Source: Pseudonocardia kunmingensis
GTDB taxonomy: Bacteria; Actinomycetota; Actinomycetes; Mycobacteriales; Pseudonocardiaceae
Assembly (NCBI RefSeq): GCF_006716445.1
Contig: NZ_VFPA01000001.1
Coordinates: 1,860,001-1,924,000 of the forward strand
DNA length: 64,000 bases
Reading direction: 5' to 3'
Each line of letters starts with the position of its first letter. Within the stretch, counting starts at the first letter, position 1. Of this stretch, positions 1 to 64,000 are shown one piece after another. A program made the translations under genes and the position numbers. Under the pieces are notes generated by a model. It saw only the letters and a program-made list of their open reading frames with translations, ran no database searches and was not told the DNA's origin.

Positions 1-520
1 TGGGCGCGGCGGCAGGCGCCGCGTCGCCGGCAGGCGCCGCCTCGGCGGGAGCGGCCTCCGCGGAGACGGTCCCGGTGCCCGGCGTGGTGTCGGTGGCCGG
101 GGCCGCGTCGGCGACCTTCTTGTCGGCGGCCTTCGCGCCGGCGGCCTTCTTCTCGGCGGCCTTCTTCTCGGCGGCAGGCGCGGCGTCCGCAGCGGGCTTC
201 GCGTCCGCGGCGGGCGCCGAGCCGTTCACGGCGGGCGCCTCGGTGGCGCCCGGCGCGGAGGCGGCCGGCACGGAGGCTGCCGGCGCGGAGCCGTTCTCCG
301 TTAGCGGGAGCTGGCCCGACGCCGCCTTCTTGCGGCTCGGCGGCGCGCCCTGCTTCTCCTTGATCGCAGCGATCAGATCGCCCTTCCGCATCCCGGCGGT
401 GCCGGGGATGTTCAGCTCGCCGGCCAGCTGGCGGAGCTCCGCCAGCACCATGCCGGTGAGGCCTCCGCGCTTGCGGGGTGCGGGCGATGCCTCGGTGCTG
501 ACGAGATCGGTCTCGCTCAC
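1..520 (-). CDS. rho: Transcription termination factor Rho, N-terminal part (runs off the window)
   Basis: Rho is the RNA-dependent ATPase helicase that ends transcription. Only the first 173 codons are present; the RNA-binding and ATPase domains lie beyond position 1. Residues about 15-50 match the Rho N-terminal helical (SAP-like) domain, with the pattern LRQLAGELNIPG followed by MRKGDLIAAIKEKQ. From about residue 55 the chain is rich in Ala, Pro, Lys and Glu, the low-complexity insert typical of actinobacterial Rho. The GTG start at 520 has AAGGA about 6-10 nt upstream. It lies last in the lysA-hom-thrC-thrB-rho order known from mycobacteria and relatives, 318 bp after thrB, so it probably has its own promoter. 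Confidence 0.9.
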   Translation of the reverse strand, partial: MSETDLVSTEASPAPRKRGGLTGMVLAELRQLAGELNIPGTAGMRKGDLIAAIKEKQGAPPSRKKAASGQLPLTENGSAPAASVPAASAPGATEAPAVNGSAPAADAKPAADAAPAAEKKAAEKKAAGAKAADKKVADAAPATDTTPGTGTVSAEAAPAEAAPAGDAAPAAAP

Positions 521-774
521 AGATGTCCTTCCTGACCGACCGGGCCTCGAGCCCTGGTCAGCGGGATTCACACACTCGCCCGGACGGTGTGCCGGACGAC
601 ATGTCGGTCAACGGGTCGCGGGAAGAGCGGCCGCCCCGACAGGCAAGGGCGGCGATCATCGCGACGGTCACGGGAATTGGCCGCTCGGGTCGGAACCGGT
701 CCTGGCGGAGCTGATTGGCAGATCCCGGCTCGAGTGGCCACGCGGATGCCGCGTGGATCGCCGTTGCGGTGCCG

Positions 775-804
775 AGCGTAGACGTTCCCACCGCACCCCG
801 GCAA
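775..804 (-). promoter_or_regulatory. Candidate promoter for rho
   Basis: On the minus strand TTGCCG (804-799) and TACGCT (780-775) are separated by 18 nt. Transcription from here would give a rho leader of roughly 250 nt. The thrB-rho gap (521-838) holds no gene that I can support; this promoter and the hairpin at the thrB stop are all I see in it. Read by eye only. Confidence 0.3.
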
Positions 805-814
805 CAACCCCCTG

Positions 815-841
815 TGACCGGCGTGCCGGGCGGCCCGGTCA
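815..841 (-). terminator. Inverted repeat across the thrB stop codon
   Basis: TGACCGG at 815-821 pairs with CCGGTCA at 835-841 around a 13-nt loop. The stem contains the thrB stop codon. There is no T-run, so termination or attenuation between thrB and rho is only possible, not shown. Confidence 0.25.
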
Positions 842-1741
842 GCCGATCTCCACGCGGGCGCCGGTGGCGTCGACGGGCAGCGGGAGGGCCGTGAAGCCGT
901 CCAGCGCCACGTCGGCCGGGAGGGTGCCGTCGACGGGCAGTGCGAGCACCGTGGGCCCGGCTCCGGAGATCGCGGCCGGGACGCCCCGCTCGCGCAGCGC
1001 GTCCACCAGGTCCGCCGAAGCCGGGTAGGCCGGACGGCGGTAGCCCTGGTGCAGCCGGTCCTCGGTGGCGGGCAGCAACAGCTCGGGACGCTGGGTGAAG
1101 GCCAGCACCGCGAGCGCGGTCCTGCTGCCGGTGAAGGCGGCGTCCACCAGCGGAACCCGCTCGGGCAGGAGCCCGCGGGTGGTGCTGGTGAGCGACTCGG
1201 TCCCCGCGACGAGCGCCACCGGGCGGATGCCCGGGTGCGCATCGAGCCGTACAGCGTGGAACCGCTCGGCGGTATTCCCGGGCGTCTCCCAGGCCACCAC
1301 GAAACCGCCGAGCAGGCTGGCCGCCGCGTTGTCGGCGTGGCCCTCCATCCCGGCCGCGACCTGCAGGACCGTGTCGCGCTCCAGCTCGACGTCGCGCCCG
1401 GCGAGCACCACGGCCGCGACGGCGCCGGCCACCGCGGCCGCCGCGGAGCTGCCGAGCCCGCGCGAGTGCGGGATGGCGTTGCGGCAGCGCAGCCGCAGCC
1501 CCGACGGTGCGTCGCCGACGATGTTCCAGGCCGTGCGCATCGCCTTGACGACGAGGTGGCTCTCGTCGCACGGCACGCGACCCGCCCCCTCGCCCCCGAC
1601 GTCGACCGTGAGGCCGTCCGCAGCCACGGACGCCTCGATCTCGTCGTGGAGCCCGAGCGCGAGCCCGAGGGCGTCGAAGCCGGGGCCGAGGTTCGCCGAC
1701 GACGCCGGCACCCGCACCCGGACCTCCGACGGGCGCCCCAT
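839..1741 (-). CDS. thrB: Homoserine kinase
   Basis: Phosphorylates L-homoserine with ATP to O-phosphohomoserine, the substrate of threonine synthase, in the cytoplasm. The 300-residue product is of normal family length. It opens with the GHMP-kinase pattern VRVPASSANLGPGFD (residues 9-23), followed by the ATP-binding glycine-rich loop PHSRGLGSSAA at 91-101 and a C-terminal GAGPTVLAL segment. It follows thrC by 76 bp in the same direction. That gap holds one copy of the 40-bp palindrome described separately, so the hairpin would form inside the operon transcript and could set the thrC to thrB ratio. Confidence 0.95.
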   Translation of the reverse strand: MGRPSEVRVRVPASSANLGPGFDALGLALGLHDEIEASVAADGLTVDVGGEGAGRVPCDESHLVVKAMRTAWNIVGDAPSGLRLRCRNAIPHSRGLGSSAAAAVAGAVAAVVLAGRDVELERDTVLQVAAGMEGHADNAAASLLGGFVVAWETPGNTAERFHAVRLDAHPGIRPVALVAGTESLTSTTRGLLPERVPLVDAAFTGSRTALAVLAFTQRPELLLPATEDRLHQGYRRPAYPASADLVDALRERGVPAAISGAGPTVLALPVDGTLPADVALDGFTALPLPVDATGARVEIG

Positions 1742-1766
1742 CAGCGCTCACCCGCCTTCGGCGGTC

Positions 1767-1806
1767 GTGGGTGGATATGGGTGTTGCAGCACTCGTACCC
1801 GTTCAC
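1767..1806. repeat. 40-bp palindromic repeat, copy 1 (thrC-thrB gap)
   Basis: Imperfect inverted repeat beginning GTGGGTGGATATGGGTG and ending CACTCGTACCCGTTCAC. It is the most diverged of four copies in this window (others at 22898, 30780 and 41962); all are exactly 40 bp and share the core GTGGATA...GTATCCAC pattern. It lies between two genes of an operon, so it probably forms an RNA hairpin rather than a full terminator. Confidence 0.75.
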
Positions 1807-1817
1807 GGGACCGGAGG

Positions 1818-2894
1818 TCACGCGAGTTCCAGGGCGGCGGCGACGGCGGCCGGGTCGATCGGCACCACCGTGGGCTCCGGCGCGGCGAGCAGGGCCGTGT
1901 CGGGGTCCTTCAGGCCGTGGCCGGTGACGGTGCACACGACCAGCGACCCGCGCGGCAGCGTGCCGTCGGCCGCCGACTGCAGCAGCCCGGCGACGCTGGC
2001 CGCGGAGGCGGGCTCGACGAACACGCCCTCCTGCGCCGACAGCAGCCGGTAGGCCGCCAGGATCTCGTCGTCGGTGACGGCGGCGAACCGCCCGTGCGAC
2101 TCGTCGCGCGCCGCGACGGCGGGCCCCCAGGACGCCGGCGCGCCGATCCGGATGGCCGTGGCGATCGTCTCCGGCGCCGTGACGGGCTCGCCGTGCACCA
2201 GCGGGGCCGCCCCGGCGGCCTGGAACCCGAACATCCGCGGCGCCGCGGTGATCAGCCCGTCCGCGAGGTACGCGCGGTAGCCGGCCCAGTACGCGGTGAT
2301 GTTGCCGGCGTTCCCGACGGGCAGGCAGTGCACATCGGGTGCGCGGCCGAGCTCGTCGCAGATCTCGTAGGCCGCGCTGGCCTGACCGGCGATCCGCGCG
2401 GGGTTCACGGAGTTGACGAGCGCGGTGACCGGGAAGTCGGCCGCGGTCTTGCGGGCGAGCTCGAGGCAGTCGTCGAAGTTGCCGTCGATCTGCAGGATCC
2501 GGGCGCCGTGCGCCACGGCCTGCGCCAGCTTCCCGAGCGCGATCTTGCCCTGCGGCACGAGGACCGCGCAGGTCAGGCCCGCGCGCGTGGCGTAGGCGGC
2601 GGCCGATGCGGAGGTGTTGCCGGTGGACGCGCAGAGCACGCCCTGCTTGCCCTGCGCGAGCGCGTCGGTGACGGCGACGGTCATCCCGCGGTCCTTGAAC
2701 GAGCCCGTGGGGTTGGCCCCGTCGACCTTGAGGAACACCTCGCAGCCGGTCTGTCCGGACAGGTGCGGAGCCCGCAGCAGCGGGGTGCCGCCCTCCCCCA
2801 GCGTGACGACCGTCCAGTCCGGCTGCACCGGCATCCGGTCGCGGTAGGCCTCGATCACACCGGGCCAACGGGTGAGCCCCTGCATGGCAGTCAT
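1818..2894 (-). CDS. thrC: Threonine synthase
   Basis: PLP enzyme that converts O-phosphohomoserine to threonine and phosphate. 358 residues, the short actinobacterial form. The PLP lysine is K67 in [11 protein letters not shown] (residues 61-71), the classic threonine-synthase signature; the phosphate-binding glycine-rich turn is seen in PVGNAGN. The ATG start at 2894 overlaps the hom stop as ATGA, so translation is coupled to homoserine dehydrogenase, the preceding enzyme of the branch. Confidence 0.95.
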
Positions 2895-4216
2895 ACCGCC
2901 GCTCCCTTCCGGCCCAGGTCCTCGACCCGCAGCACGCTGTGGACGCCGTGCACGACGTCGAGCCCGGCCAGCACGTCCACCGTGGCGGCCAGCGCGGCCT
3001 CGGGCGCCTTGTGCGTGACCACGACGATGCGGGCGGACTCGCTTCCGTTGCCCTCACCGGTCTGGCGCGCCGCGGCGATGCTGACGCCGTGCCGGGCGAA
3101 CTCCCCGGTGATCGTGGAGAGCACGCCCGCGCGGTCGGCCACCTCGAGGCTCACGTGGTAGCGCGTGGGCAGCGTGCCGATCGGGCGGACGGGCAGGCTC
3201 GCGTAGGCCGACTCCCGCGGTCCGCGCCCGCCCAGCACCCGGTTGCGGGCCACCGCCACGAGGTCGCCGAGCACCGCGCTCGCCGTGGGGGCGCCGCCCG
3301 CGCCCTGCCCGTAGAACATCAGCTGGCCCGCGGCCTCGGCCTCGACGAACACGGCGTTGAACGCGCCGTCCACGGACGCGAGCGGGTGCGTGTCCGGGAT
3401 CATCGCGGGGTAGACGCGCACCGACACCGACTCGGGGCCGGAGGAGTCGGCGGCCGTGCGTTCGCAGATCGCCAGCAGCTTGATCACGCAGCCCATGCCG
3501 GTGGCGGCCGCGATGTCGGCAGCCGCGACCGCGCGGATGCCCTCGCAGTGCACGTCGGCCGACGCGACCCGGGTGTGGAACGCCAGCGACGCGAGGATCG
3601 CCGCCTTGGAGGCGGCGTCGTAGCCGTCGACGTCGGCGCTCGGGTCGGCCTCGGCGTAGCCCAGCCGCGTGGCCTCCTCGAGCGCGTCGGCGTAGCTCGC
3701 CCCCGACGCGGTCATCGCGGAGAGGATGAAGTTGGTGGTGCCGTTGACGATGCCCGCGACGCGCGTGATGCGGTCCCCGGCGAGGGACTCGCGCAACGGG
3801 CGCACCAGCGGGATCGCCCCGGCGACGGCCGCCTCGTAGTAGAGGTCGGCGCCGGTGGCGTCGGCGGCCTCGGCGAGCGCGGGGCCGTCCTCGGCGAGCA
3901 GCGCCTTGTTGGCCGTGACGACGGACTTCCCGGCCTTGAGCGCCTCCAGCAGCAGCGTGCGCGCCGGCTCGATGCCCCCGATCACCTCGACGACGACGTC
4001 GACGTCCTCGCGCGTGACGAGGCCGGTGGCGTCGGTGGTGATCAGATCACCCAGCTCGGGGTGCTTGTGCGGGCGGCGGACGGCGACACCGACCAGCTCG
4101 ACCGGGGCGCCCGCACGTGCGGTGAGCTCGTCGGCCTGCTCGCGCAGCAGCCGCACCACCTCGCCGCCGACGGTGCCGCAGCCCAGCATGGCGACGCGGA
4201 CGGGTTTCACAGCCAC
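2891..4216 (-). CDS. hom: Homoserine dehydrogenase
   Basis: NAD(P)H-dependent reduction of aspartate semialdehyde to homoserine, the entry to threonine and methionine. About 441 residues: N-terminal Rossmann fold with GCGTVGGEV near residue 12, a central catalytic domain with GTTNFIL and [16 protein letters not shown] (catalytic Asp/Lys region), and a C-terminal ACT domain ([17 protein letters not shown]) that normally binds threonine for feedback inhibition. Two GTG codons are possible starts, 4216 and 4210, with a G-run just upstream; 4216 is chosen for length. It follows lysA by 79 bp and overlaps thrC by 4 nt. Confidence 0.94.
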
Positions 4217-4295
4217 CCCCCGATCATCGCCGGTGCCCGCGGGGCCCGGACGCGCGGGTGGGCGCGCTGTGCCGTCGGCTCGCTCGCAAGCCCGC

Positions 4296-5738
4296 TCACC
4301 CCGAACCGACCTCGAGCCGGAACTGGTCCTCGAGCGTCTCCCGGCGCAGCAGCAGCCGCGCCTGCCCGTCCCGCACGGCCACGACCGCGGGTCGCGGCAG
4401 CCGGTTGTAGGAGCTGGCCATCGAGTAGCAGTAGGCACCGGTGGCCGCCACCGCGATCAGGTCACCGGGGGCGAGGTCGGCGGGCAGCCAGCAGTCGCGC
4501 ACCACGATGTCCCCGCTCTCGCAGTGCTTGCCGACCACCCGCGACAGCGCCGCGTCGCCGGTGCCGTCGCGCTGCGAGGAGCGCGAGACGAGCCGGCAGT
4601 CGTACACGGCGTCGTAGAGCGCGGTGCGGATGTTGTCGCTCATCCCGCCGTCCACGCTGACGTAGCGCCGTGACGTCCCGCCCAGCGGCACGTCCTTGAG
4701 GGTTCCGACCGTGTAGAGCGTGATCCCGGCGGGTCCGGCGATCGCCCGGCCCGGCTCCACCGCGAGGTGCGGCACGTCCAGGTCCTCGGCGTGGCACTCC
4801 CGCTTGACGATGCCGCGCAGCTCCTCGGCCAGCTCGGGAACGTCGACCGGGGTCTCCTGCGCGCGGTAGGCGATGCCGAACCCGCCGCCGAGGTCGAGGG
4901 TGGTGAGCGCGGCCAGCGCGTCCCCGCCGTGCTCCTTGTGCAGCCGTGCGAGGAAGCGCACGACGCGGTGCGCGGCCACCTCGAAGCCCTCGGTGTCGAA
5001 GATCTGGCTGCCGATGTGGCTGTGCAGGCCGTCCAGCACCAGCCCGTCGGCCGCGAGGACGCGCCGCACGGCCTCGGCCGCCGCGCTCGCCTCCCCGCCC
5101 GCGATGGAGAAGCCGAACTTCTGGTCCTCGTGGGCGGTGGCGATGAACTCGTGCGTGTGCGCCTCGACGCCGACGGTCAGGCGCACCATCACCGGCACCC
5201 GCACGCCGCGCTCGCGGGCGATCGCGTCCAGGCGGGCGATCTCGTGGAACGAGTCGAGCACCACCCGGCCCACGCCCGCCTCCACGGCCGCGACGAGCTC
5301 CTCGGTGGACTTGTTGTTGCCGTGCAGCGCGATCCGCTCGGCCGGGAACCCGGCGCGCAGCGCGACGGCGAGCTCGCCGCCGCTCGCGACGTCCAGGCTC
5401 AGGCCCTCCTCGGCCACCCAGCGGGCCACCTCGACGGACAGGAACGCCTTCGCCGCGTAGTGCACCGCGTGCGCCCCGAACGCGGCCGCGAACTCGGCGG
5501 CGCGGGAGCGGAAGTCGCCCTCGTCGACCACGAACAGCGGGGTGCCGTAGCGCTCGGCGAGGTCGCGGACGTCGACGCCCGCGACCTCCAGCGCGCCGTC
5601 CTCGGAGCGGGCGGCGTTCCGCGGCCAGACGGCGGGCGCGAGCTCGTCGAGCCCGGCCGCGTCCGACGGGCGGTGGCCCGCGGTCTCCGGGGGTACCGAG
5701 ATGCCGGCGTGGAGTGGGCCGGCGGGATGGGCGTTCAT
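4296..5738 (-). CDS. lysA: Diaminopimelate decarboxylase
   Basis: Last step of lysine synthesis: decarboxylates meso-diaminopimelate. A fold-III PLP enzyme of 480 residues, slightly long because of about 30 extra N-terminal residues. The PLP lysine is K97 in YAAKAF; the HIGSQ motif is at 241-245, the phosphate-binding EPGRA at 328-332, and the CESGD motif that supplies an active-site Cys from the partner subunit at 406-410. It is followed by hom and precedes the threonine genes, so both aspartate-family branches share one transcription unit. argS lies 85 bp upstream in the same direction. Confidence 0.95.
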
Positions 5739-5823
5739 GATTCAGCCTCTTGATCGGCGGGTCGGCGCGTACTCGGGCGTGTCCGGCGCGGTGTCGCGCC
5801 GAACCGCCGGTCACGGCCGGTGT

Positions 5824-7473
5824 TCACATCCGCTCCGGCGCCGAGACCCCGAGCAGGCCGAGCCCGTTGGCGAACACCTGGCGCGCGGCGACGCACAGCG
5901 CCAGCCGGGCCCGGTGCAGGTCGCCGACCTCCTCGTCGCCCATCGGCAGCACCCGGCACGAGTCGTAGAACTTGTGGTAGGCGCTGGCCAGCTGCTCCAG
6001 GTAGCGGGCCACCCGGTGCGGCTCGCGCAGCTCGGCCGCCGTGGCCACGACGCCGGGGAACTCGCCGATCGTGCGGATCAGGTCGCCTTCGCGCGGGTGC
6101 TCCAGCAGGCCGAACGCGTCACCGGGCTCGACGCCGAGGTCGGCGGCGTTGCGGGCGAGCGAGGCCAGGCGGGCGTGGGCGTACTGGACGTAGAAGACCG
6201 GGTTGTCGTTCGAGCGCTTGACCAGCAGGTCCAGGTCGATGTCCAGCGGCGAGTCGACCGAGGAGCGCACCAGCGAGTAGCGGGCCGCGTCCACGCCGAC
6301 GGCCTCGACGAGGTCGTCCATCGTGACGGTGTTGCCCGCGCGCTTGCTCATCCGCACCGGCTTGCCGTCCTTGACCAGGTTGACCAGCTGCCCGATCAGC
6401 ACCTCGACCACGCCCGGGTCGTCACCGAACGCCGCGGCGGCCGCCTTGAGCCTGCCGATGTAGCCGTGGTGGTCGGCGCCGAGCATGTAGATGCACAGGT
6501 CGAAGCCGCGCGAGCGCTTGTCGCGCAGGTAGGCCAGGTCGCCCGCGATGTAGGCGGGGTTGCCGTCGCTCTTGATGACCGGCCGGTCCTTGTCGTCGCC
6601 GAAGTCCTTGGACCGCAGCCACCACGCACCGTCGGCGAAGTAGAGGCTGCCGGAGTCCTTCAGCCGCTGCACCGCAGCATCGACCGCACCCGACTCGTAC
6701 AGCGACTGCTCGTGGAAGAACACGTCGAAGTCGGTGCCGAACTCGTGCAGCGTGCGCTTGATGCTGTCGAACATCCGCCCGACGCCCACGCGGCGGAACA
6801 CCTCGTCGCGCTCGGCCTCGGGGAGGTCGAGCACACCCGGCTCGGCCGCGACGACGTCCTGGGCGACCTCGCCGATGTAGGCGCCCGCGTACCCGTTCTC
6901 CGGCGTCGGCCGACCCGCCGCCGCCGCCACCAGCGACGCGACGAACCGGTCGATCTGCGCGCCGGCGTCGTTGAAGTAGTACTCGCGGGTGACCTTCGCC
7001 CCACGTGCGGTCAGCACCCGTCCCAGCGCGTCGCCTGCGGCGGCCCACCGCGTGGCGCCCATGTGCAGCGGGCCCGTCGGGTTCGCCGAGACGAACTCGA
7101 GGTTGACGTTGCGGCCGGCGTACTCGTCACCGCTGCCGTAGCCCACGCCTGCGGACAGCACCTCGCCGACCACCGCACCCTGCGCGTCGGCCGCCAGCCG
7201 GAGGTTGATGAACCCCGGCCCCGCGACCTCCGCGCTCGCGACGCCCGGCCGCCCGGCCAGTTCCTCGACGAGCCAGCCCGCCAGGTCCCGCGGTGCGACC
7301 CCGGCCTTCTTGGCCGTGCGCATCGCCACGTTGGTGGCGTAGTCGCCGTGCTCCGGGTTGCGCGGGCGCTCCACCGTGACGTCGGCGGGCAGCGCCGCGA
7401 GGTCCAGGCCGCGTCGCGCCAGCACGTCGGACGCAGCGGCACGGACCAGTTCGGCGAGCAGGGCGGGAGTCAC
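5824..7473 (-). CDS. argS: Arginyl-tRNA synthetase
   Basis: Class I aminoacyl-tRNA synthetase that charges tRNA-Arg. 549 residues: N-terminal Arg-tRNA additional domain (to about 95), Rossmann catalytic core with the HIGH-type motif HMGA at 137-140 (in [12 protein letters not shown]), KMSKS-type MSKRAG at 375-380, and a C-terminal anticodon-binding DALR domain containing [10 protein letters not shown]. The GTG start at 7473 has no Shine-Dalgarno but a TATCCT box six bases upstream, so the mRNA is probably leaderless. It heads the argS-lysA-hom-thrC-thrB-rho block. Confidence 0.95.
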
Positions 7474-7479
7474 CGCTCA

Positions 7480-7485
7480 AGGATA
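7480..7485 (-). promoter_or_regulatory. -10 box of a leaderless argS promoter
   Basis: TATCCT on the minus strand, six bases before the argS GTG, with no ribosome-binding site between. No convincing -35 is visible. The 119-bp gap to the divergent DUF3105 gene would hold both promoters. Confidence 0.5.
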
Positions 7486-7592
7486 GGAGGTGCTGCTCAC
7501 CGGTTTCTCAGGTGGCGTTCGTAGACTGCGGGATCGCAAGGGCTGTCCGGGTGACGGCCGCGCGCATCCCGATTCCGAGGTCTGGACGTTTC

Positions 7593-8363
7593 ATGGTCAG
7601 CGGCAAGACGAGCAAGCGGTCCCGCAGCTCCCGCACGAAGGTGGTCCAGCAGAAGGCCACGCCGTGGGGGCTGATCGCCGCGGTCGTCGTGGTGGCGCTC
7701 TTCGCGGGCGCGGTCTTCGGCTACGCGTTCATGCGCAACGAGGAGAACCAGGCGCAGGCGGACGCGATGGCGCCCTTCACGCCGAGCGCGCAGAACCAGG
7801 ACCCGTCCACCCAGATCACCGGTGTCGAGGTCCTCCCGTTCGAGGGCGGCGTGCACGTCGACGGGGCCACGCAGGTCGCGTACACGCACTCCCCGCCGAT
7901 GGGCGGCGCGCACGACTACGCCTGGGCCGCGTGCAACGGCGTCGTGTACCCGGAAGCGGTGCGCAGCGAGAACATGGTCCACTCCCTCGAGCACGGCACG
8001 GTCTGGATCACCTACAACCCCGACCAGGTCAGCGGGGAGGCGCTCGACACCCTGCGCAGCAAGGTGGAGGGCCAGCCCTACACGATGCTGTCGCCCTACC
8101 CCGGGCTCGACCGCCCGATCTCGCTGCAGTCCTGGGGCCACCAGCTGAAGCTGGACGACGCGAACGACCCGCGGATCGACCAGTTCATCACCGCGCTGCG
8201 GCTCAACCAGTACCAGCACCCCGAGCCCGGGGCCAGCTGCAACGAGGCCAACGGCTTCTCCCAGGACTCCCCGCCCGCGTTCGCACCCCCGCCCGCCCCG
8301 GGCACCCCGGGCGCCTACCCCGAGACGCTGCAGGCGCAGCAGGCGCCCGCAGCGGGGTCGTGA
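7593..8363 (+). CDS. DUF3105 membrane-anchored protein
   Basis: 256 residues of unknown function. A basic N-terminus (KTSKRSRSSRTK) is followed by one membrane helix at about residues 23-44 and then an extracytoplasmic DUF3105 domain. That domain carries the family's conserved Tyr/His/Asp patches: YTHSPPMGGAHDYAW and MVHSLEHGTVWI, whose His pairs suggest metal or substrate binding. A Pro/Ala-rich tail ends the protein. The ATG at 7593 is chosen because GAGG lies 12 nt upstream and it starts just before the basic stretch. The next gene, DUF305, overlaps its stop (TGATG), so the two are made together. Confidence 0.85.
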   Translation: MVSGKTSKRSRSSRTKVVQQKATPWGLIAAVVVVALFAGAVFGYAFMRNEENQAQADAMAPFTPSAQNQDPSTQITGVEVLPFEGGVHVDGATQVAYTHSPPMGGAHDYAWAACNGVVYPEAVRSENMVHSLEHGTVWITYNPDQVSGEALDTLRSKVEGQPYTMLSPYPGLDRPISLQSWGHQLKLDDANDPRIDQFITALRLNQYQHPEPGASCNEANGFSQDSPPAFAPPPAPGTPGAYPETLQAQQAPAAGS

Positions 8364-9070
8364 TGGGAGGGGTGAGCACGCCCACGGCGCCCGCCACCAC
8401 CCCGCCCGACCCCGCCCCGCGGGAGGCGGACTGGATCCGCCCGGCGCTCGCGGTCGTCGCCGCCGTCGGGCTCCTCCTGCTCGGCGCGGCAGGCGGGCTC
8501 CTGCTCGGCATGCCCGGCTCGTCGGGTCCGGTCGTGCCGGAGCGCGACTCCGTCGACGTCGGCTTCGCGCAGGACATGACCGTGCACCACCAGCAGGCCG
8601 TGACGATGGCCTCCTGGGAGCGCGACCACACCAGCGACCCCGTTCTGCACCAGCTCGCCTCCGACATCGAGGCCACGCAGGAGGCGCAGATCGGCCGCAT
8701 GCAGGGCTGGCTCGAGCTGTGGGGTGCCGCGTCGCTGCCCAGCGGCGGGCACATGGCGTGGATGACCGAGCCGGGACACGACCACGCGGCCACGAGCGCG
8801 AGCGGCGTCGCCACCATGCCGGGGATGGCCAGCGACGACGAGCTCGCCGCCCTGCGCGCCGCCACCGGCCCCGAGCTCGACGTCCTGTTCCTGCAGCTGA
8901 TGCTCCGCCACCACCAGGGCGGGGCGAGCATGCTCTCCTACGCCGCCGAGCACGCCGTGGTGCCGCAGGTCCGCAACCTGGCCGAGCAGATGCACCGCTC
9001 GCAGTCGGTGGAGACCGACTACCTGCGCGGGCTGCTCACCGAGCGCGGGGGGCAGCCCCTGCCGTTGTAG
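8363..9070 (+). CDS. DUF305 membrane-anchored protein
   Basis: 235 residues with a Pro-rich N-terminus, one membrane helix (about 26-48) and two DUF305 half-repeats outside the membrane. Each half carries the hallmark His-rich helix: MTVHHQQAVTMA in the first and LMLRHHQGGASML in the second, fitting a ferritin-like four-helix bundle. DUF305 proteins are often found near copper or metal genes; function here is unproven. The ATG overlaps the DUF3105 stop; a GTG at 8372 is an alternative start. The pair DUF3105-DUF305 is common in actinobacteria. Confidence 0.85.
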   Translation: MGGVSTPTAPATTPPDPAPREADWIRPALAVVAAVGLLLLGAAGGLLLGMPGSSGPVVPERDSVDVGFAQDMTVHHQQAVTMASWERDHTSDPVLHQLASDIEATQEAQIGRMQGWLELWGAASLPSGGHMAWMTEPGHDHAATSASGVATMPGMASDDELAALRAATGPELDVLFLQLMLRHHQGGASMLSYAAEHAVVPQVRNLAEQMHRSQSVETDYLRGLLTERGGQPLPL

Positions 9071-9104
9071 ATCCCGGCGTGCGCTAGGGTTGTGCCATCG
9101 CACG

Positions 9105-9179
9105 GCCCCCGTAGCTCAGGGGATAGAGCACCGCCCTCCGGAGGCGGGAGCGCAGGTTCGAATCCTGCCGGGGGCACCA
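9105..9179 (+). tRNA. tRNA-Arg (anticodon CCG)
   Basis: Complete cloverleaf. The acceptor GCCCCCG (9105-9111) pairs with CGGGGGC (9169-9175), followed by discriminator A and an encoded CCA. The D arm is GCTC...GAGC. The anticodon stem CCGCC/GGCGG holds the loop CTCCGGA with anticodon CCG at 9138-9140. The T arm contains TTCGAAT. It reads the CGG codon, abundant in this GC-rich genome. A TAGGGT box at 9085-9090 may be its -10. Confidence 0.97.
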
Positions 9180-9199
9180 GCACGGTGACCACACAGAAC

Positions 9200-9232
9200 G
9201 GCCTCTCACCTGGGACGACAGGGTGAGGGGCC
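9200..9232 (+). terminator. Terminator hairpin after tRNA-Arg
   Basis: Stem GGCCTCTCACC / GGTGAGGGGCC around an 11-nt loop, followed by a short T-containing stretch (ATCTTGT). It lies 20 nt after the tRNA, where a terminator is expected. The rest of the gap up to 9637 holds only the AraC fragment described next. Confidence 0.55.
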
Positions 9233-9284
9233 GATCTTGTCGTCTCCGGCCGCGGCGGCCGTACCCGGCTGACTGTGCCCGATG

Positions 9285-9438
9285 CGTGCCTCGGGATGCC
9301 GGCCACGGAAGAGAACGTGCGCCGGAAATGGTGCTCGCTCGTCCGCGCGCACCTGCCCAGCACGGCGACGTCCACCGGATCACCAGCTTTGACGGCGTCC
9401 TCGACGAGGTCCAGCGCTGCGTTGAAGCCTTCCAGCAC
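9285..9438 (-). pseudogene. Remnant of an AraC-family regulator
   Basis: A GTG at 9438 with GGAAGGAG upstream on the minus strand opens about 50 codons that match the start of an AraC/Rob-type DNA-binding domain: LEGFNAALDLVEDAV, then ARTSEHHFRRTFSSVAGIP, the family's first helix-turn-helix and linker. After about residue 50 the similarity stops, although the frame stays open across the tRNA terminator and tRNA. The second helix-turn-helix and effector domain are missing, so this is a truncated relic. It lies next to a tRNA gene, a frequent site of insertion and loss. Confidence 0.55.
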
Positions 9439-9637
9439 CAGCGGTCTCCTTCCGTGACGCGGCCATCGTCGAGCAGGCCGGGGCACCTGAACCCGACCGC
9501 GACGGTGCCGGATCGATCATCGTGTCCGCAGACGACGTACGACGACCCGCACGCTGTCAGCGGCTTCACCGATCAGGATTCCTCCGCCACGTCGTCAGCT
9601 CTGGTAGCTGCTCGCACCGGTGGAAGGATTGACGACC

Positions 9638-10645
9638 ATGACCCACGCCAGACCGCTGGGCGCCGACGGGGCCACGTTCCTCGCGGCGGTCCGCTCGGGC
9701 GACCCGGCGCGGTTCGCGCTCATCACGGAGCGCCACCGGCGTGAGCTGCAGGTGCACTGCTACCGGATGCTCGCGAACTACCAGGACGCCCAGGACATGA
9801 CGCAGGAGACGTTCCTGCGGGCGTGGAACAAGCGGGAGTCGTTCAAGGGCCACGCCGCGCTGCGGACCTGGCTGTACCGGATCGCGACGAACGCCTGTCT
9901 CGACTTCCTGGAGAAGCGCAATGACCGCACACCCGTACCGTCCGGGCTGGCGGACCCCGGCTCCGAGGTGCTGTACCTGCAGCCCTACCCCGACCGGATG
10001 CTCCCCGAGGACCCGCAGGAATCGGTGGTGGCGCGGGAGACGATCGAGCTGGCGTTCATCGTCGCCGTCCAGCACCTCCCGCCGCGGCAGCGGGCGGTGC
10101 TCATCCTGCGCGACGTCCTCGGCTGGCCGGCGTCGACGGCAGCCGACGCCCTCGAGCTGACCGTCGCATCGGTGACCAGCGCACTGCAGCGGGCGCGCGC
10201 CACGATGCGCTCGCAGCTGCCCGACCGCCGCCTCGACTGGCGCAGCCCCGCCACCCACGAGCTGTCGGACGACGAGCGCGGCGTGGTGAAGGCGTACATC
10301 GACGCCCATGAGCAGGGCGACCTCGACGGGCTGACGTCCCTGCTGCGCGACGAGCTGCGCTTCGCGATGCTGCCCGAGATGGGCACCGTGCCCATGACGG
10401 CCGAGGACGCGGTGGGCGGCTGGGTCTCCGGTGGGCTCTTCCAGCGCGGCCACGACGACTGGCGCGGTACCACCACGACGGTCAACCGCATGCCGGCCGC
10501 CGCGCTGTACCTGCGCGCCCCCGGCGACCCGGAGTACCGGTTGTTCGCCATCGCGGTCCTGCACATCGTCGACGGGAAGATCGCCGAGCTCACCGGGTTC
10601 GACGCCACCGACGAACCATGGCTGGGCCTGCCCCCGACGCTGTGA
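9638..10645 (+). CDS. ECF sigma factor with C-terminal SnoaL-like domain (SigG/SigX5-type)
   Basis: 335-residue RNA polymerase sigma factor. Region 2 spans about 15-90 (AQDMTQETFLRAW; LRTWLYRIATNACLDFLEKR). A linker has the LQPYPDRMLP signature of the SigG-like subfamily, region 4 (LPPRQRAVLILRDVLGW...SALQRAR) spans about 135-195, and residues about 215-335 form an NTF2/SnoaL-like domain. Such fused domains are thought to act in place of a separate anti-sigma factor, and none is encoded nearby. The ATG is chosen because GGAAGGA lies 9 nt upstream. The gene converges with a reductase gene 16 bp away. Confidence 0.88.
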   Translation: MTHARPLGADGATFLAAVRSGDPARFALITERHRRELQVHCYRMLANYQDAQDMTQETFLRAWNKRESFKGHAALRTWLYRIATNACLDFLEKRNDRTPVPSGLADPGSEVLYLQPYPDRMLPEDPQESVVARETIELAFIVAVQHLPPRQRAVLILRDVLGWPASTAADALELTVASVTSALQRARATMRSQLPDRRLDWRSPATHELSDDERGVVKAYIDAHEQGDLDGLTSLLRDELRFAMLPEMGTVPMTAEDAVGGWVSGGLFQRGHDDWRGTTTTVNRMPAAALYLRAPGDPEYRLFAIAVLHIVDGKIAELTGFDATDEPWLGLPPTL

Positions 10646-10660
10646 AGGCACGAGCCGTGC

Positions 10661-11248
10661 TCATCGCCGCGTCTCGTACCGGGTCAGCACCGCGCCGCCG
10701 GGGAACGTCCGCATCTCCACCAGGTTCAGGTTCACCCAGCTGTCCAGCGCCGTGAAGAACGGCGTGCCGCCACCCACCAGGACCGGGTGGGTGACCAGGG
10801 CGTACTCGTCGATCAGCCCGGCCCGCATGGCCGCCCCGGCGAGCGTTGCGCCGCCGATGCCCATCGGGCCGCCGTCCTCGGCCTTGAGCCGGGTGATCTC
10901 GGCGACCGCGTCGCCGGTGACCAGGCGGGTGTTCCAGTCGACCTCGTCGATCGTCGAGGAGAACACCACCTTCGGCGTGTCCCGCCAGTTCCGCGCGAAC
11001 TCGATCTCCGCCGGGGTGGCGCCGGGCTGCTGGTCGCCGGTCGGCCAGTAGGAGCTCATCGACTCCCACAGCTTGCGCCCGTACAGCGACAGATCGCTCG
11101 CCAACTCGTGGTCGAGCCAGAACTGGAACAGCTCGTCGCTCGGCCCACCGTGCGCGCCGGAGTCCCCGGCGCTCCAGCCGATGTCGTCGCCGGGCGCGGC
11201 GATGTAGCCGTCCAGCGTCAGGTTCATGCCGAAGATCAGTTTCCGCAT
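10661..11248 (-). CDS. Dihydrofolate reductase-like (RibD C-terminal) protein
   Basis: 195-residue single-domain protein of the RibD_C/DHFR-like family, probably an NADPH-dependent reductase of unknown substrate. It has the typical start MRKLIFGMNLTLDGYIA, a central LYGRKLWESM (the family's GRxT-type turn) and the glycine-rich IGGATLAGAAMRAGLIDEY nucleotide site. The ATG has GGAGG at an ideal distance. It converges with the ECF sigma gene. Proteins of this family often lie next to ECF or AraC-type regulators, but no direct partner is evident. Confidence 0.85.
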   Translation of the reverse strand: MRKLIFGMNLTLDGYIAAPGDDIGWSAGDSGAHGGPSDELFQFWLDHELASDLSLYGRKLWESMSSYWPTGDQQPGATPAEIEFARNWRDTPKVVFSSTIDEVDWNTRLVTGDAVAEITRLKAEDGGPMGIGGATLAGAAMRAGLIDEYALVTHPVLVGGGTPFFTALDSWVNLNLVEMRTFPGGAVLTRYETRR

Positions 11249-11376
11249 CGTGCCCGCCTCCTGTGAGTCGATCTCACACGTACAGACGGTCGCGGCGTGG
11301 AAACCTGATCGGTGCGCGATCTGCGTCCGCAGCCGGTCCGGAACGGGATCCGCACGTCGGCTGGGCGTCTGCCGCC

Positions 11377-12123
11377 TCACATCCGGGATCTCAGCACGTC
11401 GAACTCGCAGCCGGGCGCGGACGGGTCGAAGCCGTGCTCGACCAGCCACCGGGCCGCCGTCAGGCTCCGCCACGACCACCACGCGCGGATCACGTCGAGG
11501 TCGACGTCGGTGCCGTAGCCGGCGACGACGTCGGCGAGGTGCTCCTCGTGCCCGAGCGTCAGGGTCGCGAGGTCGAACAGGGCGTCGCCCCGGCTCGCCT
11601 CGGACCAGTCGATCACGCCGGTGACCTCGTCACCGTCGACGAACACGTGGGTGATCTGCAGGTCGCCGTGGGTGAACACGGGTGTCCACGGCCGGAGCGC
11701 GGCCTCGGCGATGTGCCGGTTGCGCGTGACGAGGTCGATCGGGAGCACGCCGTTCGCGACGAGCCACTCGCATTCGACGTCGAGCCGCGCTGCGATCTCG
11801 TCGGGGCTCCGGCCGGGCCACGGGGGCAGTGGCGCGTCGTGCAGCGTCCGAACGGCGGCACCCACCGCGGCCCACGCCGCAGGCGACGCGGGCGACGGCT
11901 CGCCGAGGCGCCCGAGCGCCGTCCCCCGGACGGCGGCGAGCGCGAGCACGGGCGGCTGCCGCCACAGGACCTCCGGGGTCGGGATCGGCGCCATGGCCAT
12001 CGCCTCGACCTCGACGTCGGTGCGCGCCCGATCGGCGTCGACCTTCAGGAACACGTCGCCGACGCGCAGGGTCGCGCGCTCGTCGTGGGCGACGACGACC
12101 TCGACCTCCTCCACGTCGGCCAT
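11377..12123 (-). CDS. Aminoglycoside phosphotransferase (APH)-family protein
   Basis: About 248 residues of the APH/choline-kinase fold. An N-terminal nucleotide-binding lobe (LRVGDVFLKVDADRA, with the lysine that binds ATP) is followed by the catalytic loop FTHGDLQITHVFV (HGDLQ, catalytic Asp) and the metal-binding IDWSEASRG (DFG equivalent). The substrate is unknown; most chromosomal members are not resistance enzymes. Two starts are possible, GTG 12129 and ATG 12123; neither has a clear ribosome-binding site. It is divergent from the histidine kinase gene. Confidence 0.82.
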   Translation of the reverse strand: MADVEEVEVVVAHDERATLRVGDVFLKVDADRARTDVEVEAMAMAPIPTPEVLWRQPPVLALAAVRGTALGRLGEPSPASPAAWAAVGAAVRTLHDAPLPPWPGRSPDEIAARLDVECEWLVANGVLPIDLVTRNRHIAEAALRPWTPVFTHGDLQITHVFVDGDEVTGVIDWSEASRGDALFDLATLTLGHEEHLADVVAGYGTDVDLDVIRAWWSWRSLTAARWLVEHGFDPSAPGCEFDVLRSRM

Positions 12124-12321
12124 CCTCACCGGATGACCACCGCCGCCGCCACGGGTTTGGCGCTCGCGCCACGGCGGACTACGCCCCGACCTTCGCCGGC
12201 CACTGGTTGCGGAGCATCAGAGTGCGTTCGAGCGCGGCGAGGAGCCCCGCGCCGGGCAACGCGACCTTCGTCCACCCGGGGAGGCCGGCTGTGGATCGTT
12301 CGACGGGCTCGGACCGTCCTG

Positions 12322-12351
12322 CCGAAGTCGGAGCGCGGCCTCCGACTTCGG
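12322..12351. promoter_or_regulatory. Perfect 12-bp inverted repeat in a divergent promoter region
   Basis: CCGAAGTCGGAG (12322-12333) and CTCCGACTTCGG (12340-12351) are exact inverted copies separated by 6 bp. They lie 28 bp upstream of the histidine-kinase -10 box and about 200 bp before the phosphotransferase gene on the other strand. A dyad here is more likely a binding site for a dimeric regulator than a terminator, since both flanking genes point away. The response regulator encoded downstream is a candidate binder. Confidence 0.45.
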
Positions 12352-12378
12352 GGGGAGGTGGGCCCGCTGCGGGTTGCC

Positions 12379-12384
12379 TAGGCT
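12379..12384 (+). promoter_or_regulatory. -10 box of a leaderless histidine-kinase promoter
   Basis: TAGGCT ends six bases before the GTG start at 12391 and there is no Shine-Dalgarno, the pattern of leaderless actinobacterial mRNAs. Confidence 0.5.
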
Positions 12385-12390
12385 CGCCAC

Positions 12391-13566
12391 GTGGACGACA
12401 CGACGGGCGCGCGGCGCGGCGCGGTCCGGGACGGGCTCGTCGACGGCGGGCTGGTCGTGCTGGCGGTCACGGCCGGGTTCTACCCGGCCGTCGCCTGGTG
12501 GGCGGGCCAGCCGACGCTGCCCCCATGGCTGCAGAACCTGGACTACGCCGCCGGTGCGATCGGCTGCCTCGCGCTGTGGTGGCGACGCCGCTTCCCGCTG
12601 GTGCTCGCCGTCGTCATGGCCGTGGTGAGCACCTTCTCCCTGTCCGTCTCGGCGGCGGCGCTCATCGCGCTGCTCACCCTGGCCGTCCACCGCCCGGCGC
12701 GGCACACGGCCGTGCTCGCCGTGGCCTACCTGCTCTCCTTCGGGGTCTACCTGGTGCTCCGCCCGGACCGGACGGTGCCCGTGTGGCTGCTGGTCGCGCT
12801 CCAGGTGGCGCTCGTGGTCGGCGTGGCCGGGTGGGGGATGCTCGTGCGCAGCCGCCGGCAGCTCGTCGCGTCGTTGCGCGAACGGGCCGAGGCCGCCGAG
12901 GTCGCGGCCCGGCTGCGGGCCGAGCGCTCCCAGCACGAGGCGCGCGAGGCCCTCGCGCGGGAGATGCACGACGTCCTCGGCCACCGGCTGTCGCTCCTCA
13001 GCGTGCACGCGGGCGCCCTGGCCTACTACCGCGGCGCCTCGGCGGAGGAGATCGCCCGGGCCGCCGAGGTGGTGCGGGAGAACGCCCGCCGCGCCCTGCA
13101 GGACCTGCGCGAGGTGATCGGCGTCCTGCGCACCCCCGAGCGGGACCGCCCGCTGCCCGGCGTCGAGGACGTCGTCGAGCTGGTCGACGAGACCCGGCGT
13201 GCCGGCACCCCGGTCGAGCTGCGGGACGTCAGCGGCGTGACGCCCGGTGGCCGAGCCGTCCCCGCGACGGTGGGCCGCACGCTCTACCGGCTCGTCCAGG
13301 AGGGTCTGACCAACGCCCGCAAGCACGCCCCCGGCGCGCCCGTCCTCGTCCGGATCACCGGGGACCCCGGTGACCACCTGAGCGTCGAGGTCATCAACGC
13401 CCGGCCGCCGCTGGCGCCGCCCGCGGGCGTCGCTCCCGCGATCGGTTCCGGGGAGGGGCTGCGCGGGCTGGCCGAGCGGGCCACGCTCGTCGGCGGGCGG
13501 CTCGAGCACGGGCCGACCCGGACCGGCGGGTGGCGGCTGGGCATGAGGCTACGGTGGCCGGCGTGA
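12391..13566 (+). CDS. Two-component sensor histidine kinase (HisKA_3, NarL/DesK type)
   Basis: 391 residues. The N-terminal half has four to five membrane helices (about 20-150) with little outside loop, so it probably senses something in or at the membrane. A coiled coil (155-185) leads to the dimerisation and phospho-acceptor helix REMHDVLGHRLSLL with His193. The HATPase domain shows QEGLTNARKHA (N box) and GSGEGLRGLAERA (G box). The response regulator follows with a 4-nt GTGA overlap. Its target and stimulus are not evident; the flippase gene downstream is a possible target. Confidence 0.92.
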   Translation: MDDTTGARRGAVRDGLVDGGLVVLAVTAGFYPAVAWWAGQPTLPPWLQNLDYAAGAIGCLALWWRRRFPLVLAVVMAVVSTFSLSVSAAALIALLTLAVHRPARHTAVLAVAYLLSFGVYLVLRPDRTVPVWLLVALQVALVVGVAGWGMLVRSRRQLVASLRERAEAAEVAARLRAERSQHEAREALAREMHDVLGHRLSLLSVHAGALAYYRGASAEEIARAAEVVRENARRALQDLREVIGVLRTPERDRPLPGVEDVVELVDETRRAGTPVELRDVSGVTPGGRAVPATVGRTLYRLVQEGLTNARKHAPGAPVLVRITGDPGDHLSVEVINARPPLAPPAGVAPAIGSGEGLRGLAERATLVGGRLEHGPTRTGGWRLGMRLRWPA

Positions 13567-14264
13567 GCCAGGCCCCGCCGCCGATCCCGCCGCCGACCGA
13601 GCCGACCATCGACGTGCTCGTCGCCGACGACGACCCGGTCGTCCGCTTCGGGCTGGCCATGATGCTGCGGGGCGCGGCCGACCTGCGGGTGGTCGCCGAG
13701 GCCGGGGACGGCGCGGAGGCGATCGAGCTGGCCGCCCACCATCGGCCGCACGTGGTCCTGATGGACATCCGGATGCCCGGCACCGACGGGATCACCGCGA
13801 CCGAGACCATCAGGGCACGGACCCCCGCGACGCAGGTCGTCGTGCTCACCACCTTCGACGCCGACGCGCACGTCCTGCGCGCCCTGCGGGCCGGGGCGGC
13901 CGGGTTCCTGGTCAAGGACACCCCGCCGGACGAGCTCGTCGTCGCCATCCGGCACGCCGCGCAGGGGCGGCCCGTGCTCTCCCCGGACGTGACCCGCCGG
14001 CTCATCGACCGCGTCGCGGGCGCCGACCAGGACACCCGCCGCGACGCGGCCCGCCGCAAGCTCGACTCCCTCGCCGGACGGGAGCGCGCCGTCGCGATCG
14101 AGATCGGCGCGGGACGGTCCAACGCGGAGATCGCCGCGCGCCACCACATCGGCCTGGCCACCGTCAAGACGCACGTGTCCGCGATCTTCACCAAGCTCGA
14201 CCTCACCAACCGCGTGCAGGTGGCCCTGCTCGTGCACGACGCGGCGCTCGACGCGCAACGCTGA
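13563..14264 (+). CDS. LuxR/NarL-family response regulator
   Basis: 233 residues. Receiver domain with the acidic pair in VADDDPVVRFG, phospho-acceptor D68 in VVLMDIRMPG and the conserved Lys in GFLVKDTPPDE; C-terminal LuxR helix-turn-helix (SNAEIAARHHIGLATVKTHVS). The start of the LuxR domain, LAGRERAVAIEI, deviates slightly from the usual LTxREREVL. The GTG start at 13563 overlaps the kinase stop; an upstream in-frame codon at 13530 would lie inside the kinase gene and is less likely. Confidence 0.92.
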   Translation: MSQAPPPIPPPTEPTIDVLVADDDPVVRFGLAMMLRGAADLRVVAEAGDGAEAIELAAHHRPHVVLMDIRMPGTDGITATETIRARTPATQVVVLTTFDADAHVLRALRAGAAGFLVKDTPPDELVVAIRHAAQGRPVLSPDVTRRLIDRVAGADQDTRRDAARRKLDSLAGRERAVAIEIGAGRSNAEIAARHHIGLATVKTHVSAIFTKLDLTNRVQVALLVHDAALDAQR

Positions 14265-14378
14265 GCGCAGGAGAGCGGAGAGACCCGACCCGGCGGGCAA
14301 CCGCGGGCCGTGCCCGGACGTCTACCCTGCGGACGCGCAACAGCCATTGCGACCGTACTCAGCGACGGAAGGACGCAC

Positions 14379-16028
14379 GTGCCGGACGACGCCCGCTTCG
14401 TCCACACCGACTCCGTGCACGAACCGCGCGTCCCGCGCCGGGGCCACGGGACGCACCGCCCGGAACGGCCTCGCGCCGCGGGGCCGGGTCGTGCGCCCGC
14501 GGGACCACGCCATCCCGGACCGCACGACCGGGTCCTCCCGCACCCGCCGCCCGCGGCCGGGCGGTCCGCACCCGGGACCCGACGCCCGCACCCGGTGGAT
14601 CCGCCGACCTTCCGGATGCCGATCCCCGTGCCCGGCGAGCTGCGCGCCACCCCGCCGCGCGCCGAGCACGTGCTCTGCGCGCTCGTGACCGAACCGCTCA
14701 CCGTGGTCCTGCCGCCCGTCCGGCGCCGCGGCGAGGAGCCGCCGTCCGGCACGGGGCCGCGGCGCGGCGGGCTGGGCGAGGGGCTGGCACTGTCGATCAG
14801 CTCCGGGCTCGGCGCGCTGGCCGGGCTGGCGAGCTGGCTGATCGCCGCGCGCCTGCTGCCACAGGCCCAGTTCGGGCTCGCCGCCGCGGTGGTCTCGGCG
14901 TTCATGCTGGTCGGGGGCATCTCCCAGCTGAACCTCGGGCTGGCCCTGATGCGGTGGCTCCCCGTCGCGGGCCGGCACGTCGGCACGCTGGTGTGGCGGA
15001 GCCTGCTCGTGATCATGCCGCTGGCCGGGGTCGCCGGGTTCGGGTACGTGCTGGCGGTTCCCGCGCTGGCCCGCACCGCGGCGGGGCCCGACGGCCCGCT
15101 CCTGGCCGGCACGGCGGTGTTCACCGTGGCCGCCGCGGCGTGGGGCGCGTTCGTCGTCCACGACTACGTCCTGGTCGCGATCGGCCGGCCGTGGTGGAGC
15201 GTGTGGCGCAACGGCCTGTTCGCGGTGGTCCGCATCGGCCTGCTGGTCGTGCTGGGGTCCGCACTGGGCGCGCAGGGCGTCGTGCTCTCGTGGGCCGGCC
15301 CGCTCGTGGTGTGGATCGCGGTGGGCTCGCTGGTGCTGGTGGTGGCGGTGCGGCGCCACGCCCGGGGGAGCACCGGTGGCACCGTGCCGAGCCGCAGCGA
15401 GGTGGTGGGCTTCCTCGGCCCGACCTGGCTCGCGCAGATCGGCAACACCCTCCTGCTCAACCAGGTGCCGTTGCTGGTCATCCTCCGGTTCGGCCCCGAG
15501 TCCGGCGCGGCGTTCTTCATCGCCTGGCAGGCCACGGTCGTGGTGGAGACGGCGGCCACCTACTTCACGCACTCGCTGTCGGCCGCCTGCGCGCGGGCCC
15601 CGGAGCGCGCCCGCGAGCTCACGTCGTCCTCGCGCCGGCAGATGCTCATGATCTTCCTTCCGCTCCTCGCCCTCGGAGCCCTGCTGGCCGGTCCGGGCCT
15701 GTCGATCTTCGGGCCGGGCTACACCGCGACGGCCGAGGTGCTGCGGCTGCTCCTGCTCGGCCAGGCCTTCCGCCTGCTCGTGGTGCACGAGCTGGGGGTG
15801 CGCACCGCCGCCGGCCGGGGGGTGGCCTACGCCCGGCTGCACCTGTCGAGCACGGTGCTGGTGCTGCTGGCCGTCGTCCTGGCGCCGGTGCCTGCCGAGG
15901 GGGGCGCGGGCGCCGCCCTCCTGCCGGTCGCGTGGGGCTACGTCGCCGTCCAGGTGCTCTGCGCGGCGCACGTGGTGCTCGTCCGGGTGCTGGGGCGGAG
16001 GCGGGCGGGCCGCCCCGCCAGTTCATGA
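14379..16028 (+). CDS. Polysaccharide/lipid flippase-like membrane protein with long Arg/Pro-rich N-terminus
   Basis: 549 residues. From about residue 150 there are roughly 12-14 membrane helices of the MOP (Wzx/MurJ-like) exporter superfamily, with the first-helix pattern LASWLIAARLLPQAQFGLAAAV typical of Wzx. The first 130 residues are Arg, Pro and His-rich, without known domain, and probably cytoplasmic and disordered. The GTG start is supported by GGAAGGA 7 nt upstream. It presumably flips lipid-linked saccharides across the membrane, but no glycan gene set surrounds it. Its last 6 nt overlap the end of a convergent MFS gene. Confidence 0.75.
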   Translation: MPDDARFVHTDSVHEPRVPRRGHGTHRPERPRAAGPGRAPAGPRHPGPHDRVLPHPPPAAGRSAPGTRRPHPVDPPTFRMPIPVPGELRATPPRAEHVLCALVTEPLTVVLPPVRRRGEEPPSGTGPRRGGLGEGLALSISSGLGALAGLASWLIAARLLPQAQFGLAAAVVSAFMLVGGISQLNLGLALMRWLPVAGRHVGTLVWRSLLVIMPLAGVAGFGYVLAVPALARTAAGPDGPLLAGTAVFTVAAAAWGAFVVHDYVLVAIGRPWWSVWRNGLFAVVRIGLLVVLGSALGAQGVVLSWAGPLVVWIAVGSLVLVVAVRRHARGSTGGTVPSRSEVVGFLGPTWLAQIGNTLLLNQVPLLVILRFGPESGAAFFIAWQATVVVETAATYFTHSLSAACARAPERARELTSSSRRQMLMIFLPLLALGALLAGPGLSIFGPGYTATAEVLRLLLLGQAFRLLVVHELGVRTAAGRGVAYARLHLSSTVLVLLAVVLAPVPAEGGAGAALLPVAWGYVAVQVLCAAHVVLVRVLGRRRAGRPASS

Positions 16029-17240
16029 TCCGCGACGTTCGCGCCTGCCGGGGACGCTGCCTGCGGCGAGCACGGCGGCGAGCGCGGCCAGCCCGGCCAG
16101 TAGCGCGAACACCGCCGGGTAGCCGCCGAGGACCTCCGACAGCGCCGCGCCTGCCCAGGGTGCGAGCGCGGTGGCGACCGTGGCGGGTGCGGCGAGGATC
16201 CCGTTGAGCCTGCCGTAGTGGGCCGCACCCCAGCGGTCGCTGACGGCGGTGGCCTGCAGCAGCGTGAACACGCCACGGGCGGCTCCTGCGAGCATGGCCG
16301 CGGCGACGAGCAGCAGTGCCGGACCGGGGAGGACCGCGAGCAGCGCGGTCGCCGCCGCGGTGGCGCCGAGGATGAGCACGCCCCGCAGGCGGACACCGAC
16401 CCGGCGGACGAGGAGGCCGTAGCCGAGCCGGCCGAGCACCTGCCCGACGCCGCCGAGCCCCAGGGCCCAGGCCGCTCCGGTGGTCGTCATGCCGCGCTCG
16501 ATGAACAGGGGGACCTGGTTGACGACCACGGCGAACGCCGCGAACGTCCCGAGCGCGACCGCGGCGACCAGCAGGACGAAGGGGCGGCTGCGCGCGACCG
16601 CGCGGGGGTCGGTGTCGGTGTCCGCGGGGACCTCGGCGGGGTCGGGCCGCGGCCAGGGGCCGCGCAGGCCGAACAGGTGCGCAGGGACGGTGACCGCGGC
16701 GAGCACGACGGCGAGCACGAGGTAGGCCCCGCGCCATCCCAGTGGCTCGGCGAGCGCGGCGGTCAGCGGGGCGAAGATCGTGCTCGCGAGGCCGGCCAGC
16801 AGCGTGACGGTCGTGAGGGCGGTGACCCGGCGGGGACCCCACCAGCGGGTCAGCGCCGCGAACGCGGGCTGGTAGAGCACGCCCGCCATGGCGACGCCGG
16901 CCAGCGCCCAGGCCGCGAAGAACCAGGGCAGCGACGGCGCGGTGGCGATGCCGAGCACCGCGGGCACCGCGACGACCGATCCGGAGGTCATGACCAGCCG
17001 GGGTCCGAGCCGGTCGAGCCAGCGCCCGGCCGGGACCCCGACGAGGGCCGACACCACCAGGGCGAGGGAGAAGGCGGCGGTGATCGTGGTGATCGACCAG
17101 CCGGTGTCGGCGGCGATACCGGGAGCGAGCACCGGGAAGGCGTAGTAGAGCACGCCCCAGCTGGTGATCTCGGTGCCGCACAGCACGGCGAGCACGCGGC
17201 GGAGGCCGGCACGGGACAGCGCGCCGGGCTCCGTGGTCAT
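16023..17240 (-). CDS. MFS transporter
   Basis: 405 residues with 12 predicted membrane helices and a central cytoplasmic loop around residue 190-210 (Pro/Asp-rich). The first half has GRWLDRLGPR between helices 2 and 3, the MFS motif A. It resembles the CynX/NimT and oxalate-formate antiporter-like group, with SWGVLYYAFPVLAPGI in helix 1 seen in many monocarboxylate-type MFS proteins. Substrate unknown. The ATG at 17240 has GGAG close upstream. It is divergent from the flavin monooxygenase gene (145 bp), which may mark a linked function. Confidence 0.85.
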   Translation of the reverse strand: MTTEPGALSRAGLRRVLAVLCGTEITSWGVLYYAFPVLAPGIAADTGWSITTITAAFSLALVVSALVGVPAGRWLDRLGPRLVMTSGSVVAVPAVLGIATAPSLPWFFAAWALAGVAMAGVLYQPAFAALTRWWGPRRVTALTTVTLLAGLASTIFAPLTAALAEPLGWRGAYLVLAVVLAAVTVPAHLFGLRGPWPRPDPAEVPADTDTDPRAVARSRPFVLLVAAVALGTFAAFAVVVNQVPLFIERGMTTTGAAWALGLGGVGQVLGRLGYGLLVRRVGVRLRGVLILGATAAATALLAVLPGPALLLVAAAMLAGAARGVFTLLQATAVSDRWGAAHYGRLNGILAAPATVATALAPWAGAALSEVLGGYPAVFALLAGLAALAAVLAAGSVPGRRERRGS

Positions 17241-17385
17241 CGCTCCAGCGTGCAACAGCGGATCCACGGCGGCCCGCTCAGGGTGCGCCCCGCCGGCGCG
17301 ACCGGATGGTGCGCCACCGCGGCACTGGTGCGATCCCGGCGCCTGCGCCAAGGTGGACCTCTCTGGCCACGTCGGGGGGACGACC

Positions 17386-18630
17386 ATGAGGGTTGTGATC
17401 ATCGGCGCCGGTATCGGTGGGCTCACCACCGCGCTCCGGCTGCACCGAGCGGGCGTCGAGTGCACCGTCCACGAGCAGAGCACGCAGATCAGCGCGCTGG
17501 GCGTCGGGATCAACGTCCTGCCGCACGCGGTCCGCGACCTCGCGGAGCTCGGGCTGCTGGAGCGGTTGGACGCCGCGGCGGTCCGCACCAAGGAGCTGCT
17601 CTACCTGCACCGGCTGGGCCCGCAGATCATGGTCAAGCCGTGCGGGCTCGACGCGGGGTTCGCGCTGCCCCAGCTGTCCTTCCACCGCGGCCGGCTGCAG
17701 GCGGTGCTGCTGGCGGCGGTGCGGGAGCGGCTCGGGCCCGACGCCGTGCGCACGGGCCACCGGCTCGTCGGGTTCGACCAGGACGCGGACGGGGTGCGGG
17801 CCCGGTTCGCCGACCGGCACGGCGAGCCGCTGGGCGAGGCGCGCGGCGACGTGCTCGTCGCCGCGGACGGCATCCACTCGACGGTGCGCGCCACGCTGTT
17901 CCCCGACGAGGGAGCACCGCGCTGGAACGGCGTGATGATGTGGCGGGGGGCCACGGACTGGCCGGAGTACCTCACCGGCCGCTCGATGATCATCGCGGGT
18001 GGCACGGCCGCGAAGCTCGTGATCTACCCGATCGGCGAGGGGCGCGAGCCGGGCACGAAGCTGACGAACTGGGCGGTCTGCATCCTGACCGGCACGCCCG
18101 GCGACCCGCCGCCCGAACGCCAGGACTGGTCGCGGCGCGCGGAGGCGGCCGACGTGGAACCGCACATCGACCGGTTCCGGGTGCCGCACCTCGACCACGC
18201 CGCGCTGGTGCGGGCGACGCCCGAGTTCTTCGAGTTCCCGATGTGCGACCGCGACCCGCTCCCGCACTGGACGCGCGGACGCGTGACGCTGCTCGGCGAC
18301 GCCGCCCACCCGATGTACCCGATGGGCTCGAACGGCGCGGGCCAGGCGATCCTCGACGCCACCAGCATCGGGCGCCACCTGGCCGCGCACGCCGACCCGG
18401 CGGCGGCGCTGCAGGCCTACGAGGACGAGCGGCTCCCGGCCACCAGCGAGGTCGTGCTCCGCAACCGCATCGGCGGCCCGGAGGGCGTGATCGACGAGGT
18501 GGAACGCCGGGCCCCCGACGGCTTCGACCGGTTGGAGGACGTCATCGACGCCGCCGAGCTGGACGCCGTCGTCAGCGGCTACGCCCGGGCCGCCGGGGCG
18601 GACCGGAGCCAGGTGAACCGGACGCCCTGA
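17386..18630 (+). CDS. FAD-dependent aromatic-ring monooxygenase-like protein
   Basis: 414-residue class A flavoprotein hydroxylase (PHBH fold). The FAD-binding GAGIGG lies at residues 7-12, the DG motif in ADGIHSTVR near 165, and the second FAD motif GDAAHP about residue 305 followed by GSNGAGQAI. This organisation matches the salicylate hydroxylase/UbiH group and annotated 'flavin-dependent oxidoreductases'; the substrate cannot be told. The ATG has GGGGGA upstream. It converges with a cupin gene 12 bp away. Confidence 0.88.
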   Translation: MRVVIIGAGIGGLTTALRLHRAGVECTVHEQSTQISALGVGINVLPHAVRDLAELGLLERLDAAAVRTKELLYLHRLGPQIMVKPCGLDAGFALPQLSFHRGRLQAVLLAAVRERLGPDAVRTGHRLVGFDQDADGVRARFADRHGEPLGEARGDVLVAADGIHSTVRATLFPDEGAPRWNGVMMWRGATDWPEYLTGRSMIIAGGTAAKLVIYPIGEGREPGTKLTNWAVCILTGTPGDPPPERQDWSRRAEAADVEPHIDRFRVPHLDHAALVRATPEFFEFPMCDRDPLPHWTRGRVTLLGDAAHPMYPMGSNGAGQAILDATSIGRHLAAHADPAAALQAYEDERLPATSEVVLRNRIGGPEGVIDEVERRAPDGFDRLEDVIDAAELDAVVSGYARAAGADRSQVNRTP

Positions 18631-18642
18631 ACCCGGGCGCGG

Positions 18643-19119
18643 TCAGGCCCCCTCGACCGAGCCGGGCGGCAGGAAGTCGACGTCGTGCAGGGCGGAGCGG
18701 CGCACGACCTCCTCGGGGTCGGTGAGGTCGTGCAGCTGGTCGAACAGCGCCGCGAGCCGGCCTGCCGGGCTCACCCAGAACAGCCCGCGCGTGGGCGCGT
18801 CGCTGCGGTTGTAGTAGGCGTGCGGGAGGTTGCGCGGCATGCGGACGGTGTCGCCGGGCCCCGCGGTCGTCCACTCGCCGTCCAGGTAGAGGGTGAACAC
18901 GCCCTCCACCACGTAGATGTGCTCGTCCTGGAGGGGGTGCACGTGCGGTGGTACGCCGGTGCCGGGCGGGTCGTAGGTCTCGAAGGCGAAGCTGGAGTCG
19001 CTCGCGGCCTTCATCGTGTAGGTGTGGCCGAGCACGTTCCACACCTTCTTGCGCATGCCCTCACGGGCGAGGGTGATGCCCTTGGGCAGCGGGCCGAGCA
19101 CGATCTCGTCGCCGGTCAT
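18643..19119 (-). CDS. Cupin-domain protein
   Basis: 158-residue single-domain cupin. Motif 1 is PPHVHPLQDEHIYVVEG, with two His and a Glu placed as in metal-binding cupins, and motif 2 is PRNLPHAYYN with the last metal His. The C-terminal helix region (LFDQLHDLTDPEEVVRR) is typical of the quercetinase-like/YxaG-related small cupins. Enzymatic or binding function unknown. A possible partner is the flavin monooxygenase convergent to it. Confidence 0.85.
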   Translation of the reverse strand: MTGDEIVLGPLPKGITLAREGMRKKVWNVLGHTYTMKAASDSSFAFETYDPPGTGVPPHVHPLQDEHIYVVEGVFTLYLDGEWTTAGPGDTVRMPRNLPHAYYNRSDAPTRGLFWVSPAGRLAALFDQLHDLTDPEEVVRRSALHDVDFLPPGSVEGA

Positions 19120-19159
19120 CGCCCGATGATGCACCGGACCCGTGGGCGGGCGCGAGACC

Positions 19160-19561
19160 TCAGGCCCGCGCGCCGTCGCGGGCCGAGCGGGTGTGCAGCA
19201 GCGCGGACACCCGCTGCCGGGTGACCCGGAACATCTCCGCGATCCGCGTGATGCTGACGTCCTCGCGCTGCAGGGCGAGCGCCTCCTCGCGGCGGAAGCG
19301 GCTGCCCAGCTCACCGAGCTCGTCCAGCACCCCGGTGACGGTCTCGATGACGAGTGGCGGCTTCTCGGACGAGACGATCTCGAACCACGTGCGGCCCCGC
19401 CGGCGCTGCGCGATCAGGTCGTCGGCGCGCTCGGCCGCGGCGCCGAGAGCGGCGATCGTGCGGTCGAGCGCGCCCCTCAGCTCGAGGAGCGCCTGGATCG
19501 CGGCATCGTCGGCCTCTCGCTCCATCGCGGTCCCCCGTTCTCCGAGCCACTCGTCGTCCAT
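19160..19561 (-). CDS. Small helix-turn-helix protein
   Basis: 133 residues, mostly helical. Residues 20-60 form a Glu/Ala/Arg-rich helix, a central segment reads RTWFEIVSSEKPPLVIETVTGVL, and the C-terminus REDVSITRIAEMFRVTRQRVSALL looks like a sigma-like or MerR-like helix-turn-helix. It is probably a DNA-binding regulator of a family annotated only as hypothetical in actinobacteria. The ATG at 19561 is preceded by no strong ribosome-binding site. It lies 41 bp upstream of the cupin gene in the same direction and may be cotranscribed. Confidence 0.65.
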   Translation of the reverse strand: MDDEWLGERGTAMEREADDAAIQALLELRGALDRTIAALGAAAERADDLIAQRRRGRTWFEIVSSEKPPLVIETVTGVLDELGELGSRFRREEALALQREDVSITRIAEMFRVTRQRVSALLHTRSARDGARA

Positions 19562-19718
19562 CGAGGAGTAATCATGAACCGGCGCAGAACGGGCGAGGAG
19601 GCCAGGGCGGCCTACCTCCGGTCGGCACCACGTGCGCGGAACTCGCGGTAACCGGCAGGTCGCCGTGCGTTCCGAGGTTCCACACCGGTCGGCGACCCGC
19701 TCCCCCCGAGCGCCACTG

Positions 19719-22700
19719 CTACCCCTCGATCCGGTGCTCGCCGGAGCCCAGCTCGCGCTGCCGCCCGTCGGGCAGGACGACCTGCGCGACCGCGTTGACC
19801 GGCACCCGCAGGTCGAGCTCCAGCCGGTCCGCCCGCCGCCACGCGAGGTCGATCCGACCGCGGACGGTGTGCAGCGTGATCCGGGCGCCCGGCAGCGCGG
19901 CGGTCACGCGGGGCTGCACGCGGAACCGCGCCCAGCCCGGTTCCAGCGGCTCGATCCCGGCGGCCCGCTCCACGAGCCAGCGGACGGGCTCGCTGAGGGT
20001 CGTGTCGTTGTGCCCGCGTGCGGTGTCCTCCCACGACTCCCAGAACGTCGTGGCGCCCAGCGCGCGCAGGTGACCGTAGGACGGGTAGGCGGTCTGCCCG
20101 AGCACAGCCACCGCGAGGTCGGCGCGTCCGTTGTCGGACAGCGCGTAGGGCAGCGCACCGGTGCCCAGCGCGCCCGTGTCCAGGTGCCGCTCCTGCGCCT
20201 CGACGTCTGCCACCAGGTTCGCCACCACCGGGCCGACGTGCTCGGGGGGCACGATGCCGGCGGCGAGCGGCACGGCGTTGCTGGTCTGGCGGTAGCCGGC
20301 GTCGATCGGCGTGCGGTAGGTGCCGGTGCCCGCGTCGAGGAACGCCGCGGTGAACCGGCGCGTGACCGCGTCCGCGCGGTCGCGCCACGCCGCGGCCTGC
20401 CCGGGCTCGCCGACGACGTCGGCCAGTGCCGCCCCGTCGCGCAGGCTCGCGATCACGTGGGCCGTCCCGACCAGGGTGCCGCCCTCCGGCGCCATCGGAC
20501 CGCCCACGGGGCGCGGCGGGTACCAGTCGCCGAACCGGTCGTCGGCGAGGTCGTCGCGCAGCATCCCCGAGAGCCACCCGAGGTAGCGGCGCACCGCGTC
20601 GAAGTGCCTGCGCGGCACCGTCGGGTCGCCGTAGGTGAGCCAGTAGCGGTGGACGAGGAACGGGTAGACGCCGGTCGAGCTGGGCGTCAGCAGCATGCCG
20701 CCCGCGGTCGCGCCGAGCGGGGCGATCAGCGGGATCTCGCCGTCCGGCGCCTGGGCGAGCCGGATGTCGTCGAGCCACGAGGCGAACACCGAGGCCATGC
20801 CGAACTGGTAGAGCATCGGCGCGACCGCGCGGTAGGTCGCCGTCGTCCACGACAGCTTGCCCGGAGCCTGGTCGGGTACGCCGTGGAGGCTGTTGCGGGC
20901 CGTCCGGCGGAACGCGTCGGCGATCCACTGCAGCTCGGGGTGCTCGATCCGCAGCTGCATCGTCTCGGCGAGATCGCTGCCCACCGGCACCGCCTGCACC
21001 TCCAGCGGCGCGTCCGTCCCGGTGACCTCGACGTACTGGAAGCCCTTGAAGGCGAAGGAGGGCTGCCAGGTCTCCTCCCGCCCGCCGGCCGCCGTGTACT
21101 CGTCGCGCTGGAAGCGGCCCGTGACCGAGCCGTTCTCGAAGCCACCCGGGATGCCGACCTCGACACGGCCCGAGGGCCCGAGCTTCTCGCCGTACTGCAG
21201 GCGCACGGTCGTGCCGGCCGGGAGCGACCCGCGCAGCCGCGCCCAGCCCGCCAGCACCACGCCGAAGTCGAGGACCCGCACCCCGGGCGCCGGCGTGGTC
21301 ACCGCGACCGGCTCGATCGGGGCGCCGGCCCGCACCGGTTCCCCCGCGTACGCCACGAGCGCACCGCCCGGCCCGTCCACGACGCTCGCCGGGCGCCACC
21401 CGCCGTCGTCGAAGCCGGGCGCCGACCACCCCGCCACCCGCGCGGCCCGGCCGGCGTCGTAGGACTCGCCGGTGAACACGCCGTCGTAGGTCGTCGGGCC
21501 CTCGGTGAGGCGCCAGTCCGGGCCGCTCCCGACGGTGACGTGCCGCCCGTCGACGAGGTCGATCTCCAGCTGCGCCCGCAGCCGCGGCTCGCCGACCCAG
21601 CGCGCCAGGTCGCTGCCGTCGGTGTCCGGCGACCGCGTGGCGTAGAAGCCGCGACCGAGTGCGACGCCGATCGCGTTGCGCCCCGCCCGGAGCAGGCCAC
21701 CGACGTCGTGCGTGCCGTAGAGGCAGCGCCGGTCGTAGTCGGTGGGTGCCGGGGCGAGCGCGGCGTCGCCCACCCGCTGCCCGTTGACCTCCGCCACCGC
21801 GCACCCGAGGCCCACCAGGTACAGCCGCGCCGACGCCACGGGGGCGGGCAGGTCGAACTCGTGGCGCAGCAGCGGATCCGCCGGCGGGTCCGGCGGGATC
21901 GTGTGCACCCAGCGGTCGCCGGGCACCGCAGCACCGTCGACGTGGGCGCTGCCCCCGGCGTAGGAGTCCTCCGCGCTGCTCATCCAGGACACCGGCCCAC
22001 GCGCGTCGGCGAGCTCGACGTACAGCGGGCCGGGCGCGGCCGGTGGCGCCAGGTCGAGCCGGCCCGCCGCGTTGCCGTACTCGTCGCCGGTCAGGCCCTC
22101 GAGGACGGTGCGGCCGAACAGCTCGCCGTCCGGCCCGTCCCGCCGCACCGACAGCACGCACGCGGCCGTCTCCCCGGCCGGCACGCCGAGCAGCACGGCG
22201 ACGGCCGCGACCGGGCCGTCGGAGACGAGGCTCTGCCCCAGCGTCGCGCCCGGCGCGAGCGGCGCGGGCTCGACGAGCTGCGGCCCGAGCACCCGCACGG
22301 CCTTCGGCACCACGAGCCCGCTCCCGATCCAGGCCGCGGTCCAGTCCTGCGGGTCCGGCATCGCGGTCTCGAACCACGCGGTCCCGGCGGCCGGCCCCTC
22401 CCGCCCCCGCTCGTCCCAGGTCCGGACGGTCCAGTGGTAGCGCGTCCGCGACGCGAGCGGCGGGCCGCCGTAGACCTGCGCCGACTGCTCCGCCGACGCG
22501 ACGACGCCCGAGTCCCACACGTCGGGTGCGTCGGGCAGCAGTTCGGGCCGGCTCGCCACGAGGATCCGGTACGCCGACTGCGCCCGGTCCGTCCCCTGCG
22601 CCTCGAGCTGCCAGCCGAACCGGGGCGCGGCGGCGTCGATGCCGAGCGGGTGGGCCAGGTGCTCGGTCGTCAGGGCGACGGGCTGCAGCGGGGGCGGCGC

Positions 22701-22793
22701 GGTCGCGGACCCGCGCACCGCGACGGGCAGCGCGGCCAGCGCCGCCACCCCCGCCAGCCCACCGAGCACCGCCCGCCGGCTCACCTCGACCAT
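19719..22793 (-). CDS. Secreted GH78 alpha-L-rhamnosidase-like protein with altered acid motif
   Basis: 1024 residues of glycoside hydrolase family 78. A Tat signal (SRRAVLGGLAG) opens it, followed by the fibronectin-type region (HPLGIDAAAPRFGWQLEA), the N-terminal beta domains (QDWTAAWIG), the 6-hairpin barrel and the C-terminal beta domain. The motif GATTFWESWED near residue 920 carries the catalytic base Glu. In the position of the usual CPQRDERLGWTGD acid motif it has VPDQAPGKLSWTT (near residue 640), so the acid Glu and its Asp neighbours are absent. The protein may have another specificity or no hydrolase activity. An esterase-like gene is divergent from it. Confidence 0.85.
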   Translation of the reverse strand: MVEVSRRAVLGGLAGVAALAALPVAVRGSATAPPPLQPVALTTEHLAHPLGIDAAAPRFGWQLEAQGTDRAQSAYRILVASRPELLPDAPDVWDSGVVASAEQSAQVYGGPPLASRTRYHWTVRTWDERGREGPAAGTAWFETAMPDPQDWTAAWIGSGLVVPKAVRVLGPQLVEPAPLAPGATLGQSLVSDGPVAAVAVLLGVPAGETAACVLSVRRDGPDGELFGRTVLEGLTGDEYGNAAGRLDLAPPAAPGPLYVELADARGPVSWMSSAEDSYAGGSAHVDGAAVPGDRWVHTIPPDPPADPLLRHEFDLPAPVASARLYLVGLGCAVAEVNGQRVGDAALAPAPTDYDRRCLYGTHDVGGLLRAGRNAIGVALGRGFYATRSPDTDGSDLARWVGEPRLRAQLEIDLVDGRHVTVGSGPDWRLTEGPTTYDGVFTGESYDAGRAARVAGWSAPGFDDGGWRPASVVDGPGGALVAYAGEPVRAGAPIEPVAVTTPAPGVRVLDFGVVLAGWARLRGSLPAGTTVRLQYGEKLGPSGRVEVGIPGGFENGSVTGRFQRDEYTAAGGREETWQPSFAFKGFQYVEVTGTDAPLEVQAVPVGSDLAETMQLRIEHPELQWIADAFRRTARNSLHGVPDQAPGKLSWTTATYRAVAPMLYQFGMASVFASWLDDIRLAQAPDGEIPLIAPLGATAGGMLLTPSSTGVYPFLVHRYWLTYGDPTVPRRHFDAVRRYLGWLSGMLRDDLADDRFGDWYPPRPVGGPMAPEGGTLVGTAHVIASLRDGAALADVVGEPGQAAAWRDRADAVTRRFTAAFLDAGTGTYRTPIDAGYRQTSNAVPLAAGIVPPEHVGPVVANLVADVEAQERHLDTGALGTGALPYALSDNGRADLAVAVLGQTAYPSYGHLRALGATTFWESWEDTARGHNDTTLSEPVRWLVERAAGIEPLEPGWARFRVQPRVTAALPGARITLHTVRGRIDLAWRRADRLELDLRVPVNAVAQVVLPDGRQRELGSGEHRIEG

Positions 22794-22897
22794 GATCGCC
22801 CCCTCCGCCGTGACCTGGGGAAATCATCGGAGCGGGGTCGGCGAGCCACATCCGGTCGAGGGGGACACCTGCCCTACTCCCGCCGGCGCAGCCGGCC

Positions 22898-22937
22898 GTG
22901 AGTGGATACCGGTGCCGGAGCACCCGTATCCACTCAC
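22898..22937. repeat. 40-bp palindromic repeat, copy 2 (divergent promoter region)
   Basis: GTGAGTGGATACCGGTGC and GCACCCGTATCCACTCAC flank a CGGA loop, a nearly perfect dyad. It lies between the rhamnosidase and hydrolase genes, which point away from each other, and ends 13 bp before the hydrolase GTG, right before its GGAGG. A hairpin at this place could affect translation start of the hydrolase. Confidence 0.85.
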
Positions 22938-22950
22938 GATGGAGGCACCC

Positions 22951-24045
22951 GTGGCCGGACCCGATCGACCCGCGTTCCGCGCTCTCGGGCCGTTCAGCGA
23001 CTGGGTCGCGCACGCGGCCGCGGAGGGGGACCTCTACCCCTCCGCGGCGCGGCCCCCGCTGACCGGCGCCGAAGTGCGCACCCTCATCGGCTCCGGGCAC
23101 GACGGCGAGCCGCTCGCCCCCGAACGCGGGCGCCGCTGGACGCGCGACGGAGTGGACGGCGAGGAGGTGTCCTGGTCGGTCGGCTTCGGCCCGCGGACCC
23201 GCGCCTGGCTGCTGCGCCCGGCCGGGGAGACCCGGCCGCTGCCCGGCGTGGTCGCGCTGCACAGCCACGACGGGTTCACCTACTACGGCAAGGAGAAGGT
23301 CGCCGACGGCCCCGAGGAGGCGCCCGTCCCGGCGCGGGCGCTGCGGGAGCGGTCCTACGGGGGCGCCCCGTTCGCGAACGAGCTCGCCCGCCGCGGGTTC
23401 GCCGTGCTCGCCCACGACGTGTTCCGGTGGGGCAGCCGGAAGTTCCCACCGGAGCTGGTGGGCTCCGCGGACGAGCCGGAGGCGTACAACACCGCCGCGC
23501 GGGCCCACGAGCACGTCGTCGCGAAGTACTGCACGGTCCTGGGCACCTCGCTCGCCGGTGTGGTCGCCCGCGAGGACCGCATCGCGGTGCGGTACCTGCG
23601 CTCGCGCACCGACGCCGTGGCCGGGCCGATCGGGTGCATCGGCCTGTCCGGCGGCGGGTGCCGCGCGGCGCTGCTGCAGGCCACCTGCGACGACGTGGCG
23701 GCGGCCGGGATCGTCGGGATGATGTCGAGCTACCCGGGCCTGCTCGACGCGCACGTCGGCCGGCACACGTGGATGTTCTTCCCGCCCGGGCTGGCCGCGC
23801 GCGGCGACTGGCCCGACGTCGCCGCGGCGCGCGCCCCGGCACCGCTGCTCGTGCAGTACAAGCGGCACGACCACCTGTTCGGGCTGCCCGGCATGATCGA
23901 GGCCCACGAGCGGCTGACCGCCCGGTACCGGCAGGCCGGGGCACCGGAGGCCTACATCGGCGAGTTCTCCGACGGCCCCCACGAGTTCAACCGGGCCATG
24001 CAGGCCTCCGCGTTCGCGCACCTGGAGCGCTGGCTGCGGGGCTGA
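22951..24045 (+). CDS. Alpha/beta hydrolase (dienelactone hydrolase / acetyl-xylan-esterase-like)
   Basis: 364 residues. The nucleophile elbow GLSGGG holds Ser233; a later KRHDHLFG carries a likely catalytic Asp and GPHEFNRAM the His. The N-terminal 100 residues and the ALHSHDGFTYYGKEK segment (oxyanion region) resemble esterases acting on acylated sugars. The GTG at 22951 is chosen over an in-frame ATG at 22939 because GGAGG lies 5 nt before it. The gene is divergent from the secreted rhamnosidase-like gene; the product has no signal peptide, so it would act in the cytoplasm. Confidence 0.82.
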   Translation: MAGPDRPAFRALGPFSDWVAHAAAEGDLYPSAARPPLTGAEVRTLIGSGHDGEPLAPERGRRWTRDGVDGEEVSWSVGFGPRTRAWLLRPAGETRPLPGVVALHSHDGFTYYGKEKVADGPEEAPVPARALRERSYGGAPFANELARRGFAVLAHDVFRWGSRKFPPELVGSADEPEAYNTAARAHEHVVAKYCTVLGTSLAGVVAREDRIAVRYLRSRTDAVAGPIGCIGLSGGGCRAALLQATCDDVAAAGIVGMMSSYPGLLDAHVGRHTWMFFPPGLAARGDWPDVAAARAPAPLLVQYKRHDHLFGLPGMIEAHERLTARYRQAGAPEAYIGEFSDGPHEFNRAMQASAFAHLERWLRG

Positions 24046-24219
24046 GGGCGGATGGGGGCCACGCGCCGGGCAGGTGACCCGTGGCGATGCCGCGGACCGT
24101 CGCCGGCACGAGCGCGTGCCGCTCACGTAGCCCACGCGTGGCCGGCACGGGTGCCCGCGGGCCGGGCCTGCGGGACGCTCGCTGCCGATCCGATCCACCC
24201 GCAGGCCTGGAGGCCCGTC

Positions 24220-24621
24220 GTGAAGATGCTGCTCGAGCTCGTCCCCGTCCCGGTCACCGACGTCGACCGCGCCAAGGCCTTCTACGAGCGCGCCGGGTTC
24301 GGCGTCGACGTGGACGTGCAGCCCGCCGAGGGCGTCCGGGTCGTGCAGCTCACCCCGCCCGGCTCGGCCTGCTCGATCGTGCTCTCCACCGGTCTGCCCG
24401 CGCTCGCCGACATGGTGCCGGGCTCGGCGAGGGGCCTGCACCTCGTGGTCGGCGACGCCGTCGAGGCTCGCGCCGAGCTGGCCCGCCGCGGGGTGCCGGT
24501 CGGAGACGTCGACGAGCACGACCAGGGGATGAAGTTCGTGCCGTTCGCCGACCCGGACGGCAACACCTGGGTGCTGCAGGAGATGCCGTGGCGGGCCGGT
24601 GACTTCCGGGGTGTGCGGTAG
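24220..24621 (+). CDS. VOC-family (glyoxalase/bleomycin-resistance fold) protein
   Basis: 133-residue double beta-alpha-beta-beta-beta protein. Features: VPVTDVDRAKAFYERAGF at the start, GLHLVVGDAVEARAELARRG in the second half and FADPDGNTWVLQEMP at the end, the usual VOC metal and dimer positions. Substrate unknown. The GTG at 24220 has GGAGG six nt upstream. The preceding 174 bp hold nothing recognisable. It converges with the XRE-cupin regulator gene. Confidence 0.88.
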   Translation: MKMLLELVPVPVTDVDRAKAFYERAGFGVDVDVQPAEGVRVVQLTPPGSACSIVLSTGLPALADMVPGSARGLHLVVGDAVEARAELARRGVPVGDVDEHDQGMKFVPFADPDGNTWVLQEMPWRAGDFRGVR

Positions 24622-24683
24622 ATCGTGCTGGGGCGAGGCCGTTCGCGTTTCGGCGGAACGCCGTACGAGGTGTTCCGACGCCG

Positions 24684-25301
24684 TCAGCCGTCCGCGTGCT
24701 CGACCTGCCGACGAGATCCGGGAGCTGCCGGCCTCGCCCTGATGTGCGCCCGTTCGCCCTGCCCACCGAAGAGGCTGAGCACCTCGACGCTGCCACGCCC
24801 GGTCGAGCCGAACCAGTGCGGGTGCTGGGTGTCGAACTCGGCGACCTCCCCCGGCGCGAGGACCAGGTCGTAGTCACCCAGGACGAGCCGTAGCCGTCCG
24901 CTGAGCACGTAGAGCCACTCGTACCCGGCGTGGGTGCGCGTGAACGGTTCGGACTCGCTCGCGGGGATCGTCAGCTTGTACGCCTTGGGCTCGCCCTGCG
25001 TCCGCGACAGCGGGACGATGACGCGTCCCTCCGTCCGCCTCGGTTCCTGCGGCATCCTCGGGTCGAGGATGCGCGGGGCCGCGACGATCTCGTCGAGCGG
25101 CACCGCCAGGGCGGCGGCGACCGGCAGCAGCAGCTCCAGGCTCGGCTTGCGCTGCCCGGACTCGAGCCGCGACAGGGTGCTCTTGGAGATCCCGGTCATG
25201 CGGCTGAGGTCGGCGAGCGAGAGGTCCTTCTTCTCCCTGACCCGGCGCAGGCGGTACCCGATCCGGCTGAGGGTGGCGTCGATCGCGGGATGGGCGGACA
25301 T
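24684..25301 (-). CDS. XRE-cupin transcriptional regulator
   Basis: 205 residues. The N-terminal lambda-repressor-type helix-turn-helix covers about 12-65 (LRRVREKKDLSLADLSRMTGISKSTLSR is the binding unit) and a C-terminal cupin sensor domain about 110-185 (PFTRTHAGYEWLYVLSG, then GEVAEFDTQHPHWFGS). The His/Glu set suggests a small-molecule or metal ligand. It is divergent from the oxidoreductase-MFS operon with 91 bp between starts, a gap that holds a dyad (25331-25348), so it very likely controls that operon and itself. Confidence 0.88.
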   Translation of the reverse strand: MSAHPAIDATLSRIGYRLRRVREKKDLSLADLSRMTGISKSTLSRLESGQRKPSLELLLPVAAALAVPLDEIVAAPRILDPRMPQEPRRTEGRVIVPLSRTQGEPKAYKLTIPASESEPFTRTHAGYEWLYVLSGRLRLVLGDYDLVLAPGEVAEFDTQHPHWFGSTGRGSVEVLSLFGGQGERAHIRARPAAPGSRRQVEHADG

Positions 25302-25330
25302 CGGCCCACTCCAGCAGACCGTTCCGCTTT

Positions 25331-25348
25331 CGGCAACGGAAGTTGCCG
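25331..25348. promoter_or_regulatory. Candidate operator for the XRE-cupin regulator
   Basis: CGGCAAC and GTTGCCG are perfect inverted 7-mers separated by GGAA in the 91-bp divergent region between the regulator and the oxidoreductase gene. An overlapping dyad TTCCG...CGGAA (25322-25341) is also present. Placement and symmetry fit a repressor dimer site. Confidence 0.5.
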
Positions 25349-25392
25349 CGGCCGGGACGAGGGCGCGATGTTCTGCCGCGGAGGTGGCAGTG

Positions 25393-26334
25393 ATGGAGAA
25401 CCATCGAGATGTCGTGATCATCGGTGCCGGCGCGGCCGGGCTGACCGCGGGGATCGTCCTGGCCCGCGCCCGGGCCGACGTGCTGGTCGTCGACGGCGGC
25501 AGTCCCCGGAACGCAGCGGCCGCGCACATGCACGGGTTCGTCTCCCGCGACGGGGTGGACCCCGCGGAGTTCCTCGCGACCGGCCGCGGGGAGGTCGCCC
25601 GCTACGGCGGCGAGCTGGTCCGGGCGCGTGTCGTCGACGCGCGCCGGGGCAGCGGCGGTGACGGGTTCGCGCTCACCCTGGACACCGGGACGGTGGTGCG
25701 CACGCGCGCGGTGCTCGTCGCCACGGGGCTGACCGACGAGCTGCCCGGCATCCCGGGGGCCCGCGAGCTGTGGGGGTCGGCGGTGCACCACTGCCCGCAC
25801 TGCCACGGGTACGAGGTCCGCGACCGGGAGCTCGTCGTCATCGGCGGCGCCGTACCACCGATGACGCTGCACCAGGCGGCGTTGCTGCGCCGCTACAGCG
25901 AGCGCGTGACGCTGTGCCCCGACGGCATGGACGTCTCGCAGGCCGACCGCCGCCGGCTGCTCGCGTTCGGCGTCCGCATCGTCGACGGCGCCGTCTCCCG
26001 CCTCGTCGGCGGGGGCGGCGGCGTGACCGGTGTCGAGCTCGCGGACGGCCGCGTGCAGCCCTGCGATGCGGTGTTCGTCGCTCCGCTGCCGCGTCCGAAC
26101 GACGCGGTCCTGCGGGCGCTCGGTTGCGAGCCCGACCCCGCCACCGGATGGGTGGCGGTCGATGCCGCCGGGGCGACCGACGTGCCCGGCGTCCGGGCGG
26201 CCGGCAACGTCGTGAACCCCCGTGCGCAGGTCGTCACCGCTGCGGGTGAGGCGTCTGCTGCCGCCATCGGGTTGACGTCCTGGCTCCTGGACCAGGACCT
26301 CGACGCCGCCGTGCAGCGGGATGCGGTCCGATGA
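25393..26334 (+). CDS. Thioredoxin-reductase-like FAD oxidoreductase with CPHC motif
   Basis: 313 residues of the class II pyridine-nucleotide disulfide oxidoreductase fold. The FAD site is GAGAAG (residues 11-16), the redox pair lies in HCPHCHGYEV (CxxC about residue 136-139), and the C-terminal FAD motif is GVRAAGNVVNP. The second dinucleotide fold reads VVIGGAVPP rather than GxGxxA, so NADPH use may be altered. Proteins of this type include small-molecule dithiol oxidases (GliT/HlmI group) as well as unassigned reductases. GGAGG lies about 9 nt before the ATG. The next gene overlaps it as ATGA. Confidence 0.85.
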   Translation: MENHRDVVIIGAGAAGLTAGIVLARARADVLVVDGGSPRNAAAAHMHGFVSRDGVDPAEFLATGRGEVARYGGELVRARVVDARRGSGGDGFALTLDTGTVVRTRAVLVATGLTDELPGIPGARELWGSAVHHCPHCHGYEVRDRELVVIGGAVPPMTLHQAALLRRYSERVTLCPDGMDVSQADRRRLLAFGVRIVDGAVSRLVGGGGGVTGVELADGRVQPCDAVFVAPLPRPNDAVLRALGCEPDPATGWVAVDAAGATDVPGVRAAGNVVNPRAQVVTAAGEASAAAIGLTSWLLDQDLDAAVQRDAVR

Positions 26335-27527
26335 ACGTCGACACCGCCGCGGCGCCCTCCGGCGCCCGAGGCCGGCTGCCGCTCGGGGTGTACCTGCTGG
26401 CCTTCAGCCTCTTCGCCATGGGCAGCGCCGAGTTCCTCCTCGCCGGCGTCCTTCCCGCGGTCGCCACCGACATCCAGGTCGACCTGGCCACCGCAGGTGG
26501 GCTGATCAGCGCGTTCGCCGTCGGGGTCGTCATCGGTGGGCCGCCGTTCGCGGTGATCAGCCTCGGCTGGCCGCGTCGCACGGCGCTCGTGGTGACCCAA
26601 CTGCTCTTCGCGGCCTGCATCGCCACCGGCGTGGCCATCGGCAGCTACCCCGCCCTCCTGGTCACCCGTTTCGCCGCCGGGCTCGCCTACGCGGGGTTCT
26701 TCGCCGTGGCAGCCGTCACCGCCGTGAGCCTGGTCCCCGCCGACCGGGCCGCGCGCGCATCCGGCGTGGTCGTCAGCGGCCTCGGCCTGGCCATGGTCCT
26801 CGGCGGCCCCGCAGGGACGCTGATCGGCTACCGGACCGGGTGGGAAGGCGGGTTCTGGCTCGTGGTCGCCCTCACCGTGGTCGCTGCCGCCGCCGTGTCG
26901 GTCGCGCTGCCCGCGACGACCGGTGGGCGCGCTCCGAGCATCGGGCGCGAGCTCGCGGCCATGCGGCGGTCGAACCTGTGGCTCGTGTACGCCGCGACGC
27001 TGCTGAGCACGGCGGCCTACATGATCACGTTCAACTACCTGGCCGAGCTCCTGACCCGCGTCACGCGGATCCCGCAGGTGTGGATCGCGTTCGTCCTCGT
27101 GCTGTTCGGCGTCGGCGCGTACCTCGGTCTGGCGGTGGGCGGCCGCATCGCCGACAGGCGTCCCCACCTCGCCATGGTCGGGGGCTCGGCCGGCATCGTC
27201 GGCTGCTCGGTGCTGATCGCGGTCCTCGCCGAGCACGCCCTCGCCGTCGTCCCGCTCGTCCTGCTCCTCGGCGTGGCCGGGTTCGTGCTCAACCCCGCTG
27301 TCTACGGCCGGGTGTTCCGCATCGCCGCGGACGCCCCCACGCTCGCCGGGGCGACCACGGTGTCCGCCTTCCAGCTCGGCATCAGCCTCGTCCCCCTGAT
27401 GGCCGCCGTGCCGCTGCACGCCGGTGCGCCCGTCACCACCGTCGCCTGGATCGGCGCCGGCCTGGCGGCGATCACCATCGCGGTCGTCCTCGTCGAGCGG
27501 GCCACGGCCCGGGGAGCCGCGCGGTGA
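26331..27527 (+). CDS. MFS exporter of the DHA1 (AraJ/PbuE-like) type
   Basis: 398 residues with 12 membrane helices. Helix 1 has FAMGSAEFLLAGVLPAVATDI, the signature of the DHA1 drug or purine-nucleoside exporters, and motif C-like glycines occur in VVSGLGLAMVLGGPAGTLIGY in helix 5. It overlaps the oxidoreductase stop by 4 nt, so both are translated together under the divergent XRE-cupin regulator. A redox enzyme plus exporter suggests detoxification or export of a modified thiol or disulfide compound; this is inference. Confidence 0.88.
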   Translation: MNVDTAAAPSGARGRLPLGVYLLAFSLFAMGSAEFLLAGVLPAVATDIQVDLATAGGLISAFAVGVVIGGPPFAVISLGWPRRTALVVTQLLFAACIATGVAIGSYPALLVTRFAAGLAYAGFFAVAAVTAVSLVPADRAARASGVVVSGLGLAMVLGGPAGTLIGYRTGWEGGFWLVVALTVVAAAAVSVALPATTGGRAPSIGRELAAMRRSNLWLVYAATLLSTAAYMITFNYLAELLTRVTRIPQVWIAFVLVLFGVGAYLGLAVGGRIADRRPHLAMVGGSAGIVGCSVLIAVLAEHALAVVPLVLLLGVAGFVLNPAVYGRVFRIAADAPTLAGATTVSAFQLGISLVPLMAAVPLHAGAPVTTVAWIGAGLAAITIAVVLVERATARGAAR

Positions 27528-27579
27528 GCCTCCGGCCCGGAGGGCACTACCGGCGGCCGCGGGGAACGGGATCCGCATG

Positions 27580-27626
27580 ACGAACGGCACTTTCGTCGGC
27601 TAGGTACCGACGAGAGTGCCGTTCGT
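27580..27626. terminator. Long inverted repeat between convergent genes
   Basis: Arms of 20 bp (ACGAACGGCACTTTCGTCGG and its inverse with one mismatch) around a 7-nt loop. It is placed between the MFS gene and the GTP cyclohydrolase gene, which run toward each other, and fits a bidirectional terminator. No T-run follows, as is common in high-GC actinobacteria. Confidence 0.65.
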
Positions 27627-27666
27627 CCCGGCGGACCTCCCTTCGATCGGCGCCGGGCTGCGGCGA

Positions 27667-28317
27667 TCACCATCCCGTTCGCCCTCGCCCGCGCACGGAG
27701 TCCAGGTGCGGCAGGTCGTGGCCGAGCCGGTCGCGCTTCGCCGTCAGGTACCGGACGTTGTGCTCGTCGACCGGCTCCAGCAGCGGGACGCGCCCGGTCA
27801 CGGCGACCCCGTGCCCGGTCAGCCCGAGCACCTTGTCCGCGCTGTTGGACAGCAGCCGGACCGACGCGACGCCGAGGTGGCGCAGCACGCGCGCGGCCGG
27901 GCCGAAGTCGCGCACGTCCACGGGGAGGCCCAGCGCCGTGGCCGAGTCCACGGTGTCGAGCCCCTGCTCGTCCTGCAGCACGTGGGTGCGGATCTTGGCG
28001 ACGAGCCCGATCCCGCGCCCCTCGTGCCCGCGCAGGTACACGAGAACGCCGCAGCCCTCGTCCACGATCGCGTCGATCGCCGACCGCAGCTGGGCCCCGC
28101 ACTCGCAGCGCAACGCCCCGAACAGGTCGCCGGTCAGGCACTCGGAGTGCACGCGGACCAGCACGTCCTCGCGCCCCCGCGGGTCGCCGCGGACGAGGGC
28201 GAGGTGCTCGTGCCCGTCCACCGGGTCCCGGAACGCCACCGCCCGGAACGGCCCGTGCCGCGTCACCAGCTCCGACTCGGCGACGTCATCCAGCCCGCCG
28301 TCGTGCATGTCCTGCAT
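27667..28317 (-). CDS. GTP cyclohydrolase II paralogue with Tyr-to-His change
   Basis: 216 residues with the full GTP cyclohydrolase II fold. Zinc ligands C60, C71 and C73 lie in HSECLTGDLFGALRCECG; the GTP-handling GHEGRGIGL and the nucleophile region DVRDF (Arg136) are intact. In E. coli RibA the catalytic Tyr105 sits in KIRAYALQD; here the same segment is KIRTHVLQD, with His112. Substitution of that Tyr (Met in Streptomyces SCO6655) makes the enzyme stop at the N-formylated pyrimidine, from published work as I recall it. There is no RibB domain and no other riboflavin gene nearby, so this is likely not the housekeeping RibA. It is divergent from the creatininase gene by 59 bp. Confidence 0.88.
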   Translation of the reverse strand: MQDMHDGGLDDVAESELVTRHGPFRAVAFRDPVDGHEHLALVRGDPRGREDVLVRVHSECLTGDLFGALRCECGAQLRSAIDAIVDEGCGVLVYLRGHEGRGIGLVAKIRTHVLQDEQGLDTVDSATALGLPVDVRDFGPAARVLRHLGVASVRLLSNSADKVLGLTGHGVAVTGRVPLLEPVDEHNVRYLTAKRDRLGHDLPHLDSVRGRGRTGW

Positions 28318-28376
28318 CCCGTTCCCCTCTCGTCCCCGCTCGTCCCCGGCGGCGAACCGTGGGAAGGTCCCCGGTG

Positions 28377-29069
28377 ATGGACCTCCTCCCGGCCGACACC
28401 ACGCTCGACGAGCGCGAGCGCGGTGCCACCGTCGCGCTGCTGCCGATCGGCAGCGTCGAGCAGCACGGCCCGCACCTGCCGCTGACGACCGACACCCTCG
28501 TCGCGTGCACGCTCGCAGTCGAGCTCACCACCGCCTACGTCGTCCGCAGGCTGCCGCCCGTGACCATCTCCTGCTCCCACGAGCACGCGGCCTGGCCCGG
28601 CACCGTCAGCATCTCGGCCACCACGCTCGCCGCGGTCGTGCGCGACGTCGCCGCGTCCGTGCACCGGGCGGGCGTGACGTCGCTGGTGCTCGTCAACGGC
28701 CACGGCGGCAACTACGTGCTCGGCAACGTCGTGCAGGAGGCGAGCCTCGGGCCGCTGCGGATGGCGTTGTTCCCGGGCGAGGCCGACTGGGAGGACGCGC
28801 GCGCCGAGGCCGGGCTCGTCACGGCGGGACCGTCGGACATGCACGCCGGTGAGCTGGAGACCTCGATCCTGCTGCACGCGCATCCCCACCTGGTCAGGCC
28901 GGGGTTCGAACGGGCCGACGAGCTGGCGGACGACCGCAGGCACATGCTGAGCCGCGGGTTGCAGGCGTACACGGAGTCGGGTGTGGTGGGCCGCCCGTCG
29001 CTGGCGACCGCGGAGAAGGGACGTGCGGTGCTGGCGAGCCTGGTGCGCGGGTTCGCCGGCTACCTGTGA
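28377..29069 (+). CDS. Creatininase-family amidohydrolase (possible formamide hydrolase)
   Basis: 230 residues of the creatininase/ArfB/MftE fold. Metal ligands are visible: E28 and H30 in PIGSVEQHGPHLPL, D39 in TTDT, H109 in NGHGGN and Glu in MHAGELETS. The family includes creatininase, MftE and the archaeal deformylase ArfB, which removes the formyl group from the pyrimidine made by a cyclohydrolase. Since it starts 59 bp from a cyclohydrolase variant predicted to release exactly that formylated product, deformylation is the best guess. GGAAGG lies 9 nt before the ATG. Its last 176 nt are antisense to the flippase tail. Confidence 0.85.
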   Translation: MDLLPADTTLDERERGATVALLPIGSVEQHGPHLPLTTDTLVACTLAVELTTAYVVRRLPPVTISCSHEHAAWPGTVSISATTLAAVVRDVAASVHRAGVTSLVLVNGHGGNYVLGNVVQEASLGPLRMALFPGEADWEDARAEAGLVTAGPSDMHAGELETSILLHAHPHLVRPGFERADELADDRRHMLSRGLQAYTESGVVGRPSLATAEKGRAVLASLVRGFAGYL

Positions 29070-29952
29070 GCCTGCGCCGGGTCGCCAGGCGCAGCAGCAG
29101 CACCGCGGCACCGGGTGAGCACGCCACCAGGCCCAGCACGCCGTAGGCGACGGCCGCGGAGACGCCCTGCGCGGCACCGAGACCGACCGCGCCGAAACCG
29201 ACGGCGGCCACCGCCTCCCGCGGGCCCCACCCGCCCACGTTCAGCGGCAGGGCCATCACCAGCAACGCCAGCACCAGCAACGGAAGCAGCTCGACCACCG
29301 GCGCGGACGTGCCGGCCGCGCGGGCGGCCACGACGAACGTGGCGAGGTAGCCGCCGAGCGCCACCACGGACAGCCCGAGGACAGCGGGCCACGTGCGGCG
29401 CAGCGCGCGCAGGTCCGCCGCCAGCGGGCGCAGGCGGGAGCGCAGGGCCCAGCCGAGCACCGGCGCCGCCACGAGCACCGCGACGCCGAACCACCCCGCT
29501 GCGGGCACCGCGTCGCCCGCGACGCCCAGCAGCGCGGGTTGCGCCGCCAGTACGCCGGCGGCCACGACCACCAGCACCAGCAGGCCGACCAGCCGCTCGA
29601 GGGCCACCGCCCGCACCCCGCGCCCGACGTCGCCCGCCCGCCTGCCGTGCCCGAGCGCCCGGTGCACGTCGCCGAGGACGCCCGCGGGCAGCACCGCGTT
29701 CAGGAACATCGCCTGGTAGCAGTCGGCGACCGCCGCGGGGAGCGGCAGCCGCAGGCCGAGGCCGCGCGCGACCAGGCACCACCGCCAGGCGCTGCAGACG
29801 GTCGTCACGACGCCGATCCCGAGCGCGGCCAGCACCGGCCCGGCCTCCAGCGCCGCGAGCCCGTCGGCCACCGCGTCCGGCCCCGACCACCACACCAGGA
29901 CGGCGACGATCGCCACCCCCGCCAGTGGCCGCAGCACACCACCCACCGTCAT
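28894..29952 (-). CDS. UPF0104 / lysylphosphatidylglycerol-synthase-type flippase domain protein
   Basis: 352 residues with about 7-8 membrane helices over residues 1-295, matching the LPG_synthase_TM (UPF0104, AglD-like) family; typical are the motifs ALERLVGLLVLVVV and NVGGWGPREAVAAVGFG. Such proteins move or modify lipid-linked molecules in the membrane. It is coupled to the methyltransferase by ATGA. The last ~57 residues are Pro, Arg and Ser-rich and lie antisense to the 3' part of the creatininase gene; this tail is not part of the domain and may be tolerated read-through. Confidence 0.8.
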   Translation of the reverse strand: MTVGGVLRPLAGVAIVAVLVWWSGPDAVADGLAALEAGPVLAALGIGVVTTVCSAWRWCLVARGLGLRLPLPAAVADCYQAMFLNAVLPAGVLGDVHRALGHGRRAGDVGRGVRAVALERLVGLLVLVVVAAGVLAAQPALLGVAGDAVPAAGWFGVAVLVAAPVLGWALRSRLRPLAADLRALRRTWPAVLGLSVVALGGYLATFVVAARAAGTSAPVVELLPLLVLALLVMALPLNVGGWGPREAVAAVGFGAVGLGAAQGVSAAVAYGVLGLVACSPGAAVLLLRLATRRRLTGSRRTRAPGSPAPHVPSPRSPATGGPPHPTPCTPATRGSACACGRPPARRPVRTPA

Positions 29953-30761
29953 GCCCCGCGTCCCGGCAGGGCGAGGAGATCCGCGTGCCCGACGACGACG
30001 CGCAGCTCCCCGCGGGCCGCGGCGTCGAGCCTGCGGCGCAGGTACGCGTCGGTCTCGGTGGCCAGCGACGGGCTGTGCGCGCACGCCGCCTCGACCCAGC
30101 CGCGCAGCCACTCCTCCACCAGGGCGCCGTCGCCCGCTCCGAGCCGCCACGGGCTCGGCGCGCGCACGACCCGGGCGCCGAGGCGCCGGAACGCGGCGGC
30201 GGCCGCGGGCGGGGCGTCCGGCCCGAGGAGCCGCCGTCCCCCGACCGTGCGGCGCTGGTGGGCGTCGAAGGCGGCGGCGAACGCGGCGTCGAGCGGGTCC
30301 GCCGGGGTGAGCAGCACGCTGCCGGTGACCGACAGGGTCAGCAGGGCCGGGCACGCCGCCGCCGTGCACGCGGCGGCGAGGCGCTCCACCTCGTCGACGG
30401 TCAGCAGGTCCAGCAGGGCCGATGCGGTGACGAGGTCGGTGCCGGCGAGGCGGGCGGCGTCGAGCTCGGTGAGGTCACCGGGGCAGGGCTCCGCGGTCAC
30501 GTGCGCGGGCAGGCCGGTCACGGCGCGGTCGAGCAGCGCGGGGTCGCGGTCGTGCAGCACCCAGTGCTGCGGGCCGGGCAGCCGACCGGCGAGCCAGCGC
30601 CCCATCGACCCGGTGCCGCAGCCCAGGTCGCGCACCACGAGCCTGCCCGCGGGCAGGTGCGCGCGCGCCTGGTCGGCGAGCTCGACGGCGCGGGCGGCGG
30701 CGTCGGCGGGCTCGCGCAGCGCGAGCCAGTCCGCCCCGACCGGCGCGTCCGGCCTGCTCAT
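29949..30761 (-). CDS. SAM-dependent methyltransferase
   Basis: 270 residues, class I methyltransferase fold. The SAM loop is VRDLGCGTGSMGRWLAG (about residues 44-60), the acidic end of strand 2 is in VLHDRDPALLD, and motif IV lies in ADVVTASALLDLL-like TDLVTASALLDLL. It shares 4-nt overlaps with the glycosyltransferase upstream and the flippase downstream, so it belongs to the PTPS-homologue operon. AGGAG lies before the ATG. The substrate is unknown, presumably an intermediate of the locus product. Confidence 0.85.
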   Translation of the reverse strand: MSRPDAPVGADWLALREPADAAARAVELADQARAHLPAGRLVVRDLGCGTGSMGRWLAGRLPGPQHWVLHDRDPALLDRAVTGLPAHVTAEPCPGDLTELDAARLAGTDLVTASALLDLLTVDEVERLAAACTAAACPALLTLSVTGSVLLTPADPLDAAFAAAFDAHQRRTVGGRRLLGPDAPPAAAAAFRRLGARVVRAPSPWRLGAGDGALVEEWLRGWVEAACAHSPSLATETDAYLRRRLDAAARGELRVVVGHADLLALPGRGA

Positions 30762-31861
30762 GCCCCGCTCCTGCGGGCCGTGAGCGGAGACGAGTGCTCC
30801 AGCACCCGTATCCACTCACGAGCCGCTACGTCCCAGCCGGGCAGCTGGGGGCGGCGGGCGCGGGCGGCGTCCCGCGCCGCCGTGCGCAGGCCCGGCTCGT
30901 CGAGCCAGCGGCGCAGCGCGGCCGCGAGCGCCGCGACGTCCGCGGGTGCCACCAGCAGTCCCGGCACGGTGCCCCCGGGTGCGCGGCCGAGCGTCTCGGG
31001 CACCCCGCCGACGGCGCACGCCAGCACCGGGATCCCCCGCGCCAGCGCCTCGGTGACGACCATGCCGTAGGTCTCCGCGCGGGAGGGCAGCACCAGCAGG
31101 TCGGAGGCGGCGTACGCGGCGTCGAGCGCCGGACCGGTGAGCGGGCCGGTGAGTTCCACGCGGTCGTCCAGCCCGTGGCGGCGCACGAGGGCCCGCACGG
31201 CGTCGACGTGCGCCGCGTCGCGGGTGAGCGGGCCGGCGAGCCGGCACGTCCAGCTCCGGTCGGCGAGCCGGGCGAGGGCGTCCACCAGCAGGTCCTGGCC
31301 CTTCGTCGGGGTGAGCGACCCGACGCAGAGCAGCCTGCCGCCGTCCTCGTCGGGGACCGCCGAGGGGGCGGGCTCGACGCCGGGCGGGACGACGTGCACC
31401 CGCTCGGCGGACAGCCCGTGCACCTGCGCGAGCCGCCGCGCCGTCCACGGGCTGGTCGCCACGACCGCGGCCGCGGCGTCCAGCGCGGTCCGTTCGCGGG
31501 CGCTGCGGTCGGCGGCCGTGGCGGGGGCGAGACCGGCCTCGTCGCCGAGGGGCAGGTGCACGAGCACCACGAGCCGCAACCGCCCGGCATGGCGCGCGAG
31601 GACCTCGGGGACGGCGCAGCCCACCAGGCCGTCGAGCACCACGGCGGCGCCCCCGGGCACCGCGGCCAGGCGCCGGTCCAGCTCGGCGCGGGCGGCGTCG
31701 TCGGGCTCCGGCCACGTCCCGGCCACGGCGATCTCGTGCACCGGGCGGCCCGCGGCGACCAGGCCCGCGCAGACGCGGCGGTCGTAGGCGTTGCCGCCGC
31801 TGGGGCGGGCGGGGTCGTCGACGTCGCCGGGCAGGACGACGTGCACCGCGGCGCCGGTCAC
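30758..31861 (-). CDS. Family-4-type glycosyltransferase
   Basis: 367 residues, GT-B fold. The N-terminal acceptor domain includes [14 protein letters not shown] (donor-side glycine loop) and the C-terminal donor domain [17 protein letters not shown] and [19 protein letters not shown], the E(x7)E retaining GT4 motif. It transfers a sugar from a nucleotide donor to an unknown acceptor. The GTG start overlaps the PTPS-homologue stop and its own stop overlaps the methyltransferase start. Residues after about 344 ([19 protein letters not shown]) are encoded by the 40-bp palindrome and its 3' flank, so a repeat has become the C-terminus. Confidence 0.88.
30780..30819. repeat. 40-bp palindromic repeat, copy 3 (inside the glycosyltransferase gene)
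   Basis: Begins GTGAGCGGAGACGAGTGC and ends GCACCCGTATCCACTCAC. It lies wholly within the 3' end of the glycosyltransferase reading frame, which stays open through it, 19 nt before the methyltransferase ATG. The left arm is more diverged than the right, which may reflect selection or age. In the mRNA it could separate translation levels of the two genes. Confidence 0.8.
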
Positions 31862-32256
31862 AGGGTGCGCTCGTAGCTCGCCCAGGCGACGTGCGACTCG
31901 TGCAGGGTGACGGCGATCGCGGCGATCCCGCGGGCGCCCTCACCGAGCGCGCCCGCGTGCACCTGCTCGGCCAGCCGGTCCGCGATGTGCCGGGCGAGGA
32001 ACTCGGTGGAGGTGTTGACGCCGGCGAAGGCCGGTTCGTCGTCGAGGTTGCGGTAGTTCAGCCCGGCCAGCACCGCGCCGAGCTGCTGCGTGGCCAGCCC
32101 GATGTCGACCACGATCCCGTCGGCGTCGAGATCGGGACGGCGGAACGTCGCGTCCACCACGAAGGTGGCGCCGTGCAGGCGCTGCGCCGGGCCGAAGACC
32201 TCGCCGCGGAAGCTGTGGGCGACCATCACGTGATCGCGGACGGTGATGCTGAACAA
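31858..32256 (-). CDS. 6-pyruvoyl-tetrahydropterin synthase (QueD/PTPS) homologue lacking catalytic residues
   Basis: 132-residue T-fold protein. Alignment by eye to QueD: His14 is kept, but the segment AQRLHGATF stands where CGRLHGHSF is normal, so the catalytic Cys (A24) and one zinc His (A30) are gone; LNYRNLDD replaces LDHRxLND, losing the Asp-His pair (N67, Y68). The pterin-binding Glu in LHESHVAW remains. It therefore probably binds a pterin or pyrimidine without the normal PTPS chemistry, as reported for Streptomyces SCO6650. The start is TTG with AAGGGAG 5 nt upstream. It is coupled to the glycosyltransferase by GTGA. Confidence 0.85.
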
Positions 32257-32339
32257 GATCGCTCCCTTGCACGCGCGGGCTCCGTCCTACCGCACACGCG
32301 CGCCACGCCCGGACGGTTCACCGCCGCGCCGACCGCGCC

Positions 32340-33317
32340 TCACGCGTCGTCGTAGCGCACCCGCACGCAGAGCGCGGGCGGCTCACCCGCCGCCAGCCGG
32401 GGCAGCAGGGCGGGAAGCTCGTCGAACGCGTGCTCGCCCCCGACCAGCGCGTCGAAGCGGGGGTCGGCGAGCAGCCGCAGGGCCAGCGCCATGCGACCGG
32501 CGTAGCCGCGGCTCGCCCGGCGCGGCGACACCGTGCCCACCTGGCTGCTGCGCACCGCCAGCCGCCGCGGGTGGAAGGCCTCCCCGAGCGGGAGGCTCAC
32601 CCGCCGGTCGCCGTACCAGGACAGCTCGATGACCTCGCCCTCGGCGGCCAGCAGCTCCAGCGACCGCGCCAACCCGGCCTCGGTGGCGCTGGCGTGCACC
32701 ACGAGGTCGCAGTCCCCCAGTGCGCCGTCGGGGCTCGCGAACCCGACGCCGAGCGCCGCCGCCACGCCGGCCCGGGCCGGGTCGACGTCCACCAGCTCGA
32801 CGCGCGCGCCGGGCAGGCCGGCCAGCACGGCGGCGACGCTGCACCCGACCAACCCCGCGCCCACGACCGCGATCCGGTCGCCGACGAGCGGCGCCGCGTC
32901 CCACACCGCGTTGACGGCGGTCTCGACGGTGCCTGCGAGCACCGCGCGTCCCGGGGGCACGTCGTCCGGAACCGGCGTGACCGCCGCCGCCGGCACGACG
33001 AAGCGCGTCTGGTGCGGGTGCAGGCAGAACACGGTGCGCCCGCGCAGCTCGGCGGGCCCGTGTTCGACGACGCCGACCGCGAGGTACCCGTACTTCACCG
33101 GTGCCGGGAACTCGCCCTCCTGGAACGGGGCGCGCATGGTCGCGTACTGGCTGCGCGGCACCGCGCCGGAGAAGACGAGGGTCTCGGTGCCCCGGCTCAC
33201 CCCGGTGTGGAGCGTGCGCACGACGACGTCGCCGTCGCCGGGCTCGGGCAACGCGACCTCCCGGATCTCGCCCTCGCCGGGGGCGCGGAGCCAGAACGCA
33301 CGGGCGGTGTGGGGCAT
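32340..33317 (-). CDS. Medium-chain dehydrogenase/reductase without zinc-ligand cysteines
   Basis: 325 residues of the alcohol-dehydrogenase superfamily. The N-terminal catalytic domain has GVSRGTETLVFSG where zinc enzymes have a Cys, and no structural-zinc Cys cluster is present. The Rossmann part shows VVGAGLVGCSVAAVLAG and the acidic end VDVDP. It resembles the BchC/sorbitol-type 'zinc-binding dehydrogenase' branch seen with PTPS homologues. NAD(P)H-linked oxidation of an alcohol, or reduction of a ketone, on the locus intermediate is likely. GGAGG precedes the ATG at 33317. It is first of a five-gene minus-strand unit and divergent from the CDP-alcohol gene. Confidence 0.82.
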   Translation of the reverse strand: MPHTARAFWLRAPGEGEIREVALPEPGDGDVVVRTLHTGVSRGTETLVFSGAVPRSQYATMRAPFQEGEFPAPVKYGYLAVGVVEHGPAELRGRTVFCLHPHQTRFVVPAAAVTPVPDDVPPGRAVLAGTVETAVNAVWDAAPLVGDRIAVVGAGLVGCSVAAVLAGLPGARVELVDVDPARAGVAAALGVGFASPDGALGDCDLVVHASATEAGLARSLELLAAEGEVIELSWYGDRRVSLPLGEAFHPRRLAVRSSQVGTVSPRRASRGYAGRMALALRLLADPRFDALVGGEHAFDELPALLPRLAAGEPPALCVRVRYDDA

Positions 33318-33378
33318 CTCGTTCCTCCGGGGTGAACTCCCCGGCCCGCGCGGACGTGTCGAGGAGGTGGACCGTGCA

Positions 33379-34122
33379 GTGGAGACCGGCACCCGCACCC
33401 TAGAGAAGGGGTGCCCGGACCAGGCCGCGGCCGCGAGCGCTCAGCTGCTGCTGCTCGCCGGCCTCGCGGGCGCGTTCGAGGTGGGGTTGCTCGGCGTCCT
33501 CGTCGGGGTCGGGTACGCCGCGGCGCTGCTCGCGATGCTGTCCGCGGCGATGGTCCGGGCGGGCCGGCCGCGGCTCGGACCCGCCGACGTGGTCACCCTG
33601 ACCAGGGCGCTGCTCGTCGGCGGCGTGACGGCCGTGGTCGTCGACGGGCTGGTCCGCGGGGCGGCGGCGGTGCCCGCCCTGGTGGGGCTCGCGGCGGTGG
33701 CGCTGGTCCTCGACGCCGTCGACGGGCAGGTCGCCCGGCGCACCGGCACGGTCTCGGCGCTGGGCGCCCGCTTCGACATGGAGGTCGACGCCTTCCTCAT
33801 CCTCGTGCTGAGCGTCCACGTCGCGGGTGTCGTCGGGCCGTGGGCTCTCGCGATCGGCGCCATGCGCTACGCGTTCGTCGCCGCCGGGTGGGCGTGGCCG
33901 TGGCTGCGCGGGCCGCTGCCCCCCAGCTACGCGGGCAAGACGGTGGCGGCGCTGCAGGGCGTGGTGCTCGTCGTCGTGAGCGCGCAGGTGCTGCCCCACG
34001 GGCTCGCGGTCGCGCTGGTGACCGTCGCGCTGGCGCTGCTGTGCTGGTCGTTCGGGCGGGACGTGCGGCGGCTGTGGGTGGCCTCGCACCGCGTGCCGGC
34101 CCCGCGGATGCCGTCCGACTGA
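33379..34122 (+). CDS. CDP-alcohol phosphotransferase family membrane protein
   Basis: 247 residues with six or so membrane helices. The family catalytic motif is complete: DG-x2-AR-x8-G-x3-D-x3-D, seen from DGQVAR to MEVD about residues 115-137. Such enzymes swap CMP on a CDP-alcohol for another alcohol to make phospholipids or phosphodiester-linked polyols. In this locus it may attach the product to a lipid or polyol. The GTG at 33379 is preferred (GGAGG 11 nt upstream); a GTG at 33367 is also possible. It is divergent from the dehydrogenase by 61 bp. Confidence 0.85.
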   Translation: METGTRTLEKGCPDQAAAASAQLLLLAGLAGAFEVGLLGVLVGVGYAAALLAMLSAAMVRAGRPRLGPADVVTLTRALLVGGVTAVVVDGLVRGAAAVPALVGLAAVALVLDAVDGQVARRTGTVSALGARFDMEVDAFLILVLSVHVAGVVGPWALAIGAMRYAFVAAGWAWPWLRGPLPPSYAGKTVAALQGVVLVVVSAQVLPHGLAVALVTVALALLCWSFGRDVRRLWVASHRVPAPRMPSD

Positions 34123-34326
34123 CCCCCGCGGTTCAGTCCGCCACGACCGGCGACCCCGAGTCGCACACCTCGCCTGCCCCGCACCCGCGCCCTGGCGTGT
34201 GTGCGAGGTCGTCGCGGTGTGTGCGGACGATCGTCGGTGGGCCAGGGCCGCGGGTTTCGGAGCCGAGGGCGGTGTGAGCCGCCTCGCTACCCGCGAACTG
34301 CGTGGCCGCGCGCCCGCCGAGATCGG

Positions 34327-34332
34327 TAGCGT
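34327..34332 (+). promoter_or_regulatory. -10 box (TAGCGT) for the MFS gene
   Basis: TAGCGT lies 33 nt before the ATG at 34366, which has AGGAG. The same hexamer is found before clpP-like (44300) and the phosphofructokinase gene (46395). The preceding gap also holds a TCGCACAC/GTGTGCGA inverted repeat (34161-34206) of unknown role. Confidence 0.4.
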
Positions 34333-34365
34333 CGGAAAGGATCCCCTCTCGACGTCAGGAGCAGT

Positions 34366-35811
34366 ATGAGCAGCCCGGCCACCGGCCGCACCGACGACGC
34401 CACCGGGAAGCCGGTGCCGGCGGATGCGCGTGCGTCCGTCGTGATCGCGCTGCTGGTCGGCTCGGCGTTCGGGATGATCCTGAACGAGACGATCATGAGT
34501 GTCGCGCTGCCGGCGCTGATCGCCGACCTGCACATCACCGTCGCCACCGCGCAGTGGCTGACCAGCGGGTTCCTGCTGACGATGGCCGTGGTCATCCCGA
34601 TCACCGGGTTCCTGCTTCAGCGCTTCCCGCCGCGGCAGATCTACCTGGCCTCGATGACCCTGTTCAGCCTGGGCACGCTCATCTGCGCGCTGGCCCCCGG
34701 CTTCCCGGTGCTCCTGACCGGCCGCGTGGTGCAGGCCGCGGGCACGGCCGTGATGGTGCCGCTGCTGATGACGTCGGTGCTGCGCCTCGTGCCACCGGAG
34801 CGGCGCGGACAGATGATGGGCACGATCACGGTGGTCATCGCCGTCGCGCCGGCGATCGGCCCCACGCTCTCCGGCGTGATCCTCACCGCGCTCGGCTGGC
34901 GGTGGATGTTCTGGATCGTGCTGCCGCTCGCGCTGATCGCGCTGGCGGCCGGGCTGCGGTGGCTGCGGGTGGCCGCCGACGTGCGGCCCGTCCCCCTCGA
35001 CCTCGTCTCGGTGCTGCTGTCGGCGCTCGGCTTCGGTGGCCTGATCTTCGGCCTGAGCAGCGTCGGCGAGGCCGCCCGCGGCGAGGCGCAGCTGCCGCCG
35101 TGGCTGCCCACCGTCATCGGCGCCGTGGCGCTCGCGGTCTTCGTCGCCCGCCAGCTGCGGCTGCAGCGCGCGGGCAACGCCCTGCTGGACCTGCGTCCGC
35201 TGCGCCACCGGCCGTTCGTGATCTCGATCGTGCTGGTCGTGCTCAGCATGATGTCGCTGTTCGGGGTGCTGATCCTGCTCCCGCTCTACCTGCAGGACGT
35301 GCTCGGAGTCAACGCCTTCGCCACCGGGCTGGCGGTGCTCCCCGGCGGGCTCGTGATGGGGCTGCTGGGGCCCGTCGTCGGACGCCTCTACGACCGGCTC
35401 GGTGCGCGGAAGCTGGTCATCCCCGGGGCCGTGGTGCTCACCGTCGCGCTCTGGGCGTTCACCACGCTGGGGGCCACGTCCCCGCTGTCGATGGTCGTGG
35501 CGATGCACGTCGTGCTGGTCGTCGGGCTGTCGCTGATGCTCACCCCGCTCATCACCGACGCGCTGGGCCGGCTGCCCGGCGACCTCGACTCGCACGGCAG
35601 CGCGATCATGGCCACCATCCAGCAGGTCGCGGGCGCGGCGGGCACGGCGCTCTTCATCACGGTGATGGCGCTCGGATCGGCGACCGGCGCAGCCGGCACC
35701 GACGCGGCGGGTGCGCACGCGGCGTTCCTGTGCGCGGCGGTCATCGCCACCGTCGCCCTCCCCCTCACCCTGCTCGTCGGGGGTCGGCGCCAGGAGGCGA
35801 CGACGGCCTGA
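34366..35811 (+). CDS. DHA2-family multidrug MFS exporter (EmrB/QacA type)
   Basis: 481 residues with 14 membrane helices. Helix 1 has LNETIMSVALPALIADL, the N-E-T variant of the LDxTIVNVALP motif of DHA2 exporters, and motif C is in VVIAVAPAIGPTLSGVIL. GRLYDRLGARK repeats motif A in the second half. It probably expels drugs or lipophilic compounds by proton antiport. It is not flanked by its own TetR gene. AGGAG lies 4 nt before the ATG. It converges with the spermidine-synthase-like gene. Confidence 0.9.
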   Translation: MSSPATGRTDDATGKPVPADARASVVIALLVGSAFGMILNETIMSVALPALIADLHITVATAQWLTSGFLLTMAVVIPITGFLLQRFPPRQIYLASMTLFSLGTLICALAPGFPVLLTGRVVQAAGTAVMVPLLMTSVLRLVPPERRGQMMGTITVVIAVAPAIGPTLSGVILTALGWRWMFWIVLPLALIALAAGLRWLRVAADVRPVPLDLVSVLLSALGFGGLIFGLSSVGEAARGEAQLPPWLPTVIGAVALAVFVARQLRLQRAGNALLDLRPLRHRPFVISIVLVVLSMMSLFGVLILLPLYLQDVLGVNAFATGLAVLPGGLVMGLLGPVVGRLYDRLGARKLVIPGAVVLTVALWAFTTLGATSPLSMVVAMHVVLVVGLSLMLTPLITDALGRLPGDLDSHGSAIMATIQQVAGAAGTALFITVMALGSATGAAGTDAAGAHAAFLCAAVIATVALPLTLLVGGRRQEATTA

Positions 35812-35826
35812 GGGCGGTCGTCGCGC

Positions 35827-36684
35827 TCAAGCCCGGAAGGTTCCCCGCGGGGGCGGCGGCGACGCCACGGCCACGTCGTCGGTCACCGGCCGCGCACCGG
35901 CGCGGAACCGCTCGAGCTCCCTGCCGTGCAGCACCCGCCCGGGGAACCGGTCCCCCGCCACCCGCGCCGTCAGGTCGTCGACCGGCAGCGGCCCCGGCGC
36001 GCCGGCCAGCAGCAGGTTGCCGAAGCGACGGCCCCGGAGGACGGCGGGGTCGGCGGCGACGCAGGCGTGGGCGAACACCTCCTGCGCCGTGGCCACCTGG
36101 CCGCGGGCGAAGGCCAGCGCGCCGCCGTCGGTCAGGTTGGCCACGTAGGTCGCGGCGGGCGCCATGACGCGCGTGACGGCCCGCAGGAACTCCGCCGACG
36201 CCAGGTGCGACGGCGTGCGGGCGGCGGCGAACACGTCCATCACCACCAGGTCGAACGCGCCGTCGGGGAGGCGGGCGACGACCTCGCGCGCGTCGCCGGT
36301 GCGGACCCGCAGCCGCCACGCCCGCTCGGTCGGCAGCTCCCGGCGCACGAGCTCGACCAGCCCGGCGTCCACCTCGACCACCTGCTGGACGGACCGCGGC
36401 CGCGTCGTGGCGACGTAGCGCGGCAGCGTCAGGGCCCCGCCACCCAGGTGCAGTGCGCGCAGCGGACGGCGCGGGGGCGCCGCGAGGTCCACGACGTGCC
36501 CGAGCCTGCGGACGTAGTCGAACTCCAGGTGCGTCGGGTCGTCGAGGTCGACGTGCGACTGCGGCGTGCCGTCCACCAGCAGCGTCCAGCCGCGGCGGCG
36601 GTCCGGATCCGCCCGCAGCTCCGCGTCCCCGGTGCCGACCTGCGCGCGGACCGGCTCCCGCCCGTTCCCCCGCCGACCCGCCAC
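35827..36684 (-). CDS. Spermidine-synthase-like (SAM-fold) protein
   Basis: 285 residues. The fold is that of spermidine synthase: a beta N-terminus (TLLVDGTPQSHVDLDDPTHLEFDYVRRL) and a Rossmann core with the SAM/dcSAM loop LHLGGGALTLPRY, an acidic end in VVEVDAGLVEL, and VMDVFAAARTPSHL. The catalytic Asp of true polyamine synthases (usually D-x-S-D-P) reads MDVFAAARTP, so aminopropyl transfer is doubtful; many actinobacterial members of this type are uncharacterised. The GTG start has a GATACT box six bases upstream, suggesting a leaderless transcript. Confidence 0.8.
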   Translation of the reverse strand: MAGRRGNGREPVRAQVGTGDAELRADPDRRRGWTLLVDGTPQSHVDLDDPTHLEFDYVRRLGHVVDLAAPPRRPLRALHLGGGALTLPRYVATTRPRSVQQVVEVDAGLVELVRRELPTERAWRLRVRTGDAREVVARLPDGAFDLVVMDVFAAARTPSHLASAEFLRAVTRVMAPAATYVANLTDGGALAFARGQVATAQEVFAHACVAADPAVLRGRRFGNLLLAGAPGPLPVDDLTARVAGDRFPGRVLHGRELERFRAGARPVTDDVAVASPPPPRGTFRA

Positions 36685-36744
36685 GCGTCCAGTATCGACG
36701 CGCCGCGCACCGCCCCACGGCGGGCACCGCCGACCGCGAGCGGG

Positions 36745-37224
36745 TCAGCGCGCGCGGGTCGGGGGGCGGCGGGTGGCGGGCGTGCCGTCGGGGCGGAACC
36801 GTCGGCGGAGCGAGAACGCGCGGGCGGTCGGCCCGTAGGTGCGCAGGTGGCGCAACCGGCGCAGGGCGTCGTCCACCGCGGGGACGGTGCCCGCCGGCAG
36901 CCACCACAGCGCCGTGGACGGCTGCGGCGTCGCGGCGAACCACCGCGACCTCCGCTTCAGGAAGGCGGCGTGCGCGGTGCGGTAGGTGAACGCGTGCAGG
37001 GCCTCGTAGTCGCGCCACACCGTCAGGTTGACGAATACCGGCCCGCCCTCGCCGGGCTGGACGCAGATCCCGTGGCCGTCGTCGGTGCGCAGCTGCCAGA
37101 CGAAGCCGGGGCTCGCGGCGGCAAGGCAGTGGATCGAGTCGATCCCCGCGGCGAACTCCCGCATGGACGGATCGTCGACCGGCGCGCGCAGCCGGGCGAC
37201 GTTCACCTGCGCGAGGTGCTGCAC
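36745..37224 (-). CDS. DUF3291 protein
   Basis: About 159 residues of the DUF3291 family, small dimeric alpha-beta barrel-like proteins of unknown function. Conserved segments: HLAQVNVARLRAPVDDP at the start, VNLTVWRDYEALHAFTY in the middle and ALWWLPAGTVPAVDDALRR near the end; these match the family's Trp and His positions. The GTG at 37224 has no ribosome-binding site but has a TACGCT box seven nt upstream, so it is taken as leaderless; a GTG at 37272 would add 16 residues. Confidence 0.78.
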   Translation of the reverse strand: MQHLAQVNVARLRAPVDDPSMREFAAGIDSIHCLAAASPGFVWQLRTDDGHGICVQPGEGGPVFVNLTVWRDYEALHAFTYRTAHAAFLKRRSRWFAATPQPSTALWWLPAGTVPAVDDALRRLRHLRTYGPTARAFSLRRRFRPDGTPATRRPPTRAR

Positions 37225-37231
37225 CGGCGCC

Positions 37232-37237
37232 AGCGTA
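37232..37237 (-). promoter_or_regulatory. -10 box of a leaderless DUF3291 promoter
   Basis: TACGCT on the minus strand, seven nt before the GTG at 37224. Confidence 0.4.
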
Positions 37238-37294
37238 GGGGGGCGGGCGCGGCCGTGACCGCTGACCCGCACCCCGCGAACCCGACCCTCGCGG

Positions 37295-37774
37295 TCAGGA
37301 CCACAGCCCGATCGCCAGCGCGGCGGTCGCGGCCGTGCAGGCCGCCGCGCGGACGTGGTTCCACGCGGTCCAGCGGGCGAGGTAGCCGGTCCAGACCTCG
37401 GCGCCCTGCGCGCTCGCCGGGTCCGCGGCGTCCAGCCGGTTGTTCATCGGCACGTTCACCGCCATCGTCAGCACGATGCTGCCGACGAGGTACAGCAGCG
37501 CCCCGGCGACGATCCAGGCGGTGCCTGCCCGGCCGCTGAACGGCGCACCGACGGCCAGCACCAGGCACAGGAGCGCCGTGCCGCCGAAGACGAGGCCGAA
37601 CAGCGGGTTGAGGATCGTGCGGTTGATCTGCTGCATCGCCGCGGCGCCGTCGGCCGGGGACAGCCTGCGCAGCCCCGGCATCACCGCGGTCGAGAAGGCG
37701 AAGAACACCCCTGCCATCACGCCGCAGCCGACGGCACCGAGCAGCGCGACGGCGGGCAGGACCGAGTCGATCAT
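37295..37774 (-). CDS. DUF1772 membrane protein
   Basis: 159 residues with four membrane helices, typical of DUF1772 (anthrone-oxygenase-like). Visible are GCGVMAGVFFAFSTAVMPGL in helix 1, the MQQINRTILNPLF segment and NVPMNNRLDAADP before the last helices, all conserved in the family. Function unproven; some fungal relatives oxidise anthrones. It overlaps the stop of the NmrA-like gene by 4 nt (ATGA), so the two form an operon divergent from an AraC regulator. Confidence 0.85.
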   Translation of the reverse strand: MIDSVLPAVALLGAVGCGVMAGVFFAFSTAVMPGLRRLSPADGAAAMQQINRTILNPLFGLVFGGTALLCLVLAVGAPFSGRAGTAWIVAGALLYLVGSIVLTMAVNVPMNNRLDAADPASAQGAEVWTGYLARWTAWNHVRAAACTAATAALAIGLWS

Positions 37775-38664
37775 GACGTCTCCTGGCGATCGGGGAGGAG
37801 CGTGGACACCACGTCCTCGAACCGGGTGGGGGTCGTCGTGGCGGGGGTGCGCCCCTCGTGCGGGGTGATGGCGCCGGCCGAGAGCGCGTGCCCCATCTCG
37901 ACGTGCAGCGCCGCGGTGTCCGGGGAGAACCCGCCCTGGACCAGCGCGCCGATCATCTCCTCGTCGGGGAGCCGGACGTACTGCAGGTCCGGGTTGCCGA
38001 TCGCCGCGCCCAGGATCCGGGTGGCCTCGGTGTAGGTGAGGTCGCGCGGGCCGAGCAGCTCGCGGACCGCGACACCCGTCCAGTCCCGGGAGCGCAGCGC
38101 CGCGGCGGCGACCTCGGCGATGTCCCGGGTGGCGATCATCGGCACCGCCACGTCGGGGTCGACCACGTCGGCGTTGACGCCCATGGCCTCCACGAGGTCG
38201 ACCGCCGCGACGATGCTCTCGAAGAACAGCGTCGGCCGCAGGAACAGCACGTCGACGCCGTCCAGCGCGCGCAGGCGCTGCTCCTGGGGGTACAGGCTCG
38301 CGGCGATGAACCCGGTGCCGTCCGGCAGGTCGGCCCCGAGGCTGCTCAGGGCCACCACCGAACGCACGCCCGAGTCCCGGATGGCCGTGACGATCGCCTC
38401 GCCCAGCCGGGCCTGCTCGGCCCGGAAGTCCGGCGCCGTCGGGCTGTAGGGCAGCAGCGTGTGCACGGCGTCGGCCCCGCGGAAGGCGCGGGTCAGGAAG
38501 TCCGCGTCGCCTGCGTCACCCGCGACGACCTCGGCCCCGTCGGCGGCGAGCCGGGCGAGCGCTTCGGGGTTGCGGCCGACGGCGCGCACCTGCTCACCCG
38601 CCGCCGACAGCCGGCGGACGATCTTGCTGCCGACCTGGCCGGTCGCTCCCATCACGGTGATCAT
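37771..38664 (-). CDS. NAD(P)-binding NmrA-like reductase
   Basis: 297 residues, atypical short-chain dehydrogenase fold. The nucleotide loop is MGATGQVGSKIV (GxxGxxG), followed by AVGRNP (selects NADP-type ribose) and the NmrA-like DVDVLFLRPTLFFES. The active-site Tyr/Lys pair is not obvious, as in NmrA/HSCARG redox sensors and many quinone-reductase-like relatives. GAGGAGA lies before the ATG. It is first gene of an operon with DUF1772, divergent from AraC. Confidence 0.85.
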   Translation of the reverse strand: MITVMGATGQVGSKIVRRLSAAGEQVRAVGRNPEALARLAADGAEVVAGDAGDADFLTRAFRGADAVHTLLPYSPTAPDFRAEQARLGEAIVTAIRDSGVRSVVALSSLGADLPDGTGFIAASLYPQEQRLRALDGVDVLFLRPTLFFESIVAAVDLVEAMGVNADVVDPDVAVPMIATRDIAEVAAAALRSRDWTGVAVRELLGPRDLTYTEATRILGAAIGNPDLQYVRLPDEEMIGALVQGGFSPDTAALHVEMGHALSAGAITPHEGRTPATTTPTRFEDVVSTLLPDRQETS

Positions 38665-38724
38665 CGGGTTCTCCTCGGGGTCGTGGTCGTCCTTGCTCGA
38701 CGTCCAGGCTGCCGGGGCGGAACT

Positions 38725-38757
38725 GGACTTCCCATCGCCGGGAGTCGCACTTCCATG
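38725..38757. promoter_or_regulatory. Candidate AraC operator, two direct half-sites
   Basis: GGACTTCCCAT (38725) and GCACTTCCATG (38747) are near-identical direct repeats starting 22 bp apart, about two helical turns. They lie in the 149-bp gap between the AraC regulator and the NmrA-like operon. Direct half-sites on one face of the helix are what AraC-type proteins usually bind. Confidence 0.35.
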
Positions 38758-38813
38758 CTCGTTCGTCCAGGTCTGGTGGACGCTCGGTCCTCCGGCCCGG
38801 CACACTGACCGTC

Positions 38814-39788
38814 GTGCTCACGAACCCGCTGCACGCGGACGACCCGCTCGGCGAGGCGCTGCACTTCCTGCGCGTCACCGGCAGCTTCTACTGCCACTCC
38901 GAGCTGACCGCGCCGTGGGGACTGACGGTGCCGGACTGGCCGGACTGCCTCTGGTTCCACATCGTCACCGCCGGGCGGATGCAGCTCGAGGTGGGCGACG
39001 CCGAGCCGCGGGTGCTGCAGGCCGGGGACCTCGCGCTCGTGCCGCACGGTCGGGGCCACACGCTGCGCAGCGAGCCGGGCACGATCGCCCCCGACGTCAC
39101 GAGCATCGAGCACGAGTTCCGCAACCGCTACGGGATCCTGCGCCACGGCGGGGGCGGAGCCGCCACCGTGCTCCTCTGCGGGGCGGTCCGGCTGGACCAC
39201 CCGGCCGCGCACCACATCGTCCCGCTGCTGCCCGACGTGATCCACGTCGAACCCGGAGGAGGACCGCAGGGCGAATGGATGCAGAGCACCCTGCGCCTGA
39301 TCGCCGCCGAGGCCTCGGAGCTGCGCCCCGCCGGTGAAGCAGTGATCACCCGGCTGTCGGACATCCTCGTCATCCAGACCCTGCGGGCCTGGATCGAGCA
39401 CGACCCGGCGGCCCAGCGGGGCTGGCTCGGCGCGCTGCGCGACCGGCAGATCGGCCGGGCGATCTCACTGATCCACCGCGAACCCGCGCGGGACTGGACG
39501 GTCGCGTCGCTGGCCACCGAGCTAGCCATGTCGCGCTCGGCGTTCTCGGCCCGCTTCACCGAGCTCGTCGACGAGCCCGCCATGCGCTACGTCACCCGCT
39601 GGCGCATGCACGTGGCCCGCACCTGGCTGACCGAGGAGGGGGCCACCGTCGGCGAGGTGGCGGGCCGGCTCGGCTACCAGTCGGAGGCGGCGTTCAGCCG
39701 TGCCTTCAAGCGGATGGTCGGCGTCTCCCCCGGCGCCGTCGGCGCACGGGGCCGCGACCAGGTCCAGCGGCTCCACGAGCCCGCCTGA
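38814..39788 (+). CDS. AraC-family transcriptional regulator with cupin sensor
   Basis: 324 residues. The N-terminal AraC-type cupin sensor (Cupin_6 group) runs about 1-180 with GLTVPDWPDCLWFHIVTAG and LVPHGRGHTLRS. The C-terminal double helix-turn-helix runs 215-315: WTVASLATELAMSRSAFSARF and VGEVAGRLGYQSEAAFSRAFKR, the latter the AraC signature. The GTG start has no ribosome-binding site; a CACACT box seven nt upstream hints at a leaderless mRNA. It is divergent from NmrA-like/DUF1772, the usual arrangement for direct control. Confidence 0.9.
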   Translation: MLTNPLHADDPLGEALHFLRVTGSFYCHSELTAPWGLTVPDWPDCLWFHIVTAGRMQLEVGDAEPRVLQAGDLALVPHGRGHTLRSEPGTIAPDVTSIEHEFRNRYGILRHGGGGAATVLLCGAVRLDHPAAHHIVPLLPDVIHVEPGGGPQGEWMQSTLRLIAAEASELRPAGEAVITRLSDILVIQTLRAWIEHDPAAQRGWLGALRDRQIGRAISLIHREPARDWTVASLATELAMSRSAFSARFTELVDEPAMRYVTRWRMHVARTWLTEEGATVGEVAGRLGYQSEAAFSRAFKRMVGVSPGAVGARGRDQVQRLHEPA

Positions 39789-40002
39789 CCGACTCGTGGT
39801 CGTGAACGTCCGCGCTGATCAGGAGCCTGCCGCCACCGGGCGCAACGGATGAACCGGACACCGCCGGACGGCGGCACGGGCGCCTGACCCGAACGGGGCA
39901 CCGCCCCGCCGCTCGTCGCTCGCCGACGCGCTCTCGTCCCATCCGCCGGCCCTCTGACGTGCAGGGGACCGGGAGGTTGCTTACGTTGCCTCTCGGATAC
40001 AT

Positions 40003-40091
40003 GACGGCACGGTCACGAAAAGGACACGGGACTCCCCACCCGCCGGCTCCCCCGAACCGGACGCCCTTACCGTCGCCGTCGGTCCGGAAGG
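40003..40091 (+). promoter_or_regulatory. Structured RNA leader 1
   Basis: Within the 309-bp gap before the first secreted-protein gene. The stem GACGGC/CGGT (40003-40013) pairs with ACCG/GCCGTC (40069-40080) and encloses a hairpin CCGGCTC/GAACCGG (40043-40060) with loop CCCC. GGAAGG (40086-40091) lies just after the closing stem, 6 nt before the GTG. The same architecture with different closing-stem bases precedes the paralogue at 41104. The rest of the gap (39789-40002) shows no gene; TTGCTT at about 39977 may belong to a promoter. Confidence 0.55.
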
Positions 40092-40097
40092 CAGGTC

Positions 40098-40934
40098 GTG
40101 GCTCGGCATCGCTCCCCCCGGGGCCGAGGCGCGCACCAGCACCCGCTCACGGTGGCTCCCGGCCGCCGCCGTGCCGGCGCTGGCGCGCTACGGTCCGTAC
40201 CGACCCCGCTGCGGCGGGGTGCCGCCGCAGTGGCCGTCACCGGCAGCGCGTTCTCGCTGGTCGGCGGCGCACCACCCGAACCGGAACGGGCTCCCGCGCC
40301 CGCCGTCGTGCCGGTCGCGCAGGCCGAGCTCGACGAGCCGGACGAGCTCGACGCGGCGGGCGCCACGGGCGCGTCGCTGCTGGCGGCGGCCGTCGAGCCG
40401 GTCGACCCCGACCCGGACGTCGCCGACGCGAGCGAGCTGGTGAAGGCCGTGCAGCTCGCCGAGCAGGAGATCGCCCGGGTCGCCGCCGAGAAGGCCGCCG
40501 CCGAGGAGCGGGCCGCGCAGGAGCGCGCCGCCGCCGAGGCCGAGGCTGCGAAGGGCCCGGTGGACTGCGGCCTGGACCTCTCCGACCTGGGACGCGTGAA
40601 GTCGAACGTGCGCAACGCGGCGGAGCAGCTCGGCTGCCGCTACGGCGAGCCGGACATGCACGGCGTCGCAGGCCGGGCCGGCACCTCGGACCACCCGAGC
40701 GGCCTGGCCGTCGACTTCATGGTCGACCGCGCCACCGGTGACGCGCTCGCCTCCTGCGCACTCGAGAACATGGACACCCTGGGCGTCAAGTACGTGATCT
40801 GGGAACAGCAGATCAACCACGGCAACGGGTGGAAGGGCATGGAGGACCGCGGCGGCGCGACCGCCAACCACTTCGACCACGTGCACATCTCGTTCGAACG
40901 CGGCGGAGGTGGCGGCTCCCTCCAGGGCTGCTGA
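40098..40934 (+). CDS. Secreted ARB_07466-like (VanY/M15-type fold) protein, paralogue 1
   Basis: 278 residues. The first 45 are basic (starts ARHRSPRGRGAHQ), then a signal or anchor helix (about 45-60), a Pro/Glu/Asp-rich stretch, an Ala/Glu coiled coil (about 115-150), and a C-terminal domain with SDHPSGLAVDFMV and HFDHVHISF, the His/Asp/His pattern of the ARB_07466 domain related to metallo-carboxypeptidases. Cys residues at the domain ends may pair outside the cell. Probably acts on or binds the cell wall. GTG start with GGAAGG 6 nt upstream. A paralogue follows 169 bp later. Confidence 0.82.
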   Translation: MARHRSPRGRGAHQHPLTVAPGRRRAGAGALRSVPTPLRRGAAAVAVTGSAFSLVGGAPPEPERAPAPAVVPVAQAELDEPDELDAAGATGASLLAAAVEPVDPDPDVADASELVKAVQLAEQEIARVAAEKAAAEERAAQERAAAEAEAAKGPVDCGLDLSDLGRVKSNVRNAAEQLGCRYGEPDMHGVAGRAGTSDHPSGLAVDFMVDRATGDALASCALENMDTLGVKYVIWEQQINHGNGWKGMEDRGGATANHFDHVHISFERGGGGGSLQGC

Positions 40935-40989
40935 CGCCGCAACCGCAACACGCGGGGTCACCGATGACAGCCCTGCGTAACCGATCCGC

Positions 40990-40995
40990 TATCGT
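40990..40995 (+). promoter_or_regulatory. -10 box (TATCGT) before RNA leader 2
   Basis: TATCGT ends 8 nt before the closing stem of leader 2, so a transcript would begin at about 41002, just where the structured leader starts. Confidence 0.5.
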
Positions 40996-41003
40996 GCGTG
41001 ACG

Positions 41004-41097
41004 GATCGACGCGCGACCCGGCTCCCCACGGGTGGGATCCCCCGATCCGCCGGTTCCCCCGAACCGGTCGCCCGGACGGGTCGCGCGATCCGGAAGG
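41004..41097 (+). promoter_or_regulatory. Structured RNA leader 2
   Basis: Closing stem GATC/GCGCGACCCG (41004-41020, GAC bulge) with CGGGTCGCGC/GATC (41077-41090), 14 pairs. Inside are TCCCCAC/GGTGGGA (41023-41037) and a perfect hairpin CCGGTTC/GAACCGG (41050-41067) with CCCC loop. GGAAGG at 41092-41097 is followed by GTG at 41104. Compared with leader 1, paired positions differ on both sides while pairing is kept, and the single-strand parts CTCCCCAC and CGGAAGGCAGGTCGTG are conserved. It could be a riboswitch-like or protein-bound leader; family unknown to me. Confidence 0.6.
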
Positions 41098-41103
41098 CAG
41101 GTC

Positions 41104-41877
41104 GTGTCTCGGCACCGCTCCCCCGGCGGCCGCAGCGCGCACCAGCGGCCCGTTCTGAACGCGGCCGCGCTCCCCGGTGCGCAGGCCCACCGACCGGCGC
41201 GCCACCGCGCCGCTGGCGAGTTCGTCGTGCGCAACGGCATGGCGGCGGTCGCCGCGGGCGGCGCGCTCGCCGTGGCCGTTCCCACCGTCGCCGCCACCAC
41301 CATCACCGCCCCCGTCACCGAGGCGGCGGCCGACGGGACGCTCGTGCGCCCCGTGGCCGCGGTCCCCGGGGGCGATGTCCGGATGCTGACCAGCATCCTC
41401 CCGGTCGCGGCCACGCACGAGCCGGAACCCCCCGAACTGGACGTCGCCGACCTCGTGAAGGCCACCGGCCTCGCCGAGCAGCACGCCGCCGCGTTCTGCG
41501 ACGACGTCGACCTGGACGACCTGGGCCGCGTCAAACCGTGGGTGCGGGCCGGCGCCCGGTTCCTCAGCTGCCTCTACGACGAGCCCGAGCTCATCGGCAA
41601 GGCCCACCGCAGCCGCGACTCCGACCACCCGCGGGGCCTCGCCATCGACCTGATGGTCCGCGGCGAGCGGGGGGACCGGATCGCCGAGTGCGCCCTGGCC
41701 AACCAGGACGAGCTCGGCGTCGACTACGTCATCTGGGAGCAGCGGTACAACGACGGCGGCGGCTGGGAGCGCATGTCCGACCGCGGCGACGACACCGAGA
41801 ACCACTACGACCACGTGCACGTCTCGTTCGACGAGGACGCGCCGGAGTCGACACCGCGCCCCGATCGCTGCGGCTGA
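41104..41877 (+). CDS. Secreted ARB_07466-like (VanY/M15-type fold) protein, paralogue 2
   Basis: 257 residues and clearly related to the preceding gene: it starts SRHRSPGGRSAHQ, has a hydrophobic signal-like helix (GMAAVAAGGALAVAVPTVAA, about 40-59), a short linker, and the C-terminal domain with SDHPRGLAIDLMV and HYDHVHVSF. It lacks the long coiled coil of paralogue 1. Conserved His and Asp positions are kept in both. GTG start with the same GGAAGG spacing. The duplication included the RNA leader, so the two are likely controlled by the same signal. Confidence 0.82.
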   Translation: MSRHRSPGGRSAHQRPVLNAAALPGAQAHRPARHRAAGEFVVRNGMAAVAAGGALAVAVPTVAATTITAPVTEAAADGTLVRPVAAVPGGDVRMLTSILPVAATHEPEPPELDVADLVKATGLAEQHAAAFCDDVDLDDLGRVKPWVRAGARFLSCLYDEPELIGKAHRSRDSDHPRGLAIDLMVRGERGDRIAECALANQDELGVDYVIWEQRYNDGGGWERMSDRGDDTENHYDHVHVSFDEDAPESTPRPDRCG

Positions 41878-41890
41878 CGCCGCCGTGAGT

Positions 41891-41953
41891 GAGCGCAGCG
41901 AGCGAACCATGGACACAGCGTGGGCCGCGAAGCGGCCGACCGAGCGCAGCGAG
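41891..41953. repeat. Short direct repeats GAGCGCAGCGAG
   Basis: Two copies (41891-41902 and 41942-41953) 51 bp apart in the intergenic region before the 40-bp palindrome, with a small GGCCGC/GCGGCC dyad between. Such Ser-Glu-Arg-coded GC-rich motifs are frequent between actinobacterial genes. Function unknown. Confidence 0.45.
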
Positions 41954-41961
41954 GGAGGACG

Positions 41962-42001
41962 GTGAGTGGATACGAGTGCTCCGGCACTCGTATCCACTCA
42001 C
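41962..42001. repeat. 40-bp palindromic repeat, copy 4 (perfect)
   Basis: GTGAGTGGATACGAGTGC and its exact inverse GCACTCGTATCCACTCAC flank a TCCG loop: 18 perfect pairs. It lies between the convergent paralogue-2 and PhoX genes, where it may act as a bidirectional terminator. It is the best preserved copy and gives the consensus of the family. Confidence 0.9.
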
Positions 42002-42008
42002 GAAGCGG

Positions 42009-44114
42009 TCAGGCGCCGATGCGGCCCGGTCGGCCGCCCGGACCAGCTCGCCAGATGTTCACCACCGACGGGCGCGGCTGGGTGCCGGGGCCGTCGGGCC
42101 AGGTGCTCATCGGCGTCTCCGGGCTCGCGCCGTCCAGGTCGCCCGGGTGCTGCGGCGAGATCAGCACGAACCCCTCGGTGACCACCGGGCCGCAGCACTC
42201 CGCCCCCGCCGGGACGCTCGCGAACAGCGTGGTGCGCCCGCGGGTCGGGCCCTCCAGCGACACCCCGTACAGGCCGTCGTTGATGTTCAGCTCCAGGCCG
42301 GAGTCCGTGGAGATCCACAGGTTGCCGTAGGGGTCGAACGCGAGGTTGTCCGGCGAGGTGATGGGGCTGACCTGGCTCTTGTCGAACCCGCCGAAGTAGG
42401 TGCTCGGGTCGTTCGGGTCGCCGCACAGCAGCAGGATCGACCAGCCGAAGCTCGTGGCGGTCGGGTCGTTGCCCTCCTCGACCAGCTCGATGACGTGCCC
42501 GTGCTTGTTGTCCAGCCGCGGGTTCGCCTCGTCGGGGCCGGTGGTGCGCGTGGCGTCGGCCTTGCCGCGGTCGCTGTTGTTGGTCAGCGCCAGGTAGACG
42601 GTGCCGGTGCGCGGGTTGGCCTGGACGTCCTCGGGGCGGTCCATCTTGGTGGCGCCCACCTTGTCCGCCGCCTCGCGGGTGTAGACGTACACCTCGGCCG
42701 CGGTCATGCCGTCGACGAACGAGCGGTCGCCCGCCGCCAGCGGGATCCACTCGCCACCACCGTCGAACGCACCGTCGGCGGGCACCGCACCGTTCCCGGT
42801 GATCTCGGCGGCGGGGCTGTTCCCGGTGAACCGGGCGACGTAGAGCGTGCCGCGGGTGAGCAGGGTGCGGTTGTGCTCACGGGCGGCACGGCTCTCGCCT
42901 TCCCGCATCGCCTCGTCCGAGACGAACTTGTAGACGTAGTCGAACCGCTCGTCGTCGCCCATGTAGGCCACCGCGCGCCCGTCCTCGGCGAGCCGGATCG
43001 TGGCGCCCTCGTGCTTGAACCGGCCGAGCGCGGTGTGCTTCAGGGGCGGGACCGCCGGGTCGAACGGGTCGACCTCGACCACCCAGCCGAAGCGGTTGAC
43101 CTCGTTGGGCTCCTGCGCCAGGTCGAAGCGGGAGTCGAACCGCTCCCACAGCCGCTCGGTGCCCGCCTCCTCGATCCCGTAGCGCTGCACGCGGGCGGCC
43201 GCGACCGGGTCGGAGATCGAGCCCCCGTTGGCGAAGTACTGGTTGAAGTTCTCCTCGCCGGACAGGAACGTCCCCCACGGCGTGACGCCGCCCGCGCAGT
43301 TGTTGAACGTGCCCAGCACCCGGGTGCCGGAGGCGTCCGCACCGGTCTTCAGCAGGTCCGATCCGGCCGCCGGGCCGTCGAGCACGAACTCCGAGGTGCC
43401 CGTGTAGCGGCGGTTGTACTGCCCGTCGAGCACCGGCGTCATGCGGCCGGTCTCCCGGTCGCGCTCCACGACGACCACGGTCAGGCCGTGCGCGGCCAGG
43501 CCGATCCGGAACTGCTCCTCGGTGGGGTCGGCCGGGTCGTACCCGCGGAACATCAGCGGCTCGAGTGTGTACTCGTGGTTGGAGAACATCAGGTACCGCT
43601 CGCCGGGGCCACGCAGCGGCACCAGCCCGCAGAAGTCGTTGTTGTAGCCGAACTGGGCGGCCTGCGCCTCGGCCGTCTGGTTCTCGAAGTCGAACTCCGG
43701 CGCCCCGGGCACCACCGGGTCGCCCCAGCGGATCACGACGTTGCTCTCGTAACCGGGCGGCAGCGTGATCGCGTCGGTGGTGTTCGGCGGCACCGGCTCG
43801 TACGCGAGGCCCTGCGGCAGGCCGGGCTCACCACCGGCCTGCGGGCCGGCCCCGGGCGCGCAGGCCGCGGTGGCGGTGGTGGCGCCGGCGGCGAGGGTCA
43901 GGACGGCACCGGCGCGCAGCACGCCGCGGCGGCTCACCGCGCGGGCGAGCACGTCGCCGAAGTACTCGTTCTCGGAGGTGTTGGGCTCGTCGTGGGCGCA
44001 CGCGTTGCCGCAGCGGTAGCGGCAGGTGAGTCCCTGCCGGCCACCGTGGCGGGGGGTCAGCAGCGGCAGCGAGAGAGTGGACCGGAGACCGGTCTCCGGG
44101 CGTGGCAGGGCCAC
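42009..44114 (-). CDS. phoX: PhoX-type secreted alkaline phosphatase
   Basis: About 701 residues of the PhoX family (calcium- and iron-dependent phosphatase exported by Tat). Typical are CGNACAHDEPN and YFGDVLARAVSRRGVLRAGA, the Tat twin-arginine region after an unusually long 50-residue lead. The core shows MFSNHEYTLEP, NNCAGGVTPWGT, FLSGEENFNQY (iron/calcium ligands) and KHEGATIRLAEDG, with the PhoX beta-propeller repeats to the end. The GTG at 44114 is chosen since GGAGG lies six nt upstream; an ATG at 44120 abuts that site. It scavenges phosphate from esters outside the cell; no Pho box was recognised. Confidence 0.88.
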   Translation of the reverse strand: MALPRPETGLRSTLSLPLLTPRHGGRQGLTCRYRCGNACAHDEPNTSENEYFGDVLARAVSRRGVLRAGAVLTLAAGATTATAACAPGAGPQAGGEPGLPQGLAYEPVPPNTTDAITLPPGYESNVVIRWGDPVVPGAPEFDFENQTAEAQAAQFGYNNDFCGLVPLRGPGERYLMFSNHEYTLEPLMFRGYDPADPTEEQFRIGLAAHGLTVVVVERDRETGRMTPVLDGQYNRRYTGTSEFVLDGPAAGSDLLKTGADASGTRVLGTFNNCAGGVTPWGTFLSGEENFNQYFANGGSISDPVAAARVQRYGIEEAGTERLWERFDSRFDLAQEPNEVNRFGWVVEVDPFDPAVPPLKHTALGRFKHEGATIRLAEDGRAVAYMGDDERFDYVYKFVSDEAMREGESRAAREHNRTLLTRGTLYVARFTGNSPAAEITGNGAVPADGAFDGGGEWIPLAAGDRSFVDGMTAAEVYVYTREAADKVGATKMDRPEDVQANPRTGTVYLALTNNSDRGKADATRTTGPDEANPRLDNKHGHVIELVEEGNDPTATSFGWSILLLCGDPNDPSTYFGGFDKSQVSPITSPDNLAFDPYGNLWISTDSGLELNINDGLYGVSLEGPTRGRTTLFASVPAGAECCGPVVTEGFVLISPQHPGDLDGASPETPMSTWPDGPGTQPRPSVVNIWRAGPGGRPGRIGA

Positions 44115-44147
44115 CGTCATCCTCCAGGGGCGTTCGGGAAACGCGCT

Positions 44148-44153
44148 GACCCT
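44148..44153 (-). promoter_or_regulatory. -10 box (TAGGGT) for phoX
   Basis: On the minus strand TAGGGT lies 33 nt before the GTG and gives a leader of about 27 nt containing GGAGG. No -35 or Pho box could be recognised by eye. Confidence 0.4.
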
Positions 44154-44299
44154 AGGCAGGGCCACTGAGGGTGGGATGGCGTCCAGATGGAGCAGAGGTG
44201 AACGTGCCCGGGGAGGGCGAGGCGTGCGTCACCCCGATCACCCTGGGCGAACACCGCCGCTCTGGGCGAACACGGGCCCGGTGGGGCGCAGAACCGTCC

Positions 44300-44305
44300 T
44301 AGCGT
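44300..44305 (+). promoter_or_regulatory. -10 box (TAGCGT) for the ClpP-like gene
   Basis: TAGCGT 28 nt before the GTG, followed by AGGAG at 44324-44328. Identical hexamers precede the MFS gene at 34366 and the phosphofructokinase gene. Confidence 0.4.
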
Positions 44306-44333
44306 CGGGTTCTCGCCGACGACAGGAGCCCCC

Positions 44334-45002
44334 GTGCCGATCACCAGCGCCACCCACCCCCGACCGCCGTTCCCCACCCCGAGTCCCTCGCCCCTGCCGC
44401 CCGCGCAGCCGTCCCCGCCCCCGGTCCGCGGCCTGGTGCTGCACTCGTCACCGGCCACCGTCCCCAGCGGTTCCGACCCGGTGCTGGACCGGCTGCTCGA
44501 GGAGCGCATCGTGTTCCTCGGCCGGGAGGTCGACGACGAGATCGCCAACCGGATCAGCGCCCAGCTGCTGCTGCTCGCCGCGCTGGACCCCGAGCGCGAC
44601 ATCACGTTGTACATCAACTCGCCCGGCGGCTCGGTCACCGCGGGCATGGCGATCTACGACACGATGCGCCTGGTCCGCCCGGACGTCGCGACCTGGGCCA
44701 TCGGCTTCGCCGCGTCCATGGGGCAGTTCCTGCTCTCGGCCGGCACACCGGGCAAGCGGCATGCGCTGCCCCACGCGCGGATCCTGATGCACCAGCCCTC
44801 GGCCGGGATCGGCGGCAACGCCACCGACATCGCGATCCGCGCCGGGGTCTACGGCGAGATGAAGCGCGAGATCGCCGAGATCACCGCCCGGCACACGGGC
44901 CAGACCTTCGAGACGATCACCGCCGACGCCGACCGCGACCGCTGGTTCACCGCCGTCCAGGCCCGCGAGTACGGCCTGGTCGACCACGTGGTGCAGGCCT
45001 GA
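44334..45002 (+). CDS. ClpP-family serine protease with Pro-rich N-terminus
   Basis: 222 residues. Residues 1-45 are Pro/Ser-rich and absent from ordinary ClpP. The rest is the ClpP fold: INSPGGSVTAGMAIYDTM, nucleophile S128 in GFAASMGQFLLSAG (usual form SMAAVLLAAG), His153 in ILMHQPSAG and the Asp region DADRDRWF. The triad thus looks intact. ClpP works with Clp ATPases; no Clp ATPase gene is here, so this is an extra copy beside the housekeeping clpP1P2 pair expected elsewhere. GTG start with AGGAG upstream. Confidence 0.88.
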   Translation: MPITSATHPRPPFPTPSPSPLPPAQPSPPPVRGLVLHSSPATVPSGSDPVLDRLLEERIVFLGREVDDEIANRISAQLLLLAALDPERDITLYINSPGGSVTAGMAIYDTMRLVRPDVATWAIGFAASMGQFLLSAGTPGKRHALPHARILMHQPSAGIGGNATDIAIRAGVYGEMKREIAEITARHTGQTFETITADADRDRWFTAVQAREYGLVDHVVQA

Positions 45003-45024
45003 CCCACCCGGGGTGGAGGCGGCG

Positions 45025-46380
45025 ATGGCGGGGTACCCAGGCCCGGTGCCCCGGTTCCGCATACCGCTGCCGCTCGTGCTCGCCGTGCTCGTCGCCGTAC
45101 CGGGTACTTACCTCGGTGCGGCGTCCTACCTCGGCCTCCCGCACCCGGAGCTGCCCGCACCGCTCGGCGCGCTGATCTACGGCATCGCGATCATCGCGGC
45201 CGCGTTCGTCCTCTCGTGGGCGGCCGAGGCGGCCCAGGTCGACGTCAGCGCCGGGCTCGCGCTGGCGGTCCTCGCCCTGCTCGCCGTGCTGCCCGAGTAC
45301 GCCGTCGACTTCGTCTTCAGCCTCCAGGCGGGCCTCGTCTACGGGGAGCACGGCGAGTGCGTGCCCACCCCGGACGGCGCCAACCCGTGCTCGCTCGCGC
45401 TCGCGAACATGACCGGCGCCAACCGGGTGCTCGTCGGCATCGGGTGGCCGGTCGTCGTGCTGGTGGCCGCGGTCGCGGCGCTGCGGGCGCGCCGGGCGGG
45501 CACGGCCACCGGCGTCTCACCCCGCGGCGTGACGATGCCGCGCGCCATGTCGGCGGAGATCGTCTACCTCGGGATCGCCACGGTGTACTCGCTGCACCTG
45601 CCGCTGCGGACCTCACTCACGCTGCTCGACGCCGCCGTGCTCGTGTCGATCTTCGTGGCGTACGCGATCCGGCTCGCGAAGGCACCGGCCGAGGAACCGG
45701 ACCTCATCGGCACCTCGGCCTGGATCGGCGGCTTCGAACGCCGGCGCCGCCGCAGCACCTACCTGTCGCTGTTCGCCGTGGCCGCGCTCGTCATCCTGGC
45801 CAGCGCCGAGCACTTCGCCGACAACCTCGTGCAGACCGGCGCCGAGCTCGGCGTCGACGAGTTCCTGCTGGTCCAGTGGGTGGCCCCGATCGCGAGCGAG
45901 GCGCCGGAACTGATCGTCGCCTGCCTGTACGCGGCCCGGCTCAAGGCGAGCGACTCGCTCGGCACCCTGCTGTCGAGCAAGGTCAACCAGTGGACGCTGC
46001 TCGTCGGCACCATCCCGATCGTGTTCGCGCTCGCCTCCCGCTCGGTGCACGGCCTCCCGCTGGACGCCCAGCAGCGCTTCGAGCTGCTCCTCACCGCCGC
46101 GCAGTCGCTGTTCGCCGTGAGCCTGCTGATCGCCCTGTCCCTGACGGCGTGGGGCGCGGTGGCGTTGTTCGTGCTGTTCGCCATCCAGTTCGTCGCCAGC
46201 CTCACGCTCCCGACCGAGGTCGACCGCGTCGTCGTGATCGTGCTCTCGGCCCTCTACGTCGTGCTCTCCGCCGGGCTGCTGCTGCGCAGGCGACGGGCGC
46301 TGGGACGGACCCTCCGCGACGGTCTCGTCACGCCCTTCGACGAGCTGGCGGAGGGTGAGCGGGTGTCGCCCTCTCGGTGA
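45025..46380 (+). CDS. Sodium/calcium-exchanger-family (CaCA) membrane protein
   Basis: 451 residues with about 11-12 membrane helices in two halves. Each half carries an alpha-repeat-like acidic motif: LAVLPEYAVDFVFSL and IASEAPELIVACLY, the ion-binding Glu/Asp positions of the CaCA family. A cytoplasmic loop with GGFERRRRRS divides the halves. It exchanges Ca2+ or another cation against Na+ or H+. The ATG at 45025 has GGAGG 5 nt before it, better than the GTG at 45013. The gene follows the ClpP-like gene by 22 bp. Confidence 0.85.
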   Translation: MAGYPGPVPRFRIPLPLVLAVLVAVPGTYLGAASYLGLPHPELPAPLGALIYGIAIIAAAFVLSWAAEAAQVDVSAGLALAVLALLAVLPEYAVDFVFSLQAGLVYGEHGECVPTPDGANPCSLALANMTGANRVLVGIGWPVVVLVAAVAALRARRAGTATGVSPRGVTMPRAMSAEIVYLGIATVYSLHLPLRTSLTLLDAAVLVSIFVAYAIRLAKAPAEEPDLIGTSAWIGGFERRRRRSTYLSLFAVAALVILASAEHFADNLVQTGAELGVDEFLLVQWVAPIASEAPELIVACLYAARLKASDSLGTLLSSKVNQWTLLVGTIPIVFALASRSVHGLPLDAQQRFELLLTAAQSLFAVSLLIALSLTAWGAVALFVLFAIQFVASLTLPTEVDRVVVIVLSALYVVLSAGLLLRRRRALGRTLRDGLVTPFDELAEGERVSPSR

Positions 46381-46394
46381 CGGAGCCGTCGCGC

Positions 46395-46400
46395 TAGCGT
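46395..46400 (+). promoter_or_regulatory. -10 box (TAGCGT) for the phosphofructokinase gene
   Basis: TAGCGT 39 nt before the ATG, with GGAGAGG at 46425-46431 just upstream of the start. Confidence 0.4.
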
Positions 46401-46439
46401 GACGGCGCCCACTTCTGCATCGATGGAGAGGTACGAGCC

Positions 46440-47465
46440 ATGCGCGTCGGCGTGCTCACGGGAGGCGGGGACTGCCCCGGACTGAACGCGGTCATCCGGG
46501 CCATCGTCCGCAAGGGCGTGCCGGAGTACGGCTACTCCTTCCTCGGCTTCCGCGACGGCTGGCGGGGGCCGTTGGAGGCGCTCACGAAGCCGCTGGACAT
46601 CCCCGCCGTGCGCGGCCTGCTCCCGCGCGGCGGCACGATCCTCGGCTCCTCGCGCACCAACCCGTTCGCGGTGCCGGACGGCGTCGAGCGCATCCAGCGC
46701 AACCTGCAGGACCTCGGCGTCGACGCGCTCATCGCGATCGGCGGCGAGGACACCCTGGGCGTGGCCACGAAGCTGCACGAGATGGGCGTCAACGTCGTCG
46801 GCGTGCCGAAGACGATCGACAACGACCTGTCGGGCACCGACTACACGTTCGGCTTCGACACCGCGGTGAACATCGCGACCGAGGCGATCGACCGCCTGCA
46901 CACCACGGCGGAGTCGCACCACCGCGCCCTGATCGTCGAGGTGATGGGCAGGCACGCCGGCTGGATCGCGCTGCACTCCGGCATGGCGGGCGGTGCGAGC
47001 GCCATCCTCATCCCGGAGATCCGCTTCGACATCGACAAGGTCTGCCGGTGGGTCGAGTCGCGCTTCCGGCTCGACTACGCGCCGATCGTGGTGGTGTCCG
47101 AGGGCGCCATGCCGAAGGACCGCGACGAGGTGCTGCAGAGCGGCGAGAAGGACGCCTTCGGCCACGTCCGCCTGGGCGGCATCGGCGACTGGCTCGCCCA
47201 CCAGATCGAGGAGCGCACCGGCAAGGAGGCCCGCACCACGGTGCTCGGGCACGTCCAGCGCGGCGGCACCCCGACGGCTCGCGACCGCTGGCTGGCCACC
47301 CGCTTCGGCCTGCACGCGATCGACGCCGTGCACGCGGGCTCGTGGGGCCAGATGACCGCGCTGCGCGGCACCGACATCGAGCTGGTCCCCCTCTCGGAGG
47401 CGACGAAGGAGCTCAAGGTCGTCGACCCCGGCCTCTACGCCGAGGCCGAGGTCTTCTTCGGCTGA
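46440..47465 (+). CDS. pfp: Pyrophosphate-dependent 6-phosphofructokinase
   Basis: 341 residues. Phosphorylates fructose 6-phosphate, reversibly, with PPi. Two positions separate PPi from ATP enzymes: here GGED (D104) replaces the GGDG of ATP forms, and PKTIDND (K124) replaces PGTIDND. Both fit PPi use, and the chain closely resembles the PPi enzyme of Amycolatopsis methanolica as I remember it. Substrate-binding MGRHAGWIAL and GHVQRGGTP are intact. GGAGAGG precedes the ATG. A PPi enzyme allows flux in the gluconeogenic direction as well. Confidence 0.9.
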   Translation: MRVGVLTGGGDCPGLNAVIRAIVRKGVPEYGYSFLGFRDGWRGPLEALTKPLDIPAVRGLLPRGGTILGSSRTNPFAVPDGVERIQRNLQDLGVDALIAIGGEDTLGVATKLHEMGVNVVGVPKTIDNDLSGTDYTFGFDTAVNIATEAIDRLHTTAESHHRALIVEVMGRHAGWIALHSGMAGGASAILIPEIRFDIDKVCRWVESRFRLDYAPIVVVSEGAMPKDRDEVLQSGEKDAFGHVRLGGIGDWLAHQIEERTGKEARTTVLGHVQRGGTPTARDRWLATRFGLHAIDAVHAGSWGQMTALRGTDIELVPLSEATKELKVVDPGLYAEAEVFFG

Positions 47466-47480
47466 CCCCTCCGCCAACGC

Positions 47481-47575
47481 GCGCGAGTCCCCCAACCAAC
47501 AGCGCGAGTCTCCCGTTCTGACAGCGCGAGTCTCCCGTCTCGACAGCGCGAATCTCCCAAAACGACAGTGCGACT
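47481..47575. repeat. 22-bp tandem repeat array between convergent genes
   Basis: Five units beginning GCGCGAG/GCGCGAA/GTGCGAC at 47481, 47502, 47524, 47546 and 47568, spaced 21-22 bp. Unit core: GCGAGTCTCCCGTTC then GACAG. It fills the gap between the phosphofructokinase and amidase genes, which run toward each other. The same core occurs in the two arrays at 59.3-59.7 kb. There are no spacers, so it is not a CRISPR. Confidence 0.85.
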
Positions 47576-47612
47576 CAGCATCCGCTCTGGTCCAGGAGTC
47601 GGAGCCCCCAGC

Positions 47613-49010
47613 TCACCCTGCTACGCGGGGTTCGGGGATCGGGGCCGGGATCGGGAGGCGGGCCTCGACCTCGCCGGCGGCCGCGAGGCAGACGTCCTCG
47701 CGGTAGCGCGGTCCGATCAGCTGCACGCCGAGCGGCTGGCCGTCGACCACCCCGGTCGGCACGGCCACCGCCGGCACGCCGACGCAGGTGGTGGCCGTGC
47801 ACAACCGCATCCCGAGCATCGCGCGCAGCCCCTGCTCGGCGTCGAACGGGTCCACGTCGAACGGCCGCTCGGTGTACACCGGCCCGAGCACGAGGGGGTA
47901 GCGCTGGGCGAACGCGTCCCACTCCCGCATGACGCCGAACCGGGTGGCCGAGGCCGCCAGGTAGCCCTCGAGGTCGGCGGGCGGGCGCCGGGCCATCGAC
48001 AGCTCCATGTGCTGCGCCGACTCCTCGGTGAGCAGCCGCCGGATCGAGGGCCAGCGCAACCCGAACTCGGTGGTGATCAACGTCCCGTACGCGGCCAGGG
48101 CGTCCGCGAGCCGTGGCGGCTCCGCCTCCTCGACCTCGTAGCCCGCCTCGCCCAGTGCGGCCGCGGCCCGCTCCAGCTCCGCCCGGATCTGCGGGTCGAC
48201 GCCGAGCCCCGCCGGGTCGACGCACAACGCGACCCGCCGGGGCAGCGGTGGCCCCGCCGCCCGCGGGACCGCGCGCGGGTCGGCCGGGTCGGTTCCGGCG
48301 AGGGCGTCGAACGCGAGGCCCAGGTCCTCGACGGTGCGCGCGATCGGACCGTCGACCGGGAACAGCTGCGAGGCCGGTGTCGGGTCGGCGCCCCCGACGC
48401 GGTGGTCCTGGGCGATGCCGCCGTAGCTCGGCTTCAGCGCCGCGACCCCGCAGAACATCGCCGGCAGCCGCACCGACCCGCCCGAGTCGTTGCCGAGCCC
48501 GATCGCGGCCATCCCCGACGCGACGGCCGCACCGTCCCCGCCACTGGTGCCCCCTGGGCTGCGGATCGCGCCCCACGGGTTGCGGGTCTCCCCGAACAGC
48601 TGGCTGACGGTGGTGTTCCCGGCGAGCGCGAGGTCGGGCATGTTGCTGTGCCCGATCGGGACCGCGCCGGCCGCCCGCAGCCGGCGCACCGGCGGCGCAT
48701 CCCGCCCGGCCACGGCGTCGCGGAAGTGGGGGACGCCGTGCGTGGTCGCGTACCCCGCGACGTCGATGTTCTCCTTGACGGTGAACGGCACGCCGGCCAG
48801 CGGCCCCACCGGCTCGCCCGCCCGCACCCGGGCATCGATCCGGTCCGCCTCGGCGAGCGCCTCGCCGAAGCGGACGGTGATGGCGTTGACCGCCGGGTCC
48901 ACCTCGTCGATCCGCGCGAGGCACCCCTCGATCACCTCGCGCGCCGACACCTCGCCGGCACCGACGGCCCGGCCGACGGCGGCCGCGCTCCACTCCCAGA
49001 TCCCGTCCAC
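47613..49010 (-). CDS. Amidase-signature-family amidase
   Basis: 465 residues. The Ser-cisSer-Lys triad of the amidase signature family is visible: K79 in FTVKENID, S156 in SPGGTSGG and S179 in GNDSGGSVRLPA. The residue before the nucleophile motif and the C-terminal CVGVPAVAVPTG are typical. It hydrolyses an unknown amide. The GTG start at 49010 has no ribosome-binding site but a TATCTT box six nt upstream, so the mRNA is leaderless. Two dyads overlap this promoter and the tetR stop codon, which makes control by the TetR protein encoded just upstream very likely. Confidence 0.9.
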   Translation of the reverse strand: MDGIWEWSAAAVGRAVGAGEVSAREVIEGCLARIDEVDPAVNAITVRFGEALAEADRIDARVRAGEPVGPLAGVPFTVKENIDVAGYATTHGVPHFRDAVAGRDAPPVRRLRAAGAVPIGHSNMPDLALAGNTTVSQLFGETRNPWGAIRSPGGTSGGDGAAVASGMAAIGLGNDSGGSVRLPAMFCGVAALKPSYGGIAQDHRVGGADPTPASQLFPVDGPIARTVEDLGLAFDALAGTDPADPRAVPRAAGPPLPRRVALCVDPAGLGVDPQIRAELERAAAALGEAGYEVEEAEPPRLADALAAYGTLITTEFGLRWPSIRRLLTEESAQHMELSMARRPPADLEGYLAASATRFGVMREWDAFAQRYPLVLGPVYTERPFDVDPFDAEQGLRAMLGMRLCTATTCVGVPAVAVPTGVVDGQPLGVQLIGPRYREDVCLAAAGEVEARLPIPAPIPEPRVAG

Positions 49011-49016
49011 GCACTC

Positions 49017-49054
49017 AAGATACAGAGCTGTATTCAGATACGCAGCTGCATATC
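49017..49054 (-). promoter_or_regulatory. Amidase promoter with two TetR-type operators
   Basis: The -10 box TATCTT (minus strand, 49022-49017) lies six nt before the amidase GTG. Dyad 1, ATACAGAGCTGTAT (49020-49033), is a perfect palindrome overlapping the -10. Dyad 2, GATACGCAGCTGCATATC (49037-49054), has one mismatched pair and overlaps the tetR stop. Their centres are 19 bp apart and share the GATACxxAGCTGxATxTC pattern. This fits two TetR dimers blocking the promoter. Confidence 0.7.
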
Positions 49055-49646
49055 AGTGGGTCCACAGCCGGTCCAACAACTCCACCGCGTCGACGACGAC
49101 GTCGGCCGGCAACCGGTCGGGCGCGAGCATGCGCTGCAGCAGCAGACCGTCCTCCAGCGCGTGCACGATCAGCGCGAGCTGCCGCGGGTCGGCGGGCGGC
49201 TCCACCCCGCGCTCCCGGAACCGGGACGCGAGCGCCCGCGCGTGGGCGTCGCGCGCCATGTCCTCCCGCGCGGCGAGCGCGGGCCGGGCCTCGGGATGGC
49301 GCAGCGCGTGCAGCAGCAGCTCCAGGCGCAGGGCCAGCCACTCCTCGAGGTGCTCGGCACGGGCGCGGTTCCACTCCCGCAGGCCCTCGTAGCCGTCCCC
49401 GCCGGGCAGCGCCCGCACCTCGGCGAGCTCCTGCTCGGTGCGCCGCTGCAGCAGCTCGCGGACGAGATCGTGCTTGTCGGCGAAGTTGCCGTAGAAGGCG
49501 CCGCGCGAGAAGCCGGCGCGCTCGGCGATCTGCTCCACCGACGCTCCGTTGACGCCGCGCTCGGCGAACAGGGCCGCGGCGGCGTCGAGCAGCAGCTCAC
49601 GGGTGCGCGCCCGGCTCTGCTCGCGGGTCAGGCGCTTGCTCGGCAC
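49053..49646 (-). CDS. TetR-family transcriptional regulator
   Basis: About 197 residues. The N-terminal TetR helix-turn-helix is LLLDAAAALFAERGVNGAS followed by VEQIAERAGFSRGAFYGNF; the C-terminal ligand domain (about 70-197) is of the AcrR-like type. The GTG at 49646 is chosen because a TATCGT box lies six nt upstream and no Shine-Dalgarno is present; an in-frame GTG at 49667 is possible. Its gene lies directly upstream of the amidase, and two matching dyads sit in the 42 bp between them, so the amidase is its probable target. Confidence 0.88.
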   Translation of the reverse strand: MPSKRLTREQSRARTRELLLDAAAALFAERGVNGASVEQIAERAGFSRGAFYGNFADKHDLVRELLQRRTEQELAEVRALPGGDGYEGLREWNRARAEHLEEWLALRLELLLHALRHPEARPALAAREDMARDAHARALASRFRERGVEPPADPRQLALIVHALEDGLLLQRMLAPDRLPADVVVDAVELLDRLWTH

Positions 49647-49652
49647 CGCGCC

Positions 49653-49658
49653 ACGATA
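49653..49658 (-). promoter_or_regulatory. -10 box of a leaderless tetR promoter
   Basis: TATCGT on the minus strand, six nt before the GTG at 49646. No copy of the amidase dyads is seen here, so autoregulation is not evident. Confidence 0.45.
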
Positions 49659-49694
49659 CGGCGTCACGCACGCGGCGACGGCGCGCTCCGTCGG

Positions 49695-50411
49695 CTACGG
49701 AGCGATCGCCGTCCGGGCGAGCCGAGCGGGCCGGCGTCCGACGCGCAGCACCTCCCAGTGGTCGCGCGGCGGCACCGGCGCCGCGACGGTCCGCAGCTGC
49801 GGGCGGGCCGGCTCGGGCCGTCCGGCCCGGCGCTTGCGCACCAGCCCGGCGACCGCCCCGATCGTGGTACCGACGCCCAGGCTCACGAGCAGGGCGACGA
49901 GCGGGTCGCTCGCGAACGCCGCGCCGCCCAGGAAGCCCAGCGCCGCGACGTAGGCGGCGGACATCGTGGCACCGATGGCGCTGTAGGCGAGGTACCGCGC
50001 GGTCGGGAACCGGATCGCCCCGGCCGCCAGCGCCGCGACGGTCCGTCCGGCCGGGATGTAGCGCGCGGTCAACAGGATGAGGCCACCCCGCGTCGTCAGG
50101 GTGTGCTGCATGCGGGCGAACAGCTCGGCCCGCGGCGTCCCGGGCTGCAGCCGCCCACGCACCACGGACCCGAACCCGCGACCGAGGACGTACGACGCCA
50201 CCTCGCCGAGGAACGCTCCCAGCGACGCCGCCGCCACCACCGCGAGCAGGTCCTGGCTCCCCGCGGCCGCCCCCACACCGGCCGCGATGATCAGCGCTTC
50301 GCTCGGCACCACGGGCAGCAGCGCGTCGACGGCGGCGAGCCCGACGATCACGAGCAGCAGCCACTGCGACGCCAACGCGCCGTCGAGCAGCAGCCGCAGT
50401 CCATCGATCAT
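49695..50411 (-). CDS. DedA-family membrane protein
   Basis: 238 residues. The SNARE-associated (DedA/VTT) domain with about five to six helices is clear: VVPSEALIIAAGVGAAAG, GEVASYVLGRGFG and the family's conserved loop LLTARYIPAGRTVAALAAGA. DedA proteins are linked to proton-dependent lipid carrier flipping, such as undecaprenyl phosphate or phosphatidylethanolamine. A basic, Pro-rich cytoplasmic tail follows (from about 190). The ATG is at 50411. Neighbours do not suggest a partner. Confidence 0.9.
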   Translation of the reverse strand: MIDGLRLLLDGALASQWLLLVIVGLAAVDALLPVVPSEALIIAAGVGAAAGSQDLLAVVAAASLGAFLGEVASYVLGRGFGSVVRGRLQPGTPRAELFARMQHTLTTRGGLILLTARYIPAGRTVAALAAGAIRFPTARYLAYSAIGATMSAAYVAALGFLGGAAFASDPLVALLVSLGVGTTIGAVAGLVRKRRAGRPEPARPQLRTVAAPVPPRDHWEVLRVGRRPARLARTAIAP

Positions 50412-50506
50412 GCAGCCAGGCTAGGAACCACGAGGTGGGCGGCACATCGGTCGAAAGTGCCGCCCGACCCGGATTTCGTATCAGGGTCCTCCCCGAGGGG
50501 AGGTCG

Positions 50507-51238
50507 TCAGACGATGCCCTGCCGCGTCGCCGTGTAGACGATCTCGGTGCGGCGCCGGACGTCGAGCTTGTCGCGGAGGTTGCGCACGTGGAACTTCACG
50601 GTGGCCTCGCTGATCACCAACCGCCGCCCGATCTCCCGGTTGGACATCCCCACCGCGAGCAGGCGCAGGACCTGGTTCTCCCGCTCGGTGAGCATCGCCC
50701 CGCCCAGCCCGCGGGCCGGCGGGCGGTCCTCGTCGCGCAGCACGTCCATGACGACGGCACCGGCGGCGCCGCCCGTGTCGAAGACGCTCTCGCCGCGCAG
50801 CAGCATGTGCACGGCGCGGGCGATGTCGGCGGTGTCGGCACCCTTGCGGACGTACCCGTGCACACCGAGCCGGACGGTGCGCATCATGACGTCGCGGTCC
50901 CGGCACCCGGTGAGCACGAGGACGCGCACCCCGCGATGGCGCTCGAGCAGCATCCGGGCCAGCTCGACGCCGGCGGCGTCCCCCCGCCCGAGGTCCACGT
51001 CGAGGATGACGAGGTCGGGCGGGCAGCGGTCGGCGATCACGAGCGCGTCGCGCGGCGTCGCGGCCTCGCCGACGACGGCGAGGTGCGGGTCGGCGGCGAA
51101 CAGCTGGCGCAACCCGAATCGGACGATCGCCTCGTCGTCCACGACGAGGAGGCGGGCGGTGCGCCGGACGGTGGTGGTGGGAACGCCACCCACGGTGTCC
51201 GTCGCGGTGTGGCGGTCGAGCAGTGCGTCAGCGGTCAT
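50507..51238 (-). CDS. LuxR/NarL-family response regulator without cognate kinase
   Basis: 243 residues. Receiver domain with the acidic pair in VVDDEAIVRFG, phospho-acceptor D80 in LVILDVDLG and Lys in GYVRKGADT; C-terminal LuxR helix-turn-helix LTERENQVLRLLAVGMSNREI. A 30-residue N-terminal extension precedes the receiver. GGGGAGG lies before the ATG at 51238. No histidine kinase is next to it; the divergent gene is a GAF-domain regulator, an arrangement found in actinobacterial gas or redox sensing loci. Confidence 0.9.
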   Translation of the reverse strand: MTADALLDRHTATDTVGGVPTTTVRRTARLLVVDDEAIVRFGLRQLFAADPHLAVVGEAATPRDALVIADRCPPDLVILDVDLGRGDAAGVELARMLLERHRGVRVLVLTGCRDRDVMMRTVRLGVHGYVRKGADTADIARAVHMLLRGESVFDTGGAAGAVVMDVLRDEDRPPARGLGGAMLTERENQVLRLLAVGMSNREIGRRLVISEATVKFHVRNLRDKLDVRRRTEIVYTATRQGIV

Positions 51239-51398
51239 CGGGCAACCTCCCCTGGCGGCGCTGGTCGGCGTCGGTTCGGCGAGGTTAGGAAGCCGCACGT
51301 TGCCTGCACGTTGCACGCTCAACATCCGCTCGTCTTGCTGCTTCCCGACCGCTGGGTGATGATGGCGCGGTCCTGGGGCGATGACGCTCGGAGTGCTG

Positions 51399-52877
51399 AT
51401 GACGACTCAAGGTGCACACGACCCTGTGGCGCACGCCCACCTGCTCCACCGGGTGTTCGACGCCGTGCTCGCCGGTGACCGTGCTCCCGCGGCACCGCGC
51501 TCGCTCGTGTCCGAGTCGTGGCGGCGCAGCCTCGCCGCGCACATCGACCCCGACAAGCGCACGCCACCGGTCGTCCTGCAGGACGCGGACCTGCCCGAGC
51601 TGCGCACCGCCCACCCGTTGAACGCGGTGATGCCGCTGCTGCGCAGCACGCTGGTGAGCATCGCCGACGAGGCGATGCACGTCATGCTCGTCACGGACGC
51701 CGACGGCACGATCCTGTGGCGCGAGGGCGCCGCCCGGCTGCTGTCCTCGGCCGACGAGGTGGGGCTGCAACCGGGCACGCGGTGGACCGAGGACGCCATC
51801 GGCACCAACGCCATGGGCACCACCCTCGCCGTCGACGCGCCGGTGACGATCCACTCCGCCGAGCACCTCGTCCGCACCTACCACGCGTGGACCTGCGCCG
51901 CGGCGCCCGTGCACGACCCCGACACCGGCGCGATCCTCGGCGCCATCGACATCAGCGGTCCCCTGCACACGGTGCACCCGGCGATGAAGCAGCTGGTCGT
52001 GGCCACGGCGCAGCTCGCGGAGAACCAGCTGCGCGTGCGCCTCGCCATCGAGGACGAGCGGCTGCGCGTGCGCAACATGCCCCACCTGGCCGGCCTGCGC
52101 GGGTGCCCCGGCGCACTGGTCAGCGACACCGGACGCGTCGTGGCGGGCGAGCCGTACGGCGAGTGGCCGGAGCGGGTGGCGCTGCGCCCCGACGCCGACC
52201 GGGTGGTGCTCGACGACGGCCGCGAGATGGTGGTGGAGCAGCTCGCGGAGGGCTTCCTGCTGCGCGCGCCGCAGACGAGCGCACGCGCGGCGCCGCGCTC
52301 CGCGCTCTCCTTGCGGTTCACGGGCGAGGGCGGGCCCTCCGCCGTGCTCGACGGCCGGTCGATCCCGCTCACGCTGCGCCCCGCCGAGCTGCTCACCGCG
52401 CTCGCCCTGCACCCCGACGGGCTCACCGCCGAGCAGCTCGCGCTGCTGCTCTACGGCGACGAGGGCAACCCCACCACCGTCCGCGGGGAGGTGCTGCGCC
52501 TGCGCTCCCTGATCGGCGCCGACGTGCTGCGCACCCGCCCGTACCGGCTCGCCGCCACCGTCGACACCGACTTCCAGGCCCTCGCCCGCGCGATCCGCGA
52601 CGGCAGGCCCGCCGACGCCCTGCGCGCCTGCGCGGGTGCGCTGCTGCCGCGCTCGGACGCCCCCGCCATCCGAGAGCTGCGCGACGAGCTGGAGGTCGGG
52701 CTGCGCGGGGTCGTGCTGGAGAGCGACGACCCCGACCTGCTCGCCGAGTTCGCCGCCCACCCGCTGGGTCGCGAGGACCTCGAGGTGCACGACCGGCTGC
52801 TGGATCTGCTCCCGGCGTCCGACCCGCGCCGCGGCACGCTCGCCGCCCGCCGGGCGCGGCTGGTGGCCGAGGGGTAG
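51399..52877 (+). CDS. GAF-domain transcriptional regulator
   Basis: 492 residues. The N-terminal half has a GAF domain of the type found before acetoin- and aldehyde-responsive activators (SLVSESWRRSL; MLVTDADGTILWREG; GTRWTEDAIGTNAMGTTLA, with AIGTNAMG the hallmark). The middle and C-terminal parts have a winged-helix or BTAD-like domain (LTLRPAELLTALALHPDGLTAEQ...VRGEVLRLRSLIG) and no AAA+ domain. In relatives it controls an aldehyde or alcohol dehydrogenase; no such gene is adjacent. The ATG at 51399 has CGGAG upstream; ATG 51381 is an alternative. Confidence 0.85.
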   Translation: MTTQGAHDPVAHAHLLHRVFDAVLAGDRAPAAPRSLVSESWRRSLAAHIDPDKRTPPVVLQDADLPELRTAHPLNAVMPLLRSTLVSIADEAMHVMLVTDADGTILWREGAARLLSSADEVGLQPGTRWTEDAIGTNAMGTTLAVDAPVTIHSAEHLVRTYHAWTCAAAPVHDPDTGAILGAIDISGPLHTVHPAMKQLVVATAQLAENQLRVRLAIEDERLRVRNMPHLAGLRGCPGALVSDTGRVVAGEPYGEWPERVALRPDADRVVLDDGREMVVEQLAEGFLLRAPQTSARAAPRSALSLRFTGEGGPSAVLDGRSIPLTLRPAELLTALALHPDGLTAEQLALLLYGDEGNPTTVRGEVLRLRSLIGADVLRTRPYRLAATVDTDFQALARAIRDGRPADALRACAGALLPRSDAPAIRELRDELEVGLRGVVLESDDPDLLAEFAAHPLGREDLEVHDRLLDLLPASDPRRGTLAARRARLVAEG

Positions 52878-52924
52878 TCACCCCCTGATCGTTCCCAGCC
52901 GTGCATCAGCGCTGCCGCCGAGAC

Positions 52925-52945
52925 CGCTGCGTACATCTCGCAGCG
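52925..52945. terminator. Hairpin between convergent GAF regulator and glmS
   Basis: CGCTGCG and CGCAGCG around a 7-nt loop in the 200-bp gap. No T-run. Weak terminator candidate; the rest of the gap has nothing I recognise. Confidence 0.35.
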
Positions 52946-53077
52946 ATCAGCAGCGGACAATCATTCCGACCTGCACCGCAGGGCGCCCGTCACGACGCTC
53001 GCGTGCGCCTCGCGGCGCCCGGCCCGAGTGCGGCCGAACCGCCGGACACCCCGCCTCCTCAGCGCGCGGGCTGCGCC

Positions 53078-54904
53078 CTACTCCACCGTCACGCTCTTGG
53101 CCAGGTTGCGCGGCTTGTCCACGTCGCGCTCCAGGGCGACGGCGGCGTGGTAGGCGAGGATCTGCAGCGGGACCGACAGCAGGATCGGGTCGAGCTCGGG
53201 CTCGTTGCGCGGGATCACGAGGGTGCGGTCGGCCAGGTCGGCGGGCAGCTCGCGGTGTGCCACCGCGATCACCGGACCCTTGCGCGCCTTGATCTCCGAG
53301 AGCGTGGAGGTGTTCTTCTCCAGCAGGTCGTCGTCGGGGACCACGGCGACCGTCGGCATCTCCGGGCTGATCAGCGCGAGCGGGCCGTGCTTGAGCTCGG
53401 CGCAGGGGTAGGCCTCGGCATGGATGTAGGAGATCTCCTTGAGCTTCTGCGCACCCTCGCGCGCCACCGGCCAGCCGCGGCGGCGACCGACGAACATCAT
53501 GCCGCGGCTGTCGACGATCTCCTTCGCGACCTCGGCGATCGCATCGGACTGCCCCAGGATCTCGGTGATCTGCCCGGGCAGCGCGTTCAGCCCGGCGATG
53601 ATGCGCCTCCCCTGCTCCGGGGAGAGGTCGCGGATGCGGCCCAGGTGCAGCGCCAGCAGGGCGAACGCCGTCACCGTCGAGGTGAACGACTTGGTCGCCG
53701 CCACCGACATCTCGGGCCCCGCGTGCAGGTAGATGCCGCCGTCGACCTGGCGCGCGATCGTCGAGCCGACCACGTTGACGATGCCGATCACGCGGCCGCC
53801 CTTGCGCTGCAGCTCCTGCACCGCGGCGAGGGTGTCGATCGTCTCGCCGGACTGGCTCACGGCGACGTACAGCGTGTCCGGCTCCACCACCGGGTTGCGG
53901 TAGCGGAACTCCGACGCCGCCTCGGCGCTCGCCGGGACGCGCGCGAGGTCCTCGATCAGCTGCGCGCCGAGCTCGCCCGCGTAGCAGGCCGACCCGCAGC
54001 CCAGGATCTTGACGCGCCGGAACTCCCGCGCCTCCCGGACGCTCATGTTGAGCCCGCCCAGGTGCGCGGTGGTGAAGCGCTCGTCGATGCGGCCCTTGAG
54101 CGCCCGCTCGATGGTCCGCGGCTGCTCCTCGATCTCCTTCACCAGGTAGTGCGCGTGATCGCCGATCTCCGCCCCGACCACGTCCCAGTCGATCCAGGAC
54201 GGGCTCTTCGCGACCGCGCGGTCGTCGAGGGTGAACGTGCGGTAGCCGCCCGCGGTGACGGTGGCGAGCTCGCCGTCGTCGAGGTAGACCACCTGGCGGG
54301 TGTAGCCGATCAGCGCGGCCACGTCGGAGGCGACGAACATCTCCTTCTCACCGACGCCCAGCAGCACCGGGCTGCCGTTGCGGGCGACGACGACCCGGTC
54401 CGGGTGCTCCGCGTCCACCACGGCGAGGCCGTAGGCGCCGACGACCTGGCGCAGCGCCTGCCGCACCGCCTGCTCCAGGTCGACCGCCCCCGCGGCGAAG
54501 GCCGCGGCCACCAGGTGCGCGACGGCCTCGGTGTCGGTCTGCGAGGCGAACTCCACGCCGTCTGCGGTCAGCTTGGCGCGCAGCTCGTCGGCGTTCTCGA
54601 TGATCCCGTTGTGCACGACGGCGATCCGGCCCGCCGTGTCGGTGTGCGGGTGCGCGTTCTCCGTGGACGGCTCACCGTGCGTCGCCCAGCGCGTGTGGCC
54701 GATCCCCGGCGAGCCCTTGAACCGCGCGGGCAGGTCGGCGGCGAGGTCGGCGACCCGGCCGCTCACCTTCCGCACCTTGAGCCCGCCCTTGCCGGCGAGC
54801 GCGAGACCGGCGCTGTCGTACCCGCGGTACTCCAGGCGCCCCAGCCCCTCCAGGAGGATCGGGGCGGCGTCCTGGGGCCCGACGTATCCGACGATGCCGC
54901 ACAT
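53078..54904 (-). CDS. glmS: Glutamine--fructose-6-phosphate aminotransferase
   Basis: 608 residues. Makes glucosamine 6-phosphate, the first step to UDP-GlcNAc and cell wall. N-terminal glutaminase domain with Cys2 exposed after Met removal (MCGIVGYVG) and GHTRWATHG; C-terminal two SIS domains with GCGSACYAG, SQSGETIDTL and the final PRNLAKSVTVE, which ends every GlmS. The ATG has GAGAGG upstream. Just upstream in the same direction lies a small conserved gene, separated by 10 bp, so both share a transcript. There is no glmS ribozyme signature. Confidence 0.96.
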   Translation of the reverse strand: MCGIVGYVGPQDAAPILLEGLGRLEYRGYDSAGLALAGKGGLKVRKVSGRVADLAADLPARFKGSPGIGHTRWATHGEPSTENAHPHTDTAGRIAVVHNGIIENADELRAKLTADGVEFASQTDTEAVAHLVAAAFAAGAVDLEQAVRQALRQVVGAYGLAVVDAEHPDRVVVARNGSPVLLGVGEKEMFVASDVAALIGYTRQVVYLDDGELATVTAGGYRTFTLDDRAVAKSPSWIDWDVVGAEIGDHAHYLVKEIEEQPRTIERALKGRIDERFTTAHLGGLNMSVREAREFRRVKILGCGSACYAGELGAQLIEDLARVPASAEAASEFRYRNPVVEPDTLYVAVSQSGETIDTLAAVQELQRKGGRVIGIVNVVGSTIARQVDGGIYLHAGPEMSVAATKSFTSTVTAFALLALHLGRIRDLSPEQGRRIIAGLNALPGQITEILGQSDAIAEVAKEIVDSRGMMFVGRRRGWPVAREGAQKLKEISYIHAEAYPCAELKHGPLALISPEMPTVAVVPDDDLLEKNTSTLSEIKARKGPVIAVAHRELPADLADRTLVIPRNEPELDPILLSVPLQILAYHAAVALERDVDKPRNLAKSVTVE

Positions 54905-54914
54905 AGCAGTCCTC

Positions 54915-55214
54915 TCAGCCGTAGACGATGCGCCGCAGCTGGCGTGCCGACAGCGGCGGCGGGGCCACCCGTCGCGTCGCCAGCTCGGCGTCCAGCGCCG
55001 CGAATATCTGCTCGTTGGTGAGCCCGCGACGTTGCAGCTCCGCGTGCCTGCGCCGGACGAACTCCGGAAGCTCCTCGGAGAAGTAGCCCACGACCTCGGC
55101 CACCACCCGCGCCGCCTCACCCGCGTTGAGCGGCGTGCTGCGCACCAGGTGGGCGACGAGGTCGTCGTAGGGTCCGGCGGGCACGAGGAGAGATGGTGCC
55201 CTGCGCGGCGGCAA
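54915..55214 (-). CDS. Small conserved hypothetical protein upstream of glmS
   Basis: About 99 residues, mostly helical: YDDLVAHLVRST, GEAARVVAEVVGYFSEELPEFVRRRHAEL and FAALDAELATRRVAP, ending QLRRIVYG. I do not recognise a named family; related short proteins are scattered in actinobacteria. The TTG at 55214 has AGGAAG 8 nt upstream and is preferred; a GTG at 55184 would give 89 residues. The same AGGAAG lies in the 3' arm of a hairpin (55226-55245). It ends 10 bp before glmS. Confidence 0.6.
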   Translation of the reverse strand: MPPRRAPSLLVPAGPYDDLVAHLVRSTPLNAGEAARVVAEVVGYFSEELPEFVRRRHAELQRRGLTNEQIFAALDAELATRRVAPPPLSARQLRRIVYG

Positions 55215-55225
55215 AACCCAAACTT

Positions 55226-55245
55226 CCTGCCCGAATACGGGCAGG
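55226..55245 (-). promoter_or_regulatory. Hairpin covering the ribosome-binding site of the glmS-upstream gene
   Basis: Perfect 8-bp arms CCTGCCCG/CGGGCAGG with a 4-nt loop. On the minus strand its 3' arm contains most of AGGAAG, the ribosome-binding site for the TTG at 55214, and it is followed by T-rich sequence. It could mask translation start or serve as an attenuator. Confidence 0.45.
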
Positions 55246-55320
55246 ATCCGCCCGATGCGGCAGTCCTGGCGGCCGCCGTACGACGCTAGGTGACGGGCGG
55301 CGGCCCGCCCGGCCCCCTCA

Positions 55321-55401
55321 CACACCGATCGTGGTGCTCCCACACCGGTTGCAGTCGGTGTGCCAGGGCAGCATTCGGTGTGCGAGCAGAAGTCGGTGTG
55401 C
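55321..55401. repeat. Array of CACACCGA / TCGGTGTG elements
   Basis: Elements at 55321 (CACACCGA), 55341 (CACACCGG), then in inverse orientation TCGGTGTGC at 55355, 55375 and 55393. Spacing is about 20 bp within each orientation. It lies upstream of the small gene-glmS unit and downstream of the ABC exporter stop. Binding sites for a regulator or a degenerate repeat are both possible. Confidence 0.5.
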
Positions 55402-55470
55402 GGCGGGCGAGGCGGCGCCCGGGCGCGCTTCGCCGCTCGCGCACCGATTCCGGCGCGACGTCCGAGGCCG

Positions 55471-58400
55471 CTACGCCGCCGGCTCCAGCTCCCCGGCCTG
55501 CCAGAGCCGGGCGTAGTGACCGCCGGCGGCGAGCAGCTCGGCGTGCGGGCCCACCTCGACGACACGGCCGCCGTCCAGCACCACGATCCGGTCGGCGCGG
55601 GCGGCCGTACCCAGCCGGTGCGCCACCACGAAGGCCGTGCGGCGGGCGGTGACCCGGTCACCCGCCTCGAGCACGGCGGCCTCCGTGGCCGGGTCGAGCG
55701 CGGCGGTGGCCTCGTCGTAGAGCAGCAGGTCGGGGTCGGCCAGCTCCGCGCGGGCGAGCGCGATCAGCTGGCGCTGCCCGGCCGACAACCCCTGCCCGCG
55801 CTCACCGACCGGGTGCCGGAACCCGCCGGGCAGCCCGGCCACCAGCTCCCACGCACCGACGGCCCGCGCCGCGGCCTCGACCTCCGACCGCGACGCCCCC
55901 GGGCGCGCGTAGGCGATGTTGGCGGCGACGTCACCGGTGAACAGGTGTGGCTCCTGCGGCACGATCCCCAGCCGCTGCCGGTAGCCGGCCAGCGGGTAGC
56001 GCCGCACGTCGACGCCGTCGACGAGCACCGCGCCCGTGCCGGCGTCGTAGAACCGGGCGAGCAGCTTGACCAGCGTGGACTTGCCCGCGCCGGTGGCACC
56101 GACGAGGGCGATCGTCTCGCCGGGGGCCACCCGCAGACAGACGTCGGCCAGCGCGGGCGTCTCCGCCCCTGCGTAGGCGAAGCCGACGTTGCGCAGCTCG
56201 ACCTCGCCGCGCAACCGCGCGGGCGCGGGCACCGGGTCGCCGGCGGGCTCGGGGGGCACCGATGTGGGGGTGCGCAGCAGGTCGGAGATGCGCGAGAGGC
56301 CGACGCGGGCCTGCTGGTAGCTGTCGAAGACCTGCGAGAGCTGCTGCACCGGTGCGAAGAACAGCGCGAGGTAGAGCAGGAAGGCGGTGAGGACGCCCGC
56401 GGTGATCTCCCCCGAGGCCACCCGCGCCGCCCCGACGCCGAGGACGGCGGCGGTCGACACGTCGGACAGCAGCGCGACGAACGGGAAGTACGTCGCGATG
56501 TAGCGCTGCGCGCGCAGCCGCGAGCGCCGGTACGCCGCGCTGCGCTCGCCGAACGTGCTGGCGCTGCGCTCCTCCCGGACGTAGGCCTGTGCGACGCGCA
56601 CGCCCACGACGTTCTCCTGCAGGTCGGCGTTGACGATGCTCACCCGCTCGCGGGCCTCCGCGTACGCGGTGGAGGACACCCGCCGGAAGATCACCGTGGC
56701 GACCACGAGCACCGGCAGCACCGCGAGGGCCACCAGCGCCAGCTCCAGGTCGGTGACCAGGAGCGCGACCGCGACACCGACGATCGTGAGGACGCTGACG
56801 ACCGCCTGCGCGAGGCCGGTCTGCAGGAACGCCGACAGCGCGTCGACGTCGGTGGTCATCCGCGTCATGATGCGCCCGGACAGCTCGCGCTCGTAGTAGT
56901 CCAGGCCCAACCGCTGCAGGTGGGCGTAGCTGCGCACCCGCAGCAGGTAGAGCAGGCTCTCCCCGGCGCGGGCGGTGACGACGGTCTGCGTGGCCACCAC
57001 GAGCCACCCGGCGACCACCAGCCCGATGCCCAGCAGCATGGCCGTGAGCAGCACCTCGGGCGCGCCCGCCGTGATGCCGCCGTCGACGGCCATCCGCGTG
57101 ACGGCGGGCAGGGCGAGGGTGCCCAGCGCGTCGAGCGCCACCAGTGAGACGCCCACCAGCAGCAGCGCGCGCACCGGCCGCAACAGCCCGGCGAGCCGGA
57201 AGCCGGGGTCCGGCGCCGTCGGGTCCTCGCCGCGGATGCGCGGTTCCTCGGTGGCCGGGGGCAGCGCCTCGACCGCGGCGAGGAGCTCGGGGGTGGGCGC
57301 CATGTTCCCCGCGGCACCCATGCCGCCACCCATGCCGCCGCGCCCGCCGGGGCGGACCGCGCCCGCGTCGGCGGTGCGGACGGGCTGCGGGACGCCGTCG
57401 GCGGGCTCCGGGTCGGGCCAGAGCTCCGCGGTGACGGGCGCGTGCACCGTGCCGCCGCGGTGGGCGCCGCGCCGCCCGGGCTCGTCCAGCCGCGTCACCG
57501 AAGCCCCCGGCTCGGGCACCGCGAGCAGCTCCCGGAACAGCGGGCAACGCTGCGCCAGCTCCGCCTCCGTGCCCACGTCGACGACCCGGCCTGCGTCGAG
57601 CACGGCGATCCGGTCGGCGAGGGCGAGCGTGGAACGCCGGTGCGCGACGAGCAGCGTGGTGCGCCCCGCGGTGAGCGTGCGCAACGTGTCGTGGATGGCG
57701 GCCTCGGTGGCCGTGTCGACGGCCGAGGTGGCGTCGTCGAGGACCAGGACCCGCGGGTCGGTGAGCACCGCCCGCGCCAGCGCCACCCGCTGGCGCTGCC
57801 CGCCGGACAGGGTGAGGCCGCGCTCGCCGACAAGGGTGTCGTAGCCGTCGGGCAGGGCCTCGACGAACCCGTCCACCTGGGCCGCCCGCGCCGCGGCCCG
57901 CACCTCCTCGTCGCTCGCGTCGGGGCGGCCGTAGGCGATGTTGGCCCGGATGGTGTCGGAGAACAGGAACGCCTCCTCGAACACCACGCCGAGCTCGCGG
58001 CGCAGGTCGGCGAGGCGCAGCCGCGGCAGCGGCACGCCGCCGAGGCGCAGCTCGCCCCGCTGCGGGTCGTAGAAGCGCGGCAGCAGCAGGGCGATCGTGG
58101 ACTTGCCGGACCCGGCGGTGCCGACCACCGCGAGCGTCTCCCCCGCCGCGACGCGCAGCGTGACGCCGTCGAGCACGGGCTCCCGACGCGAGTAGCCGAA
58201 CGTGACGCCGTCCAGCTCCACCGACAACGGCCCCTCGGGCAGGGTCGCGGGGGAGGCGGGGTCGACGACGTCGGGCTGGGAGTCGACCAGGTCGTGCACG
58301 CGCTCCACACCCGCGCGGGCGAGCTGGGCGCTGACGACCAGGGACCCGAGCATGCGGGCGGGCGCGACGAGCTGGGCGACGTAGGTGGAGAAGGCGAGGA

Positions 58401-59235
58401 ACGTGCCGAGGCTGATCGACCCGCCCATGGCGAGCCAGCCCCCGACCGCGATCACCCCGACCTGCCCCAGCGCGGGAAGCGCGAGCAGCGTGGGGTTGAG
58501 CCGGGCGGTGAGCCGGGCGGCGCGCATGCGCTCGCCGAACAGCCGCGCGGCGCCGCGCTCGAGCGTGGCGGTCTCCCGCTGCTCCTGGCCGAAGCCCTTG
58601 ACGACCCGGACGCCGGCGACCGTCTCCTCGACGTGCTGGGCGATGTCGGCCGCGCGCTGCTGGGCCGACCAGGTGGCCGGGAACAGCCGCGCCCTGGTGC
58701 GCAGCGCGACGCACCACACCGCCGGCAGCAGCACCAGCGCCACCAGCGTGAGCAGCGGCGACAGCCAGAGCATGGCCCCGATCGAGACGACCACCAGCAC
58801 CACGGCGCCCAGCGCCAGCGGCGCCATCGACAGCAGCTGCTGCACCAGCTGCAGATCGGTGATCGCCCGCGAGACGACCTGCCCGGTGCGCAGCGCGTCC
58901 TGCCGCTCCCCGTCGAGGCGCTGCACGGCGGCGAAGACCTGGCGCCGCAGGTCGTGCTGCACGTCCAGCGCGAGCCGCCCCGCGAGGTAACGGCGCAGGA
59001 ACGCGGCGCCGAAGCGCACGAGCGCCAGTGCGAGCACCGCCACCACGACCGTGCCCAGCACCGCGGTGGAGCCGGCGACGGCATCGTCCACCGCGACCCG
59101 CGTGAGCAGCGGCCCCACCGCCTCGAGGCTCACCCCGAACACCGAGGCGACGAGCGCCCCCGCGGCGACCGCCCGGTGCTTCAGGCAGGAACGGACGAGC
59201 CGGCGGATCCAGCCGGGAGAGGGAGCGTCGGGCAC
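55471..59235 (-). CDS. Fused ABC exporter (two complete half-transporters in one chain)
   Basis: 1254 residues: TMD1 (about 20-310), NBD1 (340-590), Gly/Met-rich linker (620-650), TMD2 (685-960), NBD2 (1000-1250). NBD1 has Walker A GTAGSGKST (372-380), signature LSGGQ (476-480) and Walker B VLVLDD with Asp501 for the catalytic Glu, plus FEEAF for the Q-loop. NBD2 has GATGAGKST (1046-1054), LLLYDE with Glu1175, but LSAGQ (1150-1154). Thus one composite ATP site is degenerate and one is canonical, as in heterodimeric exporters (TM287/288, BmrCD). Drug or lipid export is likely. The GTG start has GGAGG very close. Confidence 0.9.
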   Translation of the reverse strand: MPDAPSPGWIRRLVRSCLKHRAVAAGALVASVFGVSLEAVGPLLTRVAVDDAVAGSTAVLGTVVVAVLALALVRFGAAFLRRYLAGRLALDVQHDLRRQVFAAVQRLDGERQDALRTGQVVSRAITDLQLVQQLLSMAPLALGAVVLVVVSIGAMLWLSPLLTLVALVLLPAVWCVALRTRARLFPATWSAQQRAADIAQHVEETVAGVRVVKGFGQEQRETATLERGAARLFGERMRAARLTARLNPTLLALPALGQVGVIAVGGWLAMGGSISLGTFLAFSTYVAQLVAPARMLGSLVVSAQLARAGVERVHDLVDSQPDVVDPASPATLPEGPLSVELDGVTFGYSRREPVLDGVTLRVAAGETLAVVGTAGSGKSTIALLLPRFYDPQRGELRLGGVPLPRLRLADLRRELGVVFEEAFLFSDTIRANIAYGRPDASDEEVRAAARAAQVDGFVEALPDGYDTLVGERGLTLSGGQRQRVALARAVLTDPRVLVLDDATSAVDTATEAAIHDTLRTLTAGRTTLLVAHRRSTLALADRIAVLDAGRVVDVGTEAELAQRCPLFRELLAVPEPGASVTRLDEPGRRGAHRGGTVHAPVTAELWPDPEPADGVPQPVRTADAGAVRPGGRGGMGGGMGAAGNMAPTPELLAAVEALPPATEEPRIRGEDPTAPDPGFRLAGLLRPVRALLLVGVSLVALDALGTLALPAVTRMAVDGGITAGAPEVLLTAMLLGIGLVVAGWLVVATQTVVTARAGESLLYLLRVRSYAHLQRLGLDYYERELSGRIMTRMTTDVDALSAFLQTGLAQAVVSVLTIVGVAVALLVTDLELALVALAVLPVLVVATVIFRRVSSTAYAEARERVSIVNADLQENVVGVRVAQAYVREERSASTFGERSAAYRRSRLRAQRYIATYFPFVALLSDVSTAAVLGVGAARVASGEITAGVLTAFLLYLALFFAPVQQLSQVFDSYQQARVGLSRISDLLRTPTSVPPEPAGDPVPAPARLRGEVELRNVGFAYAGAETPALADVCLRVAPGETIALVGATGAGKSTLVKLLARFYDAGTGAVLVDGVDVRRYPLAGYRQRLGIVPQEPHLFTGDVAANIAYARPGASRSEVEAAARAVGAWELVAGLPGGFRHPVGERGQGLSAGQRQLIALARAELADPDLLLYDEATAALDPATEAAVLEAGDRVTARRTAFVVAHRLGTAARADRIVVLDGGRVVEVGPHAELLAAGGHYARLWQAGELEPAA

Positions 59236-59317
59236 ACCTCCACGTTATGCCGCTCCACCGACACCGCGACGCCGCCCGCGTGGGAGCCGTCCCGCCGACG
59301 CCCGCCCCCCCAACAAG

Positions 59318-59480
59318 GCGAGTCTCCCGTTCCAGCCGGGCGAGTCCCCCGTCTCGACAGCGCGAGTCCCCCACCTCGACAGCGCGAGTCCCCCACCTCG
59401 ACAGCGCGAGTCCCTCACCTCGACAGCGCGAGTCGCACATCTCAACACGGTGAACTCCCCGGCTCGACGACGTGAGCCCC
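59318..59480. repeat. 22-bp tandem repeat array A
   Basis: Eight units with exact 22-bp period at 59318, 59340, 59362, 59384, 59406, 59428, 59450 and 59472. Typical unit: GCGAGTCCCCCACCTCGACA then GC; the last two are diverged. It lies in the 495-bp gap upstream of the ABC exporter. Same core as the array at 47.5 kb. Confidence 0.88.
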
Positions 59481-59551
59481 TGTCTCGGCTAGGACGGCTG
59501 CGCGCAGGACGCGGTACACCTGCCCGACCCCCAAACGCCCCTGTCGCACGG

Positions 59552-59711
59552 GAGACTCGCCCGGTCCGAACGCGAGACTCGCCCGGTCCGAACGCGAGAC
59601 TCGCCCTGTCCGAACGCGAGACTCGCCCTGTCCGAACGCGAGACTCGCCCGGTCCGAACGCGAGACTCGCCCGGTCCGAACGGGAGACTCGCGCTGTTCG
59701 GGCGGGAGCTC
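59552..59711. repeat. 22-bp tandem repeat array B (opposite orientation)
   Basis: Eight units of GAGACTCGCCCGGTCCGAAC then GC, at 59552, 59574, 59596, 59618, 59640, 59662, 59684 and 59706, exact 22-bp period. Reversed, the unit begins GCGAGTCTC, so it faces array A across about 70 bp. Together they could pair into a long cruciform or RNA stem. The repeat passes through all reading frames because 22 is not a multiple of 3. Confidence 0.88.
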
Positions 59712-59730
59712 GCCGCCTCGTGGCGAAGGT

Positions 59731-60549
59731 TCAGGTGATGTCGCGCCTGCCGCCGACCAGCGCGCCTACCGCGCCGACCACGGCCGTCCACACCGCGAGC
59801 ACGAGGAGCGCCACGCCCCACGGCGGCGGGGTGGTGGCGCCGGACAGGATCTCCACGACCTGCGGTGCCGTCACCGGACCGGCGATCGCGTGGGCCGGGA
59901 TCGTGTAGATCGCCACCTCGCCGGCGTTGGACGGGAGGTAGGACGACAGGGCCCGCACGGCGTCGGACTCGGCGGCGTCGAGCAGCGCCCCGAGGAGCAG
60001 CTCCCCGACCATCAGGTACAGCAGCACGGCGACCAGCGCACCGACCTGGTTGCTCACGGCGGTTCCCAGCGCCGCGCCGAGCGCGCCCCACAGGGCGGCC
60101 ACGGCGAGGCCGATCGTCGCTGTCGCGAGCAGCGGGCCGGCTCCGGGGAACGACGCGCTCGGATCGGCGACGAAGCCGGCGAGCACGCCCACGAGCACGG
60201 CGACCGCGGCGTAGCCCGCGCCGACCCCCGCGCTGACCACCATCTTGGCCAGCAGCACCTGCGTGCGGCCCCGCGTCGTCAGGTAGGTGGTGGTGATCGT
60301 GCGGTGCCGGTGCTCGCCCGCGGCCGCGACGACGCCCTGCACGGCGGCGAAGACGGTGGTCAGCCCGAGGGCGTAGGCGAGGGAACCGAGCAGCAGCGGC
60401 AGTGCGCCCGACTCCGGGAACGCCGCCGTGAACACCCCGCCGAAGAGGTTGATCACGCTGGACAGCGCGACGACGGGGACCAGCAGGCCCCACCACAGCT
60501 TCGTGGAGACGAGCTTGCGGAACTCGGCCCGGATCGCCGCTGCCGTCAC
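59731..60549 (-). CDS. ABC-2-type transporter permease
   Basis: 272 residues with six membrane helices, typical of ABC-2 permeases: amphipathic start AIRAEFRKLVSTKLWWGLL, then GVVAAAGEHRHRTITTTYLTTRGR (cytoplasmic motif before helix 3) and a long extracytoplasmic loop before the last helix. The GTG start overlaps the ATPase stop as GTGA, so permease and ATPase are one exporter. Substrate unknown; many such pairs export peptides or provide bacteriocin immunity. Confidence 0.88.
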   Translation of the reverse strand: MTAAAIRAEFRKLVSTKLWWGLLVPVVALSSVINLFGGVFTAAFPESGALPLLLGSLAYALGLTTVFAAVQGVVAAAGEHRHRTITTTYLTTRGRTQVLLAKMVVSAGVGAGYAAVAVLVGVLAGFVADPSASFPGAGPLLATATIGLAVAALWGALGAALGTAVSNQVGALVAVLLYLMVGELLLGALLDAAESDAVRALSSYLPSNAGEVAIYTIPAHAIAGPVTAPQVVEILSGATTPPPWGVALLVLAVWTAVVGAVGALVGGRRDIT

Positions 60550-61460
60550 CGCGTCCACCACTCGTCGGCGGTGAGCTGGAAGAACAGCTGCTCCAGCTCG
60601 ATCCTCTCGTGCACCATCCCGTAGACCGCGACCCCCGCTCCCAGCGCAACGTCGCCGACGTGGACGGGGTCGGTCCCGGCGATCCCCAGCCAGCCATCGG
60701 CAAGGGTGTCGATCTCCACGATCCCCGTGCGGGCGAGTGCTTCGGCGAGCCTGGCGGGATCGGCGCAGCGCACCAGGACGCGGGCCCGGCGCGACTGCTG
60801 CAGCTGCGTGAGCGAACCCTGGTAGACGCAGCGGCCGCGGCTGATCACGACGAGGTGGTCGGCGGTCTGCTCCACCTCGCCGAGGAGGTGGCTGGACACC
60901 AGCACCGTGCGCCCCTGCGCGGCGAACGCCCGCAGGAACGCGCGCAGCCACGCGATGCCCTCGGGGTCGAGGCCGTTGCCCGGCTCGTCCAGGAGCAGCA
61001 CCTGCGGGTCCCCGACCAACGCGACGGCCAGCGCGAGCCGCTGGCGCATGCCGAGCGAGTACTCGCCCACGGGGCGCCCGCCCGCGTCGGCCAGCCCGAC
61101 GGTGCCGAGCGCGTGGTCGGCGGCGGCGTCCGGGACACCGACCGCGGCCGCGCAGGCGAGGAGGTGCGCGTGCGCCGTGCGGGCCGGGTGGAACCCCTGC
61201 GCCTCCAGCACCGCGCCCACCACGCGGGCCGGCTGCGCGAGCTCGGCGAAGCGCAGCCCGTTGATCCGCGCCTCACCCGCGGTGGGCGTGACCAACCCGA
61301 GGACCATCCGCAGCGTCGTGGTCTTCCCGGAACCGTTCGGTCCGAGGAAGCCGGTGACGGCCCCGGGTTCGACGGTGAAGCTCAGCCCGTCGACGGCGGC
61401 GACGGCGCCGAACCGCTTGCTCAGCTCGCGTACGGTGACGCGGCCGCTCCGGTCGTCCAA
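60546..61460 (-). CDS. ABC transporter ATP-binding protein
   Basis: About 304 residues. Walker A GPNGSGKTT, Q-loop region VLEAQGFHP, signature YSLGMRQRL (the LGMRQR form usual in ABC-2 ATPases), Walker B VLLLDEPGNGLDPEG and the switch His in LVSSHLLGE. The C-terminal 80 residues (ARVLVRCADPARLAEAL) form the usual accessory domain. The TTG start at 61460 is the best available but its GAGG lies directly adjacent; the true start may differ. It follows the SGNH gene by 19 bp and is coupled to the permease. Confidence 0.9.
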   Translation of the reverse strand: MDDRSGRVTVRELSKRFGAVAAVDGLSFTVEPGAVTGFLGPNGSGKTTTLRMVLGLVTPTAGEARINGLRFAELAQPARVVGAVLEAQGFHPARTAHAHLLACAAAVGVPDAAADHALGTVGLADAGGRPVGEYSLGMRQRLALAVALVGDPQVLLLDEPGNGLDPEGIAWLRAFLRAFAAQGRTVLVSSHLLGEVEQTADHLVVISRGRCVYQGSLTQLQQSRRARVLVRCADPARLAEALARTGIVEIDTLADGWLGIAGTDPVHVGDVALGAGVAVYGMVHERIELEQLFFQLTADEWWTR

Positions 61461-61479
61461 CCTCGTACCCGGGCGGACC

Positions 61480-62370
61480 TCAGTCCTCGGCCGGCGCGGA
61501 CGAGGACTTGCCGGACGCGGGCTCCGTGGCCGAGGGCTTGGTGGCCGAGGGCTTGGTGGCCGAGGGCTCGCCGGAAGCGGACTTCCCGGATGCGGACTTC
61601 GCGACCGGGGACTTCTCGGACGGGAGCGCCGGCACCACGGGGAGCTCGGGGTCGGTGGACGGCGCGACCTCGGCCGGCGGTCCGTCGATCGCCGCGATGA
61701 CGGCCTGGGCCCACGCGGCGTGCTCGACGTCGCCGAGCAGCGCGCCGCTGCGGCCGCGGCTGCCCGGGCCGAAGCGCGGGGGCAGCTCCGCGACGCGCAG
61801 CCGGTGCTTCGCCGCTTCCTCACGGGTGACGGCGTCGAGGGCGGCGGCGGGCCCGCCGCGGGCGCCGCGCGCGAACGTGCCGACGACCGAGCCGGACGGC
61901 AGCGCGGCCAGCACCTGCCGCAGCGTGATGTCGGCGCCGGGGACGCGCCGGGCGATGTCCTCGGCACCGACGATGCAGCTGACGAGCGCGGCCGGCTCCT
62001 CACCCGTGAGCGCGACGAGCTCGGGCAGCTGGTGGGCCAGCACGTCGGCGACGCCTGCGCCCGCCCGGGACAGGTTGATCACCCGCCACGCGTCGCGGTG
62101 GCGCAGCAGCTCGTGCACCACGCCGACGTAACCGGCGTCGCGGCGGGTGGCGCCGATGCCCTGGGCCGCGGAGTCGCCGAGGACGATCCACAGCGGGCCG
62201 GTGGCCTGGCGGGCGTCGAGGTTCGCGGCGGCCCAGTCGTCGGCGAAGGCGCGGATCTGCAGCCTGCGGGCGGAGGCTCCGGGCAGCACGCCGCCGAGGA
62301 AGCGTTCGCCACCCGCCTTGACCCGTCGCGCTGCGGCGCGCATCCGAGGGACCTGCAGGGGTGAGCTCAT
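61480..62370 (-). CDS. SGNH/GDSL-type hydrolase with Ser/Ala/Lys-rich tail
   Basis: 296 residues. The GDSL block I is WIVLGDSAAQGIGA (Ser nucleophile); the expected Asn of block III lies in the region SCIVGAEDIARR and is not clearly conserved (GxND absent), nor is the Asp-x-x-His near the end obvious except DVEHAAWA. It may be an esterase or lipase-like enzyme of unusual form. The last 45 residues contain SATKP repeats (three) and SASGKSASGE, a low-complexity tail. GGAG lies six nt before the ATG. It lies upstream of the ABC-2 genes. Confidence 0.75.
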   Translation of the reverse strand: MSSPLQVPRMRAAARRVKAGGERFLGGVLPGASARRLQIRAFADDWAAANLDARQATGPLWIVLGDSAAQGIGATRRDAGYVGVVHELLRHRDAWRVINLSRAGAGVADVLAHQLPELVALTGEEPAALVSCIVGAEDIARRVPGADITLRQVLAALPSGSVVGTFARGARGGPAAALDAVTREEAAKHRLRVAELPPRFGPGSRGRSGALLGDVEHAAWAQAVIAAIDGPPAEVAPSTDPELPVVPALPSEKSPVAKSASGKSASGEPSATKPSATKPSATEPASGKSSSAPAED

Positions 62371-62504
62371 GAGGACTCCGGGGAGCGGTAGTCGCGACCC
62401 GTGGTGCACGGGGGTGGGGATCGTCACCGTAGCCAGGGCGGCGTGCGGCCACCCCGCCGGGTCCCTGCGTGCCACCGGTCCGGACCATGCCGTTCGCCCG
62501 GACG

Positions 62505-63011
62505 TCACCCGCCGTTGGCCCCCACTTCCCCTCCGTGGCCCGAGCGGGGGCGGAAGCCGTAGGCCGTGATCGTCGGGAGCGTGCCGGCGCGCAGCGCGTC
62601 GAGCACGTACCGCTCGTGCGGGACCACCGGCTCCGGCAGCGCCGCGAGCTTGAACCAGCCGAGGTCGGCGGCCTTCGCGGCCTCGAGCAACCGGGGTTCG
62701 CCGGACCAGCGGCGGCAGCCGAAGAAGAAGTCGACGCGCTCGTCGATCGGTTCGTGGTTGGCGTGGGTGCGGTGCATCGTGGTGAGCGGCTCGAGGTCGG
62801 ACGGGTCGATCCGCACCCCGACCTCCTCGGTCGCCTCCCTGCACGCGGCCTCGTGCACCGACTCGTCGGCCTCGACGTGCCCGGCGGCCGCCGCGGCCCA
62901 GTGCCCGTCCCGGTACCCGGTGCCCTGGCGCAGCTGCAGCAGCACCTCGGCGTCGTGACCGGTTCCGCGGAGCAGGAGCACGTAGGCGGCCGGGACGACG
63001 CAGAACCTCAC
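62505..63011 (-). CDS. Nudix hydrolase
   Basis: About 168 residues. The Nudix box runs from GHVEADE through REATEEVGV and matches G-x5-E-x7-RE-U-x-EE-x-G-U exactly. Upstream, LLQLRQGTGYRDGHWAAAAAG fits the MutT/NUDT-like group that hydrolyses nucleoside diphosphate derivatives. Start: GTG at 63011 is preferred since the TAGGGT box (63023-63018) lies six nt before it and no ribosome-binding site exists; GTG 63017 is the alternative. Divergent from the dienelactone hydrolase gene, with overlapping promoters. Confidence 0.88.
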   Translation of the reverse strand: MRFCVVPAAYVLLLRGTGHDAEVLLQLRQGTGYRDGHWAAAAAGHVEADESVHEAACREATEEVGVRIDPSDLEPLTTMHRTHANHEPIDERVDFFFGCRRWSGEPRLLEAAKAADLGWFKLAALPEPVVPHERYVLDALRAGTLPTITAYGFRPRSGHGGEVGANGG

Positions 63012-63017
63012 GATCAC

Positions 63018-63027
63018 ACCCTAGGCT
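63018..63027. promoter_or_regulatory. Overlapping divergent -10 boxes for two leaderless genes
   Basis: On the minus strand TAGGGT (63023-63018) is six nt from the Nudix GTG; on the plus strand TAGGCT (63022-63027) is seven nt from the hydrolase ATG. The two hexamers overlap by two bases, so the polymerases cannot bind at once. Confidence 0.55.
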
Positions 63028-63034
63028 GCACCGG

Positions 63035-63748
63035 ATGGCCGACACCCGCTACGAGAAGATCAGCACACCTGACGGCGACTTCGAGGCGTTCTGCGCCCTG
63101 CCCGAGACCTCCCCGGCCCCTGCCGTGCTGGTCCTCCAGGAGGTCTTCGGCATCAACGACAACATCCGCGGGCTGTGCGAGCAGCTCGCCGATGCCGGGT
63201 ACCTGGCGCTCGCGCCGGACGTGTTCTGGAGGAGCGAGCCGCGTTTCGAGCGCAAGGACGAGTCCGGCCTCGCCGACGGCTTCGCCCACCTCCAGCGGCT
63301 CGACTTCGACCTGGTGCCCGCCGACCTCACCGCCACCATGGCCCACGCGCGTGCGATGCCCGGGTGCAACGGCACGGTCGGCGGCATCGGCTTCTGCCTC
63401 GGCGGCACGCTCGCCTACCTGCTCGCCACCAGCGCGCGCGTGGACGGGCGGGGGCCGGACGCGGTGGTGTCCTACTACGGCTCGGCGATCCACGGCATGC
63501 TCGGGTCGGCCGACCGGATCGAGTGCCCCGTCCTGTTCCACTACGGGTCGCGCGACCCGTACATCCCGGCGGAGCAGATCGACGACGTCGAGCGGGCCGT
63601 GGCGGGCCGCCCCGGCGTCACCCTGCACCGCTACGAGGCCGGGCACGCGTTCTCCAACTGGGACGCGCCGTCGCTCTACGACGAGGCCGCCGCCCGCACC
63701 GCGTGGGAGCGCACGCTCCGGTTCCTCGACGAGCACCTGCGACCCTGA
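63035..63748 (+). CDS. Dienelactone hydrolase family protein
   Basis: 237 residues of the alpha/beta-hydrolase DLH family. The nucleophile is C121 in GFCLGG, with Glu36 in LQEVFGIND (the Glu that holds the Cys), Asp in YGSRDPYIP and His in EAGHAFSNW, so the Cys-Asp-His triad of true dienelactone hydrolases is intact. It hydrolyses lactones such as carboxymethylene-butenolide or related esters. The ATG start is leaderless (TAGGCT seven nt upstream). No catechol-pathway genes are near. Confidence 0.9.
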   Translation: MADTRYEKISTPDGDFEAFCALPETSPAPAVLVLQEVFGINDNIRGLCEQLADAGYLALAPDVFWRSEPRFERKDESGLADGFAHLQRLDFDLVPADLTATMAHARAMPGCNGTVGGIGFCLGGTLAYLLATSARVDGRGPDAVVSYYGSAIHGMLGSADRIECPVLFHYGSRDPYIPAEQIDDVERAVAGRPGVTLHRYEAGHAFSNWDAPSLYDEAAARTAWERTLRFLDEHLRP

Positions 63749-63825
63749 TCGGTCCGTGCCGCACGCCGCTGCGCCCCGGCGAGAAGTGGCGCTCGTACCG
63801 GCTTCGTCCGGCCGAGGCGGCGGGT

Positions 63826-64000
63826 TCAGGTGCGCGCCGGGGTGTCGAACAGGCCCGGCGTCCACGCGGCCGCCCGCGGCCGGGAGGCCCACCACAGCCG
63901 GGCGTAGAGCCGCAGGACGCGCGAGGGACGCCGGCGGCCGCGGCAGGCGCGCACGAGGCGACGGTGCGCCGCCTCCGCCTCCCGGACGCGGCGGACGTCG
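63826..64000 (-). CDS. C-terminal end of an unidentified protein (runs off the window)
   Basis: An open frame enters from 64000 on the minus strand and ends with TGA at 63826-63828. The last 57 residues are Arg-rich and include VLRLYARLWWASRPR and AAWTPGLFDTP. I recognise no family. It converges with the hydrolase gene with 77 bp between stops. Confidence 0.45.
   Translation of the reverse strand, partial: DVRRVREAEAAHRRLVRACRGRRRPSRVLRLYARLWWASRPRAAAWTPGLFDTPART

Follow-up and report, generated by a model that had tools for sequence, protein, structure and literature searches.

Eight neighbouring genes of Pseudonocardia kunmingensis may constitute the core of an undescribed pathway that leads from GTP to a decorated, lipid-linked product and whose first step is split between two enzymes, a reading that we regard as evenly poised. 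The genes lie in a stretch of 64,000 nucleotides that was analysed as a whole and is here called the window. Sequence comparisons support a coherent gene set, a first step divided between two enzymes, and the loss of catalytic residues from a PTPS-family protein that keeps its anchor glutamate. What we infer beyond this is the formation of a ribityl group in the window, the closure of the ring, the sequence of the decorating steps, the lipid and the eventual use, and the product is probably a GTP-derived, decorated molecule linked to the membrane. Should it be a pterin or ribityl-pyrimidine bound to a lipid, many filamentous actinomycetes would have a membrane cofactor or envelope component of a new class.

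Organization of the locus

Family scans of the window proteins located all eight genes that the sequence-only reading had claimed, each in its stated place (Table 1). The coordinates also bear out the single-strand run from the dehydrogenase to the flippase-like gene, with 4-nt overlaps at the PTPS/glycosyltransferase, glycosyltransferase/methyltransferase and methyltransferase/flippase junctions. The flippase frame reaches 175 nt into the 3' end of the convergent creatininase gene. An open reading frame of 529 amino acids (32533-34122) is too long for the CDP-alcohol gene: the domain occupies its final third, and the upstream part runs antisense over the dehydrogenase gene. Some gene calls were made from codon bias only, a crude procedure whose results include antisense errors.

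Table 1. Genes of the locus, with positions in the window
Product	Position	Strand	Family match
GTP cyclohydrolase II variant	27667-28317	-	Pfam PF00925 GTP_cyclohydro2, E 2.9e-61
Creatininase-family amidohydrolase	28377-29069 (scan start 28359)	+	PF02633, E 7.2e-63
Flippase-like membrane protein	28894-29952	-	PF03706 LPG_synthase_TM, E 1.2e-28
Class I SAM methyltransferase	29949-30761 (scan start 30815)	-	PF13649, E 5.5e-8
GT4-family glycosyltransferase	30758-31861	-	PF00534, E 1.6e-30
PTPS/QueD-like T-fold protein, SCO6650 homologue	31858-32256	-	PTPS, E 2.6e-23
BchC-like medium-chain dehydrogenase	32340-33317	-	best NCBIfam TIGR01202, E 6.7e-13, below cut-off
CDP-alcohol phosphotransferase	about 33367-34122 (start approximate)	+	PF01066 CDP-OH_P_transf, E 3.9e-12

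The further statement that no riboflavin, folate or deazapurine genes lie nearby holds for the 48 scanned window proteins with one exception, a RibD_C-family protein (66 bits) at 10661-11482, 16 kb from the locus, which cluster-type RibD_C queries did not match at 1e-8. The genome also encodes, outside the locus, a Tyr-type cyclohydrolase (L001), and it has a cyclohydrolase I.

Conservation of the gene set

Searches with the T-fold gene yielded 147 distinct loci, all of which contain the dehydrogenase gene, an association that excludes chance grouping. The glycosyltransferase is present in 143 of them, the flippase-like gene in 129, the CDP-alcohol enzyme in 127, the methyltransferase in 124, GTP cyclohydrolase II in 108 and the creatininase in 75. 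Neither cyclohydrolase nor creatininase occurs in 39 loci, so that a housekeeping enzyme may substitute there or the link to GTP is not universal. The count leaves out three places with only weak T-fold matches (E 4e-4 to 8e-4), which have neither a T-fold nor a dehydrogenase gene, as well as L175-L177 (no T-fold match at 1e-8) and L222 and L228, duplicates of L089 and L071 by an identical 300-base dehydrogenase stretch; one genome (G067) supplies two of the counted loci.

The set is shared by numerous soil bacteria and reaches more distant relatives: it was found in several actinobacterial families and in Alpha- and Gammaproteobacteria, including the Gram-negative Rhizobiaceae and Thiodictyon, and the genes flanking it in the window are not conserved in 80 close relatives. 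The grouping of the eight genes is not a local accident. The sequence-only reading had staked its proposal in advance on co-occurrence beyond close relatives, and the set is indeed retained across phyla; gene order, which was likewise to be checked, is not kept, both order and strand being reshuffled between relatives. Two Rhodobacterales loci contain T-fold, dehydrogenase, methyltransferase and RibD genes and no CDP-alcohol enzyme within 18 kb. In Rhizobiaceae and Thiodictyon a gene for a b-type cytochrome adjoins RibD.

Two additional proteins, unforeseen by the earlier reading, belong to the wider set. A RibD_C-type reductase is encoded in 59 of the 147 loci. It accompanies 32 of the 33 cyclohydrolases that lack a creatininase partner, and it is nearby in only 7 of the 75 creatininase loci. 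Fusions with the cyclohydrolase were identified by Pfam in L155 and L165 and by frame reading in L071. In the genome of the window the RibD-type reductase lies outside the locus (G000:C1:1228411-1229079), and 41 of the 253 class genomes that lack a strong T-fold match likewise have a member of the subfamily. The second addition, an LtaP-like protein of the sulfatase superfamily, is found in 48 of the 147 loci and is absent from the window. Up to E 0.1, its profile matched a single PDB entry, LtaP (4uop, E 3.9e-7), and the motifs ES[YD]G, GDHQP and SH.PW are present in 46, 44 and 46 of the 48 loci; in 15 of these loci the protein and the CDP-alcohol enzyme share a single open frame. At the genome level, 29 of the 42 class genomes that have a strong T-fold match encode it and 13 do not; among the 253 others it was detected in 2 (Fisher p 9e-28; the Fisher tests draw on four genome searches, apparently over the same draw of 296). 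This co-occurrence holds when the genes are unlinked, as in several Streptomyces where the LtaP-like gene lies megabases from the T-fold gene.

The first step

The window cyclohydrolase has the fold and zinc site of its family (PF00925, 206.3 bits; cut-off 23.3), and in an alignment to E. coli RibA (2bz0) its His112 falls opposite Tyr105. Tyrosine at this switch position is, we assume, what drives deformylation, and a canonical deformylating GTP cyclohydrolase II was rejected for the window because the tyrosine is absent. The three-cysteine zinc-type motif C.TGD..C.C is found in 107 of 108 cyclohydrolase loci, and among the 75 creatininase loci the motifs HGGN and HAGE are found in all and E.HGP.LP..TD in 63; stricter first patterns, loosened afterwards, had been matched in 52 of 108 cyclohydrolase and 16 of 75 creatininase loci.

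The switch residue and the creatininase go together. All 75 creatininase loci encode a cyclohydrolase with a residue other than tyrosine (Met 49, His 21, Leu 3, Cys 1, Gln 1), methionine being that of the Streptomyces loci, whereas 32 of the 33 cyclohydrolases without a creatininase have tyrosine and the remaining one is decayed. No locus among the 147 has a creatininase without a cyclohydrolase. The role of the switch-site tyrosine in GTP cyclohydrolase II was reportedly worked out by Spoonamore in 2006. The pattern supports a split route from GTP via a formylaminopyrimidine to a diaminopyrimidine. In the cyclohydrolase tree all non-Tyr/creatininase rows lie on one side of a single branch (support 78), and the correlation therefore amounts to one co-inherited pair. 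The dehydrogenase tree requires five changes, only one of which well supported branches make necessary; on the same tree the independent-pairs test gave five pairs on all branches and one on starred branches, too few for power. Both trees omit 33 Met-type rows, mostly from Streptomyces, and the cyclohydrolase tree also omits L155.

For the window hydrolase, membership in ArfB (NF033501, 32.4 bits; cut-off 180) and identity with mycofactocin MftE, its best NCBIfam match (TIGR03964, 131.8 bits; cut-off 172), were both rejected. Around nine creatininase relatives that lie elsewhere than in the cluster (L242-L250, one of them a second copy within a cluster-bearing genome), the 7-16 kb inspected contain no cyclohydrolase, a result that lends no independent support to a deformylase role. 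The residue data favour both the GTP-opening step and an ArfB-like role for the amidohydrolase, which the earlier reading had placed in the ArfB fold, and we propose that the window hydrolase is a FAPy/AFRPP deformylase.

T-fold protein, dehydrogenase and membrane genes

The T-fold protein and the BchC-like dehydrogenase are the two genes found in every locus. The closest solved structure to the former is that of S. coelicolor SCO6650 (3d7j, E 2.9e-70), still titled an uncharacterized protein in the PDB listing, which agrees with the relationship named by the sequence-only reading. That reading had also described the protein as devoid of PTPS catalytic residues, and the residue columns of all 147 loci, mapped by alignment to 2g64, show this to be so. 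The column that we take to be the catalytic cysteine is replaced in all 147 loci and that of the presumed third zinc histidine in 146, the first two zinc ligands being kept in 146 and 147; the histidine of the Asp-His pair is replaced in 144 loci and the aspartate kept in 5. The presumed anchor Glu120 is retained throughout (147/147), as expected of a predicted pterin-binding T-fold. In T-fold proteins the anchor glutamate holds the 2-amino-4-oxo part of the pterin ring. A PTPS/QueD enzyme was rejected on account of the replaced catalytic residues and a QueD model score of 33.1 versus 89.25 bits. The dehydrogenase has the motif S[RK]GTE in 145 of 147 loci; a zinc-dependent medium-chain alcohol dehydrogenase was rejected, the zinc-type G.C[GA].D occurring in only 3 of 147 open frames.

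The methyltransferase is 33-41% identical to members of proteobacterial clusters, with which it has the motif W-L-x-L-R in common, and by these measures the actinobacterial and proteobacterial enzymes are recognisably one family. For the glycosyltransferase, none of the 25 NCBIfam models listed out of 31 scored over its cut-off. The CDP-alcohol enzyme of the window has the complete family motif D..DG..AR..G...D...D, which was found in 126 of 127 loci overall; the lipid substrate of the enzyme is not readable from the sequence. A lipid linkage of the product is suggested by gene content and co-occurrence.

Proposed pathway and alternatives

In the pathway that we propose, the Tyr-less cyclohydrolase would convert GTP to a formylaminopyrimidine nucleotide (FAPy), which the creatininase-family hydrolase would deformylate to 2,5-diamino-6-ribosylamino-4(3H)-pyrimidinone 5'-phosphate. 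Where a cluster has no hydrolase, opening and deformylation would both fall to a Tyr-type cyclohydrolase. A RibD-type reductase might then turn the ribosyl into a ribityl group, and the 2-amino-4-oxo ring would stay because the set showed no deaminase. From this intermediate the dehydrogenase and the T-fold protein may make a pterin-like core, to be decorated by the glycosyltransferase and the methyltransferase. The CDP-alcohol phosphotransferase would join this core to a lipid through a phosphodiester, probably from CDP-diacylglycerol, the flippase-like protein would translocate the product across the membrane, and the LtaP-like enzyme may transfer or trim head groups outside. We know of no metabolite for the gene set, nor of an assay that detected activity for the enzymes after the cyclohydrolase. 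The open PMC literature, with subscription papers mostly beyond reach, yielded neither a description of such a pathway nor a joint product of SCO6655 and SCO6650.

It is tempting to speculate, although we hold it to be improbable, that the locus provides a pterin route independent of GTP cyclohydrolase I, ending in a pterin redox cofactor that a lipid anchors to the outside of the membrane. RibD-type reduction at C1' and BchC-like oxidation at C2' would give a 2'-ketone, the same that GTP cyclohydrolase I forms by Amadori rearrangement. The T-fold protein might steer ring closure to a dihydroneopterin-type core that would be glycosylated, methylated, joined to a phospholipid and flipped, and the b-type cytochrome encoded beside RibD could be the electron partner. 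Such a route would be specialised and no replacement, since cyclohydrolase I is present in the genome.

The lipid side of the proposal is based on family membership, and a soluble glycosylated and methylated pterin or diaminopyrimidine nucleoside, with the CDP-alcohol and flippase-like proteins producing or exporting another compound or working with a non-lipid CDP-alcohol, is a doubtful but still sizeable alternative. It would fit the loci that lack either gene, such as the two of Rhodobacterales; retention of the CDP-alcohol enzyme in 127 loci, the frame that it shares with the LtaP-like protein, and the very strong genome-level association of the latter with the T-fold protein argue against it. 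This shared frame and the match to LtaP could be taken to mean that the two proteins build or prime a teichoic-acid-like polyol-phosphate polymer with the GTP-derived part as a minor cap or regulator. We find that very hard to credit: the universal genes are those of the dehydrogenase and the T-fold protein, not the lipid enzymes, the dehydrogenase is 65-82% identical to that of the window in 80 relatives as against 54-73% for the CDP-alcohol enzyme in the 75 of them having the gene, and the set extends to Gram-negative bacteria. Lipoteichoic acid proper was considered and set aside.

The head of the locus might instead be an accessory or regulated supply of riboflavin or F420 beside an unrelated envelope-glycolipid cluster. 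The RibD-type reductase is an enzyme of the riboflavin type, BrbF of Sinorhizobium offers a precedent (PMC9478397), and a table places SCO6655 under riboflavin metabolism (PMC2853524). We consider this explanation unlikely, given the Tyr-type cyclohydrolase elsewhere in the genome, a universal dehydrogenase/T-fold pair foreign to riboflavin synthesis, and the recurrence of the set beside different neighbours in Actinomycetes, Alpha- and Gammaproteobacteria. Moreover, neither the 48 scanned window proteins nor the (incomplete) gene tables of eight annotated relatives showed a deaminase, DHBP synthase, lumazine synthase or riboflavin synthase. A riboflavin operon as such was rejected: in these proteins and tables RibB, RibD deaminase, RibH and RibE do not accompany RibA, and the only associated enzymes of this kind are RibD_C-type reductases.

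Relation to known systems

Single enzymes of the set have been studied before, one with a crystal structure (3d7j), yet no product was found for them in the open literature; conservation of the wider set across phyla, together with its two added members, opens the product question to genetic testing. The proposed GTP-to-lipid pathway begins like that of archaeal ArfA/ArfB/ArfC, the head of riboflavin and F420 synthesis with GCHIII as opener, in that GTP would be converted to FAPy, from which a creatininase-family enzyme would remove the formyl group before reduction by a RibD_C-type enzyme. It differs in its opener, a mutated GTP cyclohydrolase II, in a hydrolase below the ArfB cut-off, and in cluster genes that are not those of riboflavin or F420. 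BrbF, which occurs in Sinorhizobium and relatives, is a FAPy formamidase of the creatininase type that feeds riboflavin (PMC9478397). The locus hydrolase resembles it, by family rather than by sequence comparison, as a bacterial enzyme with the same proposed step; unlike BrbF, it accompanies a cyclohydrolase in all 75 loci and the T-fold/dehydrogenase pair.

The retained anchor glutamate and Pfam family relate the T-fold protein to 6-pyruvoyltetrahydropterin and 6-carboxytetrahydropterin synthases, from which the replaced catalytic cysteine and third zinc histidine set it apart. The sulfatase-superfamily protein likewise recalls LtaP/LtaS and their associated CDP-alcohol phosphotransferases, although it is not encoded in the window. 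SCO6650 and SCO6655 of Streptomyces coelicolor are related through the match to 3d7j and the methionine at the switch site of the Streptomyces loci. SCO6655, which reportedly carries Met120 and produces FAPy, and SCO6650 were reportedly each studied singly; the larger conserved set around them, with its added members, has been worked out in the present analysis.

Results

All eight genes of the cluster were confirmed at the positions claimed by the sequence-only reading (Table; source genome, 9.1 Mb). Five of them form a minus-strand run that leads from the dehydrogenase through the T-fold protein, glycosyltransferase and methyltransferase to the flippase-like protein; three 4-nt overlaps link the last four, as described. 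Two gene pairs are divergent: cyclohydrolase with creatininase, and CDP-alcohol gene with dehydrogenase. The claim that riboflavin, folate and deazapurine genes are absent nearby held for the 48 window proteins scanned, with the exception of one RibD_C-family (DHFR-like) protein. It is among 23 RibD_C matches in the genome and is not of the cluster type (cluster-type RibD_C queries gave no match at 1e-8).

Table. Coordinates of the cluster and of further features
Feature	Location	Coordinates	Remarks
tRNA-Arg (ccg) gene	window	9105-9179	
RibD_C-family protein	window	10661-11482	
Eight-gene cluster	window	27667..34122	
DUF3291, anthrone oxygenase-like and NmrA-like genes	window	36745-38805	run adjoining an AraC-type regulator; conservation with the cluster absent
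RibD_C protein of cluster subfamily	window's genome, C1	1228411-1229079	
Third, divergent cyclohydrolase II-like protein	window's genome (G000), C2	1371819-1372253	locus L003; active-site stretches altered by eye
Divergent T-fold relative	L155	2011-2457	shows a zinc-type HSHDY stretch, lacking in almost all others; adjoins the same kind of dehydrogenase
Transposase genes	L213, Thiodictyon plasmid	6518-7597; 17054-18396	one on each side of the cluster
FkbM-type methyltransferase genes	L063, L089, L179, L214, L215, L223-L226, L230, L233, L237, L240		in or beside the cluster

A T-fold profile search of named genomes yielded at least 591 relatives among 596 candidate stretches. From these the best 80 were taken with flanks of up to 10 kb; they are the closest relatives and come mostly from Streptomyces, Micromonospora, Actinomadura, Amycolatopsis and Pseudonocardia. 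Added were 40 regions from other matches (some distant or weak), 20 from Pseudonocardia, the single region L251 and 10 plasmid regions. Together with the window this made 152 loci; dropping two duplicates and three regions that had no T-fold match left 147 distinct ones. Among the best 80 and the 147 loci, respectively, the dehydrogenase was present in 80 and 147, the glycosyltransferase in 78 and 143, the flippase in 75 and 129, the CDP-alcohol enzyme in 75 and 127, the methyltransferase in 78 and 124, the cyclohydrolase in 69 and 108, and the creatininase in 57 and 75. The complete set of seven families, creatininase aside, was found in 92 of the 147 loci. Each of 11 flanking window genes tested occurred in at most nine of the best 80 relatives. 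Dehydrogenase and T-fold genes share a strand in 144 loci, and in 141 the T-fold gene closely follows the dehydrogenase gene. The order and strand of the remaining genes differ between loci; persistence of the set despite this variation argues for selection on it.

The cluster is found beyond the actinobacteria. Peteryoungia and Agrobacterium share the order sulfatase, flippase-like protein, CDP-alcohol enzyme, RibA, dehydrogenase, T-fold protein, GT4, methyltransferase, RibD and cytochrome b, which tblastn recovered again in Rhizobium rhizoryzae; the Peteryoungia cluster has an extra FkbM methyltransferase. Shorter versions occur in Thiodictyon, Methylosinus, Microbacterium and two Rhodobacterales. 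The transposase genes flanking the Thiodictyon plasmid cluster suggest transfer. A b-type cytochrome gene was detected by tblastn in four of the 147 loci, adjoining RibD in the clusters of Thiodictyon and of three Rhizobiaceae (L213, L214, L217, L220). FkbM-type methyltransferase genes accompany 13 of the 147 loci, some from Pseudonocardia and some from Alphaproteobacteria.

The T-fold protein was present in 38 of 60 relatives. At E 1e-3 it was matched in 47 class genomes out of 296, weakly in four, and a profile search recovered it from 54 of 396 phylum genomes; the weaker matches in these surveys are probably ordinary QueD-type proteins. Its nearest structure is SCO6650 (3d7j). Compared with 2g64, what we take to be the catalytic Cys is replaced in the window with Ala24, the Asp-His pair with Asn67-Tyr68 and the third zinc His with Ala30. 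Ala24 is found in 146 of the 147 loci, Ala30 in 145 and Tyr68 in 142; Cys occupies the first column in none and the anchor Glu120 is present in all, which bears out the earlier claim that the catalytic residues are missing. Mean column identity is 85% (18 rows). The T-fold protein is thus very conserved, though no PTPS enzyme.

His112 of the window's cyclohydrolase (GTP cyclohydrolase II, RibA type) aligns with Tyr105 of E. coli RibA. Spoonamore et al. are said to have found in 2006 that SCO6655 carries Met at this switch position and halts at the formylaminopyrimidine nucleotide (FAPy), and that a residue exchange switches the outcome; reportedly only Met and Tyr were tried, so that a Met-like behavior of His is presumed. 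The switch residue was other than Tyr in all 75 creatininase loci. Of the 33 loci that have a cyclohydrolase but lack creatininase, 32 have Tyr there, the exception being L240 with a decayed cyclohydrolase domain; 39 of the 147 loci have neither gene. In L240 a cyclohydrolase-RibD_C open frame is seen whose cyclohydrolase half lacks the key motifs by eye and whose RibD_C half matches at 92% identity. Nine further regions (L242-L250) contain creatininase relatives of 54-66% identity. T-fold or cyclohydrolase genes were looked for near these relatives and none was found; seven of their genomes have no strong T-fold match.

A RibD_C enzyme is encoded in the cluster or fused to the cyclohydrolase in 32 of the 33 loci with cyclohydrolase and without creatininase, in seven of the 75 creatininase loci and in 20 of the 39 with neither. 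The window's genome carries this subfamily elsewhere (contig C1), in a protein that shares 56-63% identity with three cluster copies that are not fused, and 31-34% with two that are. Of the class genomes, 35 of the 42 that have a strong T-fold match carry the subfamily (matches up to E 1e-38), but so do 41 of the 253 without such a match; we therefore infer rather than observe that it contributes to the pathway of the window.

Of the 127 loci with the CDP-alcohol enzyme, 126 have its motif intact. A sulfatase-superfamily (LtaP-like) protein is encoded in 48 of the 147 loci, and in 15 of these a single open frame covers both it and the CDP-alcohol enzyme. Its profile gave a single PDB match, the lipoteichoic acid primase 4uop (E 3.9e-7); a Pfam scan of the LtaP-like part of two such proteins gave no match. 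Of the 42 class genomes that have a strong T-fold match, 29 encode this protein, versus two of 253 others (Fisher p 9e-28, the window's genome excluded, a value overstated by kinship among genomes). Of these two, G108 has a weak T-fold match and G295 none. In genus code g43, which includes a Streptomyces contig (G247), all 15 T-fold genomes have the LtaP-like protein, megabases from the T-fold gene in some (2.99 versus 7.47 Mb in G076) and adjacent in others (G229). The window's genome has two copies, both on another contig. The strongest argument for placing the lipid-type enzymes and the T-fold gene in one process is this co-occurrence of unlinked genes.

Discussion

The putative head of the pathway, cyclohydrolase plus creatininase, has good support at the sequence level. 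The creatininase would fit as the enzyme that takes off the formyl group left by the mutated cyclohydrolase, and PMC9478397 describes BrbF of Sinorhizobium, a bacterial creatininase-family enzyme that removes the formyl group of FAPy. In the cyclohydrolase tree, a single branch (support 78) sets the rows with a non-Tyr residue and creatininase apart from the others; the dehydrogenase tree requires five changes in its best form and one when starred branches alone are counted. By these placements variant and creatininase travel together, but the pair may have a single origin. Dehydrogenase and T-fold protein, the middle of the pathway, are invariant across loci, and the chemistry assigned to them is a proposal. 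From family membership we infer a lipid-side tail.

The genome also encodes cyclohydrolase I, so the cluster is not its sole way to a pterin. A table of PMC2853524 places SCO6655 with genes that are anticorrelated with predicted flux; its authors describe the majority of these as upregulated in stationary phase, which would be in keeping with a developmental or secondary role.

The gene set was tested for membership of the riboflavin operon and of the PTPS/QueD, ArfB and MftE systems, and belongs to none of them. The open-access literature searched yielded no description of it; one in a subscription journal could alter the picture. On these two grounds we rate the set as a whole as new, while its parts belong to known families.
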